From the NCBI GenBank assembly GCA_946480295.1, contig CAMLIT010000006.1:4303-68302 (forward strand): a stretch of DNA of 64,000 nt, written 5' to 3'. The position numbers were made by a program, and so were the translations under genes. Below the pieces are notes generated by a model, which saw only the letters and a list, made by a program, of their open reading frames with translations, had not been told where the DNA came from and did no database searches. The stretch comes from an uncultured Gemmatimonadota bacterium. Its GTDB lineage: Bacteria; Gemmatimonadota; Gemmatimonadetes; Gemmatimonadales; Gemmatimonadaceae. Positions 1-64,000 of this stretch are shown in pieces (within the stretch, counting starts at the first letter, position 1; each line of letters starts with the position of its first letter).

Positions 1-2
1 CC

Positions 3-722
3 GCCGACTTCCTCGCCTGGCTCGGCCAGCCGGCCGGCGCGCGCTGGCTGGACGTGGGCTGCGGCACGGGAGCGCTGACGGAGACGATCCTCGGACTGGC
101 GAACCCCGCGTCCGTTCAGGGGCTCGACCAGTCCGCGGGCTTCGTCCAGCATGCGACGTCCCGGATCGCATCGCCCACCGTGGCGTTTGGCGTGGGCGAC
201 GCCTGCGCGCTCCCGTTCGACGACGGCTCGTTCGACGCCGGCGTCTCGGGGCTCGCCTTCAACTTCGTGCCCGATGCCGCGCGTGCCGCGTCGGAGCTGG
301 TGCGCGTTGTCCGCCGCGGTGGCGTGGTGGCGCTCTACGTCTGGGACTATGCCGGTCGCATGGAGCTGATGCGACACTTCTGGGATGCGGCGGTGGCGCT
401 GGACTCCGCCGCGCGAGAGCTCGACGAGGCGCGACGATTCCCCCTCTGCCAGCCGGAGCCGCTCCGCGAGCTGCTCGCGGGCGCTGGACTGCGCGACGTC
501 GAGGTGCGGGCGATCGACGTGCCGACGCGATTCCGCGACCTGGACGACTACTGGTCGCCCTTTCTCGGCGGCCAGGGGCCTGCGCCGGGGTACGCCATGT
601 CGCTCGACGACACGCGCCGCGCGGCGCTCCGGGAGCGCATTCGTGCCGGCCTGCCGATCGGGGACGATGGCAGCATCCAGCTCGTCGCTCGCGCATGGGC
701 CGTGAAGGGCCGCAGGGAATGA
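3..722 (+). CDS. SAM-dependent methyltransferase, 5' end outside window
   Basis: Class I (Rossmann) methyltransferase of the UbiE/Methyltransf_11 kind. The reading frame is open from base 3, so the true start lies upstream of the window; the GTG at 54 falls inside the SAM-binding motif and cannot be the start. Motif I reads DVGCGTG, followed by a motif II-like GLDQS acidic loop and the post-motif GGVVALYVWDY strand typical of motif III. The C-terminal half (FRDLDDYWSPFLGGQGPAPGY) resembles the variable lid seen in small-molecule methylases. It probably methylates a small metabolite; the substrate cannot be read from sequence. Family is clear, function generic. Confidence 0.88.
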   Translation, partial: ADFLAWLGQPAGARWLDVGCGTGALTETILGLANPASVQGLDQSAGFVQHATSRIASPTVAFGVGDACALPFDDGSFDAGVSGLAFNFVPDAARAASELVRVVRRGGVVALYVWDYAGRMELMRHFWDAAVALDSAARELDEARRFPLCQPEPLRELLAGAGLRDVEVRAIDVPTRFRDLDDYWSPFLGGQGPAPGYAMSLDDTRRAALRERIRAGLPIGDDGSIQLVARAWAVKGRRE

Positions 723-877
723 GCGGACGCCACGCGGCGGACGCCGCACACCCCTGACCGCCGCCGCAGCCGGTATTCCCCGACAGCGGGAGCGCCCGCC
801 GCCGACACACGGCGCCTCCGTCGCGCGCCATGCTGAGATGTTCGCACGACGGACGCGGGCTTCGACGGAGGTGGGTC

Positions 878-1299
878 ATGACATCGATCGGACTCCCGCA
901 CGACCGCGAGCGGCCGGCCGCACCGGCGAGCGCCGCGACGGCGCAGCGACTGCTGCTCCTCTGCGGGGTGCTCGCGCCGCTGGTGTACGTCGCGATGGAC
1001 GTCACGGCCGCCTGACGGACGTCATGCACATCGCGCTCTCCGCGGCGAGCGTGATCTTCATGCTGCTCTTCATCGGCTTCGGCGCGCGGGCGTTCGGCCG
1101 GTGGTTTCGCCTCTACTCGTGGGCGTCGATGTTGGCGATCGTCGCGGCGGGCGGGCTCACCTTCGCGTGGGCCGGCCGCATCGCGCGGCAGGAGCCGACG
1201 CCGTGGCTCGGCGCGGTGGAGCGGGTGATGATCTACGGATACCTGCTGTGGATCGCCGTCCTCGCGATCGCGCTGGTCCGTGACCAGCGCCGTGCATGA
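878..1299 (+). pseudogene. Decayed DUF998 membrane protein with internal deletion and frameshift
   Basis: Two fragments of one DUF998 protein lie in different frames. The first (878-1015, ATG preceded by a GGAGGTG ribosome site) encodes an N-terminal tail and the first membrane helix (LLLCGVLAPLVYVAMD), then hits TGA. The second (about 1018-1299, another frame) encodes the last part of the family: a helix around VIFMLLFIGFGARAFG, the RLYSWASML segment, the PTPWLGAVERV motif and the last helix LLWIAVLAIALV. DUF998 proteins are usually about 200 residues, so roughly 90-100 central residues are missing. The 8-mer GGACGTCA occurs at 997-1004 and again at 1017-1024 at the junction, compatible with a repeat-mediated deletion. 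The second fragment could be read as part of a 153-residue ORF from 838, but its first 60 codons are not protein-like. Confidence 0.72.
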
Positions 1300-1422
1300 T
1301 CACGTCCACCCGTCGGGGGAGTGCGCTCCCGGTCGGACGTGCTCCCTGACAGGTTGCATTCCGGCATGCGTTACCGTACATGATGTGGAAGGCCGACACG
1401 CCCGCGGACCGGGAGGCGTCGC

Positions 1423-2112
1423 ATGGCAATCAGTCAGACTCTCGCGCACGTGGCGAGCGCGCCCGTCAGGCGCGCCGCACGGCGCGTCGCGCGTCGGCGC
1501 GACCGTCGCGGCCCGTTCGAGCTGGTGCTCATCGCCGCCTCCGCCGGCGGCGTCCCCGCGCTCCGCGATTTCGTCGCCAAGCTGCCCGGGGATTTCCCGA
1601 TCCCGCTGGCCGTCGTGCTGCACCGCACGCAGGCGCAGCCGGTGCGACTGGCGCAGATCCTCGCCCGGGGCGCCTCGCTTGCGGTGAAGACCGCCGAGCA
1701 GGGGGAGAAGCTCCGGAGCGGTATCGTCTACCTGGCGCCGCCGCGACAGCACCTGGTCGTGCGTCCCGACCGCAGCTTTCACCTGATGGACGGCCACCGG
1801 ATCAAGTACGTGCACTCGTCGGCCAATCCGCTGTTCGAGTCGGCGGCCTATTCGCTCGATGGGCACGTGGTCGCCGTGGTGCTCACGGGGAGCGGCACGG
1901 ACGGCACCAACGGCGTGCAGACGGTGAAGGGGATGGGTGGGGTGGTCCTGGTGCAGGACCCGGCGACCACGGCGTACGCGACGATGCCCCTCTCGGCGAT
2001 CGGGACCGGCGCCGTCGATCGCGTCCTCCCGCTGGACAAGATTCCCGGAGAGCTGGTCAAGCTCGTGATGCATCGCCGGCCCAGGGGAGGCGCACATGTC
2101 GCCGCGAGCTAG
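1423..2112 (+). CDS. Stand-alone CheB-type protein-glutamate methylesterase domain
   Basis: Single-domain CheB methylesterase, 229 residues, without the receiver domain of classical CheB. The catalytic triad is visible: Ser40 in AASAGG, His67 in VVLHRT and Asp160 in GSGTDG. The basic N-terminal tail (residues 14-30, Arg-rich) replaces the regulatory domain. ATG at 1423 has a GGGAGG site six bases upstream. CheB normally demethylates glutamates on chemoreceptors, but no chemoreceptor, CheR or flagellar gene is nearby; receiver-less CheB domains also occur in hybrid sensor systems and next to stress genes. Its 3' end overlaps the next gene by 17 bases, so the two are probably translated together. 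Confidence 0.85.
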   Translation: MAISQTLAHVASAPVRRAARRVARRRDRRGPFELVLIAASAGGVPALRDFVAKLPGDFPIPLAVVLHRTQAQPVRLAQILARGASLAVKTAEQGEKLRSGIVYLAPPRQHLVVRPDRSFHLMDGHRIKYVHSSANPLFESAAYSLDGHVVAVVLTGSGTDGTNGVQTVKGMGGVVLVQDPATTAYATMPLSAIGTGAVDRVLPLDKIPGELVKLVMHRRPRGGAHVAAS

Positions 2113-2632
2113 AAAGCCGCGAGGGGATTCGCCGCGCGAACGCGCCGAGCTCAAGCCGATGCCGACGCCGTCGACCGAGGTGCCGACCGCCCGCGAACGC
2201 GCGGAGATGGAGCGACATCGGTCCGAGGTCGTGCGCGACGACGCGGAGCGGCAACGCGACGTGGCCGAGCGCAATCGCGTGCAGGCGAACTCGCGGCGCG
2301 AAGCGGCGGAGCAGCAGCGCATCATCGCGGAGGAGGAGCGCATGTCGGCGGAGCTGTCCCGACGCCTCGACGAGAGCGCGCGGCAGCTCCGCGACGACGC
2401 GCGAGGAGTCGCCGAGGATCGTCGCTCGGACGCCGAGCAGCTGCGATCGCTCGCCGAGGGCGCGCGCCTGACGGCGGAGGAAGCGCGGCGCGAGGCGGAG
2501 CTGGCCCGGCGCGAGGCGGATGCGGCGCGCCAGGATGCCGCGGAGCTGCGCCGCGCCTACGCCGAACAGCTCGAGATCATGCGCGAGATGCAGCGCGCGC
2601 TGCGCGCGATGGAGCGGCGGCGCGAGCGGTGA
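2096..2632 (+). CDS. Charged coiled-coil protein coupled to the CheB-type esterase
   Basis: 178 residues, almost entirely Arg, Glu, Ala and Gln, with no Cys and no membrane segment. Residues 30-175 form a continuous predicted coiled coil built of imperfect repeats such as ERAEMERHR, AERQRDVAERNR and ARREAELARREADAAR. An AGGGGAGG ribosome site precedes the ATG inside the end of the CheB gene, giving a 17-base overlap. Glu/Gln-rich helices are what chemoreceptor signalling domains offer to CheB, so a cytoplasmic partner or artificial substrate role is conceivable, but this is inference. No known family was recognised. Confidence 0.75.
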   Translation: MSPRARKPRGDSPRERAELKPMPTPSTEVPTARERAEMERHRSEVVRDDAERQRDVAERNRVQANSRREAAEQQRIIAEEERMSAELSRRLDESARQLRDDARGVAEDRRSDAEQLRSLAEGARLTAEEARREAELARREADAARQDAAELRRAYAEQLEIMREMQRALRAMERRRER

Positions 2633-2671
2633 CTTTGAGTCGCAACGCGAAGCCGCACAACGCCGTCGACG

Positions 2672-3028
2672 CTACGCCGATGGCTCCGGCATGTCGATCA
2701 CGCGCAGCCAGCTGCCGTCCGCCTGCCGTCGCACCACCTGCACGCGGATGCCCGACCCGTCGCGCCGTCGCGTGGAGGTGAGCGCGACGTCGCCGGCCTG
2801 GATGGTCCCCAGGGGCGGTTCGGCCTCGAAGTGCCGCACGCGCTGGAGCATCTGCTCGTACACGGCGTGGATGGCCTGCCGCCCGACCGTCACCCGGCCG
2901 GGCGGAAATGCCAGCACGGCATCGGGCTCGTACAGGGCCGCGAGCCCCGCCGCGTCGCCGGCGTTGGCACGCTCGACGAAGAGCCGCGTCAGATCCTCGG
3001 GCTGGCGCGCATTCCGATCATCCGCCAT
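2672..3028 (-). CDS. SnoaL-like / DUF4440-type NTF2-fold protein
   Basis: 118 residues starting at the ATG at 3028, which has a textbook GAGAGGAGGG site; a longer upstream reading frame is not needed. The pattern LFVERANAGDAAGLAALYEPDAVLAFPPGRVTVGR is typical of NTF2-like proteins of the SnoaL/DUF4440 group, followed by the AIHAVYEQML helix and a C-terminal beta-sheet ending SWLRVIDMPE. Such proteins are small cytoplasmic cone-shaped dimers, some of them isomerases or hydrolases, many of unknown role. Divergent from the AhpD-like gene, with 135 bp between the starts. Confidence 0.85.
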   Translation of the reverse strand: MADDRNARQPEDLTRLFVERANAGDAAGLAALYEPDAVLAFPPGRVTVGRQAIHAVYEQMLQRVRHFEAEPPLGTIQAGDVALTSTRRRDGSGIRVQVVRRQADGSWLRVIDMPEPSA

Positions 3029-3163
3029 GAGTAGCCCTCCTCTCGGGATCGCGTGAAAAGAAAGCGATCCAGCGCCCGTCGCGCCACTCGCGGCACGGGC
3101 TGTCACAAATGGCCTGGCCATCCGTCTTCCCCGGCAACAGGATACGAACCGGAGGGAACGACG

Positions 3164-3634
3164 ATGACTGCACGAGTGGACGGCGCGAAGGTCGCACCGG
3201 GCGCCTATCATGCCATGCTGGGCCTGGAAAACTACGTCCGCGGCTGCGGGCTCGAGCGCTCGCTGCTCGAGCTCGTCAGGCTGCGTGCCTCGTACATGAA
3301 CGGCTGCGCCTACTGCGTCGACATGCACACGAAGGACGCGCTGGCCGAGGGGGAAACGGCGCAGCGGCTGCTCGCCGTGCCGGTGTGGCGCGAGACGCCC
3401 TTCTTCACTCCGCGCGAGCGTGCCGCCCTCGCGTGGACGGAAGCCGTGACCGACGTCGGCCGCTCGGGCGTGCCTGACGAGGTGTTCGAGGAAGCTCGAC
3501 GGCACTTCACGGAGACGGAGCTGGTGAACCTCACCATGGCCATCGTCGCGATCAACGGCTGGAACCGACTGGCGATCCCCTTCCGAGCGGAGCCCGGGAG
3601 CTATCAGCCAGCGTCCACCGGCGCCGCGGCGTGA
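3164..3634 (+). CDS. AhpD/carboxymuconolactone decarboxylase-like protein
   Basis: 156 residues. The CMD core is clear: ELVRLRASYMNGCAYCVDMH carries the CxxC pair Cys48/Cys51 and His55 of the AhpD-type peroxidatic site, and the C-terminal helices (LVNLTMAIVAINGWNRL) are characteristic of the YnjA/AhpD-like group. Predicted role is thiol-based peroxide reduction or a related redox job in the cytoplasm. ATG at 3164 follows an ACCGGAGGGAACGACG ribosome site; an upstream in-frame extension to 3053 is not protein-like. The stop overlaps the GTG start of the GNAT gene by four bases, so the two are cotranscribed. Confidence 0.9.
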   Translation: MTARVDGAKVAPGAYHAMLGLENYVRGCGLERSLLELVRLRASYMNGCAYCVDMHTKDALAEGETAQRLLAVPVWRETPFFTPRERAALAWTEAVTDVGRSGVPDEVFEEARRHFTETELVNLTMAIVAINGWNRLAIPFRAEPGSYQPASTGAAA

Positions 3635-4140
3635 TCGTCGTCGAGTCCGAACGGCTGGTCCTCCGGCGCCTGTCGCCGGAGGACGCGCCGTTCGTGCTCG
3701 AGCTGCTGAACGACCCGGGCTTCCTGCGCCACGTCGGCGACCGCGGCGTGCGCACGCTGGAGCAGGCGCGCGCCTACGTGATCGAGGGCCCGATGGCGAG
3801 CTACGACGCGCACGGGTTCGGCCTCTATCTCGTGACGACGAAGGGCGACGGCACGCCGATCGGCCTCTGCGGCCTCCTCAAGCGCGACACGCTGGACGAC
3901 GTCGACGTCGGCTACGCGCTCCTCCCCGCCTTCCGCGCGCAGGGGTACGCCTACGAGGCGGCGAGCGCCGTGCTCTCGCACGCGCGGGAGGCGCTGGGGC
4001 TGACGCGCATCGCCGCGATCGTCCAGGCGGAGAACGCCGACTCGATCCGCGTGCTCGAGCGGCTCGGCCTCGGCTTCGAGCGCACGCTGCGACTCGGCGC
4101 CGAGGGCACCGAGGTGCTCGTCTACGCGCGCGCGATGTAG
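3631..4140 (+). CDS. GNAT-family N-acetyltransferase, RimJ/RimL type
   Basis: 169 residues with the RimJ/RimL layout: N-terminal SERLVLRRLSPEDAPFVLELLND, the acceptor-side GFGLYLVTTKGDGTPIGLCGL strand and the acetyl-CoA pyrophosphate segment LLPAFRAQGYAYEAASAVL (Q/R-x-x-G-x-G/A variant). The C-terminal ENADSIRVLERLGLGFERT is a strong hallmark. It transfers acetyl to an amine on a protein N-terminus or small molecule; the substrate is unknown. GTG start overlaps the upstream stop (GTGA). Its 3' end overlaps the convergent 4122-5399 gene by 19 bp. Confidence 0.9.
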   Translation: MIVVESERLVLRRLSPEDAPFVLELLNDPGFLRHVGDRGVRTLEQARAYVIEGPMASYDAHGFGLYLVTTKGDGTPIGLCGLLKRDTLDDVDVGYALLPAFRAQGYAYEAASAVLSHAREALGLTRIAAIVQAENADSIRVLERLGLGFERTLRLGAEGTEVLVYARAM

Positions 4141-5399
4141 CGCGCGAGCACCCGCGCGGCGGCACGGCGCTCCCGCCACTCGGTGACCTGCTTCCACGGG
4201 AACAGGCCGCGCCACGCGGCGAGCGTCGCCCCGCGCATGGTGTGGCGAAGCGCGTCCGGGCCGACCCAGCGATAGTAGCCGGTCGCCACCCAGTGCGAGT
4301 GGGTCTGGTGCGCGACGGCAGCCTCGAAGGCGAACGGGTCGGCGCCGCGGGTCAGCGGCCGCACGGCGACCGTCCTCGCGCGTTCGGCGACGCGGAAGGC
4401 GTGGATCGCCCACAGCTCGGAGATCCGCGCGGCGTCGGGCAGGCGGAGGAAGCGCACGTGGCGGCGCGACGGGGTGCGGCCGACGAGCCGGAAGTTGCTC
4501 GTCTGGAGCTCGATCCCGTCGACGAAGCGGCTGAAGAAGGTGGCGGCGATGGCGACGTCGTCGCCCCTGGTGGGCGAGACGAGCACGTGCCCGATCGCCT
4601 GGCCGCCGGCGTGCTCGATGAGCAGGGCGCGGCCCTTCGACGACCGCAGCGCGGCGTGGACGACGGTGTCGAAGCCCGCGTCGCGCACCTCGCGCTCCAT
4701 GCGCTCCAGCGCGCCGCGGATCGGCAGCGCGAGCTGCGCGTCCAGCTCCGGCGTGGTGGGGACGACGGCGGCCCCGCTCCGCTGCGGGGCCCTGGCGTAG
4801 ATCGCGCGCGGGTGCCGCACGTACGCGGCGAGGCCGGGGCGCGCAGGGCGCGCCGCGGCGGCATTAGCGGGTCGGGTGGGGCGCGGCGCGGCGGCGCCGC
4901 CGATCGGGCGCAGCCCCGTGAAGCCGATCGCCACGACCGGCGCGCCGGGTGCGTGGCCGTAGTAGACGGCATCCACGCCCGCGGCGACGGCGGCGACGAG
5001 GATCAGTCCGCGCACCTCGCGCTCGCTGCCGCGGAGGATGCCCGTCGTCAGGGGCGCGTGGCCGCGCGCGGCTCCCCACTCGCGCGCCGCGAGCGCGGCC
5101 CGCCTGACGAGGGGCGAGCTGGCCGAGTCGTTGCACCAGCTCCACATCCAGCTGCTGGTCGTCGGGTCGAAGCTGCCGAGGAGCTGGCCGGTGGCGCAGA
5201 GGCCGGAGCCGTCCGGGTTCGTGAAGCGGAGGATCCCGTCGTTCTGGTCGAAGCTCCACGCGGCGTACGACTCGGGGCGCCACTGGACGATGAGCCGCTC
5301 GTAGCGGACGCGCAGGGTCTCGCGCGCCTCGGCGACGGCGGCCTCGAACGTGGGCGAGGTGAGCGCGGTGTACTGGGGGAGCGTCGTCGGGTCGAGCAT
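4122..5399 (-). CDS. DUF6882-like domain joined to an unrecognised C-terminal domain
   Basis: 425 residues from the ATG at 5399; an in-frame start at 5489 adds only an Arg/Pro-rich stretch. Residues 1-180 resemble the Trp-rich DUF6882 family: AAWSFDQNDGILRF, LLGSFDPTTSSWMWSWCND, and a REWGAARG turn. Residues about 180-215 are an Ala/Pro/Arg-rich linker. Residues 230-425 form a second globular region with no family I recognise, rich in aromatic and His residues near the end (VAHQTHSHWVATGYYRW). No signal peptide or membrane helix, so cytoplasmic. Convergent with the GNAT gene with a 19-bp overlap. The domain call is from memory of the family pattern. Confidence 0.65.
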   Translation of the reverse strand: MLDPTTLPQYTALTSPTFEAAVAEARETLRVRYERLIVQWRPESYAAWSFDQNDGILRFTNPDGSGLCATGQLLGSFDPTTSSWMWSWCNDSASSPLVRRAALAAREWGAARGHAPLTTGILRGSEREVRGLILVAAVAAGVDAVYYGHAPGAPVVAIGFTGLRPIGGAAAPRPTRPANAAAARPARPGLAAYVRHPRAIYARAPQRSGAAVVPTTPELDAQLALPIRGALERMEREVRDAGFDTVVHAALRSSKGRALLIEHAGGQAIGHVLVSPTRGDDVAIAATFFSRFVDGIELQTSNFRLVGRTPSRRHVRFLRLPDAARISELWAIHAFRVAERARTVAVRPLTRGADPFAFEAAVAHQTHSHWVATGYYRWVGPDALRHTMRGATLAAWRGLFPWKQVTEWRERRAAARVLARYIARA

Positions 5400-5591
5400 G
5401 CGTGCGAGGTGCGCGGTGGGAGGGCGGCGCCCGCTCGGTCGGGCGGCCGGGTCGCACCGGGGAGACGATCGCGCGCGCGCGCCTGTCACGGCCGAGTCGG
5501 GCAGCCGCGGGGTGGGACTGGTGCGGGGCCGCGTGCTCGACGTAAGGTACAGAAACGTCCCGCATGAACTCGGATCTGCCGTAGCGTTGCG

Positions 5592-6128
5592 ATGATGCTC
5601 TCCGCACTCCTCGGTCTGCTGCTCGCGGCCGCGCCCGACACGACGCCGCCCACGCCGGCGCCCCCGGCGCCGTCGGCCGCGACACGACGGCTGCCCCCCG
5701 GCACCGTGGCCGACAGCCTGGTGCTGATGAAGTCACTGCGACTGCTCGTCCTGTACGTGGACGGGGTGGCGTTGCGCACGTACCGCGTCGCACTCGGCCA
5801 CGAGCCGGTCGGCCCCAAGCGCTTCAAGGGGGACGAGCGCACGCCGGAGGGGCTCTACCGCATCGACGGCCGCAACCCGCAGAGCGGCTACCACCTGTCG
5901 CTGCACGTGTCGTATCCGAACGCGGTGGATCGCGCGCGCGCGAGCCTCTACGGCAAGGAGCCGGGCGGCGACATCATGATCCACGGGCTGCCGCTGGGCG
6001 ACGAGTCGGTGGGCAGCGAGCACACGCAGTGGGACTGGACGAACGGCTGCATCGCCGTCACCGACCGCGAGATCGAGGAGCTGTGGCGCGCCGTGCCCGA
6101 CGGGACGCCGATCGACCTGAAGCCCTGA
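5592..6128 (+). CDS. Secreted L,D-transpeptidase (YkuD family)
   Basis: 178 residues with a short signal peptide (MMLSALLGLLLAAAP), a Pro/Thr/Ala-rich spacer to about residue 35 and then a YkuD catalytic domain. His131 lies in IMIHGLP and the nucleophilic Cys153 in WTNGCIAVT, the two diagnostic motifs. The domain exchanges D,D- for L,D- (3-3) peptidoglycan cross-links or attaches proteins to the wall in the periplasm. No LysM or other anchor is present, so it is a minimal secreted version of the kind close to ErfK. Divergent from the DUF6882-like gene and convergent with the YceI gene, one base apart. Confidence 0.9.
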   Translation: MMLSALLGLLLAAAPDTTPPTPAPPAPSAATRRLPPGTVADSLVLMKSLRLLVLYVDGVALRTYRVALGHEPVGPKRFKGDERTPEGLYRIDGRNPQSGYHLSLHVSYPNAVDRARASLYGKEPGGDIMIHGLPLGDESVGSEHTQWDWTNGCIAVTDREIEELWRAVPDGTPIDLKP

Positions 6129-6129
6129 C

Positions 6130-6771
6130 TCAGGGAGCGCCGGCGACGCTCGCGTCGACGGTGCGGGTGGCGACGAGGGTCTCCGCGTTCGCGACGAGGT
6201 GGAACTTCACGACGACGCGGTCGCTGGCCCTGAGCATCCCGAACATGGCCGTGGGCGGCCGGATGCCGAAGTCCGTCATGAGGATCGCCACGCTGCCCTC
6301 GGCCTCGACGACGCCACCGGGGAGTCGGTCGGCCCTGACGTCCATCGTCACCTCCTGCCGCTGGCCGGCGACGACGAGGGTCCCGACGGTCTTCACCGTG
6401 TCGCCGTCCGACGCACCGGCGACCGTTCGGAAGGTCCCGACGATGTAGCTGTGCCGCGGATCCTGGCCGGCGGCGAGCGCCTGGCGGAGGGTCCGGTCCA
6501 TGGCCGCGTGCCCGCACGAGATGCTCTCGACGGGCACCCGGACGAGGACCTTCTCCAGGGACCTGGCGACCTGGGGCGCGGTGTCGAACGAGGCGTCCAC
6601 TTCGATGCTGGCGGAGAGCGCGCTGGTGGAGCACTGCCACGCGTGGAGGTTCGTGGCGCCATCCAGCCAGAGCCTGCTCTCCGGGCTCACCGCGAGGCGA
6701 GTGCCCTGCGCCCGTGCCGCGGGAGCCAGGGCGAGGAGCAGAGCCAGACTTGCCAGCGTGCGGTCGATCAT
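6130..6771 (-). CDS. Secreted YceI-family lipocalin-like protein
   Basis: 213 residues starting at the ATG at 6771, preceded by CCGGAGGGATGG; an upstream start at 6891 would place about 40 non-signal residues before the signal peptide. Residues 1-21 are a signal peptide (LASLALLLALAPAARAQG). The rest matches YceI: GATNLHAWQCSTSALSASI, VESISCGHAAMDRTLRQAL and the C-terminal MTDFGIRPPTAMFGMLRASD VVV hallmark. YceI proteins are periplasmic eight-stranded barrels that bind polyisoprenoid or amide lipids. Substrate here is unknown. Cotranscription with the upstream TIM-barrel gene is possible (166-bp gap). Confidence 0.9.
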   Translation of the reverse strand: MIDRTLASLALLLALAPAARAQGTRLAVSPESRLWLDGATNLHAWQCSTSALSASIEVDASFDTAPQVARSLEKVLVRVPVESISCGHAAMDRTLRQALAAGQDPRHSYIVGTFRTVAGASDGDTVKTVGTLVVAGQRQEVTMDVRADRLPGGVVEAEGSVAILMTDFGIRPPTAMFGMLRASDRVVVKFHLVANAETLVATRTVDASVAGAP

Positions 6772-6937
6772 CGGGCCATCCCTCCGGCGTGGGTGCCCGA
6801 GCCGTATCCCTGGGCCCATGTCCCCGCGCCTCTGTCTGCGCAGGAACATAGGCCCCTCATACGCGCGATCAGTCGGGTCGCGGCTGATCACGCATGCGGG
6901 AGTGCGAGTGCCGGCGTACGGGAATGCCGGACGACGA

Positions 6938-7861
6938 TCAGTACCGCACGGTCTCCAGCCAGTGGATGCTCAGCGGCATCGTCGTGAAGGGCGCGGAGGT
7001 CTCGTCCTCGATGTAGTACTTGTCGACGCCGATCTCCTTCGCCGTGCGCAGCACGCCGCGATAGTCGATCTGGCCGGAGCCGACGGGGACCTCGGCCTGG
7101 TCGGGATCGGCCGAGCCGGTGTTGACGTTGGTCGGCGTGCCCTTGCGCATGCCCTTGAGATGGAGCAGGCGCCAGCGCGTCGGGTACTTGCGCAGCCACG
7201 CGACCGGATCGGCGCCGGGGCGCGAGATCCAGAAGACGTCCATCTCGTACTTCACCGCGTCCGGGTCGGTCTCGCGCATCAGGATGTCCATCGGCGTGGT
7301 GCCGGTCGCGCCGGGGACGAACTCGTAGCCGTGGCAGTGATAGAAGAACTGGAGCCCCTGCTGGCGCGCCTCCTTCCCCCACTTGTCGAAATCGGCGGCG
7401 GCGCGGTGGGCGCCTTCCTCGGTGAGCGGGCCGTTGGCGTGCGGGATCCATGCGGTGCCGACGTACTGGACGCCGAGGGTCTTCGCGTCGGCGAGCACCG
7501 ACTGCAGGCTGTCGCGGAGCTGCTCGTAGCCGACGTGCATCGAGGTCGCGCGCAGGCCGGCGCGATCGAGCGCGGCGCGGAAATCGCGCGCGCTCAGGCC
7601 GTAGGTCCCCGCGAGCTCCACCTCGCGGAAGCCGAGGGCGCGCACGCGGGCGAGCGTGCCGGGGACGTCGTTCTTGATGGCGTTGCGCACGCTGTAGAGC
7701 TGAACGCCGAGGGGGCCCTTGAAGTCGCCCTGAAAGTCGAAGTCGTGCGTCGACGTTGCCGTCGATGAGGCGCCGGCGGTGCCGGAGCGGGGAGCGGTGT
7801 GGCACGCGGCGAGGCTGGCCGCGAGCGTGAGGGCGCAGAGCGGGAGTGGGATGCGGAACAT
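6938..7861 (-). CDS. Sugar phosphate isomerase/epimerase-like TIM-barrel lipoprotein
   Basis: 307 residues. A lipoprotein signal ends in LAAC with Cys20, then a Ser/Thr/Ala-rich tether to about residue 40, then an AP_endonuc_2/xylose-isomerase-like barrel beginning PLGVQLYSVRN. Barrel landmarks include FREVELAGTYGLSARDFR, the HVGY strand, FFYHCHGYEF with likely metal-binding His, MDVFWISRPGADP, LLHLKGMRKG and YYIEDETS. This family is common in Bacteroidota and Gemmatimonadota and acts on sugars in the periplasm, often as 2-keto-sugar epimerase/isomerase or keto-glycoside lyase. The start at 7861 was chosen because it leads straight into the signal peptide. Confidence 0.85.
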   Translation of the reverse strand: MFRIPLPLCALTLAASLAACHTAPRSGTAGASSTATSTHDFDFQGDFKGPLGVQLYSVRNAIKNDVPGTLARVRALGFREVELAGTYGLSARDFRAALDRAGLRATSMHVGYEQLRDSLQSVLADAKTLGVQYVGTAWIPHANGPLTEEGAHRAAADFDKWGKEARQQGLQFFYHCHGYEFVPGATGTTPMDILMRETDPDAVKYEMDVFWISRPGADPVAWLRKYPTRWRLLHLKGMRKGTPTNVNTGSADPDQAEVPVGSGQIDYRGVLRTAKEIGVDKYYIEDETSAPFTTMPLSIHWLETVRY

Positions 7862-8070
7862 GGAGCTGGACTGAGGGTGGTGGGGCGGCGGGAGGGCCGG
7901 CATGGCGCGAGTGCGTTCGGCGACGCGGTCCCAGTATGCGCCGCCGGAGCGCGGGAGGCCAGTGCGCCGGTGCCTATCGACGCTGCATCCGGACACCGAG
8001 CCCACGGAGGGGAGGGGAGTGAGAGTCTCCGCGACCGTGGGACCCGGCGCCGGATGACGCCCACATCACG

Positions 8071-8475
8071 TCACGTCAGGTGCGCCAGCTGCACGTCGAG
8101 CACCGGCTGGGTGACGAAGGAGCCGTACTTCGCCTGTGCCTCCGACGTCGTGAGCAGCCGCACGTCGAGCACCGAGCGCGCGAGCAGGCCGTGCAGGTCG
8201 CCGAAGGTCGCCGGCAGCCGATCGACATAGACGAGGACGGGCTGATTCCGGAATGTCGGCCGCGCCAGGGCGGGGCGCACGCGCTCGAGCGCCTCGTCGA
8301 GCGGAAGGTCCGGCCAGGGGGAGAGCTCGGCGGAGACGATCGTGCGCGAATCGGAGACGATCGCGCGCGACTCGAGATTTTCCCTCAGCCGAGCGGCGCG
8401 GCTCGTCGCGCAGGCGGCGCAGAGGAGGAGGACGCCGACGGCCGGGAGACGGCCGTGCGGCCACGACGTACGCAT
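8071..8475 (-). CDS. Small putative lipoprotein with a TonB-plug-like tail
   Basis: 134 residues. The N-terminus is a hydrophobic signal ending near CAAC (Cys22; the -3 residue is Cys, so the lipobox is imperfect). The C-terminal 60 residues, PVLVYVDRLPATFGDLHGL followed by SVLDVRLLTTSEAQAKYG, follow the order of a TonB-receptor plug end: display strand with YVDG, helix, strand, xDAxxxYG turn and a final strand. No beta-barrel follows. Small proteins of this design recur in Gemmatimonadota, but I know no function for them. Divergent from the lyase-like gene at 8680. Family assignment is by pattern only. Confidence 0.6.
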   Translation of the reverse strand: MRTSWPHGRLPAVGVLLLCAACATSRAARLRENLESRAIVSDSRTIVSAELSPWPDLPLDEALERVRPALARPTFRNQPVLVYVDRLPATFGDLHGLLARSVLDVRLLTTSEAQAKYGSFVTQPVLDVQLAHLT

Positions 8476-8679
8476 GGCAGCGCTTCACTCTCACTCCCCA
8501 CATCCGTCCGCGCGTCATCACCTGGTGCGGCGTCGTACCGGGGATGGACGCATGTGGATGGACACCGGGAGGCGCGAAAGGGTTTGCGGCGCGCGTTTCG
8601 TCGAGGGACGGACGGGCTCGGCCGCCGCGGCTTGCGGTCCGTGGCCGTCGTCCAGAGATTCGCGTCATCAGGAGGCCAC

Positions 8680-9654
8680 ATGTTCATCACGCGTCGCATC
8701 CTGCTCCCCGCGCTGGCCGGACTTCCGCTGCTCGGCCTCGCGCCCGTGCGCTACCAGGTGCGCGAGTACGTGCTGCCGCGGCCGAACGCGTTCCCGCACG
8801 ATCCCGCCGTCGCCCCCGACGGCGGCGTGTGGTACGCCGACCAGGTCAACAGCTACATCGGGCGGCTCGATCCCGAGACGGGCGCGGTGAAGGACTATCC
8901 GACGCCGACGCCTGACGCGGGGCCGCACGGGATCATCGTCGCGCCGGACGGCATGGTGTGGTACACGGGGAACCGCGCGGGCTACATCGGCCGGGTGGAC
9001 CCGGCGACGGGGAAGATCACCGAGTACCGGACCGAAGGCGCGCGCGATCCGCACACCCTCGTATGGCACGACGGCCGGATCTGGTTCACCGTCCAGCAGG
9101 GGAACGCGTACGGCGTGCTCGATCCGGCGAGCGGGAAGGTGCGGCTGTGGGACGCGCCGGTGGCGCACGCGCTGCCGTACGGCATCCAGCCCGCGCCCGA
9201 CGGCTCGCTCTGGATCGCGCTCTTCGGGACGCACACCCTCGGCCACCTCGATCCGGCGACGGGACGACTGACGCAGGTGACGCTGCCCGATGCCGGCACG
9301 CGCCCGCGCCGGCTCGCCGTCGACCGCTCGGGGCGCGTGTGGTACTCCGACTACGCGCGCAGCTACCTGGGGATGTACGACCCGAAGACCGGCGCGACGA
9401 AGGAGTGGAAGACGCCGAACCATCCGCGCGGATTCCCGTACGGCATCGCCGTCGCGCCCGACGGCAAGGTCTGGTTCGACGAGGCGGCGACGAACGACAT
9501 GGTCGTCTTCGACCCCGCGACCGGGCAGATGACCGCGGTGCCGATCCCCACGAAGCAGGCGATCGTGCGGAACGTGGCGATCGACGCGCGCCGCGGCCGG
9601 CTGTGGCTCGCGCTCAGCGGCACCCAGCGGCTCGGGCGGATCGACCTGCGGTGA
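8680..9654 (+). CDS. Secreted Vgb-like (streptogramin lyase fold) beta-propeller
   Basis: 324 residues after a GGAGG site; a short N-terminal signal (LLPALAGLPLLGLAP) precedes seven or so repeats of the type GIxVAPDGxVWYTxxxxGYIGRxDPATG. This is the virginiamycin B lyase/SMP-30 propeller pattern: for example HGIIVAPDGMVWYTGN, YGIQPAPDGSLWIALF and YGIAVAPDGKVWFDEA. True Vgb opens streptogramin B antibiotics, but most such proteins are general periplasmic propellers of unknown substrate, and this one is exported, unlike resistance enzymes. I would not call it a resistance gene. Convergent with the GH31 gene, eight bases apart. Confidence 0.85.
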   Translation: MFITRRILLPALAGLPLLGLAPVRYQVREYVLPRPNAFPHDPAVAPDGGVWYADQVNSYIGRLDPETGAVKDYPTPTPDAGPHGIIVAPDGMVWYTGNRAGYIGRVDPATGKITEYRTEGARDPHTLVWHDGRIWFTVQQGNAYGVLDPASGKVRLWDAPVAHALPYGIQPAPDGSLWIALFGTHTLGHLDPATGRLTQVTLPDAGTRPRRLAVDRSGRVWYSDYARSYLGMYDPKTGATKEWKTPNHPRGFPYGIAVAPDGKVWFDEAATNDMVVFDPATGQMTAVPIPTKQAIVRNVAIDARRGRLWLALSGTQRLGRIDLR

Positions 9655-9661
9655 GGCGTGG

Positions 9662-11785
9662 TCACGACGATCGCACGTCCGACGTCCATCGCACGACGCG
9701 GTAGCCTGGCGCGCGCTCCGCGCCGATGCGATCCATCGTGCCAGCCGGCTGGCTGGCGTCCCAGCGCAGCCGCACCTCGGTGAGCGCGGGCGCGAGCTCG
9801 CCGTTGTCCTCGTAGAGGGTGCACGACGCGCTGCCGTCGCCGAAGCGCACGACGGTGAGCGCGCCCCCCGCCGGGTCGTCGGTGTGGAGCGCGGGGGCGG
9901 CGAGCGGGAGGAGCGTGCCCCCCTTCACGAAGAGCGGGACCTGCTCGAGCGAAGGCGCGACCTCGATGCGCCGGCCGCCGGCGTGGCGCTCGCCGGTCCA
10001 GAAGTCGTACCAGTCGCCGGCGGGCAGATACACGCTGCGCGTCGCTTCGCCGGCGACGACGGGCGCGGCGAGGAGCGCGTCGCCGACGAGGTACTGGTCG
10101 TCGACCGCGTGCGTGTCCGGGTCGTCCGGGTAGTCCATGACGAGGGGGCGGAAGGGCGGGAGCCCCTCGCGGTGGTAGCGCACGAAGGCGGCGTGCAGGT
10201 AGGGCACGAGGCGCATGCGCAGCTCGAGGACGCGGCGGCAGGTCGCCTCGAGACGCTCCCAGTCGGGCGCGAAGCGGCCGGCGTTGTTCGCCTCGCGGTC
10301 GACCTGCTTCCAGGGCGGGTTCCTGATGTACCACGCGTTGATCAGCGCCATCGGCGAGAGGACGGCGGACTGGAGGCGCCTGACGAGGTCCTCGTCGTTC
10401 TTCGCGTCGCGCACCTCGGGGGTCCAGAGGAGCCCGGAGAGGCCGGCCTTCGGCACGCCGCGGATGAAGACCTTGTGGTCGTACAGGTCGCTGTAGAGGA
10501 CGTACGGATAGGGGGCGGCGAGGGCGCCGTTCGAGCGCACGAGGCCGTAGGTGCGCTGGCGGCGCCGGTCGAACACCGCCTGGATGGTGTCCTGGTACAG
10601 GCGGCCGAAGAGGCAGTGCATCTGCTCGCCGTCGGCGCCGGAGGGGAAGCGGCTCAGCTCGGGGAAGGACCAGTTGCCGGTGAAGTCCGAGTTGTCGCAC
10701 TCGTCGAGCTTGTAGCCGGACACGCCTAACGAGACGTGCTCCCGCTCCTGGAAGTCGCCGAAGATGCGCCGGGCCTCGGCATCGAGGAAGTCGGGGACGA
10801 GCCCGCCCCACACCTCGTAGTCGCCGGCGCGGGGGAGGAGCGCGTCGTAGATCGGCGCGGTGGGGTGCGTGAAGGCGTGCTCCCAGAGGTTGAGGCGGTA
10901 GTGCGCCGCGCCGAGCCGGTCGACGAGCTGCCTGGGCGCGGGGAACTTGTCGCTCCACACGTACGAGCAGGAGTACGCGTGCGTCTGCCAGTGCGGCTCG
11001 AGGCCGAGGACGTCGCAGGGGATCCGGCGCTCGCGCAGCTCGGCGGCGAGACGCAGGACGTCGTCCTGGTCGAAGTCCTGCTCGCAGCGGTACCAGACGC
11101 CGAGTCCCCAGCGCGGTGGGAGGGCGCCGCCGCCGGCGAAGAGGTTGTAGCGCTGCACTGCCTGGCGCAGCGTCGGGCCGGCGAACACGTAGACGTCCAC
11201 GCCCCGCGCTTCCGGCACCTCGACGAGCACCTCGCTCGGCTGCTGGTTCGAGACGTGGCGTGTGTCCGCGTCGGCGTCCGCGCCGCGCCGGCGGGCGGGC
11301 TTCCGGACCTTGTTGCCGGCGTAGATGGTGGCATAGCGGGCGGTGTCGATCAGGACGCCGTAGCCGCGGGTGGTGGCGTAGAACGGCACGGGCGCGTGCG
11401 AGTCGCCGGAGTCGACGACGGGATCGGCGTTGACGCGGAGCTTCTTCTTCTTCCCTCGCTGCTCGAAGGACTGGAGCTGGAGGCCGAGGCCGTAGATCGC
11501 CTCGTCAGGCGCGAGGGGCACGCGGACGAGAAATCCGCGCTTGGTGGCGCGGCCCGTGGGGGCGACGGGTGCCTGTGCCGCGCGCGGCAGGCGCTCGATC
11601 GCGGCGCGGTCCGGCTGATACCGGCGGGTCGCGACGGGGGTGATCCGCTCGGGGGTGCCGAGGGTGAACTTCCAGACGCCGGGTGGGAGGGGGGCGGCGT
11701 CCGGGGCGGCGACGGGGCGCAGCGGGGGCAGCGCGGCGCCGGCGGCGCCGGCGGCAGTGAGCTCGAGGAAGCGTCGTCTGTCCAT
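9662..11785 (-). CDS. Glycoside hydrolase family 31 with Tat-like signal
   Basis: 707 residues. The N-terminus MDRRRFLELTAAGAAGAAL is a twin-arginine-type signal. Residues about 60-235 are the N-terminal beta-sandwich (EAIYGLGLQLQSFEQRG), 240-600 the catalytic barrel (PPRWGLGVWYRCEQDFDQDDV) and the rest the C-terminal beta domains with AGDWYDFWTGERHAGG. The expected nucleophile is Asp361 in GYKLDECDN; the region around LYSDLYDHKVFIRGVPKAG and MALINAWYIRNPPWKQ carries the family's later active-site loops. GH31 enzymes are alpha-glucosidases, alpha-xylosidases or sulfoquinovosidases; the specificity is not clear. Export suggests action on oligosaccharides in the periplasm. Confidence 0.88.
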   Translation of the reverse strand: MDRRRFLELTAAGAAGAALPPLRPVAAPDAAPLPPGVWKFTLGTPERITPVATRRYQPDRAAIERLPRAAQAPVAPTGRATKRGFLVRVPLAPDEAIYGLGLQLQSFEQRGKKKKLRVNADPVVDSGDSHAPVPFYATTRGYGVLIDTARYATIYAGNKVRKPARRRGADADADTRHVSNQQPSEVLVEVPEARGVDVYVFAGPTLRQAVQRYNLFAGGGALPPRWGLGVWYRCEQDFDQDDVLRLAAELRERRIPCDVLGLEPHWQTHAYSCSYVWSDKFPAPRQLVDRLGAAHYRLNLWEHAFTHPTAPIYDALLPRAGDYEVWGGLVPDFLDAEARRIFGDFQEREHVSLGVSGYKLDECDNSDFTGNWSFPELSRFPSGADGEQMHCLFGRLYQDTIQAVFDRRRQRTYGLVRSNGALAAPYPYVLYSDLYDHKVFIRGVPKAGLSGLLWTPEVRDAKNDEDLVRRLQSAVLSPMALINAWYIRNPPWKQVDREANNAGRFAPDWERLEATCRRVLELRMRLVPYLHAAFVRYHREGLPPFRPLVMDYPDDPDTHAVDDQYLVGDALLAAPVVAGEATRSVYLPAGDWYDFWTGERHAGGRRIEVAPSLEQVPLFVKGGTLLPLAAPALHTDDPAGGALTVVRFGDGSASCTLYEDNGELAPALTEVRLRWDASQPAGTMDRIGAERAPGYRVVRWTSDVRSS

Positions 11786-12089
11786 GCGGGGAGGGATGGG
11801 CGTCGAGGCGAATCTCCCGGGACGCGGCGGGATGTCAAGCGATGGGGTGTTTGGGTGGCGCTCGTGTGATGGGGTGTGGATGCGCGAGGCGAGGGAGGGG
11901 GGCCCCGTCGCCCGCTCGGCGATCCGGCGACGACCGTGCAGGTTATTGCGCGGGTGCCGCGCTGCATAACGCGCGGGGGGCGCAGGTGCCCGCCTCGTAA
12001 ACCGCGGCGTGATGAGCGGTTGGCGCGGCGGCCGAGCGCCGTGGCGGGGAAAGGCTGCGCGCGGTTGCAGTGTGTCACCGGCCGTCGCA
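11786..12089. other. 304-bp gene-free stretch before the cassette islet
   Basis: Lies between the divergent GH31 start and the first attC-like site. I see no convincing ORF, no integrase and no clear terminator. The segment next to the cassette (about 11940-12060) becomes richer in short CGCG and GCGCGG runs. It is the place where an attI site or an integrase gene would be expected in a complete integron, and neither is visible. Confidence 0.5.
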
Positions 12090-12133
12090 GTCTAAAGCGA
12101 CAGTGTTTTCGCGCGCGCGAAAGGGCGTTAGAC
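12090..12133 (+). other. Short attC-like site, left edge of cassette
   Basis: Begins GTCTAAA (an RYYYAAC box with its last base changed) and ends GTTAGAC (perfect GTTRRRY box) at 12127-12133, so six of seven end bases pair. Between them is a perfect 16-base palindrome, TTTCGCGCGCGCGAAA. At 44 bases it is shorter than ordinary attC sites (about 57-140), so it may be a truncated or hybrid site. The cassette gene starts 22 bases after it, the normal distance for an integron cassette. Confidence 0.55.
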
Positions 12134-12836
12134 GTGCACGACCTCTGGTGTTCGAATGGGCTTCAGCGACTTCGTCCCCTTCGTCCAATCCCTGCGACCC
12201 CTCGTCAGCGAGTCGCCCAGCGCGGCGGACGCATGGCGCGCACTCCGTGCTCACGAGCGAGCCATCGGCCACGCAGTCACCGAGGTGCCGGACGGCGACA
12301 TCGATGCCGAAGTCGCACTCGTCAGCACGCAGCTTCAGCGCATCCTCCGCGAGTCACCTCCGCCGCCGGGGCTACAGCTGCTGTATTTTGGGCTCTTCGC
12401 AGCGGCGAATCCGGAGACGCTCGAGGAGGAAGCGGGCTTCTACGTGGCGGGAACCACGCGAGCGCTGCCTGTCGTCATCGAGTCGAGCTCAGAGCTCGCG
12501 GGTGATGTCCTGGATTACGAGCCGGAGAACCGGCACCTGGAAAGTCCTCTGCTCCAGCGGATCAAAGCGGCGGCGCTCGCGGACGATGCGGACTATCATA
12601 GGTACGACTATGCTCTGATGCTTGGCGCCGCCGCCGTGCTGAGCCTATACGCTGTGCGGCTGCTGGGCATGCCGATCCGCGTCGTTGTCGGCTTCGACTC
12701 CGGCGATGCCGTGGAGCTGCATGTGTAGAACGCGATGCCGTACGTCTAACGATGCAATGAAGCTGACGGGCGACTCTCGGATGGCGTCGGCTGCGCCGCC
12801 GCTCTCATAGGGCTCGCCCGCAGCTTACTGCGGGCG
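12128..12836 (+). mobile_element. Putative integron gene cassette
   Basis: Runs from the G/TT crossover point of the left attC-like site to that of the well-formed right site and holds one ORF in the same direction as the sites, with 22 bases before and 15 after it. This is the architecture of a mobile gene cassette. The interior looks lower in GC than the flanking genes. No IntI integrase is seen within the window, so the array would be of the integrase-less (CALIN) type unless the integrase lies elsewhere. Confidence 0.65.
12156..12728 (+). CDS. Hypothetical cassette-borne protein
   Basis: 190 residues, acidic and mostly helical, with no signal peptide; one hydrophobic segment near the end (YALMLGAAAVLSLYAVRLLGMP, about residues 151-172) could be buried or a single membrane helix. 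The N-terminus FSDFVPFVQSLRPLV and the stretch LQLLYFGLFAAANPETLEEEAGFYVAG suggest a small globular all-alpha protein. I recognise no family. Codon use is visibly less GC-biased than that of neighbours, in line with acquisition on a cassette. Position between two attC-like sites is the main evidence that it is mobile. Confidence 0.7.
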   Translation: MGFSDFVPFVQSLRPLVSESPSAADAWRALRAHERAIGHAVTEVPDGDIDAEVALVSTQLQRILRESPPPPGLQLLYFGLFAAANPETLEEEAGFYVAGTTRALPVVIESSSELAGDVLDYEPENRHLESPLLQRIKAAALADDADYHRYDYALMLGAAAVLSLYAVRLLGMPIRVVVGFDSGDAVELHV

Positions 12837-12842
12837 TTAGAC
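12744..12842 (+). other. attC recombination site (59-base element)
   Basis: 99 bases. R'' is GTCTAAC (12744-12750) and R' is GTTAGAC (12836-12842), perfect complements matching RYYYAAC/GTTRRRY. The inner L'' and L' boxes also pair: AAGCTG near 12760 with CAGCTT near 12820, with an unpaired extra base on one side as in functional single-stranded attC folds. GGGCGA near 12768 pairs with TCGCCC near 12813 to extend the hairpin. The site begins 16 bases after the stop of the cassette ORF and ends 30 bases before hicB. Confidence 0.85.
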
Positions 12843-12872
12843 AGCAGCCGGGCGTTGGCGTAAGTTCAGGCT

Positions 12873-13094
12873 ATGGAACTCCAGCTCACCGCGGTCTTCC
12901 GCCAGGTGCCCGAAGGCTACATCGCGTTTGTCGAGGAGCTGCCCGGCGCGAACACGCAGGGCGCCACGCTCGAGGAGGCCCGGGCGAATCTGCAACAGGC
13001 GGTCGAGCTCACGGTGGAGGCGAACCGAGCGCTCAGTGAGGAGGAGCTCCGGGGGGCGGACGTGATCCGGGAGCCGCTCCGCCTGACGGCGTGA
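12873..13094 (+). CDS. hicB: HicB-family antitoxin
   Basis: 73 residues of the short HicB type: a beta strand MELQLTAVFRQVPEGYIAFVEELPG, then TQGATLEEARANLQQAVEL, the conserved partial RNase-H-like fold. The usual C-terminal DNA-binding domain is absent, as in many upstream-antitoxin arrangements. It would bind and neutralise HicA and may need the complex for autoregulation. GTGA overlap with hicA shows tight coupling. It begins 31 bases after the attC site, so the pair is likely the next cassette of the array. Confidence 0.88.
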   Translation: MELQLTAVFRQVPEGYIAFVEELPGANTQGATLEEARANLQQAVELTVEANRALSEEELRGADVIREPLRLTA

Positions 13095-13276
13095 AACGCG
13101 TCGAGCTGGTCCGGCATCGGGAGGCGCATGGCTGTCAGCTCTTACGCGAGGGCGGCAGCCATTCTGTTTTCGTGAACCGGTCCGCCCGAAAGACGTCCAC
13201 GGTTCCGCGGCACCGGGAGATCAATGAGTTTCTCGCGCGAAAGATCTGCCGCGATCTCGAGATCCCGGAACCCTGA
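13091..13276 (+). CDS. hicA: HicA-family toxin (mRNA interferase)
   Basis: 61 residues with the double-stranded-RNA-binding-like fold of HicA: KRVELVRHREAHGCQLLREG, then GGSHSVFVN containing the catalytic His24, and TVPRHREINEFLARKICRDL, all characteristic. HicA cleaves mRNA and arrests growth unless bound by HicB. It starts at a GTG overlapping the hicB stop by four bases. No second attC is apparent downstream, so the right boundary of this cassette cannot be placed. Full length and intact key residue suggest a functional toxin. Confidence 0.9.
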   Translation: MKRVELVRHREAHGCQLLREGGSHSVFVNRSARKTSTVPRHREINEFLARKICRDLEIPEP

Positions 13277-13723
13277 GCCGGCATCGCGACCCTGCTGTCG
13301 AAGTCGAGCCCGGAGCAAAGGGGGCCCGCGTCATCGGCCACACGCGCCGTCCGCGCGTCGGCGCCGTGTTCTCAGGGTCTGGTTCGCGGCCAGCGCGTTG
13401 GTGAGCGTGGCCACCTTTCCCGATCCCGTCGCGCTGTCGCTCCTCGCCTTTGGGTCGCGCTGGTCTGCACTGGCTTCTATCCCGAGGCGCGTCTTGCCGT
13501 CCGCGCGATCGCGCGCGAGGTCGATGGGGGAACCGTCAAGGCGTGCTGAGGCCACGAGTCCCGCCGCCGGGTAGCGCTGAAGGAGACGGCGCTCGGATGG
13601 AAGCCTTGCGGCGGACGGCCTGTAGAGCGCATCGTGGCAGGTAAGCGTCGGGTCGCCTCGTCGGCCGCGCGCCGCTTTGCCCGAGCACTGGATCATCACG
13701 GGGTGTCGTGAACGGGAGGCGCC
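13277..13723. other. 447-bp gene-free stretch after hicA
   Basis: No ORF here is convincing on either strand. I looked for another GTTRRRY/RYYYAAC pair with an intervening hairpin and found none. A minus-strand frame (13331-13699) is open but has no recognisable protein pattern. This may be eroded cassette DNA or the remains of a lost gene. Confidence 0.5.
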
Positions 13724-14095
13724 ATGCAGCCCCTGCGCTGGTCAGAGTTCGATCCGGACGACGACCCGACTCCAGAGCCGCTGGAAGCGGGATACCTGGA
13801 GCCGCCGCGGCGCCGTCCACCGACGGCGGTCGGCACGGCCACGCCGCGCCCACCGACGCCGCCGCGGCGCCCGCGCGCTGACCCCGAGGGGCTCACGTTG
13901 CTGCAACGGCGGGCGCGTACCGCGCTCGCGGGGCTGTTCACGGCGGCGGGGACGAGCGTTGCGCTCGCGACGGATCTGTGGTCGGTGGCGGCAGCCGGCA
14001 TCGGAGTCGCCGCTCTCGGTGTCCTCGTCGGATATCGCGCCTGGCGCGCTCCGAGTGTCCATTCGCCGCGGCCGCGCCGCCGGCGGCCCCGCTAG
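13724..14095 (+). CDS. Small membrane protein with Pro-rich N-terminus
   Basis: 123 residues with a GGGAGG site before the ATG. Residues 1-55 are acidic then Pro/Arg-rich (PPRRRPPTAVGTATPRPPTPPRRPR); residues 62-105 form two close hydrophobic segments (TALAGLFTAAGTSVALA and VAAAGIGVAALGVLVGYRAW), so probably a two-helix inner-membrane protein with a basic C-terminal tail. No family recognised. Confidence 0.6.
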   Translation: MQPLRWSEFDPDDDPTPEPLEAGYLEPPRRRPPTAVGTATPRPPTPPRRPRADPEGLTLLQRRARTALAGLFTAAGTSVALATDLWSVAAAGIGVAALGVLVGYRAWRAPSVHSPRPRRRRPR

Positions 14096-14195
14096 CGCCG
14101 CGGGGGCTTCGCCCGTGCAGAAGGTCGCCTCGTGAAGCCCACCATAGTCTCGGGCAAGGCGAGCAAGTGGGTCGACCGCGGCGAGGAGGACTAGC

Positions 14196-14597
14196 ATGAG
14201 GCTGCAATCCATTCTCGTTGCCCTCGTCGCGCTGGGCGTGCTCGCGCGGCGCGGTCCGGCGCAGGCGGTGGCGGACGGGAATCCCGTCGGCGTCTGGCGC
14301 GGCACCTCTCTCTGCCAGGTGCGGCCGTCCCCGTGCAACGACGAGATCGTGGTCGACCGGATCACCCGCGCGAAGGGGAGCGACAGTCTCTCGATGGACG
14401 CGCGGAAGATCGTTCGCGGACGCGAGGAGGAGATGGGCGTTCTCCCCTGCCGGTTCGACGCGCGAAGTGCGTCGTTCACCTGCTCCCTCGCCAAGGGTGT
14501 GTGGCGCTTCGCGGTACGCGGCGATAGTCTCACCGGCGAGGCGATCCTGTCGGACGGCACCAGGTACCGCGAGGTCCGCGCGGCGCGCTCGCGCTAG
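14196..14597 (+). CDS. Small secreted protein of unknown function
   Basis: 133 residues with a signal peptide (LQSILVALVALGVLARRGPAQA). The mature part opens NPVGVWRGTSLCQVRPSPCND and has four Cys (LCQ, PCN, PCRF, FTCS), likely two disulfides, with a beta-rich pattern ending in GDSLTGEAILSDGTRYREV. This GxWxGTSxC start recurs in exported proteins of Gemmatimonadota and Bacteroidota, probably a small lipocalin-like barrel; no function is known to me. GCGAGGAGGA precedes the ATG. Confidence 0.7.
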   Translation: MRLQSILVALVALGVLARRGPAQAVADGNPVGVWRGTSLCQVRPSPCNDEIVVDRITRAKGSDSLSMDARKIVRGREEEMGVLPCRFDARSASFTCSLAKGVWRFAVRGDSLTGEAILSDGTRYREVRAARSR

Positions 14598-14713
14598 CGA
14601 CGTCGCTCCGACGCGTCGGCGGTGGGAGCGGCCTGCGTTCGGCCGGCCTGGTCTCCTGCGCGGCTGGTCGGCGTGCTCGTGTCGATTCGTCAGCACCTTC
14701 ATCAGGGGATACG

Positions 14714-15265
14714 ATGGCCGCGAACATCTCGATGGATCAGACGCTCCGCTTCCAGATCGATCCGCAGCCCGGCGAATCGGCCCGCGCGTGTTCGGCCATC
14801 GCGCGCAGCATGATCCGCGGCGGTCGTGCCGACCTGCTCCTGCTGGGACTGTACGGTGCCGTCGGCCTCGCGTCGTACTTCCTCACGCCGGCGACCCGCC
14901 TCGCCACGTTCCTCATCGGCGTCTTCGCCGTCCTCGGCACGTACAGTGGCATGCGGGCGGTCGGACGGGCCAACCTGCGTCGGTTGCAGGCGGCCGATCC
15001 CCATGCGCTCGAGTCGCATTTCGCCGAGCTCTCCGCGGAGGGGGTGCGCACCTGGTGCTCGCACGTGGACGTGAGATACGCCTGGAAGGACTTCGCCAGG
15101 GTCACCGAGAACTCCGAGTTCTACATGCTCGCGCGGCCTAACGGGACGGGGTCGGCGATCCCCAAGCGGCTGCTCGACGACGAGGCTGACGCGCGGCTTC
15201 GCGCGTGCCTGCGGGAGTGGTCCCCCGACCGGGGCGGCAATCTCGCGAAGGAGCTCGCGCTCTGA
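14714..15265 (+). CDS. YcxB-like membrane protein
   Basis: 183 residues. Residues 40-80 form two membrane helices (ADLLLLGLYGAVGLASYFL and LATFLIGVFAVLGTYSGM), followed by a cytoplasmic PH-like domain: SAEGVRTWCSHVDVRYAWKDF, ENSEFYMLARPNGTGSAIPKR and a C-terminal helix LRACLREW. This is the YcxB/PF14317 layout. Function of the family is unknown. Its stop (TGA, 15263-15265) shares one base with the ATG of the downstream peptidase, so they form an operon. Confidence 0.75.
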   Translation: MAANISMDQTLRFQIDPQPGESARACSAIARSMIRGGRADLLLLGLYGAVGLASYFLTPATRLATFLIGVFAVLGTYSGMRAVGRANLRRLQAADPHALESHFAELSAEGVRTWCSHVDVRYAWKDFARVTENSEFYMLARPNGTGSAIPKRLLDDEADARLRACLREWSPDRGGNLAKELAL

Positions 15266-16200
15266 TGTCTGGCGGCCTTCCGATGAAGGCCAGGGCTGAT
15301 GCGCGCTCGAAGGAGCGGCGCCGGGCCGACGCGCGAGCCGTCTTCCGCTTCGCCTGCCGGCTCCACTTCCTGCTGGTGCTCGCCGCCCCCGCGCTCGCGC
15401 AGCGGTCGCCCTCGCACGGGCCGCCGAGTCCCGCCGCGACGGTCCAGTGGTTCGTCGACACGCCCGGCCCTGCGTGGGTCAGTGGACGATCGCGTCACTT
15501 CGTCGTGCATCTCGAGCGTCCGGTGCGCGCCGGCACGGTGACACGCATGCTGGACAGCCTCGAGGCGGCGTGGACGAGCGCGGTCGATTTGTTGCAAGCG
15601 AACGTGGCCGACGAGCCGCGCGTCCAGGTCTTCGTCACCGCGTCGCGGACGCGATTCGCGCCGGTGGTCGATGCGCAGGCCAGGGGACTCACGACGCGCC
15701 TGCCGGACGGCACGGACGTGACGATACTCGTGCGCAACGATTCGGTGCGGGCCCATACCCGGCACGAGGTCATGCACGTCGTCTCCTTTCGCGCGTGGGG
15801 CGTTCCGGGAGCATCCCGCGCCTGGCTGAGCGAGGGACTGGCGACGTTCGCCGATGGCAGGTGTCAGGGGACCACGATCGTCGCGGTCGGTCGGGATCTC
15901 CTCGCGAGTCGGCCGCGCTTCACCGCCGCGGAGCTCCTGGCGGGGTTCACGCCGCTCTGGCGGTCGGAGCGCGGAGCGGCGTACGTGCTCGCGGGGACGT
16001 TCGTGGGCTATCTGTGGGCCGCTCGCGGCCGGGATGGCGTCCACCGCCTCTGGCGAGGGGTGGACACGCTCACCGACGCCGGCATCCTGCCTGGGACCGC
16101 CGGCAATCTCACTGTGGGCTGGCGCGCCTACGTGCAGGAGAGAGCGGGAGGGACACCGGGCCTCACGCCAGCGGCGTTCGAGCGAGCGGCGTGCGGCTAG
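15265..16200 (+). CDS. Secreted gluzincin metallopeptidase (peptidase MA type)
   Basis: 311 residues; the ATG at 15265 overlaps the upstream stop and precedes a long basic n-region and signal sequence (FACRLHFLLVLAAPALAQ). The zinc site is complete: His167-Glu168-x-x-His171 in TRHEVMHVV and Glu190 in WLSEGLATFAD, giving HExxH-18-E as in M1-like/MA peptidases. Flanking strands ADEPRVQVFVTASRTRF and GTDVTILVRND fit the MA_2 fold. Predicted periplasmic or secreted peptidase of unknown substrate. The earlier in-frame start at 15205 lies inside the YcxB gene and is not needed. Confidence 0.8.
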   Translation: MSGGLPMKARADARSKERRRADARAVFRFACRLHFLLVLAAPALAQRSPSHGPPSPAATVQWFVDTPGPAWVSGRSRHFVVHLERPVRAGTVTRMLDSLEAAWTSAVDLLQANVADEPRVQVFVTASRTRFAPVVDAQARGLTTRLPDGTDVTILVRNDSVRAHTRHEVMHVVSFRAWGVPGASRAWLSEGLATFADGRCQGTTIVAVGRDLLASRPRFTAAELLAGFTPLWRSERGAAYVLAGTFVGYLWAARGRDGVHRLWRGVDTLTDAGILPGTAGNLTVGWRAYVQERAGGTPGLTPAAFERAACG

Positions 16201-16347
16201 CTTGCACGACCGCTCGCGCCGCACGTCGACTCGCGCCTTGCGCCCGCCGCGCCCCCCGCTGATTCATTCGTTGGCCGCTCGTCGCTGCTCCCGCGCGACG
16301 CCACGCCCTCTCCCGCCTCACTCGTCCCGCCTCCCGGAGCCCCCACC

Positions 16348-17061
16348 GTGATCGCGCGTCCCCCCGCCGCCGTCGTCTGCGACATGGACGGACTGCTCGT
16401 CGACAGCGAGCGCCTCGAGCGCCGCGTCTGGCAGGCGGTCGCCACCGACCACGGGGTCGAGCTGTCGGACGAGCGCTTCCAGTCGTTCGTCGGCCACAGC
16501 TGGGACGAGTGCCAGCGGATGCTGCTCGACTTCTTCGGCGACGGCTTCGACACGCTGGCGTTCCGCTCCACCTGCCACGAGCGCATGCGCGCGATCGTGG
16601 ACGCCGAGGGGGTGCCGCTCCGCCCGGGCGCGCGCGAGTGGCTGGCGTTCGTCGCCGAGCTCGGGATCCCGCTCGGGCTCGCGACGTCGAGCGGCCCGGC
16701 GTTCGTGCGCGAGCGGCTCGGCGACCTGCTCCCCGCCTTCGCCGCGGTGGCGACGCGCGCCGACGTGGCGCGCGGGAAGCCGCACCCGGACCTGTATCTC
16801 GAGGCGGCCGCGCGCCTCGGCATCGCCCCCGAGGTCTGTCTCGCCGTCGAGGACTCGCCGACGGGGGCGCGGGCGGCGATCGCCGCGGGGATGCCGGTGG
16901 TGCTCGTCCCGGATCTGGTGCCGCCGCCCGCGGAAGTCGCGAGCCTCACGGCGGGGGTGTACGACTCGCTGCACGCCGTGCGCGAGGCGGCGGCGCGCTC
17001 GTGGGGGGCGGAATCGCGGCTCGTCAGGCGGCACGACGCGACGTATATTCGCCGCGCCTGA
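16348..17061 (+). CDS. HAD-superfamily phosphatase, beta-phosphoglucomutase-like
   Basis: 237 residues. All four HAD motifs are present: VVCDMDGLLVDSE with nucleophile Asp12 and Asp14, the ATSS motif II, the GKPHPD motif III lysine, and AVEDSPTGARAA motif IV. The helical cap between residues 20 and 90 identifies subfamily IA, the group of beta-phosphoglucomutases, phosphoglycolate phosphatases and sugar-phosphatases. It begins at GTG (16348). Substrate is probably a small phosphorylated sugar. Sits alone between the peptidase and a secreted protein. Confidence 0.9.
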   Translation: MIARPPAAVVCDMDGLLVDSERLERRVWQAVATDHGVELSDERFQSFVGHSWDECQRMLLDFFGDGFDTLAFRSTCHERMRAIVDAEGVPLRPGAREWLAFVAELGIPLGLATSSGPAFVRERLGDLLPAFAAVATRADVARGKPHPDLYLEAAARLGIAPEVCLAVEDSPTGARAAIAAGMPVVLVPDLVPPPAEVASLTAGVYDSLHAVREAAARSWGAESRLVRRHDATYIRRA

Positions 17062-17136
17062 CGGGCGCCGCTGCCGACGCCCGCCCCCGCGCGTCGCGCG
17101 CTGCTCGTCCCCTTTGACCAGACCACGGTGCCTTCC

Positions 17137-17712
17137 ATGCCGCGCACGATCCGGCGTGCCCTCCTCGTCGTGCTTCTCGCGCTGCCGCTCGGAACCATGT
17201 CTCTCGCGGCGCAGCGGCCGACGCCCGCCGCCGTACCGCCGGAGTCGATCGCCACGCGATACGCTGCCGCGATGAAGGCGGGCGACTGGAACGCGATCGC
17301 GCGCCTGATGCATCCGGCGGCGATCGCGCAGTTCCGGAGCCTGTTCATGCCGATCGTCGCCGCGGACACCAGCGGACAGGCCGCGCAGGCGCTCTTCGGC
17401 GTCGCCAACGCGGCGGAGCTCGCGAAGCTCCCGGACGCCGAGATGTTCGCGCGGCTCTTCCATACGCTCACCGCGCAGCAGCCCGGGTTCCAGGAGGCGA
17501 TGAACGGCGCCACGATGACGGTGCTCGGCCACGTCGCCGAGGGGCCCGACGTCGCCCACGTCGTGTACCGGATGCACATGCAGGTGGACTCCATCTCCGT
17601 CGACAAGACGGAAGTCCTCAGCATGCGGCGCAACGGCTCGACGTGGGGCGTCATGCTCTCGGCGGACTTCCAGGGGCTCGCCGCGGCGCTGAAGCGGCGC
17701 GCCGGCAGCTGA
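17137..17712 (+). CDS. Secreted NTF2-like protein of unknown function
   Basis: 191 residues counted from the ATG at 17137; a GTG nine bases upstream is an equally usable start. A signal peptide (RRALLVVLLALPLGTMSLAAQ) is followed by SIATRYAAAMKAGDWNAIARLMHPAA, an NTF2/SnoaL-type first helix pair, and a later beta part ending RMHMQVDSISVDKTEVL and STWGVMLSADFQG. A periplasmic NTF2-fold role is probable. The stop lies 17 bases before the PQQ dehydrogenase gene, so the two may form one transcription unit. Confidence 0.72.
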   Translation: MPRTIRRALLVVLLALPLGTMSLAAQRPTPAAVPPESIATRYAAAMKAGDWNAIARLMHPAAIAQFRSLFMPIVAADTSGQAAQALFGVANAAELAKLPDAEMFARLFHTLTAQQPGFQEAMNGATMTVLGHVAEGPDVAHVVYRMHMQVDSISVDKTEVLSMRRNGSTWGVMLSADFQGLAAALKRRAGS

Positions 17713-17729
17713 CGCGCGCCATCGGCCGC

Positions 17730-19871
17730 ATGGCTCGCGCGAAGCGGTGGCGGCGACTCGGCGCGGCGCTCGCCGCGCTCCTCGTCGTCGCGGCGTGCGC
17801 GGCGCCGGATCCGCCGCCAGACGACTGGCGCGTCACCGGCGGCGAGCCGGGGAACTCCCGCTACTCGCCCCTGGCGCAGATCGATCGGGACAACGTCGCT
17901 CGGCTCCGCGTGGCGTGGACCTTTCACAGCGGCGACCTGCCCCCCGACGGCCATGGTGAGATCCAGGCGACGCCGATCGTCGTGGACGGCGTGCTGTACA
18001 CGACGACGCCGGCGCTCGCGGTGGTCGCGCTCCGCGCCGACCGCGGGACGCTGCTGTGGCGCTTCGATCCGTTCGCCAGGGGCAGGCGCGAGTCGCACGT
18101 CAATCGCGGCGTCGTCTACTGGGCCGACGGCAACGACCGGCGCATCCTCTTCACGGCGGGGCGCCGCCTCTGGGCGCTGGATGCGCGCACGGGCACGCCG
18201 GTGCGCAGCTTCGGCGATTCCGGCTCGGTGGATCTCGCCGCCGGGCTGTCGCGCGACATCGGCGACGCGTACCTCGTGGCGACGAGCCCGGGCGTCGTCT
18301 ACAAGGACCTGCTCATCCAGGGCACGCGCGTCGGCGAGGGGGAGGGCTCGGCGCCGGGCGACGTGCGCGCGTACGACGTGCGCACGGGAGCGATCCGCTG
18401 GACCTTCCACACGATCCCGCACCCGGGCGAGTTCGGCTACGACACGTGGCCCGCCGGCGCATGGAAGACGGCGGGGGGCGCCAACTCGTGGCCGGGGATG
18501 GCGGTGGACGTGAAGCGCGGGATCGTCTACGTGCCCACGGGATCGGCGACGCCGGACTTCTACGGCGGCGACCGCGCCGGCGCGGACCTGTTCGCGAACA
18601 CGCTCCTCGCGCTCGACGCGGCGACGGGCAGGCGGCTCTGGCACTACCAGACGGTGCACCACGACCTCTGGGACCGCGATCTCCCCGCGGCGCCGAACCT
18701 CGTCACGGTGACGCGCGGCTCGTCGCGCATCGACGCCGTCGCGCAGATCGCGAAGAGCGGGTTCGTGTTCCTCTTCGACCGCCAGACGGGGCGGCCGCTC
18801 TTTCCGATCGAGGAGCGTCGCGTGCCGGCGTCGGACCTGAATGGCGAGCACGCGTGGCCGACGCAGCCCTCTCCCCTGAAGCCCGCGCCCTTCGTGCGGC
18901 AGTCGATGACCGAGGGCGATCTCGCCGAGCTGTCCCCGGCGGCGCACGCGGCGGCGCTGAAGCGCTTCCACACGCTGACGCCGGACTCGCTCTTCATGCC
19001 GCCGAGCCGCGAGGGGACGATCATCCTCCCCGGCTTCGACGGCGGCGGCGAGTGGGGGGGCGCGGCGGTGGACCCGGCGAGCGCGGTGCTCTTCGTCAAC
19101 GCGAGCGACGTCCCGTGGATCGCGGCGATGCGCGAGGTCGTGAAGGTGCCGCCGTCGGCGACGCCACGCTCCGGGGCGGCGCTCTATTCGACGGTCTGCG
19201 CCAGCTGCCACGGCATGGATCGCCGCGGTCGCGACCGCGCGCCGTCGCTCGTGGATGTCCGCGCGCGGCTGTCGGCGGACCAGGTGCGGCAGGTGATCGA
19301 GCGTGGGCGCGGCTTCATGCCCTCCTTCGCCGGGTTGAGCGAGGCGGAGCAGCGCGCGCTGATCGCGTACCTGGGCTACACCCTCCCCGCGCGCGACACG
19401 TCTCGTTTGGCGCGGCGGGCGCCGGCGAGCACGGTGGCCGCGAAGGCGCCATACGAGTTCGTCGGCTACGAGCGGTGGCGCGACTCGAGCGGCTATCCGG
19501 TCATCGAGCCGCCCTGGGGGACGCTCAGCGCGATCGACCTCAACACCGGCGAGTACCGCTGGCACATCCCCCTCGGCGATCACGAGGAGCTGGCCGCGCG
19601 CGGGATGCACGACACGGGTACGGAGCAGTACGGCGGCCCGATCGTCACCGCGGGTGGGCTGGTGTTCATCGCCGCGACGCAGGACGCGAAGTTCCGCGCC
19701 TTCGACGAGCGCACGGGGAAGCTGCTCTGGGAGACGACGCTCCCCGCGCCGGGCTACGCGACGCCGAGCACGTACGAGGTGAACGGCAGGCAGTACGTCG
19801 TCATCGCCGCCGGCGGGGGGAAGCTCGGGTCGACGTCGAGCGACACGTACGTCGCGTACGCGCTGCCGTAG
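17730..19871 (+). CDS. PQQ-dependent dehydrogenase lipoprotein with internal cytochrome c domain
   Basis: 713 residues. A lipoprotein signal ends LVVAAC. An eight-bladed PQQ propeller follows, with PQQ-enzyme repeats such as DDWRVTGGEPGNSRYSPL, NRGVVYWADG and LVTVTRGSSR. A single haem c domain is spliced between late blades: Cys490-Ala-Ser-Cys493-His494 with a distal Met in GRGFMPSFAG. After it the propeller resumes (WGTLSAIDLNTGEYRWHIPL, ATPSTYEVNGRQYVVIAAGGGK). This arrangement is that of soluble/membrane-anchored glucose or alditol dehydrogenases that pass electrons to the respiratory chain. The sugar or alcohol oxidised is unknown. PQQ synthesis genes are not in the window. Confidence 0.9.
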   Translation: MARAKRWRRLGAALAALLVVAACAAPDPPPDDWRVTGGEPGNSRYSPLAQIDRDNVARLRVAWTFHSGDLPPDGHGEIQATPIVVDGVLYTTTPALAVVALRADRGTLLWRFDPFARGRRESHVNRGVVYWADGNDRRILFTAGRRLWALDARTGTPVRSFGDSGSVDLAAGLSRDIGDAYLVATSPGVVYKDLLIQGTRVGEGEGSAPGDVRAYDVRTGAIRWTFHTIPHPGEFGYDTWPAGAWKTAGGANSWPGMAVDVKRGIVYVPTGSATPDFYGGDRAGADLFANTLLALDAATGRRLWHYQTVHHDLWDRDLPAAPNLVTVTRGSSRIDAVAQIAKSGFVFLFDRQTGRPLFPIEERRVPASDLNGEHAWPTQPSPLKPAPFVRQSMTEGDLAELSPAAHAAALKRFHTLTPDSLFMPPSREGTIILPGFDGGGEWGGAAVDPASAVLFVNASDVPWIAAMREVVKVPPSATPRSGAALYSTVCASCHGMDRRGRDRAPSLVDVRARLSADQVRQVIERGRGFMPSFAGLSEAEQRALIAYLGYTLPARDTSRLARRAPASTVAAKAPYEFVGYERWRDSSGYPVIEPPWGTLSAIDLNTGEYRWHIPLGDHEELAARGMHDTGTEQYGGPIVTAGGLVFIAATQDAKFRAFDERTGKLLWETTLPAPGYATPSTYEVNGRQYVVIAAGGGKLGSTSSDTYVAYALP

Positions 19872-19982
19872 CGCGCACGGGCGGGGCCCGCCGGGGCGGC
19901 GCCGCCTCCCCCAATCGTCCGATGGTGAGCGGTGCCGCCCGCGCGGTACCCTGCATGCGAGTCGGACAGCATCGGGGTACAC

Positions 19983-20918
19983 ATGGCACAGGATCGGGAA
20001 GTCGGCACGCTCGCCGAACTGTCGGCGCAGCTCGCGGCCGCCGTGGAGCGCGCGGCATCGTCCATCGTCTCCATCCACGCGCGGCGGCGCATCCCGTCGA
20101 GCGGCGTCGTCTGGCGCGACGACATCGTCGTCTCGGCGAGTCACACGGTGCGGCGCGATGGCGACGTGCCGGTGGTGCTCCCGGGCGGCGAGCGGGTCAC
20201 CGCGCGCGTCGTCGGCCGCGACGCCGGGACCGATCTCGTCGCAATGCGCCTGTCGACGACGGCGGCCGCCGCGGCGCCGAGGGCGACGACCGCCGACGCG
20301 CGGGTCGGCGCGCTCGTCCTCGCCGTCGGGCGACCCGGGCGCGACGTGTCGGCGAGCTTCGGCATCGTGAGCGCGGTGACGCGCGGCTGGCGCACGGAGC
20401 AGGGCCGGCGGCTCGACGGCCTCCTGCGCCTCGACGTCGCGGTCTACGACGGCTTCTCCGGCGGGCCGCTGGTGGATGCGTCGGGCGCCGTGCTCGGCAT
20501 CGACAACTCGGCGCTGGCGCGCGGCGGGGCGATGGCGCTCCCGGCGCGGATCGTCGACGAGGTGGTCGACGAATTGCTGCAGCGCGGGCACGTGCGGCGG
20601 CCGTTCATCGGCGTGGCCGTGCACCCGGTCGCGTTAGGCGCGGCCGCCGTGCAGCGGCACGGGCTCGGCGGCGACGCCGGGCTGGTGGTGCTGTCGATCG
20701 CCGACGGGTCGCCCGCCGAGCGAGCGGGCCTCCTGCTCGGCGACGTGCTGGTCGCCGCCGACGGGCGCGCGCTCGGCGGCCCGGTGGATCTGCTCGACGC
20801 GCTGGCGTCGTCGCGCGAGGGGCAGCCGGTGGAACTGACGTACCTGCGCGCCGGCGAGGTACGGCGCGCGTCCATCGTGCCGGTGGATCGCGAGGCCGGC
20901 GGAGGGAAGGGATCATGA
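19983..20918 (+). CDS. Trypsin-like serine protease with PDZ domain (S1C/HtrA type)
   Basis: 311 residues, no signal peptide. The triad is His54 (SASHTV), Asp84 (AGTDLVAM) and Ser159 (GFSGGPL). Residues about 215-300 form a PDZ domain (GLVVLSIADGSPAERAGLLLGDVLVAADG). The protease domain lacks a trans-membrane or export sequence, unlike DegP/DegS, so it would act in the cytoplasm unless anchored through partners. ATGA overlaps the second protease gene; a LuxR regulator follows, suggesting a protease-regulator operon. A GTG at 19932 would add 17 residues but no signal peptide. Confidence 0.85.
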   Translation: MAQDREVGTLAELSAQLAAAVERAASSIVSIHARRRIPSSGVVWRDDIVVSASHTVRRDGDVPVVLPGGERVTARVVGRDAGTDLVAMRLSTTAAAAAPRATTADARVGALVLAVGRPGRDVSASFGIVSAVTRGWRTEQGRRLDGLLRLDVAVYDGFSGGPLVDASGAVLGIDNSALARGGAMALPARIVDEVVDELLQRGHVRRPFIGVAVHPVALGAAAVQRHGLGGDAGLVVLSIADGSPAERAGLLLGDVLVAADGRALGGPVDLLDALASSREGQPVELTYLRAGEVRRASIVPVDREAGGGKGS

Positions 20919-21526
20919 GCGGCACGGCCGGGGCAGCGCGCCAGCTGTCGGGGGCCGCGTCCGATCTCGCCGCCCGCGTCAGGCGCGCGGTGGTCGAGGT
21001 GCGCAGCGGCGACGCGGGGAGCGGCGCCGGAATCATCTGGGGGACGTCCGGGTTGGTGGTGACGAACGCGCATTGCGTGCACGAGCGCGCGGGGGGGCCG
21101 CTGCGCGTCGCGGTGGACGACCGGAGCCACGCCACGCAGGCGATCGCGTTCGATCGGCGGCACGACCTGGCGCTGCTGGCGGCCCCGCCCTCGGTCGCGG
21201 CGGCCGCGGCGGCGCTGGAGCTGCGCGAGCCGGAGACGCTGCGGGCGGGCGAGCTGCTCTTCGCGCTCGGGCACCCGTACGGCGTCCACGACTCGCTGGC
21301 GATGGGCGTGCTGCACGCGGTGGCGCGTGACGCCGAGCGCGGCGCGCCGCGGTGGATCGTCGCCGACGTGCGGCTCGCGCCGGGAAACTCGGGCGGCCCG
21401 CTGGTGGACGCGGAGGGACGGCTGGTGGGGATCAACAGCATGATCGTGAACGGACTCGGTGTGGCGGTGCCGGCGAGCCTCGCGCGGCGCTTCGTCGACT
21501 ACGTGCTGGCCCGGCGGGCGGCCTGA
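20915..21526 (+). CDS. Second trypsin-like serine protease, PDZ-less
   Basis: 203 residues. The triad is His53 (VTNAHCV), Asp84 (RRHDLALL) and Ser159 (PGNSGGPL). It is the protease half only, without a PDZ domain or signal peptide. ATGA overlap with the upstream protease gives translational coupling. Pairs of a PDZ-containing and a bare protease could form a hetero-oligomer or act on each other; the family gives no precedent I can name. Conserved sequence around GHPYGVHDSLAMGV and the substrate strand LVGINSMIVNGLGVAVP look intact, so an active enzyme is likely. Confidence 0.85.
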   Translation: MSGTAGAARQLSGAASDLAARVRRAVVEVRSGDAGSGAGIIWGTSGLVVTNAHCVHERAGGPLRVAVDDRSHATQAIAFDRRHDLALLAAPPSVAAAAAALELREPETLRAGELLFALGHPYGVHDSLAMGVLHAVARDAERGAPRWIVADVRLAPGNSGGPLVDAEGRLVGINSMIVNGLGVAVPASLARRFVDYVLARRAA

Positions 21527-21541
21527 CGCCGTCGCCGGCCG

Positions 21542-21946
21542 ATGATGCGCATCGCGATCGTCGCCGCCTCCGAGGAGCTGCGCGCGCGGCTGGCCGCGGC
21601 CCTGCGGACGGACGCGTCGTTCGAGGTCGTCGCGACCGCCGCGTCAGTGGATGACGTCGGTGCGGGCGCCGAGGTCGTGCTCGTGGCGCGCGCCCCACGC
21701 GCGGCGGCGACGGCGAGCGCGGCCCCGCGCGAGGATGGCACCATGCGCGCGGCGCTCACCAACCGCGAGCGCGAGATCCTCGCCCTGCTCGCCGACGGCC
21801 TGGGCAACAAGCAGATCGCGGCGCGCCTCGGGATCTCGGCGAACACCGTGAAGACCCATCTCGAGCTGCTGTTCGAGAAGCTGGCGGTGTCGTCGCGCGC
21901 CGAGGCGGTCGCCGCCGGGGTGAAGGGCGGGCTGCTGCTGCTGTAG
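21542..21946 (+). CDS. LuxR-family regulator with degenerate, shortened receiver
   Basis: 134 residues. The N-terminal 60 residues look like the start of a response-regulator receiver (MRIAIVAASEELRARLAAAL), but the phosphoacceptor Asp position reads EVVLVARAP and the domain then breaks off into an Ala-rich linker. Residues 72-130 are a complete GerE-type HTH (TNREREILALLADGLGNKQIAARLGIS, NTVKTHLELLFEKL). So it binds DNA but is unlikely to be controlled by phosphorylation. It follows the two proteases by 15 bases; degradation by them or sensing by protein contact are possible regulatory routes, which is inference. Confidence 0.82.
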   Translation: MMRIAIVAASEELRARLAAALRTDASFEVVATAASVDDVGAGAEVVLVARAPRAAATASAAPREDGTMRAALTNREREILALLADGLGNKQIAARLGISANTVKTHLELLFEKLAVSSRAEAVAAGVKGGLLLL

Positions 21947-21974
21947 CGCGCCTCGTCAGGCACGCGTTGCGGAG

Positions 21975-21994
21975 GGGCGCCTCGTCAGGCGCCC
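21975..21994 (-). terminator. Hairpin at the 3' ends of convergent genes
   Basis: A perfect 8-bp stem with the tetraloop CGTC (GGGCGCCT, CGTC, AGGCGCCC) covers the stop codon of the oxidoreductase gene and lies 28 bases after the LuxR gene stop. A T tract is absent. It may act as a bidirectional terminator, or be a short repeat-type hairpin; CTCGTCAGGC is also found just upstream at 21951-21960. Confidence 0.4.
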
Positions 21995-22998
21995 TGTCGC
22001 ACCGTCGCGAGCATCCGGTCCATGACCCACGACGTGCGTGCAGCGGTCTCGCCGGTGCTCGGCGATCGGCCGCGGCCGTTCAGCTCGTCCACCACGAGCT
22101 GGATCAGTGGCTGCTGGATGTGCGGCGGGTTGTCGATGGCGAACTCGCTCCGCGCCGTCGGCGTCTCCAGCACGATCGGCGAGGCGTCGAAGGTGACGTA
22201 CGAGATGCGTCCCCTGCTGCCGACGATCTCCGTGCGGTCCTGCTTCTCGAAGGTCGAGAAGCACCAGGTGCCGACGCCCTGCACGCCCGAGGCGAAGCGG
22301 AAGGCGCTGGTGACGATGTCCTCCGCCGGGTAGAGATGCGCCTGGTTCGACGCGATCGCGCGGACGTCGCAGATCGGCCCGAGGGCATCGTCGAGGAAGT
22401 CGAGCATGTGCGAGGCGAGATCGACGAACAGCCCGCCGCCCGCGATCTCCGGGCGCACCCGCCACGGGAGCGCGGCGGGATCGAGCACGTTCTTTCCCGC
22501 GGGCTCGCGGAGCGTGACGTTCACGAAGCGCACGTCGCCGATCGCGCCGGACCGGATCAGCTCCTTCACCTTGAGGAAGCGCGGCAGCGCGCGGCGGTAG
22601 TAGGCGACGAACAGGGGCACGCCGGCGGCGCGGCACGCGGCGATCATCGCCTCGCATTCCGCGTGGTTCAGCGCCATCGGCTTCTCGACGTACACCGGCT
22701 TGCCCGCCGCCGCGGCGCGCAGGGCGTACTCCATGTGCGACGAGGGTGGCGTGGCGACGTAGACGGCGTCGACCTCCGGATCGTGGATCAGCGCCTCCGC
22801 GTCGTCGTACCACTTCGGCACGCCGTGTCGCTCGGCGTAGTCGCGGGCGCGCGCGCCGTCGCGGCGCATCACGGCGATGAGGGCGGAGTCGCGGGCCTTC
22901 TGGAAGGCGGGGCCGCTCTTCACCTCGGTGACGTCGCCGCAGCCGATGATCCCCCAGCGGATGGTGCGGGAGGCGGAGGATGTGCCGGGGAGGGGCAT
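21985..22998 (-). CDS. Gfo/Idh/MocA-family oxidoreductase
   Basis: 337 residues with the ATG at 22998; the longer frame upstream is a shadow. The Rossmann motif is GIIGCGDV, followed by the family tail YVATPPSSHMEYALRAAAAGKPVYVEKPMALNHAEC with the EKP lysine. The C-terminal dimerisation/substrate domain contains GGGLFVDLASHMLDFLDDALG, where the Asp and His of the active site are expected. It oxidises a sugar or cyclitol with NAD(P); the substrate is not identifiable. The reverse-strand gene is divergent from the MFS gene, 165 bp apart; a common sugar substrate is possible. Confidence 0.9.
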   Translation of the reverse strand: MPLPGTSSASRTIRWGIIGCGDVTEVKSGPAFQKARDSALIAVMRRDGARARDYAERHGVPKWYDDAEALIHDPEVDAVYVATPPSSHMEYALRAAAAGKPVYVEKPMALNHAECEAMIAACRAAGVPLFVAYYRRALPRFLKVKELIRSGAIGDVRFVNVTLREPAGKNVLDPAALPWRVRPEIAGGGLFVDLASHMLDFLDDALGPICDVRAIASNQAHLYPAEDIVTSAFRFASGVQGVGTWCFSTFEKQDRTEIVGSRGRISYVTFDASPIVLETPTARSEFAIDNPPHIQQPLIQLVVDELNGRGRSPSTGETAARTSWVMDRMLATVRQGA

Positions 22999-23003
22999 GG
23001 CGG

Positions 23004-23058
23004 GCGGGAGGCGGGAGGCGGGAGGCGGAAAGCGGAAAGCGGAAAGCGGAAAGCGGCG
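23004..23058. repeat. Short tandem repeat tract between divergent genes
   Basis: Consecutive GGGAGGC units switch to GGAAAGC units (about three and four copies) in the divergent intergenic region just upstream of the oxidoreductase start. The same GGAGGCGGGAGGCGGG tract appears at 40696-40722 and, reverse-complemented, at 56783-56818. Slippage-prone; it could modify the spacing of the divergent promoters. Confidence 0.7.
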
Positions 23059-23163
23059 GCGCCGCCGCTGGCCGCCGGCCGGTCCGCACCATATGATAGC
23101 CGCTCGCCCCCGACCACGCCCCTGCCGCGCTGCGTCAGCCTGCCCTCCCGCCCCTGACCCCCC

Positions 23164-24831
23164 ATGCCGCACCGGACCGCTCGCGTCGACCGCATCAGCT
23201 TCCAGCACCCCGTCGCCTTCTGGGTCGGCACGATCGCCGTCGCCGTCGGCGTCCTCGCCCACGTGCCGGACTACGTGCACTCGGCGGGGATGCACTACCA
23301 CATGGCGGGGATGCCGATGTCCACGCTCATGCTCGTCGGCATGGCGCTCATCGTCGGCGGGCTGTGCGTGACGGGCTACGGCCTCGTGCCGATGGGCGAG
23401 CGCGCGACGCGGCAGGAGTCGACGCGGGCGCTCCACTTCCAGTCGATGGACGCGGCGCGGCTGACGCCCCTGCACTGGGGGATGCTGTTCGTGCTCGGGA
23501 TCGCGCTCATCATCGACGTCATGAAGCCGGCGACGCTCGGCTTCGTGCTGCCGGGAATGAAGGGCGAGTACGGCCTGACGGGGACGCAGGTCGCCATGCT
23601 GCCGCTCTCGGGGCTCACCGGGACGACGGTGGGATCGCTGCTGTGGGGCGCGCTCGCCGACCGCATGGGACGGCGCGCCTCGATCCTGCTGGCGTCCGTG
23701 CTCTTCATGGGGACGTCGATCTGCGGCTTCATGCCGTCGTATGGCTGGAACATCTTCATGTGCTTCGTCATGGGCATCGCGGCGGGGGGGATGCTGCCGA
23801 TCGTCTACGCGCTGATGGCGGAGTCGATCCCGGCGCGGCGGCGCGGCTGGCTGGTGGTGCTGCACGGCGGGATGGGCGCCGCCGGCGGCTACCTCGCGGC
23901 GGCGGGGCTCGCGGCGTGGCTCGAGCCGCACTTCACCTGGCGCATGCTCTGGATCTCCGGCCTGCCCACGGGGCTCGTGCTCCTCGTCCTGAATCGGTGG
24001 ATCCCGGAATCGCCGCGCTACCTGCTGGAGCACGGCCGCGTGGACGACGCCGAAGCCGTGATGCGGCGCTACGGCATCGAGGTCACGCGCGCCGCGGAGG
24101 TCGTCGACGCTCCGGCGGGCGCACCGGTGCCGGCCGCTGCGCCGGCGCGTGCGCGGACGCGCGCCGGGATGGCGGCGCTCTTCCGCCGCCCCTTCCTCGC
24201 GCACACCCTGACCGTGATCGCGTACGGCTTGAGCTGGGGGCTCGTGAACTGGGGCTTCCTCACCTTCCTGCCGACGATCCTCCGCGACCGCGGCCTGTCC
24301 GCGGGTGCGGCGAGCCGGCTGCTCTTCCTCTCCGCGCTCGTCGCGGTGCCCGGGACGGTGCTCGTCGCGTACCTCTACGGGATGTGGAGCAGCCGGAAGA
24401 GCATGATCCTGTTCGCGGTCATGACGTGCGCCTCGCTCGGCACGTTCGCGGCGGTGGATCCCGGCGCTGGCGGCCGGCACGCCGCGCTGCTCATGCCCCT
24501 CGTCGTGCTGCTGCTGCTCGGGAGCGGGGGCATCATCTCGATGCTCTCGCCCTATACGGCCGAGGTGTATCCGACGCGGCTGCGGGGGACGGGGAGCGGG
24601 ATCGCCGCGGGGAGCAGCAAGCTCGGAGGGATCGTGGCGCCGCCGCTTGCGGCGTGGGTGCTCGCCGTCGCGCCGGGGTTCACGGCGCTCGGTCTGATCG
24701 CGGCGGCGCCGGTGGCGCTGTCGGCGCTGGTGCTGGTGGTGGCGGGGGTGGAGACGCGCGATCGCGGGCTGGAGGAGCTGACGACGGCGCCGGCGGGCGC
24801 CGCGATGCAGCTCCAGCGGGCGGACGCGTGA
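23164..24831 (+). CDS. MFS transporter with two extra N-terminal helices
   Basis: 555 residues. Residues 18-40 and 52-74 are two extra helices (FWVGTIAVAVGVLAHV, LMLVGMALIVGGLCVTGYGLV) separated by a His/Met-rich loop HSAGMHYHMAGMPM. The rest is a standard 12-helix MFS body with the cytoplasmic loop GALADRMGRR and later ESPRYLLEHGRVDDAEAVM, a pattern of the sugar/organic acid porter (AAHS-like) group. A 40-residue Ala/Pro/Arg-rich loop (about 315-340) splits the halves. The substrate is unknown; the adjacent oxidoreductase hints at a carbon compound. The extra helices with metal-like residues are unusual. Confidence 0.85.
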   Translation: MPHRTARVDRISFQHPVAFWVGTIAVAVGVLAHVPDYVHSAGMHYHMAGMPMSTLMLVGMALIVGGLCVTGYGLVPMGERATRQESTRALHFQSMDAARLTPLHWGMLFVLGIALIIDVMKPATLGFVLPGMKGEYGLTGTQVAMLPLSGLTGTTVGSLLWGALADRMGRRASILLASVLFMGTSICGFMPSYGWNIFMCFVMGIAAGGMLPIVYALMAESIPARRRGWLVVLHGGMGAAGGYLAAAGLAAWLEPHFTWRMLWISGLPTGLVLLVLNRWIPESPRYLLEHGRVDDAEAVMRRYGIEVTRAAEVVDAPAGAPVPAAAPARARTRAGMAALFRRPFLAHTLTVIAYGLSWGLVNWGFLTFLPTILRDRGLSAGAASRLLFLSALVAVPGTVLVAYLYGMWSSRKSMILFAVMTCASLGTFAAVDPGAGGRHAALLMPLVVLLLLGSGGIISMLSPYTAEVYPTRLRGTGSGIAAGSSKLGGIVAPPLAAWVLAVAPGFTALGLIAAAPVALSALVLVVAGVETRDRGLEELTTAPAGAAMQLQRADA

Positions 24832-25243
24832 GCGCGCGGCGGTGACGCGTGCGCGGATGCCGGGGTTGAGAGGGCGAGTACCGTAGCATCGCCGGGTGCG
24901 CGCGGTGCCGCGGGCGCGTGTGCAGGTGCGGGCGGAGGGGTGGGGGCGGGCGTGGTGAACAGGTCATCAGGTCTCTCTGGCTCGGGTCACCCCCGTCGAG
25001 CCGAACGAAGTTCCTTGCTTGCTCACCCTTGCGGGCCCTTTCCCTCGGAGTTATTTCGGGGGCGCTCCCACGAGCCGGTCCTCGCCCTCCGCGCCGACAT
25101 GCGGGAACTCGCGCGCGCACTGTGAGTTCGGCAGGATCCGGCCTTTATCTGCATCGACGTCGTTTGGCGGTAGAAGTCGCGGCGCACCGGCTGGTGCGCC
25201 CCATGCAAGCCCCCCTCTACTCCACGCCGGAGGACAGCACCGT
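24832..25243. other. 412-bp upstream region of the SusC-SusD operon
   Basis: No gene is convincing here; the SusC frame is open from 25019 but the codons before 25244 do not resemble a signal peptide or any protein. It must carry the promoter and leader of the SusCD operon. A pyrimidine-rich area (24975-25040) and the stretch CCTTTATCTGC at about 25139-25149 are the only AT-enriched spots; no clear sigma-70 boxes are evident. A palindromic operator was not found. Confidence 0.5.
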
Positions 25244-28200
25244 ATGGCGGCCGTCCGTCGTCTCATTCCCGCACTCGCCGGGATCCTGCTCTGCGCCGCA
25301 CAGGCTGGCGCCCAGGGCACTGGAAGCATCAGGGGCCGAGTCGTCGACTCGGCGAGCAGCCAACCCCTCCCGAACGTCAGCGTCTCAGTCGCGGGGACGA
25401 GACTTGGCGCCATCACACAGCTCGACGGGACCTTCGACATCGCCCGCGTCCCGGCCGGCTCCCACCAGCTCCAGGCGCGCCGCATCGGCTATCACGCGAG
25501 CACCATCACGGTGAGCGTGACCGACGGCGGCACGGCGACCGCGAACTTCACCCTCGCGCCCCAGCCCACGGTGCTGACCGAGATGGTCGCCACCGGGTAC
25601 GGCCAGCAGCGCCGCGAGGCGATCACCGGGTCGGTGGCCACCGTCGACGCGAGCAAGGCGAACGTCGGCGTCATCACGAACCCGACGCAGCTTATCCAGG
25701 GGCGCGCACCGGGCGTGGAGATGGTCCAGTCCAACGGTGAGCCGGGCGCCAACACCCAGGTCCGCATCCGCGGCGGCACGTCGATCAGCGCGAGCAACGC
25801 GCCGCTCTACGTCATCGACGGGGTGCCGATCCAGAACGACGCGACCACCCCGGGCGCCGCGGGCGTCGGCTTCAACTCCGCCCTCGACCGCAACCCGCTC
25901 AACTCGATCAACCCCGAGGACATCGAGAACATCACGATCCTCAAGGACGCCTCGGCCACGGCGATCTACGGTAGCCGCGGCGCCAACGGCGTCATCCTGA
26001 TCACGACCAAGCGCGGACAGCGGCAGTCGCAGGTCGAGTACGACACGTACCTCGGCGCCGCGACCCCGGAGAAGACCCTCGGGCTCGCGACGGGTGATCA
26101 GTACGCGAACTTCGTGAAGACGTACGCCGACTCGCTCGGCGGCGCGGACGCGCTCAACGCCCTCGGCACGGTGGTGAACGGCCAGCGGGTCATCTCGAAC
26201 ACCGACTGGGAGAGGGCGGTGATGCACACCGGCTTCTCGATGAACCACGACCTCGCCTTCACCGGCGGCTCCGCGCAGACGAAGTACCGGGCCTCGCTCA
26301 ACTACTTCGACCAGGAGGGCGTCGTCCCGAACAGTGGGCTCAAGCGCTACCAGGCGCGCCTGAACGGGACGCACGACGCGCTGGACGCCCGGCTGCACCT
26401 CGCGCTCAACCTCGCGGCGTCGCGCGTGAACAACGAGTACTCGCCGAACGAGAACGGCGGCGGCTTCACCGGCGGTCTGTTCACCAACATGGTCGTGTTC
26501 AACCCGACCAAGCCGGTGAAGAACGCGGACGGCACCTATTACGAGATCGGCACCGGCGCGCAGGACGTACGCAACCCGGTGGCGATGATCTACCAGCTCA
26601 TGGACCGCTCGCCGGAGAATCGGATCATCGGCAACATGAGCGGCACGCTGGAGCTGATGCAGGGGCTCACCGCCCAGACGACCGTCGGCGCGGACAACAC
26701 GAACGCGACCCGGGAGTCGTACGCCCCGCTCTCCAGCCCGATCGGCGCGGCCTACAGCGGCTACGCGCGGCAGGCCGAGCGCAGCCTGCAGAACCTCACC
26801 TTCCAGCAGCTCCTCACCTACAACCCGCAGCTCGGGGCGAACCAGGAGCTCGAGGTCGTCGGCGGCTACGAGTACGTGAAGGACGACAACAAGGAGTTCG
26901 GCGCCGCGATGCAGGGGTTCATCACCGACCAGTACGCGTGGGACAACCTCAACGCCGGCACGACGCTGCCGGGCGGCTATCCGTACTCGTGGCACACCAC
27001 GAGCCTCCTCTCGTCGTTCTTCGGCCGCGTGAACTACGGCTGGAAGCAGCGCTACTACCTCACCGGCGTGCTGCGCCGCGACGGCTCGTCGCGCCTCGCG
27101 CCGGGGCACCAGTGGGAGGACTTCCCGGGCATCTCCGGGTCGTGGCGCATCAGCAACGAGAACTTCATGAGCTCCCGCCCGCTCGGCATCTCCACCCTCG
27201 CCCTGCGCCTCGGCTGGGGTAAGCAGGGGAACCAGGCGGTGGCGCCGTACCAGACGCAGCTCCTGCTCAAGTCGGACGCCGGCGCGCTCTATCCCTTCGG
27301 CGGCGTCATCACCGCCGGGCTGCACGCGGTGCAGGTCGGGAACCCGAACCTGAAGTGGGAGACGGCGACCCAGACGAACCTCGGCCTCGACTACGGCCTG
27401 CTGAACGACAAGATCACCGGGTCCATCGAGGTGTACCAGAAGAACACGAGCGACCTGCTGCTCGACCGCCCGGTGCCGCAGCCGGCGGTGGTGAGCTCGC
27501 GCATCGAGAACATCGGCAGCCTGCGCAACCGCGGCCTCGAGGCCTCGGCCGACATGCAGCTGTGGAGCGCGCCGAAGAAGTCCCTCACCGGTGGCCTCGT
27601 CCTCACTATCGAGCGGAACACGGTCACGAGCCTCGGCGACAACTCGGCGGCGTGCCTGGCCGATTCGACGACGACGAGCTTCCGCGCCGCGTCGAACGCG
27701 AAGTGCACGTTCATCGAGACCGGGTACGTGCAGGGGCAGGGGCAGTCCAATCAGTGGTCGCAGATCATCATGCGCGGCCAGCCGATCGGCACCTTCCTCG
27801 CGCCGAAGTTCGTCGGAGTGGCCAGCGCCTACGAGATCGTCGGCGGCGACACGCTCTGGGGACCGGGCCAGCAGCTCTTCGCCTGCACGGCGGCGACGCC
27901 CGGGTGCACGAACGGCCGGACGACGAGCCCCTCGGATGCCGACCGCCAGTTCATCGGATCGGCCAACCCGAGCTTCACGATCGGCCTGCGGAACAGCCTG
28001 ACCTGGAACTCCTTCGACGCGAGCTGGCTGTGGCGCGGCGAGTTCGGGGGGAAGGTATTCAACAACACCGCGCTGGTGTACGAGACGAAGAGCGCGGCGA
28101 AGCAGGGGCGCAACTTCCTCGCGGGCGCGCTCAGCATGCCCGACAACATCTCCGAGCCGGCGAAGTACTCGTCGCGCTGGATCGAGGATCGCACCTTCGT

Positions 28201-28423
28201 GCGGCTGCAGAACCTGACGCTCGGTTACACGCTGCCGACGAGGCTCCTCGCGGGCCGCACGGCGCGGCTGTACGTGACCGGCGACAACCTGCTGCTCCTC
28301 ACGAAGTACAAGGGCTACGACCCGGAGGTCTTCACCGATCTCGGCATCGCGTCGCGCGGCATCGACTACCTGACGTACCCGCCGACGCGCCGCTACACGA
28401 TCGGCCTCCGCACGCAGTTCTGA
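25244..28423 (+). CDS. susC: SusC/RagA-family TonB-dependent outer-membrane receptor
   Basis: 1059 residues from the ATG at 25244, preceded by GGAGGA. A signal peptide (IPALAGILLCAAQAGAQG) leads to a carboxypeptidase-regulatory-like domain (about 25-110: IRGRVVDSASSQPLPNVSVSVAG) and then the plug (115-235) with ITGSVATVDASKAN, PLYVIDGVPIQN, LKDASATAIYGSRGANGVILITTKRG. The remainder is the 22-strand barrel, ending in an aromatic-rich C-terminus (PPTRRYTIGLRTQF). The pair with SusD imports oligosaccharides across the outer membrane using TonB energy. No extracytoplasmic sigma or anti-sigma gene is adjacent, so regulation is probably from elsewhere. Confidence 0.95.
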   Translation: MAAVRRLIPALAGILLCAAQAGAQGTGSIRGRVVDSASSQPLPNVSVSVAGTRLGAITQLDGTFDIARVPAGSHQLQARRIGYHASTITVSVTDGGTATANFTLAPQPTVLTEMVATGYGQQRREAITGSVATVDASKANVGVITNPTQLIQGRAPGVEMVQSNGEPGANTQVRIRGGTSISASNAPLYVIDGVPIQNDATTPGAAGVGFNSALDRNPLNSINPEDIENITILKDASATAIYGSRGANGVILITTKRGQRQSQVEYDTYLGAATPEKTLGLATGDQYANFVKTYADSLGGADALNALGTVVNGQRVISNTDWERAVMHTGFSMNHDLAFTGGSAQTKYRASLNYFDQEGVVPNSGLKRYQARLNGTHDALDARLHLALNLAASRVNNEYSPNENGGGFTGGLFTNMVVFNPTKPVKNADGTYYEIGTGAQDVRNPVAMIYQLMDRSPENRIIGNMSGTLELMQGLTAQTTVGADNTNATRESYAPLSSPIGAAYSGYARQAERSLQNLTFQQLLTYNPQLGANQELEVVGGYEYVKDDNKEFGAAMQGFITDQYAWDNLNAGTTLPGGYPYSWHTTSLLSSFFGRVNYGWKQRYYLTGVLRRDGSSRLAPGHQWEDFPGISGSWRISNENFMSSRPLGISTLALRLGWGKQGNQAVAPYQTQLLLKSDAGALYPFGGVITAGLHAVQVGNPNLKWETATQTNLGLDYGLLNDKITGSIEVYQKNTSDLLLDRPVPQPAVVSSRIENIGSLRNRGLEASADMQLWSAPKKSLTGGLVLTIERNTVTSLGDNSAACLADSTTTSFRAASNAKCTFIETGYVQGQGQSNQWSQIIMRGQPIGTFLAPKFVGVASAYEIVGGDTLWGPGQQLFACTAATPGCTNGRTTSPSDADRQFIGSANPSFTIGLRNSLTWNSFDASWLWRGEFGGKVFNNTALVYETKSAAKQGRNFLAGALSMPDNISEPAKYSSRWIEDRTFVRLQNLTLGYTLPTRLLAGRTARLYVTGDNLLLLTKYKGYDPEVFTDLGIASRGIDYLTYPPTRRYTIGLRTQF

Positions 28424-28451
28424 CGGCCCTCATACTCCAGGGATCACTGAC

Positions 28452-30113
28452 ATGACCAAATTCTCGATCAAGTCGGCCCGCGGGGTCGCGGCCGTGCTGC
28501 TCGCGCCGATGCTCCTCGGCGTCGGCCTGAGCTGCACGAACCTGACCGAGGTGCCGCACGACGCGCTCACGCCGGAGAACGCGTTCACCTCCGACGCGTC
28601 CATCCTCGCCGGCGTCGCCGGCGTCTACTCCACCCTCCGCGACGTCGAGGGGAACGGCTCGTACGAGTCGATGCAGGACCTGACGACCGACGTCTCGGTC
28701 GTGCCGACGCGCGGCAGCGACTGGCTGGACAACGGCCAGTGGCTGGACATCCACCACCAGACGTACACGCCGAACAGCAACGGCACCCTCGGCCTGCTCA
28801 ACGGCGACTGGAACGCGATGTTCGGCGCCGTGGCCAAGGAGAACCTGATGCTCGACGTCGTCGCGAAGAGCCTCGGGACCAAGGACACCGCCGCCGCCGG
28901 GAAGCTCGCCGCCGAGCTGCGGCTGCTCCGCGCCTGGGACTACTACATGCTCCAGGACATGTGGGGCGGCGTCCCGCTCGTCACGTCGACGGAGCTCAAG
29001 CAGTATCCGAGCGTGTCGCGCGACTCGATCTTCCGCTTCATCTCGTCGGAGCTGCAGTGGGCGCGCCAGCGCCTGCCCGTCGCCTGGCCGCCGCAGTACT
29101 ACGGCCGCGTGACCAAGGGCGCCGCCAACGCGATCCTCGCGAGCCTGTACCTGAACGCCGCCGTCTTCACCAAGGACAGCAAGGGGATCAACCCGACGGG
29201 CTACAACTCCTGCATGACCGTCAACGTGACGGTGGACGGCGCGTCGGAGGACGCCTGCCAGGCCGCCATCGACGCAGCGACGGCGGTGATCGACGAGAAG
29301 GACGCCGACGGCAACCCCGTCTACCAGCTCGAGGACAACTGGTTCAAGAACTTCAGCATCGACAACAAGAGCTCGACGGAGAACATCTTCGTCATCGAGC
29401 ACGTCCTCGGGTCGCAGGGGATCGGCGGCAGCTGGCCGATGTGGACGCTGCACTACAACCAGCTCACCACCGGCTGGGGCGGCCCGTGGAACGGCTTCGC
29501 CACGACCGCCGAGACCTTCGCCAAGTTCGACACGGTGAACGACGTCCGGGCGAAGATGTGGCTGTGGGGCCGGGCGATGAGCTTCGACAGCCCGGGCACG
29601 CCGGTGAACGATCGCCAGGGCAAGCCGCTCTACTTCACCGACACCATCGGCAACCTGAGCGCCGCCTCGGAGGGTGAGGGCGTGCGCTTCAACAAGTTCC
29701 CGCCGGTCACGGGCAAGGAAGCCACGACGGGCCAGTCGAACCCGAACGACTTCCCCTTCTTCCGCCTCACGGAGATGTACCTGATCCGGGCGGAGGCGGA
29801 GAACGAGAAGGGGAACACCGCCGGCGCGGTCACCGACCTGCTCAAGATCCACAACATGCGGGACAAGGCGCCGATCGCGAACCTGAGCGGCCAGCAGGCG
29901 ATCCGCGACGCGATCATGCGCGAGCGGCTGCTGGAGTTCGCGATGGAGGGGAAGCGCCGCTCGGACATGATCCGCTACGGCACCTTCACCACGTGGACGG
30001 AGAAGTCGAAGAACGGCACGAGCGCGCCGCGCGATTACCACGTCGTCCTCTTCCCGGTGCCCGCGCCGCAGCTGGCGTCGAACCCGCTGCTGACGCAGAA
30101 TCCGGGGTACTGA
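28452..30113 (+). CDS. susD: SusD/RagB-family substrate-binding lipoprotein
   Basis: 553 residues with a lipoprotein signal ending LGVGLSC (Cys28), then the TPR-like SusD fold: TEVPHDALTPENAFTSDASILAGVAGVY, AAELRLLRAWDYYMLQDMWGGVPLV and the C-terminal RLTEMYLIRAEAENEKGNTAGAVTDL with FAMEGKRRSDMIRYG, all typical. It caps SusC on the outer surface and captures glycans. Starts 28 bases after susC, so the two form an operon. The glycan specificity cannot be read off. Family length about 500-600 fits. Confidence 0.95.
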   Translation: MTKFSIKSARGVAAVLLAPMLLGVGLSCTNLTEVPHDALTPENAFTSDASILAGVAGVYSTLRDVEGNGSYESMQDLTTDVSVVPTRGSDWLDNGQWLDIHHQTYTPNSNGTLGLLNGDWNAMFGAVAKENLMLDVVAKSLGTKDTAAAGKLAAELRLLRAWDYYMLQDMWGGVPLVTSTELKQYPSVSRDSIFRFISSELQWARQRLPVAWPPQYYGRVTKGAANAILASLYLNAAVFTKDSKGINPTGYNSCMTVNVTVDGASEDACQAAIDAATAVIDEKDADGNPVYQLEDNWFKNFSIDNKSSTENIFVIEHVLGSQGIGGSWPMWTLHYNQLTTGWGGPWNGFATTAETFAKFDTVNDVRAKMWLWGRAMSFDSPGTPVNDRQGKPLYFTDTIGNLSAASEGEGVRFNKFPPVTGKEATTGQSNPNDFPFFRLTEMYLIRAEAENEKGNTAGAVTDLLKIHNMRDKAPIANLSGQQAIRDAIMRERLLEFAMEGKRRSDMIRYGTFTTWTEKSKNGTSAPRDYHVVLFPVPAPQLASNPLLTQNPGY

Positions 30114-30114
30114 T

Positions 30115-30130
30115 CCGGAGCCTGCTCCGG
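30115..30130 (+). terminator. Hairpin directly after susD
   Basis: CCGGAG, loop CCTG, CTCCGG: a perfect 6-bp stem that begins one base after the susD stop, followed by GTGTTGTCCTG which is moderately T-rich. It could be a weak terminator or a processing site that separates susCD expression from the downstream lipoprotein gene. Confidence 0.45.
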
Positions 30131-30141
30131 GTGTTGTCCTG

Positions 30142-30181
30142 ACATCGGCCTGCTCCTCCAGGCGGGGGAGCAGGCTGATGT
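30142..30181 (+). terminator. Long inverted repeat between susD and the next gene
   Basis: Arms ACATCGGCCTGCTCC (30142-30156) and GGAGCAGGCTGATGT (30167-30181) pair over 15 bases with one mismatch around a 10-base loop. No U run follows. The right arm contains an ATG (30178) that would be a poor start for the downstream lipoprotein gene; the real start at 30211 lies outside. It may be an attenuator, a transcript stabiliser or a partial terminator. Confidence 0.5.
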
Positions 30182-30210
30182 CGTCTCGCCGAACCTCCCC
30201 TCCTCACGAG

Positions 30211-33200
30211 ATGCTGCAGTTCTCCCGCCCGCGGGCGGTGTTGGCGCTCGCCGCCGTCGCTCTCACGGCGGCGTGCTCCGGCCTCGATTCCTCCGCTGGC
30301 GATCCGCGCGCGCGGATCCCCGCCGCCGACGGACACCTCTTCACGAAGCTCCCCGCCGCCTACACCGGCGTGCGCTTCGAGAACCGGCTCGAGTCGACGC
30401 GGGACCTCAACGTCTTCACCTACCGGAACTTCTACAACGGCGGCGGCGTCGCGACCGGCGACCTCACGGGAGACGGCCTGCCGGAGGTCGTCCTCACCTC
30501 CAACCAGCATGGGCCGCGGCTGTACCTGAACGTCGGCCGCTTCCGCTTTCGCGACATCACCGCGGCGGCGGGGATCCGCTTCAAGGGGCCCGGCGCGTGG
30601 GCGACCGGCGTCACCATGGCCGACGTCAATGGCGACGGCCTGCTCGACATCTACGTCTGCTACGCCGGCGACGGCCCGCCGGCGCTGCGCGCGAACGAGC
30701 TGTACGTCAACCAGGGCGTCGGCGCCGACAGCATCCCGCACTTCCGCGCGATGGCGAAGGCGTACGGCATCGCCGACGAGGGCTGGTCCACCCAGGCGGT
30801 CTTCTTCGACTACGACCGCGACGGGAGGCTGGACCTCCTCGTCGTCAACAACTCGCCGCGCCCGGTGAGCAGCTTCGCCATCCGGAACTCGCGCGACTCG
30901 GCGAGCCGGTACGGGGGCGCCAAGCTGTATCACGACGTCGGCGGCCGCTTCGTCGATGTGACCAGGGCCGCCGGCATCCACTCGCCGGAGATGGCGTTCG
31001 GGCTCGGCGTCGGCGTGAGCGACCTGAATGGCGACGGCTGGCCCGACGTCTACGTCGCCAACGACTTCTTCGAGAAGGACTACCTGTACGTCAACGACCG
31101 CGACGGGACCTTCACGGAATCCATCGCGCGCGAGATGCCCTCCATCAGCTACTCCTCGATGGGGATGGACATCGCCGACGTGAACAACGACGGGCGCCCC
31201 GACGTGTACACGACGGACATGCTGCCCGAGGACCACTACCGCCTGCAGGAGAACACCGCCTTCGACAGCTGGGCGCAGTACATGACGAAGGTGAAGAACG
31301 GCTACCACCACCAGTTCACGCGCAACATGCTCCAGCTGAACGACGGCGACGGCACGTTCAGCGAGATCGGCCAGATGGCGGGGGTGGCGCGCACCGACTG
31401 GAGCTGGGGTGCGCTCCTCGAAGACCTGGACCTCGACGGCTGGAAGGATCTCTTCGTGACCAACGGCATCGCCGCCGACGTCACGGCGCAGGACTACCTG
31501 GTCTACCTCAACGCCGAACGATCGGCGCAGCGGGCGCGCGGCGGCGACGTGGACTACCTGCGCCTCGTCGAGGCGATGACCTCGACGAGGCTGCCGAACT
31601 ACGCCTTCCACAACGACGGACGGCTCGGCTTCACGAACGAGAGCGCGGCGTGGGGGCTCGACACGCCGTCCTTCTCCACGGGCGCGGCGTACGCGGACCT
31701 CGATGGCGACGGCGCTCCCGACCTCGTCGTGAACAACGTCGACGACACCGCGTTCGTCTACCGGAACAACGCCCGCGCGCTCTCGCGCAACCGCTTCCTC
31801 CAGGTGAAGCTCGAGGGGAACGCGCCGAACCGCTTCGCCGTCGGCGCGAAGGTCACGCTCTTCCTCGGCGCGCAGCGGCTCCTCCAGGAGCTCTCGCCGA
31901 CGCGCGGCTTCGAGTCGAGCGTGGACTACGTCCTCACCTTCGGCCTCGGCGCGCGCGACACGGTGGACTCCGTGCGCGTGGACTGGCCGGACGGCGCGGC
32001 GCGCGTGAGCATCCTGCGCGCCGTCGCCGCGAACCGCCGCCTCACGATCCGGGAGGCCGATTCGGCGCCCGCGCCGCGGATCCCCGCGCGACGCGACACG
32101 CCGCTCCTCGCCGACATCACCGACAGCGCGGCGATCCCCTTCGTGCACCACGAGAACGAGTTCGTGGATTTCGAGCGCGAGTCGCTCATCCCGAAGCTGC
32201 TCTCGACGGAGGGGCCGGCGCTGGCGGTGGCCGACGTGAACGGCGACGGGCTGGACGACTTCTACATCGGCGGCGCGAAGGGCCAGCCGGGGGAGCTGCT
32301 CGTCCAGCGCCCCGACGGCCGGTTCGTCGCCGCGAGCCCGGAGGTGTTCGCGCGGGACTCGATGTCCGAGGATGTCGGCGCCGTCTTCTTCGACGCCAAC
32401 GGCGACGGACGGCCCGACCTCTACGTCGTGAGCGGCGGCAGCGAGTACACCGAGGGCTCGGCGGCGCTCCAGGACCGTCTCTACATCAACGACGGCCATG
32501 GCCGCTTTCACGAGGCGGAGGGCGCGCTTCCGACCGAGACGTGGAGCGGCTCGCGCGTGGCCGCTGCCGACTTCGACGGCGACGGGCACGTCGACCTGTT
32601 CGTCGGCGGCCGCGCCGTGCCCCAGGCGTACGGCGTCGATCCGTCGAGCATGCTGCTGCGCAACGACGGCCGCGGCCACTTCGTCGACGTCACCGACCAG
32701 GTGGCGCCCGGACTGCGCCACGTCGGCATGGTCACCGACGCCGTGTGGCGCGACGTCGACGGCGACGGCCGGCCGGATCTCATCGTCGTCGGCGAGTGGA
32801 TGCCGATCACGATCTTCCACAACACGCGTGCCGGGAAGCTCGAGCGCATGAACGTGCCCGGGCTGGAGAAGAGCAACGGCTGGTGGAACCGCATCGTCGC
32901 CGGCGACTTCACGGGGCACGGGCGCGTGGACTTCATCGTCGGCAACATGGGGCTGAACGGCCGCCTCCACGCCTCGCCGAGCGAGCCGACGACGATGTAC
33001 GTCACGGCGTTCGCGGGAAGCGTGCAGCCGCTGATCGCGACGTACACGAACGGGGTGAGCTACCCGGTGGCGATGCGCGACGAGCTGACCGAGGCCATCC
33101 CGCAGCTCCGCGAGCGCTTTCCCACCTACGCGTCCTACGCGCGCGCGCCGATGGACTCGGTGCTGCGGCCGGCGGAGCGCGCGGGGGTCCCGGAGAAGGA

Positions 33201-33639
33201 GGTGTACACCTTCGCCACGTCGCTCGTGCGCAACGACGGCAACGGATCGTTCACCGTCATCCCGCTCCCCGCCGAGGCGCAGCGCGCCCCGGTGTACGGT
33301 ATCCTGCCGTGGGACGTGGACGGCGACGGAAAGCTCGACCTGCTCCTCGCCGGCAACTTCGACGGGATGCCGCCGGAGTACGGCGGGCGGATGAGCGCGA
33401 GCTGGGGGCTGGTGCTGCGCGGCGACGGTCGCGGCGGGTTCACGCCGATGGACGCCCGCGAGAGCGGGTTCGTGGTGCCCGGCCAGTCACGCGACATCGA
33501 GCGGCTGCGCACCGCGCGCGGCGACGCCGTCCTCGTCGCGCGCAACGACGATCGCCCGCTCGTGTTCCGCGCCACGCGGCGCACGCGTGGGTCGCGGCAG
33601 CTCGTCGCGGCGCGCGCGCTCAGGGCTTCTTCGTATTGA
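30211..33639 (+). CDS. FG-GAP/VCBS and ASPIC-UnbV repeat lipoprotein, copy 1
   Basis: 1142 residues from the ATG at 30211, chosen because it gives an ideal lipoprotein signal ending LTAAC (Cys22); the frame extends to 30178. The protein has two sets of FG-GAP/VCBS blades with DxNGDGxxD calcium-type loops (VNGDGLLDIYVCYAGDG, VNNDGRPDVYTTDMLP), separated by an ASPIC/UnbV domain near 540-620 (RGFESSVDYVLTFGLGARDTVDSVRVDWPDG). Proteins of this CRTAC1-like type are extracellular and often lie beside SusCD; a role in surface glycan or protein binding is assumed, not proven. Overlaps the plug gene on the other strand by 20 bp at its 3' end. Confidence 0.85.
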   Translation: MLQFSRPRAVLALAAVALTAACSGLDSSAGDPRARIPAADGHLFTKLPAAYTGVRFENRLESTRDLNVFTYRNFYNGGGVATGDLTGDGLPEVVLTSNQHGPRLYLNVGRFRFRDITAAAGIRFKGPGAWATGVTMADVNGDGLLDIYVCYAGDGPPALRANELYVNQGVGADSIPHFRAMAKAYGIADEGWSTQAVFFDYDRDGRLDLLVVNNSPRPVSSFAIRNSRDSASRYGGAKLYHDVGGRFVDVTRAAGIHSPEMAFGLGVGVSDLNGDGWPDVYVANDFFEKDYLYVNDRDGTFTESIAREMPSISYSSMGMDIADVNNDGRPDVYTTDMLPEDHYRLQENTAFDSWAQYMTKVKNGYHHQFTRNMLQLNDGDGTFSEIGQMAGVARTDWSWGALLEDLDLDGWKDLFVTNGIAADVTAQDYLVYLNAERSAQRARGGDVDYLRLVEAMTSTRLPNYAFHNDGRLGFTNESAAWGLDTPSFSTGAAYADLDGDGAPDLVVNNVDDTAFVYRNNARALSRNRFLQVKLEGNAPNRFAVGAKVTLFLGAQRLLQELSPTRGFESSVDYVLTFGLGARDTVDSVRVDWPDGAARVSILRAVAANRRLTIREADSAPAPRIPARRDTPLLADITDSAAIPFVHHENEFVDFERESLIPKLLSTEGPALAVADVNGDGLDDFYIGGAKGQPGELLVQRPDGRFVAASPEVFARDSMSEDVGAVFFDANGDGRPDLYVVSGGSEYTEGSAALQDRLYINDGHGRFHEAEGALPTETWSGSRVAAADFDGDGHVDLFVGGRAVPQAYGVDPSSMLLRNDGRGHFVDVTDQVAPGLRHVGMVTDAVWRDVDGDGRPDLIVVGEWMPITIFHNTRAGKLERMNVPGLEKSNGWWNRIVAGDFTGHGRVDFIVGNMGLNGRLHASPSEPTTMYVTAFAGSVQPLIATYTNGVSYPVAMRDELTEAIPQLRERFPTYASYARAPMDSVLRPAERAGVPEKEVYTFATSLVRNDGNGSFTVIPLPAEAQRAPVYGILPWDVDGDGKLDLLLAGNFDGMPPEYGGRMSASWGLVLRGDGRGGFTPMDARESGFVVPGQSRDIERLRTARGDAVLVARNDDRPLVFRATRRTRGSRQLVAARALRASSY

Positions 33640-34057
33640 TGACGATGACGCCGTTCGCGCCGCGGCTGCCGTACATCGCCGTCTGGGCGGGGTCCTTGAG
33701 GACCTCGATCCTGTCGATGTCGTTCGGGTTGATCCCCGCGAGCGCGCCGTGCGGCCCGGGGGTGATCTCGACGCCATCGAGAACGTACAGCGGCGGGCTG
33801 TCGGACCAGCTCGTGCGGCCGCGGATCTGGACGGTGAGGTTCCCGTTCGCGTCGCGGTCGAGGCGGACGCCCGCGACGCGGTCGGCGAGGATCTGCTCGA
33901 TGGGGACGTCGCCCGAGTTGGCGATCGTCTGCGCCGTGACGACGTTCTGCGGCTTGGCCGCCGTTTCGGGCGCCGCGGCGCCGCCGTGCGTGCAGGCGGC
34001 CGCGAGGCCGCCGGCGAGGGCGAGGCCCAGGACGCGTGGTGCCAGTGATCGAGCCAT
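33620..34057 (-). CDS. Stand-alone TonB-receptor plug-domain lipoprotein
   Basis: 145 residues. A lipoprotein signal ends LAAAC (Cys22), then an unstructured stretch and a complete plug domain: IPEQ-like IEQILADRVAGVRLD, IRGRTSWSDSPPLYVLDGVEITP and LKDPAQTAMYGSRGANGVIVIN. The last part is very close to the plug of the nearby SusC, but no beta-barrel follows. An orphan plug would sit as a lipid-anchored protein in the periplasm or outer membrane. Divergent from the second FG-GAP gene, 47 bp between starts, and overlapping the 3' end of the first. Function unknown; TonB binding or decoy is one guess. Confidence 0.85.
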   Translation of the reverse strand: MARSLAPRVLGLALAGGLAAACTHGGAAAPETAAKPQNVVTAQTIANSGDVPIEQILADRVAGVRLDRDANGNLTVQIRGRTSWSDSPPLYVLDGVEITPGPHGALAGINPNDIDRIEVLKDPAQTAMYGSRGANGVIVINTKKP

Positions 34058-34104
34058 CGGGACGCTCCTTCCCGCCGAGGGCGGGGACCTGATCTGACGT
34101 CCAC

Positions 34105-37100
34105 GTGAAGCATAATACGAACCCCGCGCGCGTGCTCATCCGTTCCACCCCTCGTTGGGCGCGGGTCGGGAACGTCTGTCTACTCGTAGCGGCGATGCTG
34201 CTCCCCGCCGCCTGCCGGCGCGCCCGCGAGCCGCGGCTCTTCGAGCTCCTCGACCCCACGCGCACGGGCATCACCGCCAGCAACACCGTCCCCGAGCGCG
34301 CCGACTTCAACATCCTGAACTACCTGTACTACTACGACGGCGCCGGCGTCGCGGTCGGAGACGTCGACGGCGACGGGCGACCCGACCTGTACTTCACCTC
34401 GAACATCGGCCCGAATCATCTCTACCTCAATCGCGGCGACTACCGCTTCGAGGACGTGACGGCGCGCGCCGGCGTGGCCGATCCCGACGGCTGGAAGACG
34501 GGCGTCACGATGGCGGACGTCGACGGCGATGGGCGGGTGGACATCTTCGTCTCGGCGGTGGACTACCTGACGATGAAGGGGCACGACGTCCTGTACATCA
34601 ACAATGGCGACGGCACCTTCACCGACCGCACGAAGGCGTACGGCCTCGATGGCGCGACCGGATTCTCGACCCAGGCGCTCTTCTTCGACTACGACGGCGA
34701 CGGCCGGCTGGACATGTTCCTGCTGCGCCACTCGACCCACGCGGAGTACGGCACCGGGATGGGCGTCGATGCCGCGGCGGCCGACCCGCGCGTCGGCGAC
34801 CGGCTCTATCGCAACGTCGGCGGCCGCTTCGTCGACGTGACGAGGGCCGCCGGGATCGATGGCGGTCCGGGGTTCGGGCTCGGGGTCGTGGCGAGCGACC
34901 TCAATGGCGACGGCTGTCCCGACCTGTACGTCGCCGACGACTTCCAGCAGGACGACCACCTCTACTACAACGACTGCCACGGGCACTTCCGCGACGCGAT
35001 CGCGCGCGCGGTCCGCCATACGAGCCGCTCGGCGATGGGCGTGGACGCCGCCGACTACGACAACGACGGCCGGCCGGACGTGATGGTCGTGGACATGCTC
35101 CCCGACAGCGAGGCGATCCTGAAGACGTCGGCGAGCACGGAGAGCTGGGACCTGTTCAACGCGCGGCTGCAGGCGGGCTACCATCCGCAGTTCGCCCGCA
35201 ACACGCTGCAGCTCAACCGCGGGGGAGAGCGATTCAGCGAGGTCGGGCTCCTCGCCGGCGTCGCCGCCACCGACTGGAGCTGGGCGCCGCTGTTCGCGGA
35301 CCTGGACAACGACGGGTGGAAGGACCTGTTCATCACCGACGGGATCTGGCGCCGGCCTAACGACATGGACTACCTGACGAGCGTCGCGACCCCGGAGAAC
35401 CAGGCCGCGCTCGCCGGCGGCATCACGAACGCGACGCTCGGCCTCGTCAGGCTCATGCCGCACGTCCCGCGGCCGAACCACGCCTTCCGCAACGACGGCG
35501 ACCTCACCTTCACGAGCGTCGGCGACGCGTGGGGGCTCGCGCAGCCGGGCTTCTCCAACGGCGCTGCGTACGTCGACCTGAACGACAGCGGCGCGCTCGA
35601 CCTCGTGGTGAGCCGCGTGAACGCGCCGCCGGCGATCTACCGGAACCGCGCGCGGCAGGTGAACGGCCGGCACTTCCTCCGGGTCACGCTGCGCGGCACG
35701 GGGGACAACACCGGCGGCATCGGCGCCAAGGTCTTCGTCGTCCAGCGGGGGAGGCGGCAGCTCCTCGAGGAGATGCCGACGCGCGGCTTCCAGTCGTCGG
35801 TGGACCCGCGGCTGCACTTCGGCCTCGGCGCGTCCGCGGCCGTGGATTCGCTGATCGTCGTCTGGCCCGACCGCCGCTTCCAGGTGCTGACGCACGTGGC
35901 CGGCGACCGCGGCATCACCCTGTCCCAGAAGGATGCGAGCGGACGGTGGGTGTACGATGCCGCGCCGCCGGCGCGCCCGATCTTCGGCGACGCGACCGCG
36001 GCCTCCGGGATCGACTTCCGCCACGCGGAGAACATGCCGGTGGACTTCTCGCGCCAGCCGCTGATGCCGCGCGTGGTCTCCACGGAGGGCCCCGCGCTCG
36101 CGGTCGCCGACGTGAACGGCGACGGGTTGGACGACATCTACGTCGGCGGCGCCAAGTGGCAGCCGGGCAGGCTGTACCTGCAGCAGCCGGACGGCACCTT
36201 CCGCGAGCGCGCGGAGCCGGCGATCCGCGCCGACAGCCTCGCCGAGGACGTGGATGCGCGCTTCGTCGACGTGAATGGCGACGGGCACCCCGACCTCTAC
36301 GTCGTCAGCGGCGGCAACGAGTTCTCCGGCGACGCCGACGCGCTGCAGGATCGGCTGTACGTCAACGACGGGAAGGGCAGCTTCCGCCGGGACACGAGCG
36401 CACTCCCCCGCTTCGCCGAGAGCGGCGGGTGCGTGGTGGCGGGCGACTTCGACGGCGACGGCCATCCCGACCTGTTCGTCGGCCGGCGCGTCGTCGCGGG
36501 GCGGTACGGGGTGTCGCCCCGCAGCCATCTCCTGCATAACGACGGACACGGCCGCTTCACCGACGTCACGGACTCGCTGGCGCCGGCGCTGGCGAAGGCC
36601 GGGATGGTGACCTCGGCGGCGTGGCTCGACTACGACGGTGACGGGAAGCTCGACCTCGTCGTGGCGGGCGACTGGATGCCCGTGCGCGTCTTCCGGCAGG
36701 AGGGCGGCCGGTTCGTGGATCGGACCGCGCAGGCGGGGCTGGCGGGGAGCGAGGGTTGGTGGAACAGCGTCACCGTGGCCGACCTCTCCGGGCACGGGGC
36801 GCGGGACCTCGTCCTCGGCAACGTCGGGCTCAACTCGTACGTCCGCGCGTCGGCGGACGAGCCGGCGCGGCTCTACGTCCGCGACTTCTTCGGCAACGGC
36901 ACCGTCGACCAGATCCTCACGGCCTACCAGCACGGCGTCAGCTACCCGATCGAGGGGCGTGACGTGCTGCTGCGCGCCATCCCCCAGCTCCGCGACAGGT
37001 TTCCGACGTACGCCTCGTTCGGCGCCAGCCGCATCGAGGACATCTTCCCCGCGTCGGAGCTGAAGCAGGCGACGGTGCTCGAGGCGCGCCATCTCGCGAG

Positions 37101-37557
37101 CGGCGTGGCGCTGAACCGCGGGGACGGCACCTTCCGGCTCGCGCCGCTCCCCGTCGAGGCGCAGTTCGCGCCGGTGGACGCCGCCCTCGCCGCCGACTTC
37201 GACGGCGACGGGCGCACCGACCTGCTCCTCGCCGGCAACTTCTACGGCGTGCCGCCGGTGATCGGCCGCTACGACGCGAGCTACGGGCTCCTGCTGCACG
37301 GCATGGGCGGCGGGCGCTTCGCGCCGGTCGGCCTCGAGCGCAGCGGGCTCGCGCTCGATGGACAGGTTCGGCACATGCTGCCGGTGCGCCTCGCGGGCGG
37401 GGCACGCGGCGTGGTGGTCGCCCGCAACGACGACAGGCTGCAGATTCTGCGCGTCCTCGACCAGTCACTCCATGAACCATCTCCATCATCCCGACCTCCG
37501 CGTCGTGCCATCGCCCACCTCGCCCCGTCGACCCGCCGCGGTGCGCGCGGCGAGTAG
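34105..37557 (+). CDS. FG-GAP/VCBS and ASPIC-UnbV repeat lipoprotein, copy 2
   Basis: 1150 residues from a GTG at 34105. A lipoprotein signal with a longish n-region ends LLPAAC (Cys37). The same domain plan as copy 1: DVDGDGRPDLYFTS, DLNGDGCPDLYVADDF, an ASPIC/UnbV domain (TRGFQSSVDPRLHFGLGASAAVDSLIVVWP) and a second FG-GAP block. The two copies are paralogues that run in the same order. Its last 86 bases also encode the start of the trehalase (37472), so translation is coupled. A C-terminal tail of Pro/Arg-rich residues (SSRPPRRAIAHLAPS) comes from the overlap zone. Confidence 0.85.
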   Translation: MKHNTNPARVLIRSTPRWARVGNVCLLVAAMLLPAACRRAREPRLFELLDPTRTGITASNTVPERADFNILNYLYYYDGAGVAVGDVDGDGRPDLYFTSNIGPNHLYLNRGDYRFEDVTARAGVADPDGWKTGVTMADVDGDGRVDIFVSAVDYLTMKGHDVLYINNGDGTFTDRTKAYGLDGATGFSTQALFFDYDGDGRLDMFLLRHSTHAEYGTGMGVDAAAADPRVGDRLYRNVGGRFVDVTRAAGIDGGPGFGLGVVASDLNGDGCPDLYVADDFQQDDHLYYNDCHGHFRDAIARAVRHTSRSAMGVDAADYDNDGRPDVMVVDMLPDSEAILKTSASTESWDLFNARLQAGYHPQFARNTLQLNRGGERFSEVGLLAGVAATDWSWAPLFADLDNDGWKDLFITDGIWRRPNDMDYLTSVATPENQAALAGGITNATLGLVRLMPHVPRPNHAFRNDGDLTFTSVGDAWGLAQPGFSNGAAYVDLNDSGALDLVVSRVNAPPAIYRNRARQVNGRHFLRVTLRGTGDNTGGIGAKVFVVQRGRRQLLEEMPTRGFQSSVDPRLHFGLGASAAVDSLIVVWPDRRFQVLTHVAGDRGITLSQKDASGRWVYDAAPPARPIFGDATAASGIDFRHAENMPVDFSRQPLMPRVVSTEGPALAVADVNGDGLDDIYVGGAKWQPGRLYLQQPDGTFRERAEPAIRADSLAEDVDARFVDVNGDGHPDLYVVSGGNEFSGDADALQDRLYVNDGKGSFRRDTSALPRFAESGGCVVAGDFDGDGHPDLFVGRRVVAGRYGVSPRSHLLHNDGHGRFTDVTDSLAPALAKAGMVTSAAWLDYDGDGKLDLVVAGDWMPVRVFRQEGGRFVDRTAQAGLAGSEGWWNSVTVADLSGHGARDLVLGNVGLNSYVRASADEPARLYVRDFFGNGTVDQILTAYQHGVSYPIEGRDVLLRAIPQLRDRFPTYASFGASRIEDIFPASELKQATVLEARHLASGVALNRGDGTFRLAPLPVEAQFAPVDAALAADFDGDGRTDLLLAGNFYGVPPVIGRYDASYGLLLHGMGGGRFAPVGLERSGLALDGQVRHMLPVRLAGGARGVVVARNDDRLQILRVLDQSLHEPSPSSRPPRRAIAHLAPSTRRGARGE

Positions 37558-39271
37558 CCGGCGCTGGCGCCGCACGGCGCTCCTCGCCGCCCTCTGCATC
37601 GCCGGCTGCACCAGCAGCGCGCGCACGCCGACCGCGGAGCAGCCGTCCCCCGTTCCGGCCGACCTCTACGAGCCGTCGCGCGATCTCGGTCCGCTCTTCC
37701 GCGACGTGCAGCTCGCCGCGCTGTTTCCCGATTCGAAGACCTTCGCCGACGCGCGGCCGAAGAGCGAGCCGGCGGAGATCGTCGCCCGCTACGACCGCGA
37801 GCGGCGGCAGCCCGGCTTCGACCTGCGGCGCTTCGTCGACGAGAACTTCGAGATCCCCGCGGCGGTGGGGAGCGACTTCCACACCGACACCACCATGTCG
37901 ATGGCGGAGCACATCCGCGCACTGTGGCCGGTGCTCACCCGGCAGGCCGATCGGCCCGATCCGCGCTCGTCGCTCATCCCGCTGCCGCATCCGTACGTCG
38001 TCCCGGGCGGCCGCTTCCGGGAGGTCTACTACTGGGATTCCTACTTCACGATGATCGGCCTGGTGCGCAGTGGCCGGGTGGACCTCGTGAAGGACATGCT
38101 CGACAACTTCGCCTACCTGCTCCGCACCTTCGGCCACATCCCCAACGGCAACCGCACGTACTACCTCGGCCGCAGCCAGCCGCCCTTCTTCGCGGCGATG
38201 GTCGGCCTGTACGCGCAGGCCACCGACACCGCGCACGCGCTCCAGTACCTCGACGCGATGGAGCGGGAGCACGCCTTCTGGATGGACGGCGCCGACCGTC
38301 TGAAGCCGGGGCAGGCGTATCGCCGGGTGGTGATGATGCCCGAGGGCGTCCCGCTGAACCGCTACTGGGACGACCTCCCCGGGCCGCGCCCGGAGGCCTA
38401 TCGCCCCGACTACGAGGTCGCGCAGAAGCTCCCCGACAGCCTGCGCGCCCGCTTCTATCGCAACGCCCGCGCGACGGCGGAGAGCGGGTGGGACTTCTCG
38501 AGCCGCTGGATGCGCGACCCGAAGGACCTGAGCACCCTCGAGACGACGGACCTGATCCCGATCGATCTCAACAGCCTGCTCTACAACGAGGAGCGCACGA
38601 TCGCCGCGCTGCGGCGCTTCCGGAACCACCCGGGCGACGCCGCCGTCGCCGAGCAGTACGATCGCGAGGCCGAGCGCCGGCGCCAGGCGCTCATAGGCGC
38701 CGCGTACGAGCCTGGCGACGGCTTCTTCTACGACGTGCGCTGGCGCACCTGGCAGCGCGTCGAGGATCGCCGCACCCTCGCCGACGCCGCGGTGCTCTAC
38801 TTCGGCGTCGCCTACCCCGCGCAGGCCTACGGCGTCGCCCACCACTTCGCGCACGACTTCCTGCAGCCCGGCGGCTTCGTCACCACCACCGAGCGCACCG
38901 GCCAGCAGTGGGACTCGCCTAACGGCTGGGCGCCGCTGGAGTGGCTGGCGATCGAGGGGGTGCGCCGCTACGGGGACGTCGCGCTCGCCGACACCGCGGC
39001 CGAACGCTGGCTCGCGCTCAACCGCCGGACGTACAGGGCGACGGGCCGCATGACGGAGAAATACGACGTCGTCGATCCGGAGCGGCGCGCCGGGGGTGGG
39101 GAGTACCCGAACCAGGACGGCTTCGGCTGGACGAACGGCGTCGCGCTCGCGCTGCTCGCGCAGTTGCACCCGGGTGCCGTCACCCCCGCGGCGCCGCGCA
39201 GCCCCGCGCCGGTCCGCGGCGAGGGCTCGGCGCGTCACGCTTGGCCGGCGCGCGAGCGGACATTACCGTAG
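37472..39271 (+). CDS. treA: Lipoprotein trehalase, GH37
   Basis: 599 residues with an N-terminal lipoprotein signal (RRTALLAALCIAGC). Both trehalase signatures are present: signature 1 in PGGRFREVYYWDSYFTMIGL and signature 2 in QWDSPNGWAPLEWLA. The (alpha/alpha)6 barrel continues with EHAFWMDG, SGWDFSSRWMRD, DLIPIDLNSLLYNEE and MTEKYDVVDP. It splits trehalose to two glucose units, here in the periplasm or at the cell surface. ATG at 37472 lies 86 bases inside the end of the previous gene. The MFS transporter downstream would bring in the glucose or the disaccharide. Confidence 0.93.
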   Translation: MNHLHHPDLRVVPSPTSPRRPAAVRAASSRRWRRTALLAALCIAGCTSSARTPTAEQPSPVPADLYEPSRDLGPLFRDVQLAALFPDSKTFADARPKSEPAEIVARYDRERRQPGFDLRRFVDENFEIPAAVGSDFHTDTTMSMAEHIRALWPVLTRQADRPDPRSSLIPLPHPYVVPGGRFREVYYWDSYFTMIGLVRSGRVDLVKDMLDNFAYLLRTFGHIPNGNRTYYLGRSQPPFFAAMVGLYAQATDTAHALQYLDAMEREHAFWMDGADRLKPGQAYRRVVMMPEGVPLNRYWDDLPGPRPEAYRPDYEVAQKLPDSLRARFYRNARATAESGWDFSSRWMRDPKDLSTLETTDLIPIDLNSLLYNEERTIAALRRFRNHPGDAAVAEQYDREAERRRQALIGAAYEPGDGFFYDVRWRTWQRVEDRRTLADAAVLYFGVAYPAQAYGVAHHFAHDFLQPGGFVTTTERTGQQWDSPNGWAPLEWLAIEGVRRYGDVALADTAAERWLALNRRTYRATGRMTEKYDVVDPERRAGGGEYPNQDGFGWTNGVALALLAQLHPGAVTPAAPRSPAPVRGEGSARHAWPARERTLP

Positions 39272-39331
39272 GTCGCCCGCAGCACCGACCATGGGCAGCG
39301 TCGACGCCGTACCCGAGCGAGGGAGCTCACG

Positions 39332-40696
39332 ATGACGAGTTCGCGGCAGCGCCAGAGCTTCTGGCAGATGTTCAACCTGAGCTTCGGCTTCCTCGGCATC
39401 CAGTTCGGCTGGGGGCTCCAGATGGCCAACATGTCGGCCGTCTACGAGAAGCTGGGGGCGCGCTCCGATCAGGTGCCCCTCCTCTGGCTCGCCGCGCCGC
39501 TGACGGGCCTCCTCGTCCAGCCGATCATTGGCGCGCTGAGCGACCGCACGTGGGGGCGGCTGGGGCGCCGCCGCCCCTACTTCCTCGTCGGCGCCATCCT
39601 CGCGTCGTCGGCACTCTTCGTCATGCCGACGTCGAGCACCCTGTGGATGGCCGCCGGCCTGCTCTGGATCCTCGACGCCTCCATCAACGTGTCGATGGAG
39701 CCCTTCCGCGCCTTCGTCGCCGACAAGTTGGCGCCGAGCCAGCGCACGGCCGGGTTCGTGCTCCAGTCGTTCTTCATCGGCGTCGGCGCGAGCCTCGCCA
39801 ACGCACTCCCGCTGGTCTTCAGCTGGCTCGGCGTGAGCGGCAGCACGGCGAGCGGGATTCCGCTCTCCGTGAAGTACTCCTTCCAGGTGGGCGCGCTCGT
39901 CTTCCTCCTCGCCGTCATCTGGACGGTCGTGACGACTCCGGAGAATCCGCCGGAGGACCTCGAGGCATGGGAGCGCGACCGGCGCACGCGCCGCGGCGCG
40001 CTGGACCTGCTGCGCGAGGTCGGCTCGGCGATCCGCGAGATGCCGGTGACGATGCGGCAGCTCTCGGTCGCGCAGTTCTTCACGTGGATGGGTCTCTTCT
40101 GCATGTGGCTCTTCTTCGTGCCCGCGACCGCGCGGCACGTCTTCGGAGCCACGGATCCGAAGTCGGCGCTCTACACGCAGGGGATCGAGTGGGGCGGCTT
40201 CACCTTCGCCTTCTACTCGATCACCTGCTTCATCGTCGCCCTCGTGCTCCCCACTATCGCCGACCGCACGAGCCGCAAGGCGGTCCACATCGTGTCGCTG
40301 CTCTGCGGCGCGGCCGGGCTGCTCTCGGTGTACCTGATGCACGACAAGTACCTGCTCCTCCTCAGCATGGTCGGCGTGGGGATCGCCTGGGCCTCGGTGC
40401 TGTCCATGCCGTACGCGATCCTGTCCACCGCCGTCCCGCCGAAGCGGATGGGCGTGTACATGGGCGTGTTCAACTTCTTCATCGTGACGCCGGAGATCGT
40501 CTCCGCCGTCGGCTTCGGCCCGCTGATCCGGGCGACCTTCGGCAAGGACAATCCCAACACGCCGCTCTACATCGTCATGCTCGGCGGCGCCTTCCTGATC
40601 GCCGCCGCCGCGTGCATGACGCTCGTCCACGACGCCGGCGAGCGCGAATCGGTGGAGCGGGAGCTGGAGGTGGCGGGGGAGGTGGTGGCGGTCTAG
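39332..40696 (+). CDS. MFS sugar transporter of the SLC45/sucrose-maltose type
   Basis: 454 residues, twelve predicted helices. The family markers are GFLGIQFGWGLQMANMSAVYEKLGA at the N-terminus, QPIIGALSDRTWGRLGRRRPYFLVGA (the DRxxGRRRP loop) and the later helices with VGIAWASVLSMPYAIL. Members of this group carry sucrose, maltose, maltodextrin or glucose by proton symport. It starts 60 bases after the trehalase gene in the same direction, so it probably imports glucose released by trehalase or other glucosides. Ends 610 bases before the next gene. Confidence 0.88.
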   Translation: MTSSRQRQSFWQMFNLSFGFLGIQFGWGLQMANMSAVYEKLGARSDQVPLLWLAAPLTGLLVQPIIGALSDRTWGRLGRRRPYFLVGAILASSALFVMPTSSTLWMAAGLLWILDASINVSMEPFRAFVADKLAPSQRTAGFVLQSFFIGVGASLANALPLVFSWLGVSGSTASGIPLSVKYSFQVGALVFLLAVIWTVVTTPENPPEDLEAWERDRRTRRGALDLLREVGSAIREMPVTMRQLSVAQFFTWMGLFCMWLFFVPATARHVFGATDPKSALYTQGIEWGGFTFAFYSITCFIVALVLPTIADRTSRKAVHIVSLLCGAAGLLSVYLMHDKYLLLLSMVGVGIAWASVLSMPYAILSTAVPPKRMGVYMGVFNFFIVTPEIVSAVGFGPLIRATFGKDNPNTPLYIVMLGGAFLIAAAACMTLVHDAGERESVERELEVAGEVVAV

Positions 40697-40722
40697 CGGG
40701 AGGCGGGAGGCGGGAGCCGGTG
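40696..40722. repeat. GGAGGCGGGAGGCGGG tract after the transporter
   Basis: GCGGGAGGCGGGAGGCGGGAG directly follows the transporter stop. It is the same short motif as at 23004-23058 and as the reverse-complemented tract at 56783-56818. It borders the longer repeat copies described below. Confidence 0.7.
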
Positions 40723-40815
40723 GGGACGGGGGACGAGGGACGCGTGGGGCTCCTCGGCGCGTCCGGGCTCCGCGCGCGGCCGCTGGCCACTCTAGTCATC
40801 CGGCCCAAAACGACT

Positions 40816-41008
40816 CGACACGGATGCCACGGGAACCGCGGATCGGCACGGATGGCATGAGCGGGGAGGGGACCGGGTCCCGGGCCGGCCGGGGCGCGAG
40901 GGGCTTTTTCGCCACGCGGAGCGATTCGCACGAATCGGCAGTTCATTCGTGGTCATCCGCGTCTCCACACCGCGTGACGCCCGTCCGACCACGGAGCCCG
41001 ACGCACGC
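40816..41008 (+). repeat. Dispersed intergenic repeat, copy A
   Basis: About 190 bases sharing blocks in the same order with the inverted copy at 56528-56760: GACACGGAT, CCACGG, CGGATCGGCACGGATGG, GGGGACCGGGTCC, GGCGCGAGGG, GCCACGCG.AGCG, TTCATTCGT/TTCATCCGT, CCGACCACGGAG.CCGACGCACG. No coding potential. The ACGGAT/ATCCGT hexamer recurs on both strands. It lies in a 610-bp gene-free stretch. Confidence 0.8.
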
Positions 41009-41023
41009 CGAGTCGGGACCCTC

Positions 41024-41240
41024 GCGCCGCCGCTGACCCCTCTACCCGGCCACCATCCAGGAGCAGACGCGAATTTCAACGGAGATCGTGCGAATGGGGC
41101 GAATGGGGCGAGGGATCCGCGACCTGGCGCCCGGACCGGCGGGGCGAGAGGCGCCCTCGCGCCACGCGGAGCGATCCGCGGCATCCGTGACCTCCGTCGA
41201 ATCCGCGTTCCCCTCGGCCGTGACGCCTGCTCGATGCAGG
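41024..41240 (+). repeat. Dispersed intergenic repeat, copy B (tandem to A)
   Basis: Starts with GCGCCGCCGCTGACCCCTCTACCCGGCCA, which the inverted copy also has at its equivalent edge (CTCTACCCGGCCA). Later blocks are more diverged: GCGCCACGCGGAGCGATCC, ATCCGTGA, TCGAATCCGCGTTCCC and GTGACGCC. Copies A and B are in direct tandem. The remainder of the gap to 41306 holds nothing I recognise. Confidence 0.75.
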
Positions 41241-41306
41241 ACCCAGCGCACGGCGCGAGCAAGCCGGGGATGAGGCGCGCCGCGCGTCCCTCGTCCCGTG
41301 TCCCGC

Positions 41307-41831
41307 TCAGAACGCCACCGCGTACCCCGAGAGATGCCCCGTCGAGAAGGTGATCGTGTGGGCCGTGGCGTTGTTCACCCCGCCCATGTTCTCCAGCAGC
41401 GCCTTCGTCGACTCGTCGATGTTCCAGACCGAGAGCGTATCGCCGCTCAGGTTCTGGTTGCATCGCGAGTAGTCGATGGTGATGCTGACCGGCTGGTTGA
41501 AGAGGAACGACGTGAAGTCGTTGGCCTGGACGTCGACCTCCATGAACTGCCCGGCCGGGATCTTGACGGTGATCAGCGTCGGTACGCTCAGTGCGCCGGC
41601 GGGGATGCTGACCAGCGTGCCCCCCAGGCTCACCGTTCCGCCGAGCACGCCGACCAGCGCGCTCGTCGTCTGCGTCGTGGTCGTCGGGCAGGAGAGCAGG
41701 GTGGCCGCCGGCGCGCTCGTGGCGTCAGGGCGCTGGAGAGCCGTGGCACGAGGCTCGCCACAGCTCGTGGCGAGCACCAGGGCGGCTGCCGCGGCGAGCG
41801 CGCGCGCGACTGAGGGCAGGAAAGAGCGCAT
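41307..41831 (-). CDS. ZU5-like domain lipoprotein
   Basis: 174 residues from the ATG at 41831. A lipoprotein signal (ALAAAAALVLATSC, Cys24) leads to a Thr/Ala spacer and then an Ig-like ZU5-type domain, with the hallmark GTVSLGGTLVSIPAGALSVPTLITVKIP and the later TSFLFNQPVSITIDYSRCN. It ends HTITFSTGHLSGYAVAF, also typical of this group. A secreted, membrane-anchored domain of unknown partner. It is divergent from the TPR gene, 42 bp apart. Confidence 0.8.
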   Translation of the reverse strand: MRSFLPSVARALAAAAALVLATSCGEPRATALQRPDATSAPAATLLSCPTTTTQTTSALVGVLGGTVSLGGTLVSIPAGALSVPTLITVKIPAGQFMEVDVQANDFTSFLFNQPVSITIDYSRCNQNLSGDTLSVWNIDESTKALLENMGGVNNATAHTITFSTGHLSGYAVAF

Positions 41832-41873
41832 GATCGAGAACCTGGACCGGAACAGTTCGGTGGATCGGGCAGA

Positions 41874-42830
41874 GTGACCGCAGACGACGTGGTGGCGAGG
41901 AAAGCTCCCGGCGGCGGCCAGGAGCCGCACTCGTCAAGCGCAACCGACGTGCCGAGCGTCGATCGGGCGGCCGACTTGCTGTCCGAGGGGAAGTACGCCG
42001 AGCAGCTCGGGATCCTCGAGCGAGCCGTGGCGGCCTTCGAGGTCGCCGCGCGCGCGCCCGACCCAACCATCGCCGCGGAGGCCTTCACCCGCCTCGCCGA
42101 CGCCTACCGGTCGAAGTCGGAGTGGGACGCCGCCCTCCACGCGGCCCGCCGCGGCCAGGAGCTCGCGCGGGCGGCCGCCGACGAGCTGCTGCTCGCGCAC
42201 GCCATGATCGCCGAGGCCAACGTCCTCATGTGCCGCGGCGACTTCACCGAGGCGAAGCAGCTCTTCGATCAGGTGCTCTCCCTCACCACCGACCCGGTGA
42301 TGCGCGGGCTCGCGCTCCAGAACTCCGGCTCCATCTTCGCGCAGCAGGGGCAGCTCGGCGCCGCCGAACGAGCGTTCGCCGAATCCTACGGCCACTTCCA
42401 GCGCGCGGGCTACCGGCGGGGCGAGGCGATCGCGCTGAACAACTACGGGCGCGTCGCGCTCGACCGCGGCAACCTCGATCTGGCCGAGGGGCTCCTCACC
42501 CAGGCCCTCATGGTCGCGCGCGAGGTGGAGCACGCGGAGCTCATCGCCCTCGCCACCCTCAACCTGGCCGAGGCGAAGACGCGCCAGGGGAGCACCGATC
42601 GCGCGGAGGAGCTGGCGAGCGAAGCCCTCGGCTTCTTCTCCGCGTCCGGCAACCGCTGGCGCGAGATCGAGTGCCTCCGGCTCATCGGAACGATCAACGA
42701 GCGGCGTGGATACGCCCAGGACGCGGCGCGCTGCTACGACCGCGCCCTCGCCCTGGCCACCGCGGTCGGGGCGACGGTGGAGATCCGCACGCTCGCCGAC
42801 TGCCTGTGCCGCCTCGGCGCCAGGCGGTGA
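41874..42830 (+). CDS. Tetratricopeptide-repeat protein
   Basis: 318 residues, starting at GTG, no signal peptide. Six or so TPR-like helical pairs from residue 48: EQLGILERAVAAFEVAARAPD, AEAFTRLADAYRSKSEWDAALHAARRGQ, ALQNSGSIFAQQGQLGAAERAFAESYGHF and NNYGRVALDRGNLDLAEGLLTQAL. TPR arrays mediate protein contacts; no catalytic domain is present. The role is unknown. It is convergent with the msrA gene. Confidence 0.85.
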   Translation: MTADDVVARKAPGGGQEPHSSSATDVPSVDRAADLLSEGKYAEQLGILERAVAAFEVAARAPDPTIAAEAFTRLADAYRSKSEWDAALHAARRGQELARAAADELLLAHAMIAEANVLMCRGDFTEAKQLFDQVLSLTTDPVMRGLALQNSGSIFAQQGQLGAAERAFAESYGHFQRAGYRRGEAIALNNYGRVALDRGNLDLAEGLLTQALMVAREVEHAELIALATLNLAEAKTRQGSTDRAEELASEALGFFSASGNRWREIECLRLIGTINERRGYAQDAARCYDRALALATAVGATVEIRTLADCLCRLGARR

Positions 42831-42834
42831 CGCC

Positions 42835-42858
42835 GCGCCGCGCGCGATCGCGCGGCGC
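42835..42858. terminator. Bidirectional hairpin between convergent genes
   Basis: GCGCCGCGCG, loop CGAT, CGCGCGGCGC: a perfect 10-bp stem located between the stop of the TPR gene (42830) and that of msrA (42864). It has no T tract but could stop transcription from both sides. Confidence 0.5.
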
Positions 42859-42863
42859 CGCTG

Positions 42864-43496
42864 TCACTCCCTGTACAGCGATGGGAAGCCGCGCCGCAAC
42901 CTGTCCAGCTTCGGCAAGTCGTTGATCACGATGTAGGGAAGGTCGCGGTGCCGCTCGAGGAAGTGCTGGTGATAGGCCTCGGCCGGGAAGAACGCCCCCA
43001 GGGGCAGCAGCTGCGTCGCGATCGGTCGCGAATAGATGTGGGCGTGCGCGAGCTGCGCGATGTACGCCTCGGCCGACCTTCGCTGCGCCTCGTTCCGGTA
43101 GAACACGATCGAGCGGTACTGCGGGCCGACGTCCGGTCCTTGCCGATTCAGCTCCGTCGGATCGTGCACCGAGAAGAAGATCTGGAGCAGGGTGGGATAG
43201 GCGATGCGGGTCGGATCGAACACCACGCGGACGGATTCCGCATGCCCGGTATTCCCGGAGCTGACCTCCTCGTACGACGGCGAGCGCACGGCCCCACCCG
43301 CGAAGCCCGACGTCGCCGAGATCACGCCGCGTACGTGGTCGAACACCGCCTCGATCCCCCAGAAACAGCCTCCCGCGAACACGGCGGTGTCCAGCATGGG
43401 CGCGCGGCCAACCGCCGCCCTCGGCGAGGGGAGCGCGCCGGGTCGGCGGGGGGTCGGGAGCACCAGCGAGAGCGCCAGAAGGATCGGAGCGATCAT
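42864..43496 (-). CDS. msrA: Peptide-methionine (S)-S-oxide reductase, exported
   Basis: 210 residues. Residues 1-32 look like a signal sequence (MIAPILLALSLVLPTP). The catalytic loop GCFWG contains Cys44. Downstream family markers are TSGFAGGAVRSPSYEEVSSGNTGHAESVRVVFDP and SIVFYRNEAQRRSAE. It repairs oxidised methionine, here probably in the periplasm. The ATG at 43496 has GAGGCGG upstream; the longer frame is not protein-like. No MsrB is adjacent. Confidence 0.9.
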   Translation of the reverse strand: MIAPILLALSLVLPTPRRPGALPSPRAAVGRAPMLDTAVFAGGCFWGIEAVFDHVRGVISATSGFAGGAVRSPSYEEVSSGNTGHAESVRVVFDPTRIAYPTLLQIFFSVHDPTELNRQGPDVGPQYRSIVFYRNEAQRRSAEAYIAQLAHAHIYSRPIATQLLPLGAFFPAEAYHQHFLERHRDLPYIVINDLPKLDRLRRGFPSLYRE

Positions 43497-43633
43497 GCGT
43501 CCGCCTCGCGGAACGGGGTCCTCGCCATCAATGCGTGTCCGGCGTCGGCGAGTTCCCGGGTGCCGGGGGCGCACAGGACCGCTAGGGAGCGGGTGATTGT
43601 CTTTTCGCCCGATCCGCTTTTGTTTTCGCCGGC

Positions 43634-44455
43634 GTGACACAGAACTCGAATGCGTTCGCCCTCGACGGCCGCGTCGCCGTCGTCACGGGCGGCTATGGAG
43701 TGCTCGGCGGCACCATCGCCTCCGGGCTCGCCGCGGCCGGTGCTCGCGTCGCCGTCCTCGGGCGCCGGCGGGAGGAGGCCGAGGCCAAGGTCGACGAGAT
43801 CCGCCGCGCCGGCGGCGCCGCGATGCCGCTCATCGCCGACGTCCTCGACGAGGCGCAGCTCAAGACGGCACTGGCCGAGCTGCTCCGCGCGTGGGGCGGC
43901 ATCCAGATCCTCGTCAACGCCGCGGGCGGCAACGTCACGCGCGCGCGCAACGACGATCGCAGCGTCTTCGAGGTGCCGCTCGATGCCTTCGACGAGGTGC
44001 TGCAGCTCAACCTGCACGGCAGCGTCGTGCCGTCGCTCGTCTTCGGGTCGGCGATGGCCGAGGGGCGCGCCGGCTCCATCGTCAACATCTCGTCCATGGC
44101 GGCGATGCGGGCGATCAGCGGCGTTCTGGGCTACTCGATCGCCAAGACCGGGATCGACAGCCTGACGCGCTGGCTCGCCGTGGAGCTGGCCCGGAAGTAC
44201 GGAGACGGCATCCGGGTGAACGCGGTCGCGCCGGGCTTCTTCATCGCGACGCAGAACCGGAACGTGCTGATCAAGCCGGATGGCGGCTACACGGATCGGG
44301 CGAAGACGATCGTGTCGCACACGCCGATGGGGCGCTTCGGGCGGCCGGAGGAGCTCATCGGGCCGGTGCAGTGGCTGTGCAGCGATGCGGCGTCGTTCGT
44401 GACGGGGACGGTCATCCCGGTGGACGGCGGCTTCAGCGTCTACAGCGGGGTTTGA
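43634..44455 (+). CDS. SDR oxidoreductase, D-mannonate oxidoreductase-like
   Basis: 273 residues. NAD(P)-binding motif TGGYGVLGG, the NAAG strand, and catalytic Ser154, Tyr167, Lys171 (NISSMAAM, GYSIAKTG). The end VTGTVIPVDGGFSVYSGV is typical of the SDR group that includes fructuronate/mannonate reductases (YjmF-type). It would interconvert fructuronate and mannonate in glucuronate catabolism; an uronate dehydrogenase role is an alternative. GTG start. It is the first gene of the xylan region; the following gene starts 182 bp further on. Confidence 0.75.
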   Translation: MTQNSNAFALDGRVAVVTGGYGVLGGTIASGLAAAGARVAVLGRRREEAEAKVDEIRRAGGAAMPLIADVLDEAQLKTALAELLRAWGGIQILVNAAGGNVTRARNDDRSVFEVPLDAFDEVLQLNLHGSVVPSLVFGSAMAEGRAGSIVNISSMAAMRAISGVLGYSIAKTGIDSLTRWLAVELARKYGDGIRVNAVAPGFFIATQNRNVLIKPDGGYTDRAKTIVSHTPMGRFGRPEELIGPVQWLCSDAASFVTGTVIPVDGGFSVYSGV

Positions 44456-44574
44456 GGGAAATGTGATCGGCGGGCGGGCCGGTCGGGCCCGGTGGCGGGC
44501 GAGGGGGCGAGCAAGGAGGGGCGGGTGACTGGCTTGACAGTTCGTGTGTGCGACGGCCAACGTGGAGAGAGGTA

Positions 44575-44588
44575 AGATCACTTGATCT
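44575..44588. promoter_or_regulatory. Palindromic operator candidate before the enolase gene
   Basis: AGATCA, CT, TGATCT is a perfect 14-base palindrome in the 182-bp gap before 44638, lying about 50 bp upstream of the start. A TTGACA hexamer sits at 44534-44539, 35 bp before the palindrome; no good -10 follows at the usual distance. The GntR/FadR regulator at 55774 is a candidate binder. I saw no second copy upstream of the other xylan transcription unit. Confidence 0.4.
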
Positions 44589-44637
44589 CGCCCCGGCCCG
44601 TCCGTTCGCCCCTCTCTCGAGACCTCCTCGCCTCCGC

Positions 44638-45878
<1,241 letters not shown>

Positions 45879-45882
<4 letters not shown>

Positions 45883-48053
45883 GACACCTCCTCGCCGCGG
45901 TCGCGCTCCTCCTCGTCGGTGCCGCGTCCGTGGCGCGCGCCGAGGATGGCTACGATCTCTGGCTGCGCTATCACCGCGTCGCCGACGGCGCGCGGCTCGG
46001 CGAATACCGGGGCGCGATCCGGTACCTGGTGGTGGACGGCGACTCGCCCACGCTGCGCGCCGTGCGCGAGGAGCTGACCACCGGGCTGGGCGGACTGCTC
46101 GCCGAGTCGATCCCGTCGCGGACGACCGTGATGGGCGACGGCGCCGTCATCGCCGGCACGCCGGCGAGCTCGCGCGTGATCGCGTCGCTCTCTCTATCCG
46201 ACGCGCTGCGCCAGGCGGGGGACGAGGGCTACGTCCTTCGCGCGATGACCGTGCACGGTCGGCGCGCCATCGTCATCGCCGCCAACCGCGACGTGGGCGT
46301 GCTGTACGGCGCGTTCGCCCTGCTGCGCCAGCTCCAGACCGACGCGCCGCTGCGGGGGCTCGCGGTCGTGAGCGCGCCGAAGGTCAGGCTCCGCATCCTC
46401 GACCACTGGGACAACCTCGACGGCAGCGTGGAGCGCGGCTACGCCGGGTCGTCGCTCTGGCAGTGGAGCGAGCTCCCCGGCCACCTCTCCCCTCGGTATC
46501 GCGACTACGCGCGCGCCAACGCCTCGATCGGCATCAACGGCGCGGTGCTGACGAACGTCAACGCGAACGCGCAGGTCCTGACGCCGGCGTACCTCGCGAA
46601 GGTCGCGGCGCTGGCGAACGTCTTCCGCCCCTACGGGATCCGCGTCTACCTCACCGCGCGCTTCAGCGCGCCGATCGAGATCGGCGGGCTGAAGACCGCG
46701 GATCCGCTCGATCCGGCGGTGCGGGAGTGGTGGAAGGGGAAGGTCGACGAGATCTACCGCTACATCCCCGACTTCGGCGGCTTCCTCGTGAAGGCCAACT
46801 CCGAGGGGCAGCCCGGCCCGCAGGACTACCACCGCAGCCACGCGGACGGGGCGAACATGTTCGCCGACGCGCTGGCGCCGCACGGGGGCGTGGTGATGTG
46901 GCGGGCGTTCGTCTACAGCAACGCCGTCCCCACCGACCGCGTGAAGCAGGCGTACGACGAGTTCCACCCGCTCGACGGCCAGTTCCGGCCGAACGTGCTG
47001 CTCCAGGTGAAGAACGGTCCGCTCGACTTCCAGCCGCGCGAGCCCTTCCACCCGCTCTTCGGCGCGATGCCGAAGACGCCGACGATGCTCGAGGTGGAGA
47101 TCACCAAGGAGTACCTCGGCCAGGACACGCACCTCGTCTACCTCGGGCCGGTGTGGAAGGAGGTGCTCGACGCGGATACCTGGGCCGACGGGCGGGGCTC
47201 CACGGTGGGCAAGGTGATCGACGGGTCGCTCCAGCATTACCCGATCACCGGGATGGCCGGCGTGTCGAACGTCGGCAGCGATCGGGACTGGACCGGGTCG
47301 CAGTTCAACCAGGCCAACTGGTACGTCTTCGGCCGGCTCGCGTGGGACCACGACCTGTCGGCGGCGGCGATCGCCGACGAGTGGATCCGCATGACCTTCT
47401 CCAACGATCCCGCGGTCGTGGGGAAGATCCGCGAGATGATGCTCGCCTCGCGCGAGGCGGTGGTGAACTACATGGAGCCGCTCGGGCTCGTGCACATCAT
47501 GCACGCCGGCTCGCACTACGGCCCCGGGCCGTGGGAGGGGCGCGGCCGTCCGGACTGGACGCCGGTCTACTACCACCGCGCCGACTCGCTCGGCATCGGC
47601 TTCGACCGCACCGCCACCGGAAGCGACGCGGTCGCGCAGTACTTCCCGCCCGTGCGCGACCGCTTCGCCAGCCTCGCGACGGTGCCCGATTCGTTCCTCC
47701 TGTTCTTTCACCACGTCCCGTGGGGCTACCGCATGCGCTCCGGCCGCACGTTGTGGGACGAGCTCGCGCTGCACTACCAGGCCGGGGTGGACACCGTGCG
47801 CTCGATGCAGCGGACGTGGGACTCGCTGCGTGGCGCGATCGACCCCGAGCGCTTCCGCGACGTGCAGTCGTTCCTCGCGATCCAGGAGCGCGAGGCGGAG
47901 TGGTGGCGCAACGCTGCGCTGCTCTACTTCCAGACCTTCTCGCATCGGCCATTGCCGGCGGGCGTCGAGCCGCCGACGCACACGCTCCAGTACTACGAGT
48001 CCATCCGGTGTCCGGCGAATCCACGCAAGGCTCGCTGCGACGCCATCCCCTGA
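45879..48053 (+). CDS. aguA: GH67 alpha-glucuronidase, secreted
   Basis: 724 residues from a GTG at 45879 that overlaps the previous stop. A signal peptide ([19 protein letters not shown]) precedes [13 protein letters not shown], the classic GH67 opening. Domain order follows the family: a beta-sandwich, the barrel with [16 protein letters not shown] (Glu309), [29 protein letters not shown] and GWxx-like later motifs ([11 protein letters not shown]), and a helical C-terminus. It cuts (4-O-methyl-)glucuronic acid from the non-reducing end of xylo-oligosaccharides. Many GH67 are cytoplasmic; this one appears exported. I did not assign catalytic residues individually. Confidence 0.93.
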
Positions 48054-48114
48054 CCGCGCGGCAGCGGCACACTGCGCGCCCGACGTCCGACCTCTCGCCC
48101 CGGGAATCTCCGCC

Positions 48115-49299
48115 ATGACCGCCAGGAAAGCGCAGGACGCGTACACGCCTCGCCCCGAGGACCACTTCACCTTCGGCCTGTGGACCGTCGGCAACGTCGG
48201 GCGCGACCCGTTCGGCGATCCGGTGCGTGCGCCGATTTCGCCAAACGATAGCGTCCGCAAGCTCGCGGAGCTGGGCGCCTACGGCGTGAACTTCCACGAC
48301 GACGACCTCGTGCCGCGCGGCTCCTCGCCCGCGGAGCGCGACCGGATCGTCAAGGAGTTCCGGCAGGTGCTCGCCGACACCGGCATGAAGGTGCCGATGG
48401 CGACGACGAACCTGTTCGGCGATCCGGCGTTCCGCGACGGCGCGTTCACGAGCAACGATCCGCGCGTCCGCGCCTACGCCCTCCAGAAGACGATGCGCGC
48501 CATGGATCTCGGCGCCGAGTTCGGCGCGGAGATCTACGTGTTCTGGGGCGGCCGCGAGGGGACGGAGACGAACGCCGCCAAGGATCCGCGTGAGGCGGCG
48601 AAGTGGTTCCGCGACGCGCTGAACTTCCTCTGCGAGTACTCGCGGTCGCAGGGCTACAGCTACCGCTTCGCGCTCGAGCCCAAGCCGAACGAGCCGCGCG
48701 GCGACATCTACCTGCCGACGATCGGCCACGCGCTCGCCTTCATCGCGACGCTCGACCACCCGGAGATGGTGGGGCTCAACCCCGAGGTGGCGCACGACAC
48801 GATGGCGGGGCTCGACTTCACCCACGGCGTCGGGCAGGCGCTCGAGGCGGGGAAGCTCTTTCACATCGACCTCAACGACCAGAAGCCGGGGCGCTACGAC
48901 CAGGACTTCCGCTTCGGCAGCGTCAACCTCAAGGACACCTTCTTCCTCGTGAAGCTCCTCGAGGACGCGGAGTACGACGGCATGCGCCACTTCGACGCGC
49001 ACGCCTACCGCACCGAGGACTACGACGGGGTGTGGGACTTCGCGGCGGGATGCATGCGGACGTACCTGATCCTCAAGGAGAAGGCCGCGCGCTGGAACGC
49101 GGACCCGGAGATCCGGCAGCTGCGCGATGCGCTCGCTCGGCGTGGTGGAGCGGGGAAGCCCGAGCGCGTGACGTTCAGCCCCGAGCGCGCGAAGCAACTC
49201 AAGGAGCAGTCGCTCGACCTCGCGGCGATCCGGGAGCAGGGGTACGCCTACGAGCGCCTCGACCAGCTGACCGTGGAGGTGCTGCTCGGCGTGCGCTGA
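48115..49299 (+). CDS. xylA: Xylose isomerase
   Basis: 394 residues of the short actinobacterial-type (group I) isomerase. Markers: [26 protein letters not shown] with the catalytic His, [26 protein letters not shown] with metal-binding Glu, [12 protein letters not shown] and [20 protein letters not shown]. It converts D-xylose to D-xylulose in the cytoplasm with Mg/Mn. Starts 61 bases after the glucuronidase stop, so the two share a transcription unit. A matching xylulokinase is not found in the window. Confidence 0.96.
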
Positions 49300-49315
49300 C
49301 CGTGGCCTCGTGGGG

Positions 49316-49347
49316 CGGCCGACCGGCACGTGCGCTCCGGTCGGCCG
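49316..49347 (+). terminator. Strong hairpin after xylA
   Basis: CGGCCGACCGG, loop CACGTGCGCT, CCGGTCGGCCG: a perfect 11-bp stem beginning 17 bases after the xylA stop. No T tract. It separates xylA from the esterase gene, so the region from 49513 on probably has its own promoter within 49348-49512. Confidence 0.6.
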
Positions 49348-49512
49348 TGGCGCAAGTCGTATGTGCACCCACGGTTGCGTGTGCGTCCGCCGACTTGCCG
49401 TGGCATGTGACGTCTCTCATTCTATGCCGGTCGATTCGTCCGATGACTTGTTGACCAGTCTCGATCGCCGGCCGTCCGCCACTCTCACGCTCTCCACCTG
49501 CAGCTGCCAGCC

Positions 49513-50790
49513 ATGCGCGCTCGTTTCGGACGGCTCGTGCTTCCGCTCGTCTTCGTGCTCGGTGCGGCGTGCACGGCGCGCGTCCGGCCCGATCCCCGTC
49601 CGCGCGTCGATCGCGCCGTCCTGACGCGCGCGCAGGCGCTGGCCGGTGACTCCGCCGCCGCGCGCTGGGTCGGAACGTGGGGCGCGGCACCGCAGCTCAC
49701 CGAGCCGCGCAACATGCCCCCCGCGCCGGGGCTGAGCGCCAGCACCCTGCGCCAGGTCGTGCACCTCTCGATTGGCGGCGACACGCTGCGCCTCCGGCTC
49801 TCGAACGCCTTCGGCAACGGCCCGCTCACCATCGGCGCGGTGCACCTCGCGCCCTCGCTCGGCGACGGCGCCATCGCACAGCCGCGCGACGTGGCGATGA
49901 CCTTCCACGGGCAGCCCGGCGTCACCCTGCAGCCGGGCGACGCGGCCACCTCGGACCCGATCGCGTACGAGGTCGCCCCCCTGTCGGACCTCGCCGTCAC
50001 GATGTTCGTGGCGAACGCGCCGAGCGGCGTGACGGGCCATCCGGGATCGCGCACCACGTCGTATCTCCAGGCCGGCGACGACGTGTCCGCGTCGGCGCTG
50101 CCCGACGCCGCGCGCACGGACCACTGGTACCTGCTGACCGGCATCGATGTCGTCGATCCGCCTGGGAGGGCGCTCGTCGTCCTCGGCAACTCCATCGCCG
50201 ACGGACGCGGCTCCGGCACGAATCGGCAGGACCGCTGGCCCGACGACCTCGCGCGACGCCTGCATGCCAATCGCGAGACGGCGGACGTCGCGGTGCTCAA
50301 CGAGGGGATCGGCGGCAACTGCGTGCTGCGGGCGTGTCTCGGCCCCGCCGGCATGGACCGCCTCGAGCGCGACGTGCTGGACGCGCCAGGCGCGCGCTGG
50401 CTGATCGTCAGCGAGGGCGTGAACGACATCGGCGGCGCGCGGACGGCGCAGGGCGCCGACTCGGTCGCGCAGGGGCTGATCGCCGCCTATCGCGAGATCA
50501 TCGCGCGGGCGCACGCGCGCGGGATCCGCGTCTACGGCGTCCCGATCCTCCCCTTCGGGGCTTCGTTCTACGACTCGCCGGACCACCAGCGCGCGCGCGA
50601 CGCCGTGAATCGGTGGATCCGCACCAGCCATGCGTTCGACGCCGTCCTCGACCTCGATGCCGCGATGCGCGATCCGGCGCAGCCGACGCGCCTGCGCTCC
50701 GACGTTGACAGCGGCGACCACCTGCACCCGAACGAGCTCGGATACCGCGTCATGGCGGACGCGATCGACCTCCAACTCTTCCAGCCCTGA
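49513..50790 (+). CDS. SGNH/GDSL-type esterase lipoprotein
   Basis: 425 residues, with a lipoprotein signal (LVLPLVFVLGAAC). Residues 50-215 form a beta-sandwich (RWVGTWGAAPQL, RLRLSNAFGNGPLTIGAVHLA), then an SGNH hydrolase: block I is LGNSIADG with Ser227 (Asn instead of the usual Asp), block II GIGGN, block III SEGVNDIG, and the DHLHPN Asp/His pair. Similar two-domain enzymes deacetylate plant polysaccharides. In this locus an acetyl-xylan esterase function is likely, but this is inference. It is the first gene of an operon that runs to 56493. Confidence 0.85.
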   Translation: MRARFGRLVLPLVFVLGAACTARVRPDPRPRVDRAVLTRAQALAGDSAAARWVGTWGAAPQLTEPRNMPPAPGLSASTLRQVVHLSIGGDTLRLRLSNAFGNGPLTIGAVHLAPSLGDGAIAQPRDVAMTFHGQPGVTLQPGDAATSDPIAYEVAPLSDLAVTMFVANAPSGVTGHPGSRTTSYLQAGDDVSASALPDAARTDHWYLLTGIDVVDPPGRALVVLGNSIADGRGSGTNRQDRWPDDLARRLHANRETADVAVLNEGIGGNCVLRACLGPAGMDRLERDVLDAPGARWLIVSEGVNDIGGARTAQGADSVAQGLIAAYREIIARAHARGIRVYGVPILPFGASFYDSPDHQRARDAVNRWIRTSHAFDAVLDLDAAMRDPAQPTRLRSDVDSGDHLHPNELGYRVMADAIDLQLFQP

Positions 50791-50802
50791 TGAGAAGGTC
50801 TC

Positions 50803-53145
50803 GTGAGTAGCGTTACGACCATGGAGCCGGCGGGCCGGATGGAGCGGCCGCCGTACCGCGACGCGGCGCTGCCGATCGAGCAGCGCGTGGCCGATCTCCT
50901 CGCCCGCATGACGCTGGAGGAGAAGGCGGCGCAGATGATGTGCGTCTGGCAGAAGAAGGCCGACATGCTCGTCGACGGCCAGGGCAACTTCGACCACGAG
51001 AAGGCGCGGCGCGCCTTCGCCGACGGCCACGGCATCGGGCAGGTGGGCCGGCCGAGCGACGCCGGCAGCACGCCCACCGAGCCGCGCCGCGGACGCGGAC
51101 CACGAGCGCAGGCGGAGCTCACGAACGCCATCCAGCGCTTCTTCGTCGAGAACACGCGGCTCGGCATCCCGGTCGTCTTCCACGAGGAGTGCCTGCACGG
51201 CCACGCCGCGGTCGGCGCCACGAGCTTCCCCCAGCCGATCGCGCTCGCCGGCACCTTCAATCCCGAGCTCGTCGAGTCGCTCTACGGCATGACGGCGGAG
51301 GAGGCGCGCGTGCGCGGCACGCACCAGGCGCTGACGCCCGTCGTGGACGTGGCCCGCGACCCGCGCTGGGGTCGCGTCGAGGAGACCTTCGGCGAGGATC
51401 CGTACCTCGTCACGCAGCTCGGCCTCGCCGCCGTGCGCGGCTTCCAGGGCGACGCCACCTTCCACGACCGGAAGCACGTCATGGCGACGCTCAAGCACTT
51501 CGTCGCGCACGGGCAGCCGGAGGGCGGGATGAACTGCGGCCCGGCGAACGTCTCGCCGCGCGAGCTGCGCGAGATCTTCCTCCCGCCCTTCCGCGCGGCC
51601 GTGCAGCAGGGCGGGGCGGTGAGCGTCATGGCATCCTACAACGAAGTGGACGGCATCCCGTCGCACGCGAACCGCTGGCTGCTGCGCAAGGTGCTGCGGG
51701 ACGAGTGGGGCTTCCAGGGATTCGTCGTGTCGGACTACTACGCGATCTGGGAGCTCGAGGACCGTCCCGACACCCACGGGCACTTCGTGGCGGAGGACAG
51801 GAAGCAGGCGTGCGCGCTCGCCGTCCGCGCGGGCGTCAACATCGAGCTGCCGGAGCCCGACTGCTACCTCCATCTCGTGGCGCTGGTGCGCGAGGGAACG
51901 CTCGCCGAGGACGAGCTGGACGCGCTCGTCGCGCCGATGCTGCGCTGGAAGTTCCAGATGGGACTCTTCGACGATCCATACGTCGATCCCGACGTAGCCG
52001 ACCTCGTCGTCGGCTCGGAGAGGAATCGCACCCTCGCGCTGGACGCCGCGCGCGAGGCGATCACGCTCCTGAAGAACGACGGCGCGGTGCTGCCCCTCGA
52101 CCCGGCGGCGATCCGCTCCGTGGCCGTCATCGGCCCGAACGCGAACCGCAGCCTGCTCGGCGGCTACAGCGGTGTGCCGAAGTACGACGTCACGGTGCTC
52201 GACGGCATCCGCGGGCGCGTCGGTGACCGCGTGCGCGTGCTCCACGCCGAGGGGTGCCGCATCACGATCGGCGGCTCGTGGAACGAGGATGCCGTCGTGC
52301 CGAGCGATCCCGAGGAGGACCGCCGCCTGATCGCCGAGGCGGTGGCCGTCGCCCAGCAGGCCGACGTCGTCGTCCTCGCCATCGGCGGCAACGAGCAGAC
52401 GTCGCGCGAGGCGTGGTCGCGCAAGCACATGGGCGATCGCGCGAGCCTCGAGCTGATCGGGCGGCAGGACGAGCTGGTGGACGCGATCGTCGCCACGGGG
52501 AAGCCGGTCGTGGCGCTGCTCTTCAACGGCCGCCCGCTGGCCATCACGCACCTGGTGGAGAAGGTGCCGGCGATCCTCGAGTGCTGGTATCTCGGGCAGG
52601 AGTGCGGGCGCGCCGTCGCGGACGTCCTGTTCGGCGTCGTCACGCCCGGCGGCAAGCTGCCGATCAGCTTCCCGCGCTCGGCCGGGCACCTGCCCGTGTA
52701 CTACAACCACAAGCCCTCGGCGCGTCGCGGCTACCTCTTCGACGATGCCTCGCCGCTCTTCCCGTTCGGCTTCGGCCTGAGCTACACCACCTTCGCCCTC
52801 TCCGACGTGCGCCTCGCGAAGGAGGTCATCGGGCGTGGCGAGTCCACGAAGGTCACCGCGACGGTGACGAACACCGGGCAGCGGCCGGGCGCGGAGGTCG
52901 TGCAGCTCTACGTCCGCGACCGCGTGAGCTCGGCGACGCGGCCGGTGAAGGAGCTGAAGGGATTCCGCAAGGTCTGGCTCGGCCCCGGCGAGTCGGCGAG
53001 TGTGGAGCTCGAGATCACGCCGGAGACGCTCGCCTTCTACGATGCTGACATGCAGTACGGCGTCGAGCCGGGCGAGTTCACGATCATGCTCGGCACGTCG
53101 TCGCGCGACGAGGACCTGCAGCTGCTGGCGCTGCGGGTGCAGTGA
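50803..53145 (+). CDS. GH3 glycosidase without signal peptide
   Basis: 780 residues from a GTG; a GAGAAGG site precedes it. The N-terminus is a typical cytoplasmic sequence (no signal). Features: LPIEQRVADLLARMTLEEKAAQM, RLGIPVVFHEECLHGHAAVGAT, KHFVAHGQPEGG and nucleophile Asp311 in FVVSDYYAIWEL; the second alpha/beta domain around 420-620; and a C-terminal fibronectin-III-like domain. Such GH3 enzymes are beta-xylosidases or beta-glucosidases; here intracellular xylo-oligosaccharide hydrolysis is expected. Stop overlaps the transporter start by four bases (GTGA). Confidence 0.9.
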   Translation: MSSVTTMEPAGRMERPPYRDAALPIEQRVADLLARMTLEEKAAQMMCVWQKKADMLVDGQGNFDHEKARRAFADGHGIGQVGRPSDAGSTPTEPRRGRGPRAQAELTNAIQRFFVENTRLGIPVVFHEECLHGHAAVGATSFPQPIALAGTFNPELVESLYGMTAEEARVRGTHQALTPVVDVARDPRWGRVEETFGEDPYLVTQLGLAAVRGFQGDATFHDRKHVMATLKHFVAHGQPEGGMNCGPANVSPRELREIFLPPFRAAVQQGGAVSVMASYNEVDGIPSHANRWLLRKVLRDEWGFQGFVVSDYYAIWELEDRPDTHGHFVAEDRKQACALAVRAGVNIELPEPDCYLHLVALVREGTLAEDELDALVAPMLRWKFQMGLFDDPYVDPDVADLVVGSERNRTLALDAAREAITLLKNDGAVLPLDPAAIRSVAVIGPNANRSLLGGYSGVPKYDVTVLDGIRGRVGDRVRVLHAEGCRITIGGSWNEDAVVPSDPEEDRRLIAEAVAVAQQADVVVLAIGGNEQTSREAWSRKHMGDRASLELIGRQDELVDAIVATGKPVVALLFNGRPLAITHLVEKVPAILECWYLGQECGRAVADVLFGVVTPGGKLPISFPRSAGHLPVYYNHKPSARRGYLFDDASPLFPFGFGLSYTTFALSDVRLAKEVIGRGESTKVTATVTNTGQRPGAEVVQLYVRDRVSSATRPVKELKGFRKVWLGPGESASVELEITPETLAFYDADMQYGVEPGEFTIMLGTSSRDEDLQLLALRVQ

Positions 53146-54545
53146 CCCACATCCAACGACGGATCCGAATCGTGCACGGCGAACGGTTGTCGGTGAAGGA
53201 GAAGGTCGGCTACGGCATCGGCGATGCCGCGGCGAACTTCATCTTCCAGACGATGATCATGTTCCAGCTCGCCTTCTACACCGACGCCTTCGGGATCACG
53301 GCGGTGGCGGCGGGCACGCTCTTCCTCGTCGTCCGGGTCTTCGATGCCGTGTTCGACCCGATCATGGGCGTCGTGGCCGATCGCACGAACACGCGCTGGG
53401 GGAAGTTCCGCCCGTGGGTGCTGTGGACGGCGGTGCCGTTCGGCATCATGGGCTTCCTCACCTTCTTCACGCCGGACCTGAGCACGTCGGGGAAGCTGGT
53501 GTACGCGTACGTCACGTACATCCTCCTCATGATGGTGTATTCGGCGAACAACCTCCCCTACTCGGCGCTGAGCGGGGTGATGACCGGCGACGTCGCGGAG
53601 CGTACGAGCCTCTCGCAGTACCGCTTCGTCTTCGCCATGATCGCGCAGCTCGTCATCCAGGGGCTCGCCTGGCCGATGGTGAACCGCTTCGGGCACGGCA
53701 GCGTCACCCACGGCTACCAGGTGACGATGGGGATCTTCTCCGCGCTCGCCGTGCTCTTCTTCTTCGTGACCTTCGCGACGACGCGCGAGCGGATCCAGCC
53801 GGCGCCCGAGCAGCGCACGTCCGTCCGGCAGGACTTCTCGGACCTCGCGCACAACGGCCCGTGGCTGGCGATGTTCGTCCTGACGATCGTGCTCTTCGTC
53901 ACCCTGGCCCTGCGCGGCGGCGTCGTCCTCTACTACTTCAAGTACTACGTCCATCGCGAGGATCTCTTCAGCATCTTCAACGTGCTGGGGACGGGCGCGA
54001 CGATCGTCGGCGTGATCCTCTCCAAGCCGCTCGCCCTGCGCTTCGGGAAGCGGGACCTGTTCATCGCGGGGCTCTTCTTCACCGCGCTGTTCACGGCGGC
54101 CTTCGTCGTCGTCCCGCCGGCGGCGTACGCGACGATGATCGGGCTGGAGATGCTGCGGCAGTTCGCCTACGGCTTCACCATCCCGCTGCTCTGGGCGATG
54201 ATGGCCGACGTCGCCGACTTCTCCGAGTGGAAGAACCACCGGCGCGCCACGGCGGTCGTGTTCTCGGCGATCGTGTTCGGGCTGAAGGCGGGGCTGGGGA
54301 TCGGCGGCGCGCTCGGCGGCTACCTGCTCTCGCTCTTCGGCTACGTGCCGAACGCGGCGCAGTCCGCCCACGCGCTCGAGGGGATCAGGCTCACCATGAG
54401 CATCTTCCCGGCGATCGCCTTCTTTCTCTGCGTCGTCTGCCTCTTCTTCTATCGGATCGACAGGCGTCTCGAGCACCAGGTCGCGGACGACCTGGCCGAA
54501 CGGCGTCGGCAGCTCGTCCCCACGCCCGTGCCCGTCGCCACCTGA
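53142..54545 (+). CDS. GPH-family glycoside/pentoside/hexuronide symporter
   Basis: 467 residues, twelve helices. The GPH signature is evident: GYGIGDAAANFIFQTMIMF, FDPIMGVVADRTNTRWGKFRPW and YALEMLRQFAYGF-like helix 10 sequence. Relatives include MelB, XynP/XylP and UidP, which carry xylosides, melibiose or glucuronides with Na+ or H+. Gene context favours xylo-oligosaccharides or glucuronosyl-xylosides. GTG start overlaps the GH3 stop. Long C-terminal basic tail (residues 440-467). Confidence 0.9.
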   Translation: MTHIQRRIRIVHGERLSVKEKVGYGIGDAAANFIFQTMIMFQLAFYTDAFGITAVAAGTLFLVVRVFDAVFDPIMGVVADRTNTRWGKFRPWVLWTAVPFGIMGFLTFFTPDLSTSGKLVYAYVTYILLMMVYSANNLPYSALSGVMTGDVAERTSLSQYRFVFAMIAQLVIQGLAWPMVNRFGHGSVTHGYQVTMGIFSALAVLFFFVTFATTRERIQPAPEQRTSVRQDFSDLAHNGPWLAMFVLTIVLFVTLALRGGVVLYYFKYYVHREDLFSIFNVLGTGATIVGVILSKPLALRFGKRDLFIAGLFFTALFTAAFVVVPPAAYATMIGLEMLRQFAYGFTIPLLWAMMADVADFSEWKNHRRATAVVFSAIVFGLKAGLGIGGALGGYLLSLFGYVPNAAQSAHALEGIRLTMSIFPAIAFFLCVVCLFFYRIDRRLEHQVADDLAERRRQLVPTPVPVAT

Positions 54546-54560
54546 TCCCCCCCATCAGTC

Positions 54561-55721
54561 ATGTCGAGATCTCACATGAAGGGCATCGCGACCGCGGCGG
54601 CGGCTACCCTCCTCGCCACCGGCTGCGTGTCGGCCGGGCTGCGCGCGCCCGCCGCCGAGGGCCCGGCGTTGAAGGACGTCTTCCGGGACGACTTCCTCGT
54701 CGGTGCGGCGGTGAACGCGGCCCAGTACTCCGGGCGCGACACCGTCGGCGACGCGCTCATCGTCAGGCACTTCGACACGATCAGCCCGGAGAACGCGCTG
54801 AAGTGGCAGTCCGTGCATCCGCGGCCGGGCACCTACGACTTCACCGGCGCCGACCAGTACGTCGCCTTCGGCGAGCGGCACCACATGGCCATCATCGGCC
54901 ACACCCTCGTCTGGCACAACCAGACGCCTCGCTGGGTGTTCGAGGACGCGAGCGGCCGTCCGGTGAGCCGCGACACGCTGCTGGCGCGCCTGCGCGATCA
55001 CATCTTCACCGTCGTCGGCCGCTACCGCGGGCGCATCCGGGGCTGGGACGTCGCCAACGAGGTGCTGAACGAGGACGGCACCCTGCGGCACACCCCCTGG
55101 CTCGACATCATCGGCCCCGACTACATCGCGCAGGCGTACCGGTGGGCCCACGAGGCCGATCCCGCCGCGGAGCTCTACTACAACGACTACTCCCTCGAGA
55201 ACGCCGCCAAACGAGACGGCGCCGTGCGGCTCGTGAAGCAGCTGCTCTCGGTCGGCATCCCCCTGCAGGCGGTCGGTCTCCAGGGCCACGACAAGATGAC
55301 CTGGCCGTCGGCCGCCGCCGAGGACTCGACCATCGCCGCCTTCGCCGCCCTCGGCGTGAAGGTGAACATCACGGAGCTCGACGTGGACCTGCTGCCCGCC
55401 GCCACGCGGAGCCGCGGCGCCGATGTCAGGCTCGAGGCGGCGGCGAGCGCGCGGCTGAATCCCTACGCCGCCGGCCTGCCGGATTCGCTGCAGGACGCGC
55501 TCGCGCAGCGCTACGCCGAGCTGTTCCGCGTCTTCCTGCGCCACCGCGCCGACATCGACCGCGTGACCTTCTGGGGGGTGCGGGACGGCGACTCCTGGCT
55601 CAACAACTGGCCGGTGCGGGGGCGCACGAGCTATCCACTGCTGTTCGACCGCGCGGGGCGAGCGAAGCCGGCCTTCCGCGCCGTCGTCCGCGCCGCGGCC
55701 GACTCCGGCATCGCGAACTGA
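54561..55721 (+). CDS. Endo-1,4-beta-xylanase, GH10, lipoprotein
   Basis: 386 residues. A lipoprotein signal ends LLATGC. The GH10 barrel runs from about residue 40: DTISPENALKWQSVHP, HTLVWHNQTP, acid/base Glu167 in WDVANEVLNE and nucleophile Glu272 in VNITELDVDL, then WGVRDGDSWLNNWP. It cuts the xylan backbone outside the cytoplasm. Start at 54561 adds MSRSH before the MKG at 54576; either is possible. Follows the transporter by 15 bases in the operon. Confidence 0.95.
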   Translation: MSRSHMKGIATAAAATLLATGCVSAGLRAPAAEGPALKDVFRDDFLVGAAVNAAQYSGRDTVGDALIVRHFDTISPENALKWQSVHPRPGTYDFTGADQYVAFGERHHMAIIGHTLVWHNQTPRWVFEDASGRPVSRDTLLARLRDHIFTVVGRYRGRIRGWDVANEVLNEDGTLRHTPWLDIIGPDYIAQAYRWAHEADPAAELYYNDYSLENAAKRDGAVRLVKQLLSVGIPLQAVGLQGHDKMTWPSAAAEDSTIAAFAALGVKVNITELDVDLLPAATRSRGADVRLEAAASARLNPYAAGLPDSLQDALAQRYAELFRVFLRHRADIDRVTFWGVRDGDSWLNNWPVRGRTSYPLLFDRAGRAKPAFRAVVRAAADSGIAN

Positions 55722-55773
55722 TCACGCCGCGACCAGGCGGCCTGCAGGCACTCGTTCAGGGAGAGAGGGCGCA

Positions 55774-56493
55774 ATGAAGAACACCTTCGGACCGGTGACG
55801 AAGCGGAACTTGTCCGATACGCTCGCGCGGCGGATCCGTGGACTGATCCAGAGCGGCGAGTATCGGCAGGGCGATCGCCTGCCACCGATCCTGGAGATGG
55901 CCCGGCGCTTCGGCGTCGGGCACCCCACGATTCGCGAGGCGCTGAAGAAGCTGGAGGCGACCGGCGTCGTCGAGATCCGCCACGGCTCCGGCGTGTACGT
56001 CACGCGCAGCGAGGACGTGCTGGTGCTCGCCAGCCGCGACTACAGCGGCACGGTGACGAAGAAGCTGTTGCTCGACCTGATCCGCGTCCGCATCCCGCTC
56101 GAGGTTCAGTCGGTGACGGACGCCGTGGAGAACGGCGCGCCCGAGCACTTCGCCGAGATGCGCCGCCTCCTCGCCACCGCGAGCGAGAGCCTCGACGACG
56201 ACGAGGTGCTCAACTCCGTCAACATGGCCTTCCACCGGCAGATCGCCCTCGCCTCGGGGAACACCGTGCTGACGCAGATGCTCGACGTGCTGCACGACCT
56301 CTTCTCCGACGAGCAGCGGCTGATCATCGACATCTTCGGCTCGCGGAAGCGCGACCACGCCGAGCACGTCGCCATCCTCGAGGCGCTGGAGGAGCGCGAC
56401 CGCGCCCTCGCCAGCGCGCGCATGCGCACGCATCTCGAGGGCGTCCAGGCGGCGGTGCTGCGCTGGGATCCGGAGCGGACGCCGGTGAGCTGA
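55774..56493 (+). CDS. GntR-family regulator, FadR subfamily (FCD domain)
   Basis: 239 residues. Winged HTH of GntR type at residues 10-77 (LSDTLARRIRGLIQSGEYRQGDRLP, FGVGHPTIREALKKLEATGVVEIRHGSGVYVT), then an FCD ligand-binding domain with SVNMAFHRQIALASGNTVL and the distal His patch EHVAILEALEERD. FadR-type GntR proteins sense uronates or other organic acids in many pentose/uronate loci (UxuR, ExuR). A GGGAGAGAGGGC site precedes the ATG. Last gene of the operon and the probable regulator of the xylan genes. Confidence 0.9.
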   Translation: MKNTFGPVTKRNLSDTLARRIRGLIQSGEYRQGDRLPPILEMARRFGVGHPTIREALKKLEATGVVEIRHGSGVYVTRSEDVLVLASRDYSGTVTKKLLLDLIRVRIPLEVQSVTDAVENGAPEHFAEMRRLLATASESLDDDEVLNSVNMAFHRQIALASGNTVLTQMLDVLHDLFSDEQRLIIDIFGSRKRDHAEHVAILEALEERDRALASARMRTHLEGVQAAVLRWDPERTPVS

Positions 56494-56527
56494 GGCGCGG
56501 GACGCGTCCGGGCTGGCGACGTCGCGC

Positions 56528-56760
56528 CGTGCGTCGGACTCCGTGGTCGGGCGGGCATCACACGGTGGGAACACGGATTCGACGGATGAACGGCACACGG
56601 ATCGGCGTGGACCGCTTCGCGTGGCGTTAGGCGCCCTCGCGCCTCGGCCTGGCCGGACCCGGTCCCCGCCCGCCGGGCCCCATCCGTGCCGATCCGCATC
56701 GTCCGTGGAATCCGTGTCGGCCCTTTGAAGCTGGCCGGGTAGAGGGGCCAGCCGCGGCGC
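56528..56760 (-). repeat. Dispersed intergenic repeat, copy C (inverted)
   Basis: Reverse complement carries the same ordered blocks as copies A and B: CTCTACCCGGCCA, GACACGGATTCCACGG, GCGGATCGGCACGGATGG, GGGGACCGGGTCC, GCCACGCGAAGCG, TTCATCCGT, AATCCGTGTTCCC and CCGACCACGGAGTCCGACGCACG. It fills most of the 327-bp gap between the GntR gene and the PA14-GH3 gene. No coding potential was seen. A CGGGACGCGTCCGGGCT string next to it also occurs near copy A. Confidence 0.8.
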
Positions 56761-56782
56761 GAGGAGGCCGGACGCAGCGACG

Positions 56783-56818
56783 CCCCCAACCGCCTCCCGC
56801 CTCCCGCCCCCCGCCCCC
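56783..56818. repeat. CCTCCCGCCTCCCGCC tract before the GH3 stop
   Basis: Reverse complement of the GGAGGCGGGAGGCGGG tract found at 23004 and 40696. It sits immediately 3' of the PA14-GH3 gene stop and close to repeat copy C. Confidence 0.7.
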
Positions 56819-56820
56819 CG

Positions 56821-59526
56821 CTACCTCCCCACCACCCGCACCCGCTCCTCCGCCCGCACGTCCGCCGACGACCCGCCCACCTGCAGCAGCACCGGCTCGC
56901 TCTCCACCACCCACCCGTGCTTCTCCGGGCTCCAGTACGCGAGTGAGCTGGCGCGCAGCGGAAGGCGCACGGTGCGCGTCTCGCCCGGCTTCAGCGTCAC
57001 GCGCCGAAAGCCGCGCAGCTCCTCGATCGGGCGCGACACCCGCGAGCCGAGGTGCCGGACGTAGAGCTGCACCACCTCGTCGCCCGTGCGCGTCCCCGTG
57101 TTCGTCACGTCGACGCTGACCGTGATCTCGCCGTTCGCGCGCAGCGTCGGCGCGCTCGTGCGCAGGTGCGCGTACCGGAACGTCGTGTAGCTCAGGCCAT
57201 GGCCGAACGGGTAGAGCGGCGCATCGGCGAGGTAGCGATAGGTGCGCCCCTCCATGTGGTAGTCGTCGAACGGCGGGAGGTCGTTCACGCTGTGGTAGAA
57301 CGTCACCGGCAGCCGTCCCCCCGGATTGTACTTCCCGAACAGCACGTCGGCGATCGCGGTGCCGGCGGCCTGGCCGGGGTACCACGCTTCCATGATCGCC
57401 GGCACGTGCTCCTGCGCCCAGTTCACCGCGAGCGCGCTCCCGCTCATCAGCACGAGCACCGTCGGCCTGCCCACCGCGGCCACGCTCTCCAGCAGGTGCT
57501 CCTGCGGCGCCGGCAGGTCGATGCTCGTGCGATCGCCCCCGGAGAAGCCGGGGATGTGCACGGGCATCTCCTCCCCCTCCAGGTTCGACGTCAGGCCGAG
57601 GAAGAGGACCACCGCGTCGGCCTGCCGCGCCGCCGCCACCGCCTCCGCCTCGAGCGAGTCGGCGGGCGGCGCCCACACGAGCTTGAGCTGCGCGTCGCCG
57701 TACGTCTGCCCGCCCTCCACGCGCACCTGGTAGCTCTTCCCGCCCTGCAGCGTGATCGGCTGGCTTTCCACCAGCCGCGGGTCGGGGAACTCGCCGTTCT
57801 TCGAGTTGTACACCGACTGCACGACGAGGCTGTCGTCGAGGTAGAGCCGGAATCGAACGGTGCCGATCAGGCCGAGGCGGTACGTCCCCGTCTCCGACGG
57901 CGTGAACGTCCCCGTCCACCGCACGCCGAAGTGCTCGGGGTCCATCCCCGGCTGCGGCGCGGCGCCGTGCCAGGTCGCGTCGAGCGCGCTGTCCGTGCCC
58001 GTGAACGTCGGAGAGCCCTGCAGGCTGTCGCTCGTGAAGTACTCCACCTGGAGTCCCGCGCTTCCCTGCGGTGTGTGCAGGGTGCTGCCGGGGACCGCGT
58101 CGAGCACGGGGAAGTTCTCCGCGAGGTCGGCGCCGCGGGCGTAGATCACGCGCGTGTTCTTCGACACCGCCTCCCGGATCCCGCGCAGCGGCGTGATCGC
58201 GTCCGCCGGCAGCCCGTTGTAGTTGCCGAGCAGCATGCGCCACTGGTCCGCGTTCGGCCCGATCACCGCGATCGTGTGCAGGTCCGGCCGCAGGGGCAGC
58301 ACGTGTCCGTCGTTCTTCAGCAGGACCATCGACTCCCGCGCGACCTGGAGCGCGAGCGCGCGGTGCGCCGGCGAATCCAGGTCGCTGTACGGGGTCCGCG
58401 CCCAGCGCACCTTCGCCGTGGAGTCGAACATCCCGAGCTTGAACCGCGCCAGGAAGAGCCGCTTCACCGACGAGTCGATCTGCTGCTCCGTGATCAGCCC
58501 CTGGTGCACCGCGTCGACGAGGTTTCTGTAGGTGCGGCCGCAGTCGAGGTCCGTCCCCGCCTTCACCGCCGCCGCCGCCGCTTCGGCCGCGGTCTGCACG
58601 TACTTGTGCGTGCGCCAGATGTCGGCGACAGCGTCGCAGTCCGACACCACGTAGCCGCGGAACTTCCAGTCGCCGCGCAGGATGTCCCCGAGGAGCATGT
58701 CGCTCGCGCACGCCGGCTTCCCGTCCACGCGGTTGTACGCGCACATCACCGAGTACGCGCCCCCCTCGCGGATCCCCGCCTCGAACTGCGGCAGGTACGT
58801 CTCGTGGAGGTCGCGCTCGCTCGGCACGGCGTCGAACTCGTGCCGCGTCGGCTCCGGCCCGCTGTGCACGTCGAAGTGCTTCAGGGTCGACACCGTCTTC
58901 AGGTACTTCGGGTCGTCGCCCTGCATGCCGCGCACGAACTGCACGGCGAGCCGCCCGGAGAGGAACGGATCCTCGCCGTACGTCTCCTGCCCGCGTCCCC
59001 ACCGCGGGTCGCGGAAGATGTTGACGTTGGGCGACCAGAAGGTGAGTCCCTCGTACCGGTCGTGGCTTCCGTGGCGCAGCGCCTCGTGGTACTTCGCCCG
59101 CGCCTCGTCGGAGATCACCGTCGCCATGCGGAAGACGAGGCTGTCGTCGAACGTCGCCGCCACGCCGATCGCCTGCGGGAACACCGTCGCGAGCCCCGCG
59201 CGCGCGACCCCGTGCAGCGCCTCGTTCCACCAGTTGTACGGCGGCACGCCGAGCCGGTCGATCCCCGGCGCGACGTCCATCATCTGCGAGACCTTCTCCT
59301 CCAGCGTCATCCGCCCGACCAGGTCGTCCACGCGCTGCGCGACGGGGAGCGACTCGTCCTGGTACGGCAGCAACGTCGTCTGGCCCTGCGTCCGTGGTGG
59401 CGTCTGTCCCTGCGCGCCGGCCACGGCGGCCGTGGCGCCGAGCGACAACCCGAGCAGCGCGGCGGCGGTGCGCGCGCGTCGGACGAATGCGGCGAGGGAC
59501 GTGCGGTCGACAGGGCGCAGGTGCAT
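56821..59526 (-). CDS. GH3 beta-xylosidase with PA14 insert, exported
   Basis: 901 residues from the ATG at 59526 (AGAGGAGCTC ribosome site). Signal peptide at residues 20-40 (AALLGLSLGATAAVAGAQG). GH3 catalytic barrel with PYNWWNEALHGVARAG, RDPRWGRGQETYGEDPFL, KHFDVHSGPE and nucleophile Asp296 in VVSDCDAV; then the alpha/beta domain in which a PA14 domain is inserted at about 430-590 (YFTSDSLQGSPTFTGTDSALD, WTGTFTPSETGTYRLGL), and a fibronectin-III-like C-terminus. This set matches secreted plant-cell-wall beta-xylosidases of the Bacteroidota type. It follows the GH43 gene with eight bases between. Confidence 0.93.
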   Translation of the reverse strand: MHLRPVDRTSLAAFVRRARTAAALLGLSLGATAAVAGAQGQTPPRTQGQTTLLPYQDESLPVAQRVDDLVGRMTLEEKVSQMMDVAPGIDRLGVPPYNWWNEALHGVARAGLATVFPQAIGVAATFDDSLVFRMATVISDEARAKYHEALRHGSHDRYEGLTFWSPNVNIFRDPRWGRGQETYGEDPFLSGRLAVQFVRGMQGDDPKYLKTVSTLKHFDVHSGPEPTRHEFDAVPSERDLHETYLPQFEAGIREGGAYSVMCAYNRVDGKPACASDMLLGDILRGDWKFRGYVVSDCDAVADIWRTHKYVQTAAEAAAAAVKAGTDLDCGRTYRNLVDAVHQGLITEQQIDSSVKRLFLARFKLGMFDSTAKVRWARTPYSDLDSPAHRALALQVARESMVLLKNDGHVLPLRPDLHTIAVIGPNADQWRMLLGNYNGLPADAITPLRGIREAVSKNTRVIYARGADLAENFPVLDAVPGSTLHTPQGSAGLQVEYFTSDSLQGSPTFTGTDSALDATWHGAAPQPGMDPEHFGVRWTGTFTPSETGTYRLGLIGTVRFRLYLDDSLVVQSVYNSKNGEFPDPRLVESQPITLQGGKSYQVRVEGGQTYGDAQLKLVWAPPADSLEAEAVAAARQADAVVLFLGLTSNLEGEEMPVHIPGFSGGDRTSIDLPAPQEHLLESVAAVGRPTVLVLMSGSALAVNWAQEHVPAIMEAWYPGQAAGTAIADVLFGKYNPGGRLPVTFYHSVNDLPPFDDYHMEGRTYRYLADAPLYPFGHGLSYTTFRYAHLRTSAPTLRANGEITVSVDVTNTGTRTGDEVVQLYVRHLGSRVSRPIEELRGFRRVTLKPGETRTVRLPLRASSLAYWSPEKHGWVVESEPVLLQVGGSSADVRAEERVRVVGR

Positions 59527-59534
59527 GAGCTCCT

Positions 59535-61238
59535 CTACTTGGAGGGTGAATACGCGTACATGCCGAGATAGGTGCCGACGAACCCGCCGGCCACCTTCGT
59601 GCTGAGGATGCGGCCATCCACGTCGCCCTTCAGCAGCGTCCAGTCGTTCGGCTGATGGGCGTAGTAGAAATCGTAGCGCGCGCCGCGCGCCCTGATCTTC
59701 AGGTACAACGGCGCGTGTGTCGAGAGCTGGACCGGCCGCGAGGCGAGGACCTCGCCCCCGTCCGTCCGCTCGCCGGCGTGCTCCTCGAGCCGCACCACCG
59801 TGCGTCCCTCGTCGAGCGCGACGGCGAGCGTGAAGTAGTACTCGTCGTTCTGGAACGCCGCGAGCCCCGCCTCGTCCCCCGACTCGCTCGGCACGTAGAT
59901 CATGGCCGTCGATGCCGTCGCCCACGCGTGCTGCTGCCGTCGTCCGACGAACGACGGCTGCGCGCGCTCGTCGAGCGCCGCGGGCCGGGCGCGAAGCGTG
60001 AGCCACCCGGGCGTCGCGGCGAGATCGTACCAGCGTTCGTGCGGCGTCCGGATCGTGTTCCAGCGCGGCGCGAGCGCCGTCGAGTCGAAGTCGTCCCGCT
60101 CGGCGAAGTTGCCGGAGGTCGGCACGGAGGGCGGCGACTGCACCGGCAGCGCCGGGCGCTCGTGCACGTACGGCACGCGCTCGCTGTCCGCGGTGATCAC
60201 CGGCCACCCGTCGACCCATCGGACGGGCAGCAGGAAGGTCTCGCGCCCGGTGTTGTACGAGTCGTCCTCGTACGGCCGCGTCCCGAGGAACACCGCCCAC
60301 CAGTCGCCGCTCGGGAGCTGCACCATGTCCGCGTGCCCGGTCGACGTGATGGGGAAGGGGCGCGCGGGGTCGAGCTGCCGCTGGCTGAGGATGGGGTTCC
60401 GCTCGTATGGCACGTACGGGCCGCGCACGGAGTCGCTGCGGAAGACGACCTCCGCGTGCTGGTCTCCCGTCCCGCCCTCGGCGCAGATCAGGAGGTACTT
60501 GCCGTCGACCCTGAACAGGTGCGGGCCCTCGATCCAGATCGGATTCGTCGCGAGATCCACGCCGCCGTTCACGATCACCGAGCGCGGGCCGATCATCGTC
60601 CGCGACGCCGGATCGTACTCCTGGATCCAGATTGCCCGATGCCCCTCGTACAGCGGCGTGCCGACCGGCGGCCCGTTGTTCACGATGTACGCGCGGCCGT
60701 CGTCGTCGAAGAAGATCGACGGATCGATCCCGTCCACGTCGCGCAGCCACACCGGATCCGACCACGGTCCCGCCGGATCCGTCGCCGTCACGAGGAAGTT
60801 GCCCCCGCCCCCGACGAGCGTGTTGACGACGTAGAACGTCCCCGCGTGATAGCGGATCGTCGGGGCGAACACCCCCTCGGAGATCTCCAGGCTGTCGAGC
60901 GGGAGCTGCGACGGGCGATCCAGCACGTGCCCGAGCTGCGTCCAGTGCACCAGGTCGCGGCTGTGCCAGATGGGGATCCCCGGGTAGTACGCGAAGCTGG
61001 AGTTGACCAGATAGTAGTCGTCCCCCGCGCGCGTGATGCTCGGGTCCGGGTAGAACCCCTCGAGGATCGGGTTGAGATACTGCGACGGCGTCGCCGCGAC
61101 CGTGTGGAACACGGGGTCGTCGCCCTCGTACGCGAACCAGTCGAAGCGCGGATTCGACGACGCGGGCGCCGCGCCCGGACGGGTCACGACGGTGCACGCC
61201 ATGAGCGGCAGGAGCGCGGTGGCCCAGAGGCGCTTCAT
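59535..61238 (-). CDS. GH43 beta-xylosidase/arabinofuranosidase lipoprotein
   Basis: 567 residues. Lipoprotein signal ends LPLMAC (Cys15). The five-blade propeller has catalytic base Asp65 (GFYPDPSIT), pKa-modulating Asp172 (GIDPSIFFD) and acid Glu237 (WIEGPH). Residues about 370-567 form a beta-sandwich (GRRQQHAWATASTAMIYVP, FTLAVALDEGRTVVRLEEH) of the GH43 C2 type. It opens NPILEGFYPDPSI, similar to xylan beta-1,4-xylosidases. Start at 61238 was chosen because it begins the signal peptide. Cotranscribed with the downstream GH3 on the minus strand. Confidence 0.92.
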   Translation of the reverse strand: MKRLWATALLPLMACTVVTRPGAAPASSNPRFDWFAYEGDDPVFHTVAATPSQYLNPILEGFYPDPSITRAGDDYYLVNSSFAYYPGIPIWHSRDLVHWTQLGHVLDRPSQLPLDSLEISEGVFAPTIRYHAGTFYVVNTLVGGGGNFLVTATDPAGPWSDPVWLRDVDGIDPSIFFDDDGRAYIVNNGPPVGTPLYEGHRAIWIQEYDPASRTMIGPRSVIVNGGVDLATNPIWIEGPHLFRVDGKYLLICAEGGTGDQHAEVVFRSDSVRGPYVPYERNPILSQRQLDPARPFPITSTGHADMVQLPSGDWWAVFLGTRPYEDDSYNTGRETFLLPVRWVDGWPVITADSERVPYVHERPALPVQSPPSVPTSGNFAERDDFDSTALAPRWNTIRTPHERWYDLAATPGWLTLRARPAALDERAQPSFVGRRQQHAWATASTAMIYVPSESGDEAGLAAFQNDEYYFTLAVALDEGRTVVRLEEHAGERTDGGEVLASRPVQLSTHAPLYLKIRARGARYDFYYAHQPNDWTLLKGDVDGRILSTKVAGGFVGTYLGMYAYSPSK

Positions 61239-61429
61239 CGTGGCCGATGTCGGGTGGAACGCATGGTGGTCTGATCCTGCGCCCGATCTCCCTCGAAGGC
61301 AAGCGTCCCGGTGCGGAAGCGCTGCCGCGCTGCGTATCCATCCCCTACGGACGCTCGGCAAACGGCGGACTGACGGCCCACGCCGCCCGCCGTACCCTGC
61401 GAACAGGGCATTGGCCAAGGGAGGGGCCC

Positions 61430-62383
61430 ATGGCCAGCAGGACAGGCACTGCCGCTCCGCGGTCGTCACTCCGCGCGCCGACCCTCGTCGCCGCCATCCA
61501 CCCGGATCGCGCGACGCCGTGGCCGCGCCACGTCCTCGTCGCCAGCCGGGGCTCGCCGTCGTCCGCGCCGGCGCTCGCGCTGGCCCGCGAGCTCGCGCGA
61601 GGCTCCGGCGCCGGCGTCGAGCTGCTCGCGGTATTCGCCCCGCACATTCCCGTGCCCGCCGGCACCGACCACCCCGACGGCCAGTGCGAAGGGGCCGATC
61701 GCATCCAGGCCGCCCAGCTCCTGCGCGCGGTCCGCGCCCAGCGCGATCAGGTGGTGCGCAGCGGCCCGGTCTGGCCGCTGCGCTTCGAGTCCGGCGATCC
61801 GCCCGCCGTCGTCACCCGCGTCGCGTACGAGAAGAAGGTCGATCTCCTCGTGCTCGGCATCGGCCCGCCAGATACGCGCGAGCGCCAGAGCGGCGACATC
61901 ACCCCCGCGCGCGCCGCGAACCTCACGGAGACGCCCCTGTATGCCGTCGCCGCGGCCTGCAGCGAGCTGCCCCGGCGCACCATCGTCGTGCTCCCCGAGC
62001 GCGCGCCACACCTGCCGACCATCCGGATGGCGATCGCCTGCACGCGGGCCGGTGGCGAGGTCTGGATCGCGCTCCCCGCGGCGACGAACGACGTCGGCGC
62101 GGCGGCTGCTCCTGTGCCCACGGAGCTCCTCGCGCTCGACGGCATCACCCTCTCCGGCGAGCAGCTCGTGCTTCGCGCCGTGGAGCTCGACGGCGAGCTC
62201 CTCACGAGCGTCCTCGCGCTCGCCACCGCGATCGGGGCGCAGCTGATCGCCGTCCCCGCGCCCGGCAGCGCCGGCGTCGTGCGCTCGCTGCTGCCCGACT
62301 ACGCCGGCCCGCTCCTGCTCACCGCCCGCTGCTCCGTCCTCGTCGTCCCCGATTCCGTCGCCGGAGGAGAAGCCCCATGCTGA
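61430..62383 (+). CDS. Usp-like protein, degenerate two-domain form
   Basis: 317 residues from the ATG at 61430 (GGGAGGGGCCC site). The N-terminal half follows the Usp fold: RHVLVASRGSPSSAPALALARELARGSGAGVELLAV, KKVDLLVLGI. The second half (RRTIVVLPERAPHLPTIRMAIACTRAGG, LLTARCSVLVVPD) is a Usp-like domain that has lost the G-x2-G-x9-GS ATP motif. Overlaps the CBS gene by seven bases. Role in stress tolerance is inferred from the family. Neighbouring Usp and CBS genes support this. Confidence 0.8.
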   Translation: MASRTGTAAPRSSLRAPTLVAAIHPDRATPWPRHVLVASRGSPSSAPALALARELARGSGAGVELLAVFAPHIPVPAGTDHPDGQCEGADRIQAAQLLRAVRAQRDQVVRSGPVWPLRFESGDPPAVVTRVAYEKKVDLLVLGIGPPDTRERQSGDITPARAANLTETPLYAVAAACSELPRRTIVVLPERAPHLPTIRMAIACTRAGGEVWIALPAATNDVGAAAAPVPTELLALDGITLSGEQLVLRAVELDGELLTSVLALATAIGAQLIAVPAPGSAGVVRSLLPDYAGPLLLTARCSVLVVPDSVAGGEAPC

Positions 62384-62988
62384 AGCTGCGCGACATCATG
62401 ACGGCCGACGTCGTCACCGTCACACCCGACACCACGCTGCGCGACGCCGCGGAGCTGCTCGCGCGCCGCCACGTGAGCGGCGCGCCCGTCCTGGTCGGCG
62501 GCCGGGTCGTGGGGGTGGTGTCCGCCTCCGACATCGTCGCCTTCGCCGCCGAGGAGCCCGGTGTTCCCACGGAGCGTCCGCTCGGCACGGAGTGGGACGA
62601 GGACGAGACCGCGGTCGCCGACGACGCGGAGCGCGAGGACGAGGCGCCCGGCACCTACTTCACCGACCTGTGGGCCGACGTCGGCGAGGACGTCGCCGCG
62701 CGCATGGCCGACGTCGGCGGCCCGGAATGGAACTCCCTCGACGAGCACCTCGTCGGCGAGATCATGACGCGCCGGCTCTGGGTCCTCGGCCCCGACGACG
62801 ACGTGGAGCGTGCCGTGGCGCTGATGGGCGACGCCGCGGTGCACCGCGTCATCGTCATGGATGGCGAGCGGCTCGCGGGCGTGGTGAGCGCGATGGACAT
62901 CGCGCGCGCCGTCGCCGAACACAAGCTCGGGACGCGTACCTACGTCTTCAACCGCGATCGCGAGTTCGACGGTCGCGGGTGGGAGTGA
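62377..62988 (+). CDS. Tandem CBS-domain protein with acidic insert
   Basis: 203 residues with two CBS modules: LRDIMTADVVTVTPDTTLRDAAELL to DIVAF, and GEIMTRRLWVLGPDDDVERAVALMG to MDIARAVAEHK. Between them is an acidic stretch of about 60 residues (EWDEDETAVADDAEREDE). CBS pairs bind adenine nucleotides and act as energy or ionic sensors. CCGGAGGAGAA precedes the ATG inside the end of the previous gene. Part of a Usp-CBS-Usp operon. Confidence 0.9.
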   Translation: MLKLRDIMTADVVTVTPDTTLRDAAELLARRHVSGAPVLVGGRVVGVVSASDIVAFAAEEPGVPTERPLGTEWDEDETAVADDAEREDEAPGTYFTDLWADVGEDVAARMADVGGPEWNSLDEHLVGEIMTRRLWVLGPDDDVERAVALMGDAAVHRVIVMDGERLAGVVSAMDIARAVAEHKLGTRTYVFNRDREFDGRGWE

Positions 62989-63017
62989 GTGGGCGGCACC
63001 GGCCGCCGGGAGGTCCC

Positions 63018-63932
63018 ATGTATCGCACGCTGGTCGTCCCGCTCGACGGATCGCCCTTCGCCGAGCATGCGATCGGCACCGCCTGCTCCATCGCGGGGGC
63101 GAGCGGCGCTCGCGTCGAGCTGGTGCGGGTCCATCGGACGTACACCTTCGACCTCGGGGACGGGTCGCACTGGGACGCCACGACGCGCCGCGACGAGACG
63201 GAGTACCTCGCGCGAACCGCGGCGACCGCCCGGGAGCGCTGGGGGACCGATGTCGACACCACGGTGCTCGACGGCCCGATCGCCGAGGCGATCTGCGAGC
63301 ACGCGCAGGAGATGTCCGCGCCCCTGATCGTGCTGTCCACCCACGGGCGCACGGGCTTCAGCCGCGCCTGGCTGGGCAGCGCGGCCGACGCCGTCGTGCG
63401 GCACGCGGCGTCGCCGGTGCTCCTGCTCCGCTGCACGGAGGAAGGGGTGCTCGCCGGCGACGTGCCGGCGATCGACGAGATCCTCGTCGCGCTCGACGGC
63501 TCCGGATTCGCCGAGCAGGTGCTCCCGCACGCGCTCTCGCTCGCGGAGGCGGCGCACGCGCACCTGCTCCTGCTCCGCGTCGTCGAGCCGGTGATGGTCC
63601 CCGTGGCGGAGTTCGCCTCCTCCTACGCCAGCGCCGCCGCGGCGATGAACGACAGCACCCAGGTCCTCGTCGAGCGCGCGGAGCAGTACGTGAGCGGGCT
63701 CGCCGGCCGCCTGCGCCGCGAGCACGACGCGCTCGACGTGCGCAGCGACGTGCGCGTCGCGTCGTCGCCCGGCGGCGCGATCATCGACTACGCCGCCGAG
63801 CGAGGCGCCGACGTGGTGGCCCTCGCCACCCACGGCCGGGGCGTGTCGCGGCTCCTCATCGGCAGCGTGGCGGACAAGGTGCTGCGCGGCGGCTCGGGCG
63901 CGGTGCTCGTCGTGCGGCCGCACCACGACTGA
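63018..63932 (+). CDS. Universal stress protein with two Usp domains
   Basis: 304 residues. Domain 1 (1-140) starts MYRTLVVPLDGSPFAEHAI and ends with the ATP loop-like STHGRTGFSRAWLGSAAD; domain 2 (155-304) starts IDEILVALDGSGFAEQVLP and ends ATHGRGVSRLLIGSVADKVL. Both keep the HGRxG and GS parts of the nucleotide loop. Usp proteins accumulate in stress and bind ATP. GGGAGG precedes the ATG. Followed by a strong hairpin. Confidence 0.92.
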   Translation: MYRTLVVPLDGSPFAEHAIGTACSIAGASGARVELVRVHRTYTFDLGDGSHWDATTRRDETEYLARTAATARERWGTDVDTTVLDGPIAEAICEHAQEMSAPLIVLSTHGRTGFSRAWLGSAADAVVRHAASPVLLLRCTEEGVLAGDVPAIDEILVALDGSGFAEQVLPHALSLAEAAHAHLLLLRVVEPVMVPVAEFASSYASAAAAMNDSTQVLVERAEQYVSGLAGRLRREHDALDVRSDVRVASSPGGAIIDYAAERGADVVALATHGRGVSRLLIGSVADKVLRGGSGAVLVVRPHHD

Positions 63933-63936
63933 CGCC

Positions 63937-63984
63937 ATGACGGCGCGTGCCGGGGCTCGCTCCCCGGCACGCGCCGGCCGTCAT
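63937..63984 (+). terminator. Strong terminator-like hairpin after the Usp operon
   Basis: GGCGCGTGCCGGGG (63942-63955), loop CTCGCT, CCCCGGCACGCGCC (63962-63975) is a perfect 14-bp stem, extended by ATGAC and GTCAT outside. Only a weak CTTCCT follows, so it may be Rho-independent in a GC-rich genome or simply a 3' stabiliser. Confidence 0.75.
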
Positions 63985-64000
63985 CTTCCTGGTGGCTGCC

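Follow-up and report, generated by a model that had tools for sequence, protein, structure and literature searches.

Integrons of Gemmatimonadota

A passage of PMC8618304 names Gemmatimonadota among the phyla with integrons, and an extract of PMC9024848 covers the integron of the 1.1-Mb replicon of Gemmatirosa. Since integrons of this phylum were already published, the locus described here adds no new phylum to those in which cassettes are captured, contrary to what the initial annotation had proposed for a Gemmatimonadota host, and it leaves the known phylum spread of integrons unchanged. On plasmid 1 of Gemmatirosa kalamazoonensis KBS708 (NZ_CP007129.1), the covariance model R1 described below returned 82 attC matches at E ≤ 1, 76 of which had E ≤ 0.001, and one IntI scored above its family cut-off (422.5 bits). 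This IntI (856836-857774, in the region 855400-858200) lies on the same strand as the attCs, indicating that intI reads in the cassette direction; the usual layout is an intI divergent from the cassettes. An attI-like sequence, GTCTAA-TCCGC-GTTAGCC, separates intI from the first attC. Of the six weakest attC matches (E > 0.001), five lie at the IntI-distal end of the array (812140-816006), as if attCs decay there.

In contrast to that integron, the window (the whole stretch of 64,000 nucleotides analysed here) contains one apparent attC, no IntI and a hicBA pair without an attC. The two nevertheless share a hicB-hicA cassette, 75.6% identical at the DNA level and with the same gene order and orientation, and their attCs are alike: 20 aligned Gemmatirosa attCs measure 94-98 nt and in most cases have the same L boxes and GCGTTAG ends, and the site in the window has AGCTGACG...CGCAGCT and GCGTTAG in common with Gemmatirosa attCs. 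The left spacer differs (GATGCAATG in the window, mostly GAATCGTTG in Gemmatirosa), as does the loop. We consider it probable that the locus is what remains, in decayed form and with two cassettes, of a Gemmatimonadota-type integron array. It comprises the following features.

12090..12133, + strand: left boundary site, with a sound R' box at 12127-12133 and an 11-base direct repeat with the attC end
12128..12836, + strand: putative cassette 1, 709 bases, orf190 plus attC, with ends set by the R' boxes
12156..12728, + strand: orf190, predicted cassette gene for a 190-aa protein without a family match
12744..12842, + strand: apparent attC site, with R'' at 12744-12750, L'' from 12760, an extra A at 12766, L' ending at 12826 and R' at 12836-12842
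12873..13094, + strand: hicB, 73 aa, antitoxin-like, just below the cut-off for UPF0150 (PF21748)
13091..13276, + strand: hicA, 61 aa, HicA toxin, overlapping hicB by 4 bases
13277..13303, + strand: putative tail of the hicBA cassette, ending where a lost R'' box would have stood

A single attC site with canonical geometry

The ends of the site at 12744-12842, GTCTAAC (R'') and GTTAGAC (R'), are complementary at 7/7 positions and have the RYYYAAC/GTTRRRY form. Inside them AAGCTG pairs with CAGCTT, followed by one unpaired A, the extrahelical base, and then by CGGG/CCCG. This geometry agrees with the perfectly complementary ends, inner boxes and unpaired base noted in the initial annotation, and two covariance models accept the site. 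Both R-to-L spacers are 9 nt long, the same pair as in 12 of the 25 attC candidates compared, which came from the surroundings of integron-integrases at five loci and from the Planctomycetota array JAEUHV010000393.1 (L001); in the other 13, one or both spacers are off by 1 to 3 bases.

A scan of both strands of the 64 kb for the exact consensus (RYYYAAC followed by GTTRRRY within about 160 nt) returned this site as its sole match. It also had the top score (13.0) in a laxer home-made attC scan of the window, in which further weak candidates at 13091-13234, 46793-46865 and 39424-39533 scored 6.4 to 8.2; none of these three appeared at E 10 under R1.

Both covariance models were home-built rather than taken from IntegronFinder. 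R1 comprised 21 attC cores out of the 25 candidates, from Planctomycetota genomes, from the class of G004 and, in two cases, from L001, with neither Gemmatimonadota nor the window included; R2 comprised 20 Gemmatirosa attCs, again without the window. The E-values, which are rough owing to short calibration, were 4.8e-9 under R1 (46.9 bits on the + strand, against 13.6 bits on the - strand) and 4.6e-10 under R2 (43.5 bits). The sole other row at E ≤ 10 under R1 was 28769-28826 (16.2 bits, E 0.13), within a predicted gene, and the next row in the rest of the 64 kb under R2 reached 13.0 bits. In unfiltered mode R1 recovered only an inner piece of the site (13.9 bits), which we attribute to the length limit of that mode, since unfiltered R2 recovered the whole site. 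The bottom strand is the one expected to recombine, and it is established that IntI acts on this strand in its folded form. Here its folding energy is -29.9 kcal/mol (z -5.32), a value equalled by 0 of 200 shuffles. By its sequence, the site thus looks like a genuine attC.

orf190 and cassette 1

We take IntI to cut at G|TTAGAC, which would place the limits of cassette 1 at 12128-12836. The gene orf190 has the arrangement of a cassette gene: it has the same orientation as the attC, lies directly before it and is bounded on the left by an R' box. This box (12127-12133) lies 22 nt 5' of the start codon, and 15 nt separate the stop codon from the attC; of the spacings given in the initial annotation, the 22 nt ahead of orf190 and the 30 nt ahead of hicB were confirmed, and the 16 nt between stop and attC is corrected to 15. 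The further remark of that annotation that the interior is lower in GC than the surroundings holds as well, with 65.2% in 12128-12836 and 66.4% in 12843-13276 compared to 71.3% for the window (64000 bases, no N). The GC3 values of orf190 (0.78) and hicA (0.742, 61 codons) fall below those of a reference of 18 + strand genes hand-picked from the predicted genes of the window (0.944 +/- 0.029, minimum 0.87), and hicB (0.892) is within their range.

The product of orf190 had no match in Pfam, NCBIfam or PADLOC, and no relatives were found in plasmid records. A relative with 38% protein identity is encoded in L001, also directly 5' of an attC, with its stop codon within the R'' box. This array belongs to another phylum, and its attCs differ from the site in the window in measuring 71-72 nt and in having a right spacer of 12 nt; its two best attCs belonged to the R1 training set, and its genome encodes an IntI of 444 bits on another contig. 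This was the only one of the seven genome-located relatives of orf190 to lie close to a clear attC. A distant relative occurs in JAHREJ010000022.1, a record titled Bacillus subtilis that may be mislabelled or contaminated; by eye, the adjacent stretch resembles a Stenotrophomonas locus.

The left boundary

The initial annotation had described two attC-like sites flanking orf190 and had proposed running an attC covariance model on the window. With our home-built models the right-hand site passed and the left-hand one, at 12090-12133, did not: unfiltered R1 gave 7.9 bits (E 1.7) and unfiltered R2 gave 5.2 bits (E 2.8), and the bottom-strand fold of these 44 nt is at the level of shuffled sequence (z -0.15, 86 of 200 shuffles as good). 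Its R' box, GTTAGAC at 12127-12133, is the sole convincing part, and marks the left boundary of cassette 1.

These failures, together with the lack of any further attC in the window under R1 and R2, would be expected had a chance GTT-type site at 12127, where no larger array ever stood, received cassette 1 or a two-cassette circle through an IntI encoded elsewhere in the genome. The R''-like box nearby, which matches at 6/7 positions, is of little weight against such off-target insertion, as a box at least 6/7 like GTCTAAC occurs at attC distance from 4.1% of window positions. We nonetheless regard this explanation as improbable. The same 11 bases, GGGCGTTAGAC, stand at the left box and at the attC end, and these two copies, at 12123 and 12832, are the only ones in the window; the GCGTT before and in R' is invariant in 20/20 aligned Gemmatirosa attCs. 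Moreover, GTCTAA occurs four times in all over the two strands of the 64 kb, each time in the boxes of one of the two sites. A former attC at 12127 fits the shared 11 bases and the confinement of GTCTAA better than a chance site does, and the rest of 12090-12133 is possibly an eroded or internally deleted attC. The full GTTAGAC motif is found in the window only at 12127 and 12836 on the + strand and only at 12744 on the - strand.

A hicBA pair that seems to have lost its attC

As the initial annotation had stated, a HicBA pair directly follows the attC, with hicB-hicA at 12873-13276 and the start of hicB 30 nt 3' of the site. HicA matches HicA_toxin (PF07927) above the cut-off (E 5.2e-11), and HicB matches only UPF0150 (PF21748), at 26.3 bits compared to a cut-off of 27.3; a HicA toxin domain thus stands beside a HicB-type partner, as in a toxin-antitoxin system. 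A blastn search with 11786-14195 against 72,556 plasmid records yielded one match, at hicBA, to Gemmatirosa kalamazoonensis plasmid 1. This collection presumably holds few Gemmatimonadota, and therefore a closer chromosomal relative of hicBA may exist. Identity to the proteins of the Gemmatirosa cassette is 56/73 for HicB and 46/61 for HicA. There, hicBA is flanked by attCs at 5838-5935 and 6430-6526 (L101 coordinates), starting 53 nt after the one and ending 20 nt before the other.

No attC was detected 3' of hicA with R1 or with unfiltered R2, and hicBA therefore has no attC of its own in the window. In register with the Gemmatirosa cassette, 16 of the 27 bases 3' of the hicA stop codon match, a stretch that closes where the R'' position ends; as many matches or more are reached at 0.066% of window positions, and the next two 27-base blocks have 9 and 7. 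Because the likeness reaches as far as the R'' position and falls off beyond it, the attC of the pair seems to be missing from roughly R'' onward. Between attC and hicB, the leader also aligns with Gemmatirosa from its first base (AGCA), but is only suggestive, since 6.75% of random pieces score equally. Over the approximately 900 bases 3' of hicA (13277-14195) a codon-usage caller predicted no gene, and this stretch is possibly eroded sequence.

The missing attC and the ordinary GC3 of hicB would also suit a resident pair of the flank beside which cassette 1 arrived as the only integron-derived part. Such an origin of hicBA appears unlikely, given the 30 nt between attC and hicB, the likeness that reaches the R'' position and the fact that the one match among the plasmid records is itself a cassette.

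Origin of the locus

There is almost no chance that the inverted repeat at 12744-12842 resembles an attC by accident and is a common hairpin, for example a transcription terminator: its position 15 nt 3' of a stop codon would suit one, but the boxes, 9-nt spacers, extra base, asymmetry between strands and E-values under both models fit an attC.

What is seen at the locus is a canonical attC geometry, a cassette-like order, orientation and spacing, a base composition that deviates in orf190 and in hicA, and, for both neighbouring genes, relatives carried on cassettes. The reading of the region as integron cassettes put forward in the initial annotation is borne out by the attC-bounded hicBA of Gemmatirosa and by the relative of orf190 that is a cassette gene in the Planctomycetota array. 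The locus would work in the manner of an integron array and very probably stems from one; most likely it is what is left of a mobile cassette array, and arrays of this kind are already known in Gemmatimonadota. Counting against this reading are the presence of one attC only, the rejection of the left site by both models, the lack of an attC after hicA, the fact that only one of seven genome-located relatives of orf190 lies near a clear attC, the non-significant likeness of the leader, and a GC3 of hicB within the range of the other genes.

A profile search of the six frames of the 64-kb window found no IntI-like frame at E ≤ 10, in agreement with the reported absence of IntI, and the window thus lacks a complete integron. 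The profile combined 37 integrase frames taken from a set of 60 loci and recovered its control, the integrase of L091, which may not be independent because its region corresponds to L005, one of the 60 loci. Of the two classes offered by the initial annotation, a CALIN or the remnant of a mobile array, we favour the latter. The locus resembles CALIN elements in having an attC-bearing cassette without an IntI in the window, but has one attC instead of two or more. An extract of PMC9024848 gives two or more attC without an integron-integrase as the IntegronFinder 2.0 default for a CALIN, and states that single-attC cases can be true. As only one attC passes the models, the locus is a single-attC cassette remnant and not a CALIN by that default.

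In the decayed remnant that we favour, integron activity would have set cassette 1 (orf190 plus attC, 12128-12836) beside the hicBA cassette (from 12837). The left site would be an eroded attC, deletion or decay would have removed the attC of hicBA, beginning at its R'' box, and IntI would lie elsewhere in the genome or be gone. Excision of cassette 1 would then still be possible only with an IntI in trans that accepts the left box, and hicBA would no longer be able to move alone as a cassette. The toxin-antitoxin nature of hicBA may help hold the remnant in place.

That one type of hicBA cassette occurs both in the large integron of Gemmatirosa and in the decayed remnant described here points to a sharing of cassettes among Gemmatimonadota, and orf190 represents a putatively cassette-borne protein family open to functional testing. 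A more far-reaching and rather unlikely possibility is that this family combines a confidently predicted structure lacking a significant solved-structure match with carriage by integrons between phyla (Gemmatimonadota and Planctomycetota), and that the attC-less hicBA cassette helps fix its neighbour in the chromosome, whereby a mobile array would become a permanent gene acquisition.

Surroundings of the locus

The GH31 protein encoded to the left of the locus has its best isolate-named match in Gemmatirosa kalamazoonensis (71% identity), a match of 69% in a Longimicrobiaceae MAG and a top match of 79%; the other named matches among the 120 listed are to Acidobacteriota and others. Together with the Gemmatirosa plasmid as the one blastn match of 11786-14195, this makes a Gemmatimonadota the probable host. 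Further along the window, 43634-61238 constitutes a xylan-use region coding for GH67, GH10, GH43 and two GH3 enzymes, an MFS_2 sugar transporter and a GntR regulator, as well as enolase-like and xylose-isomerase-like proteins.
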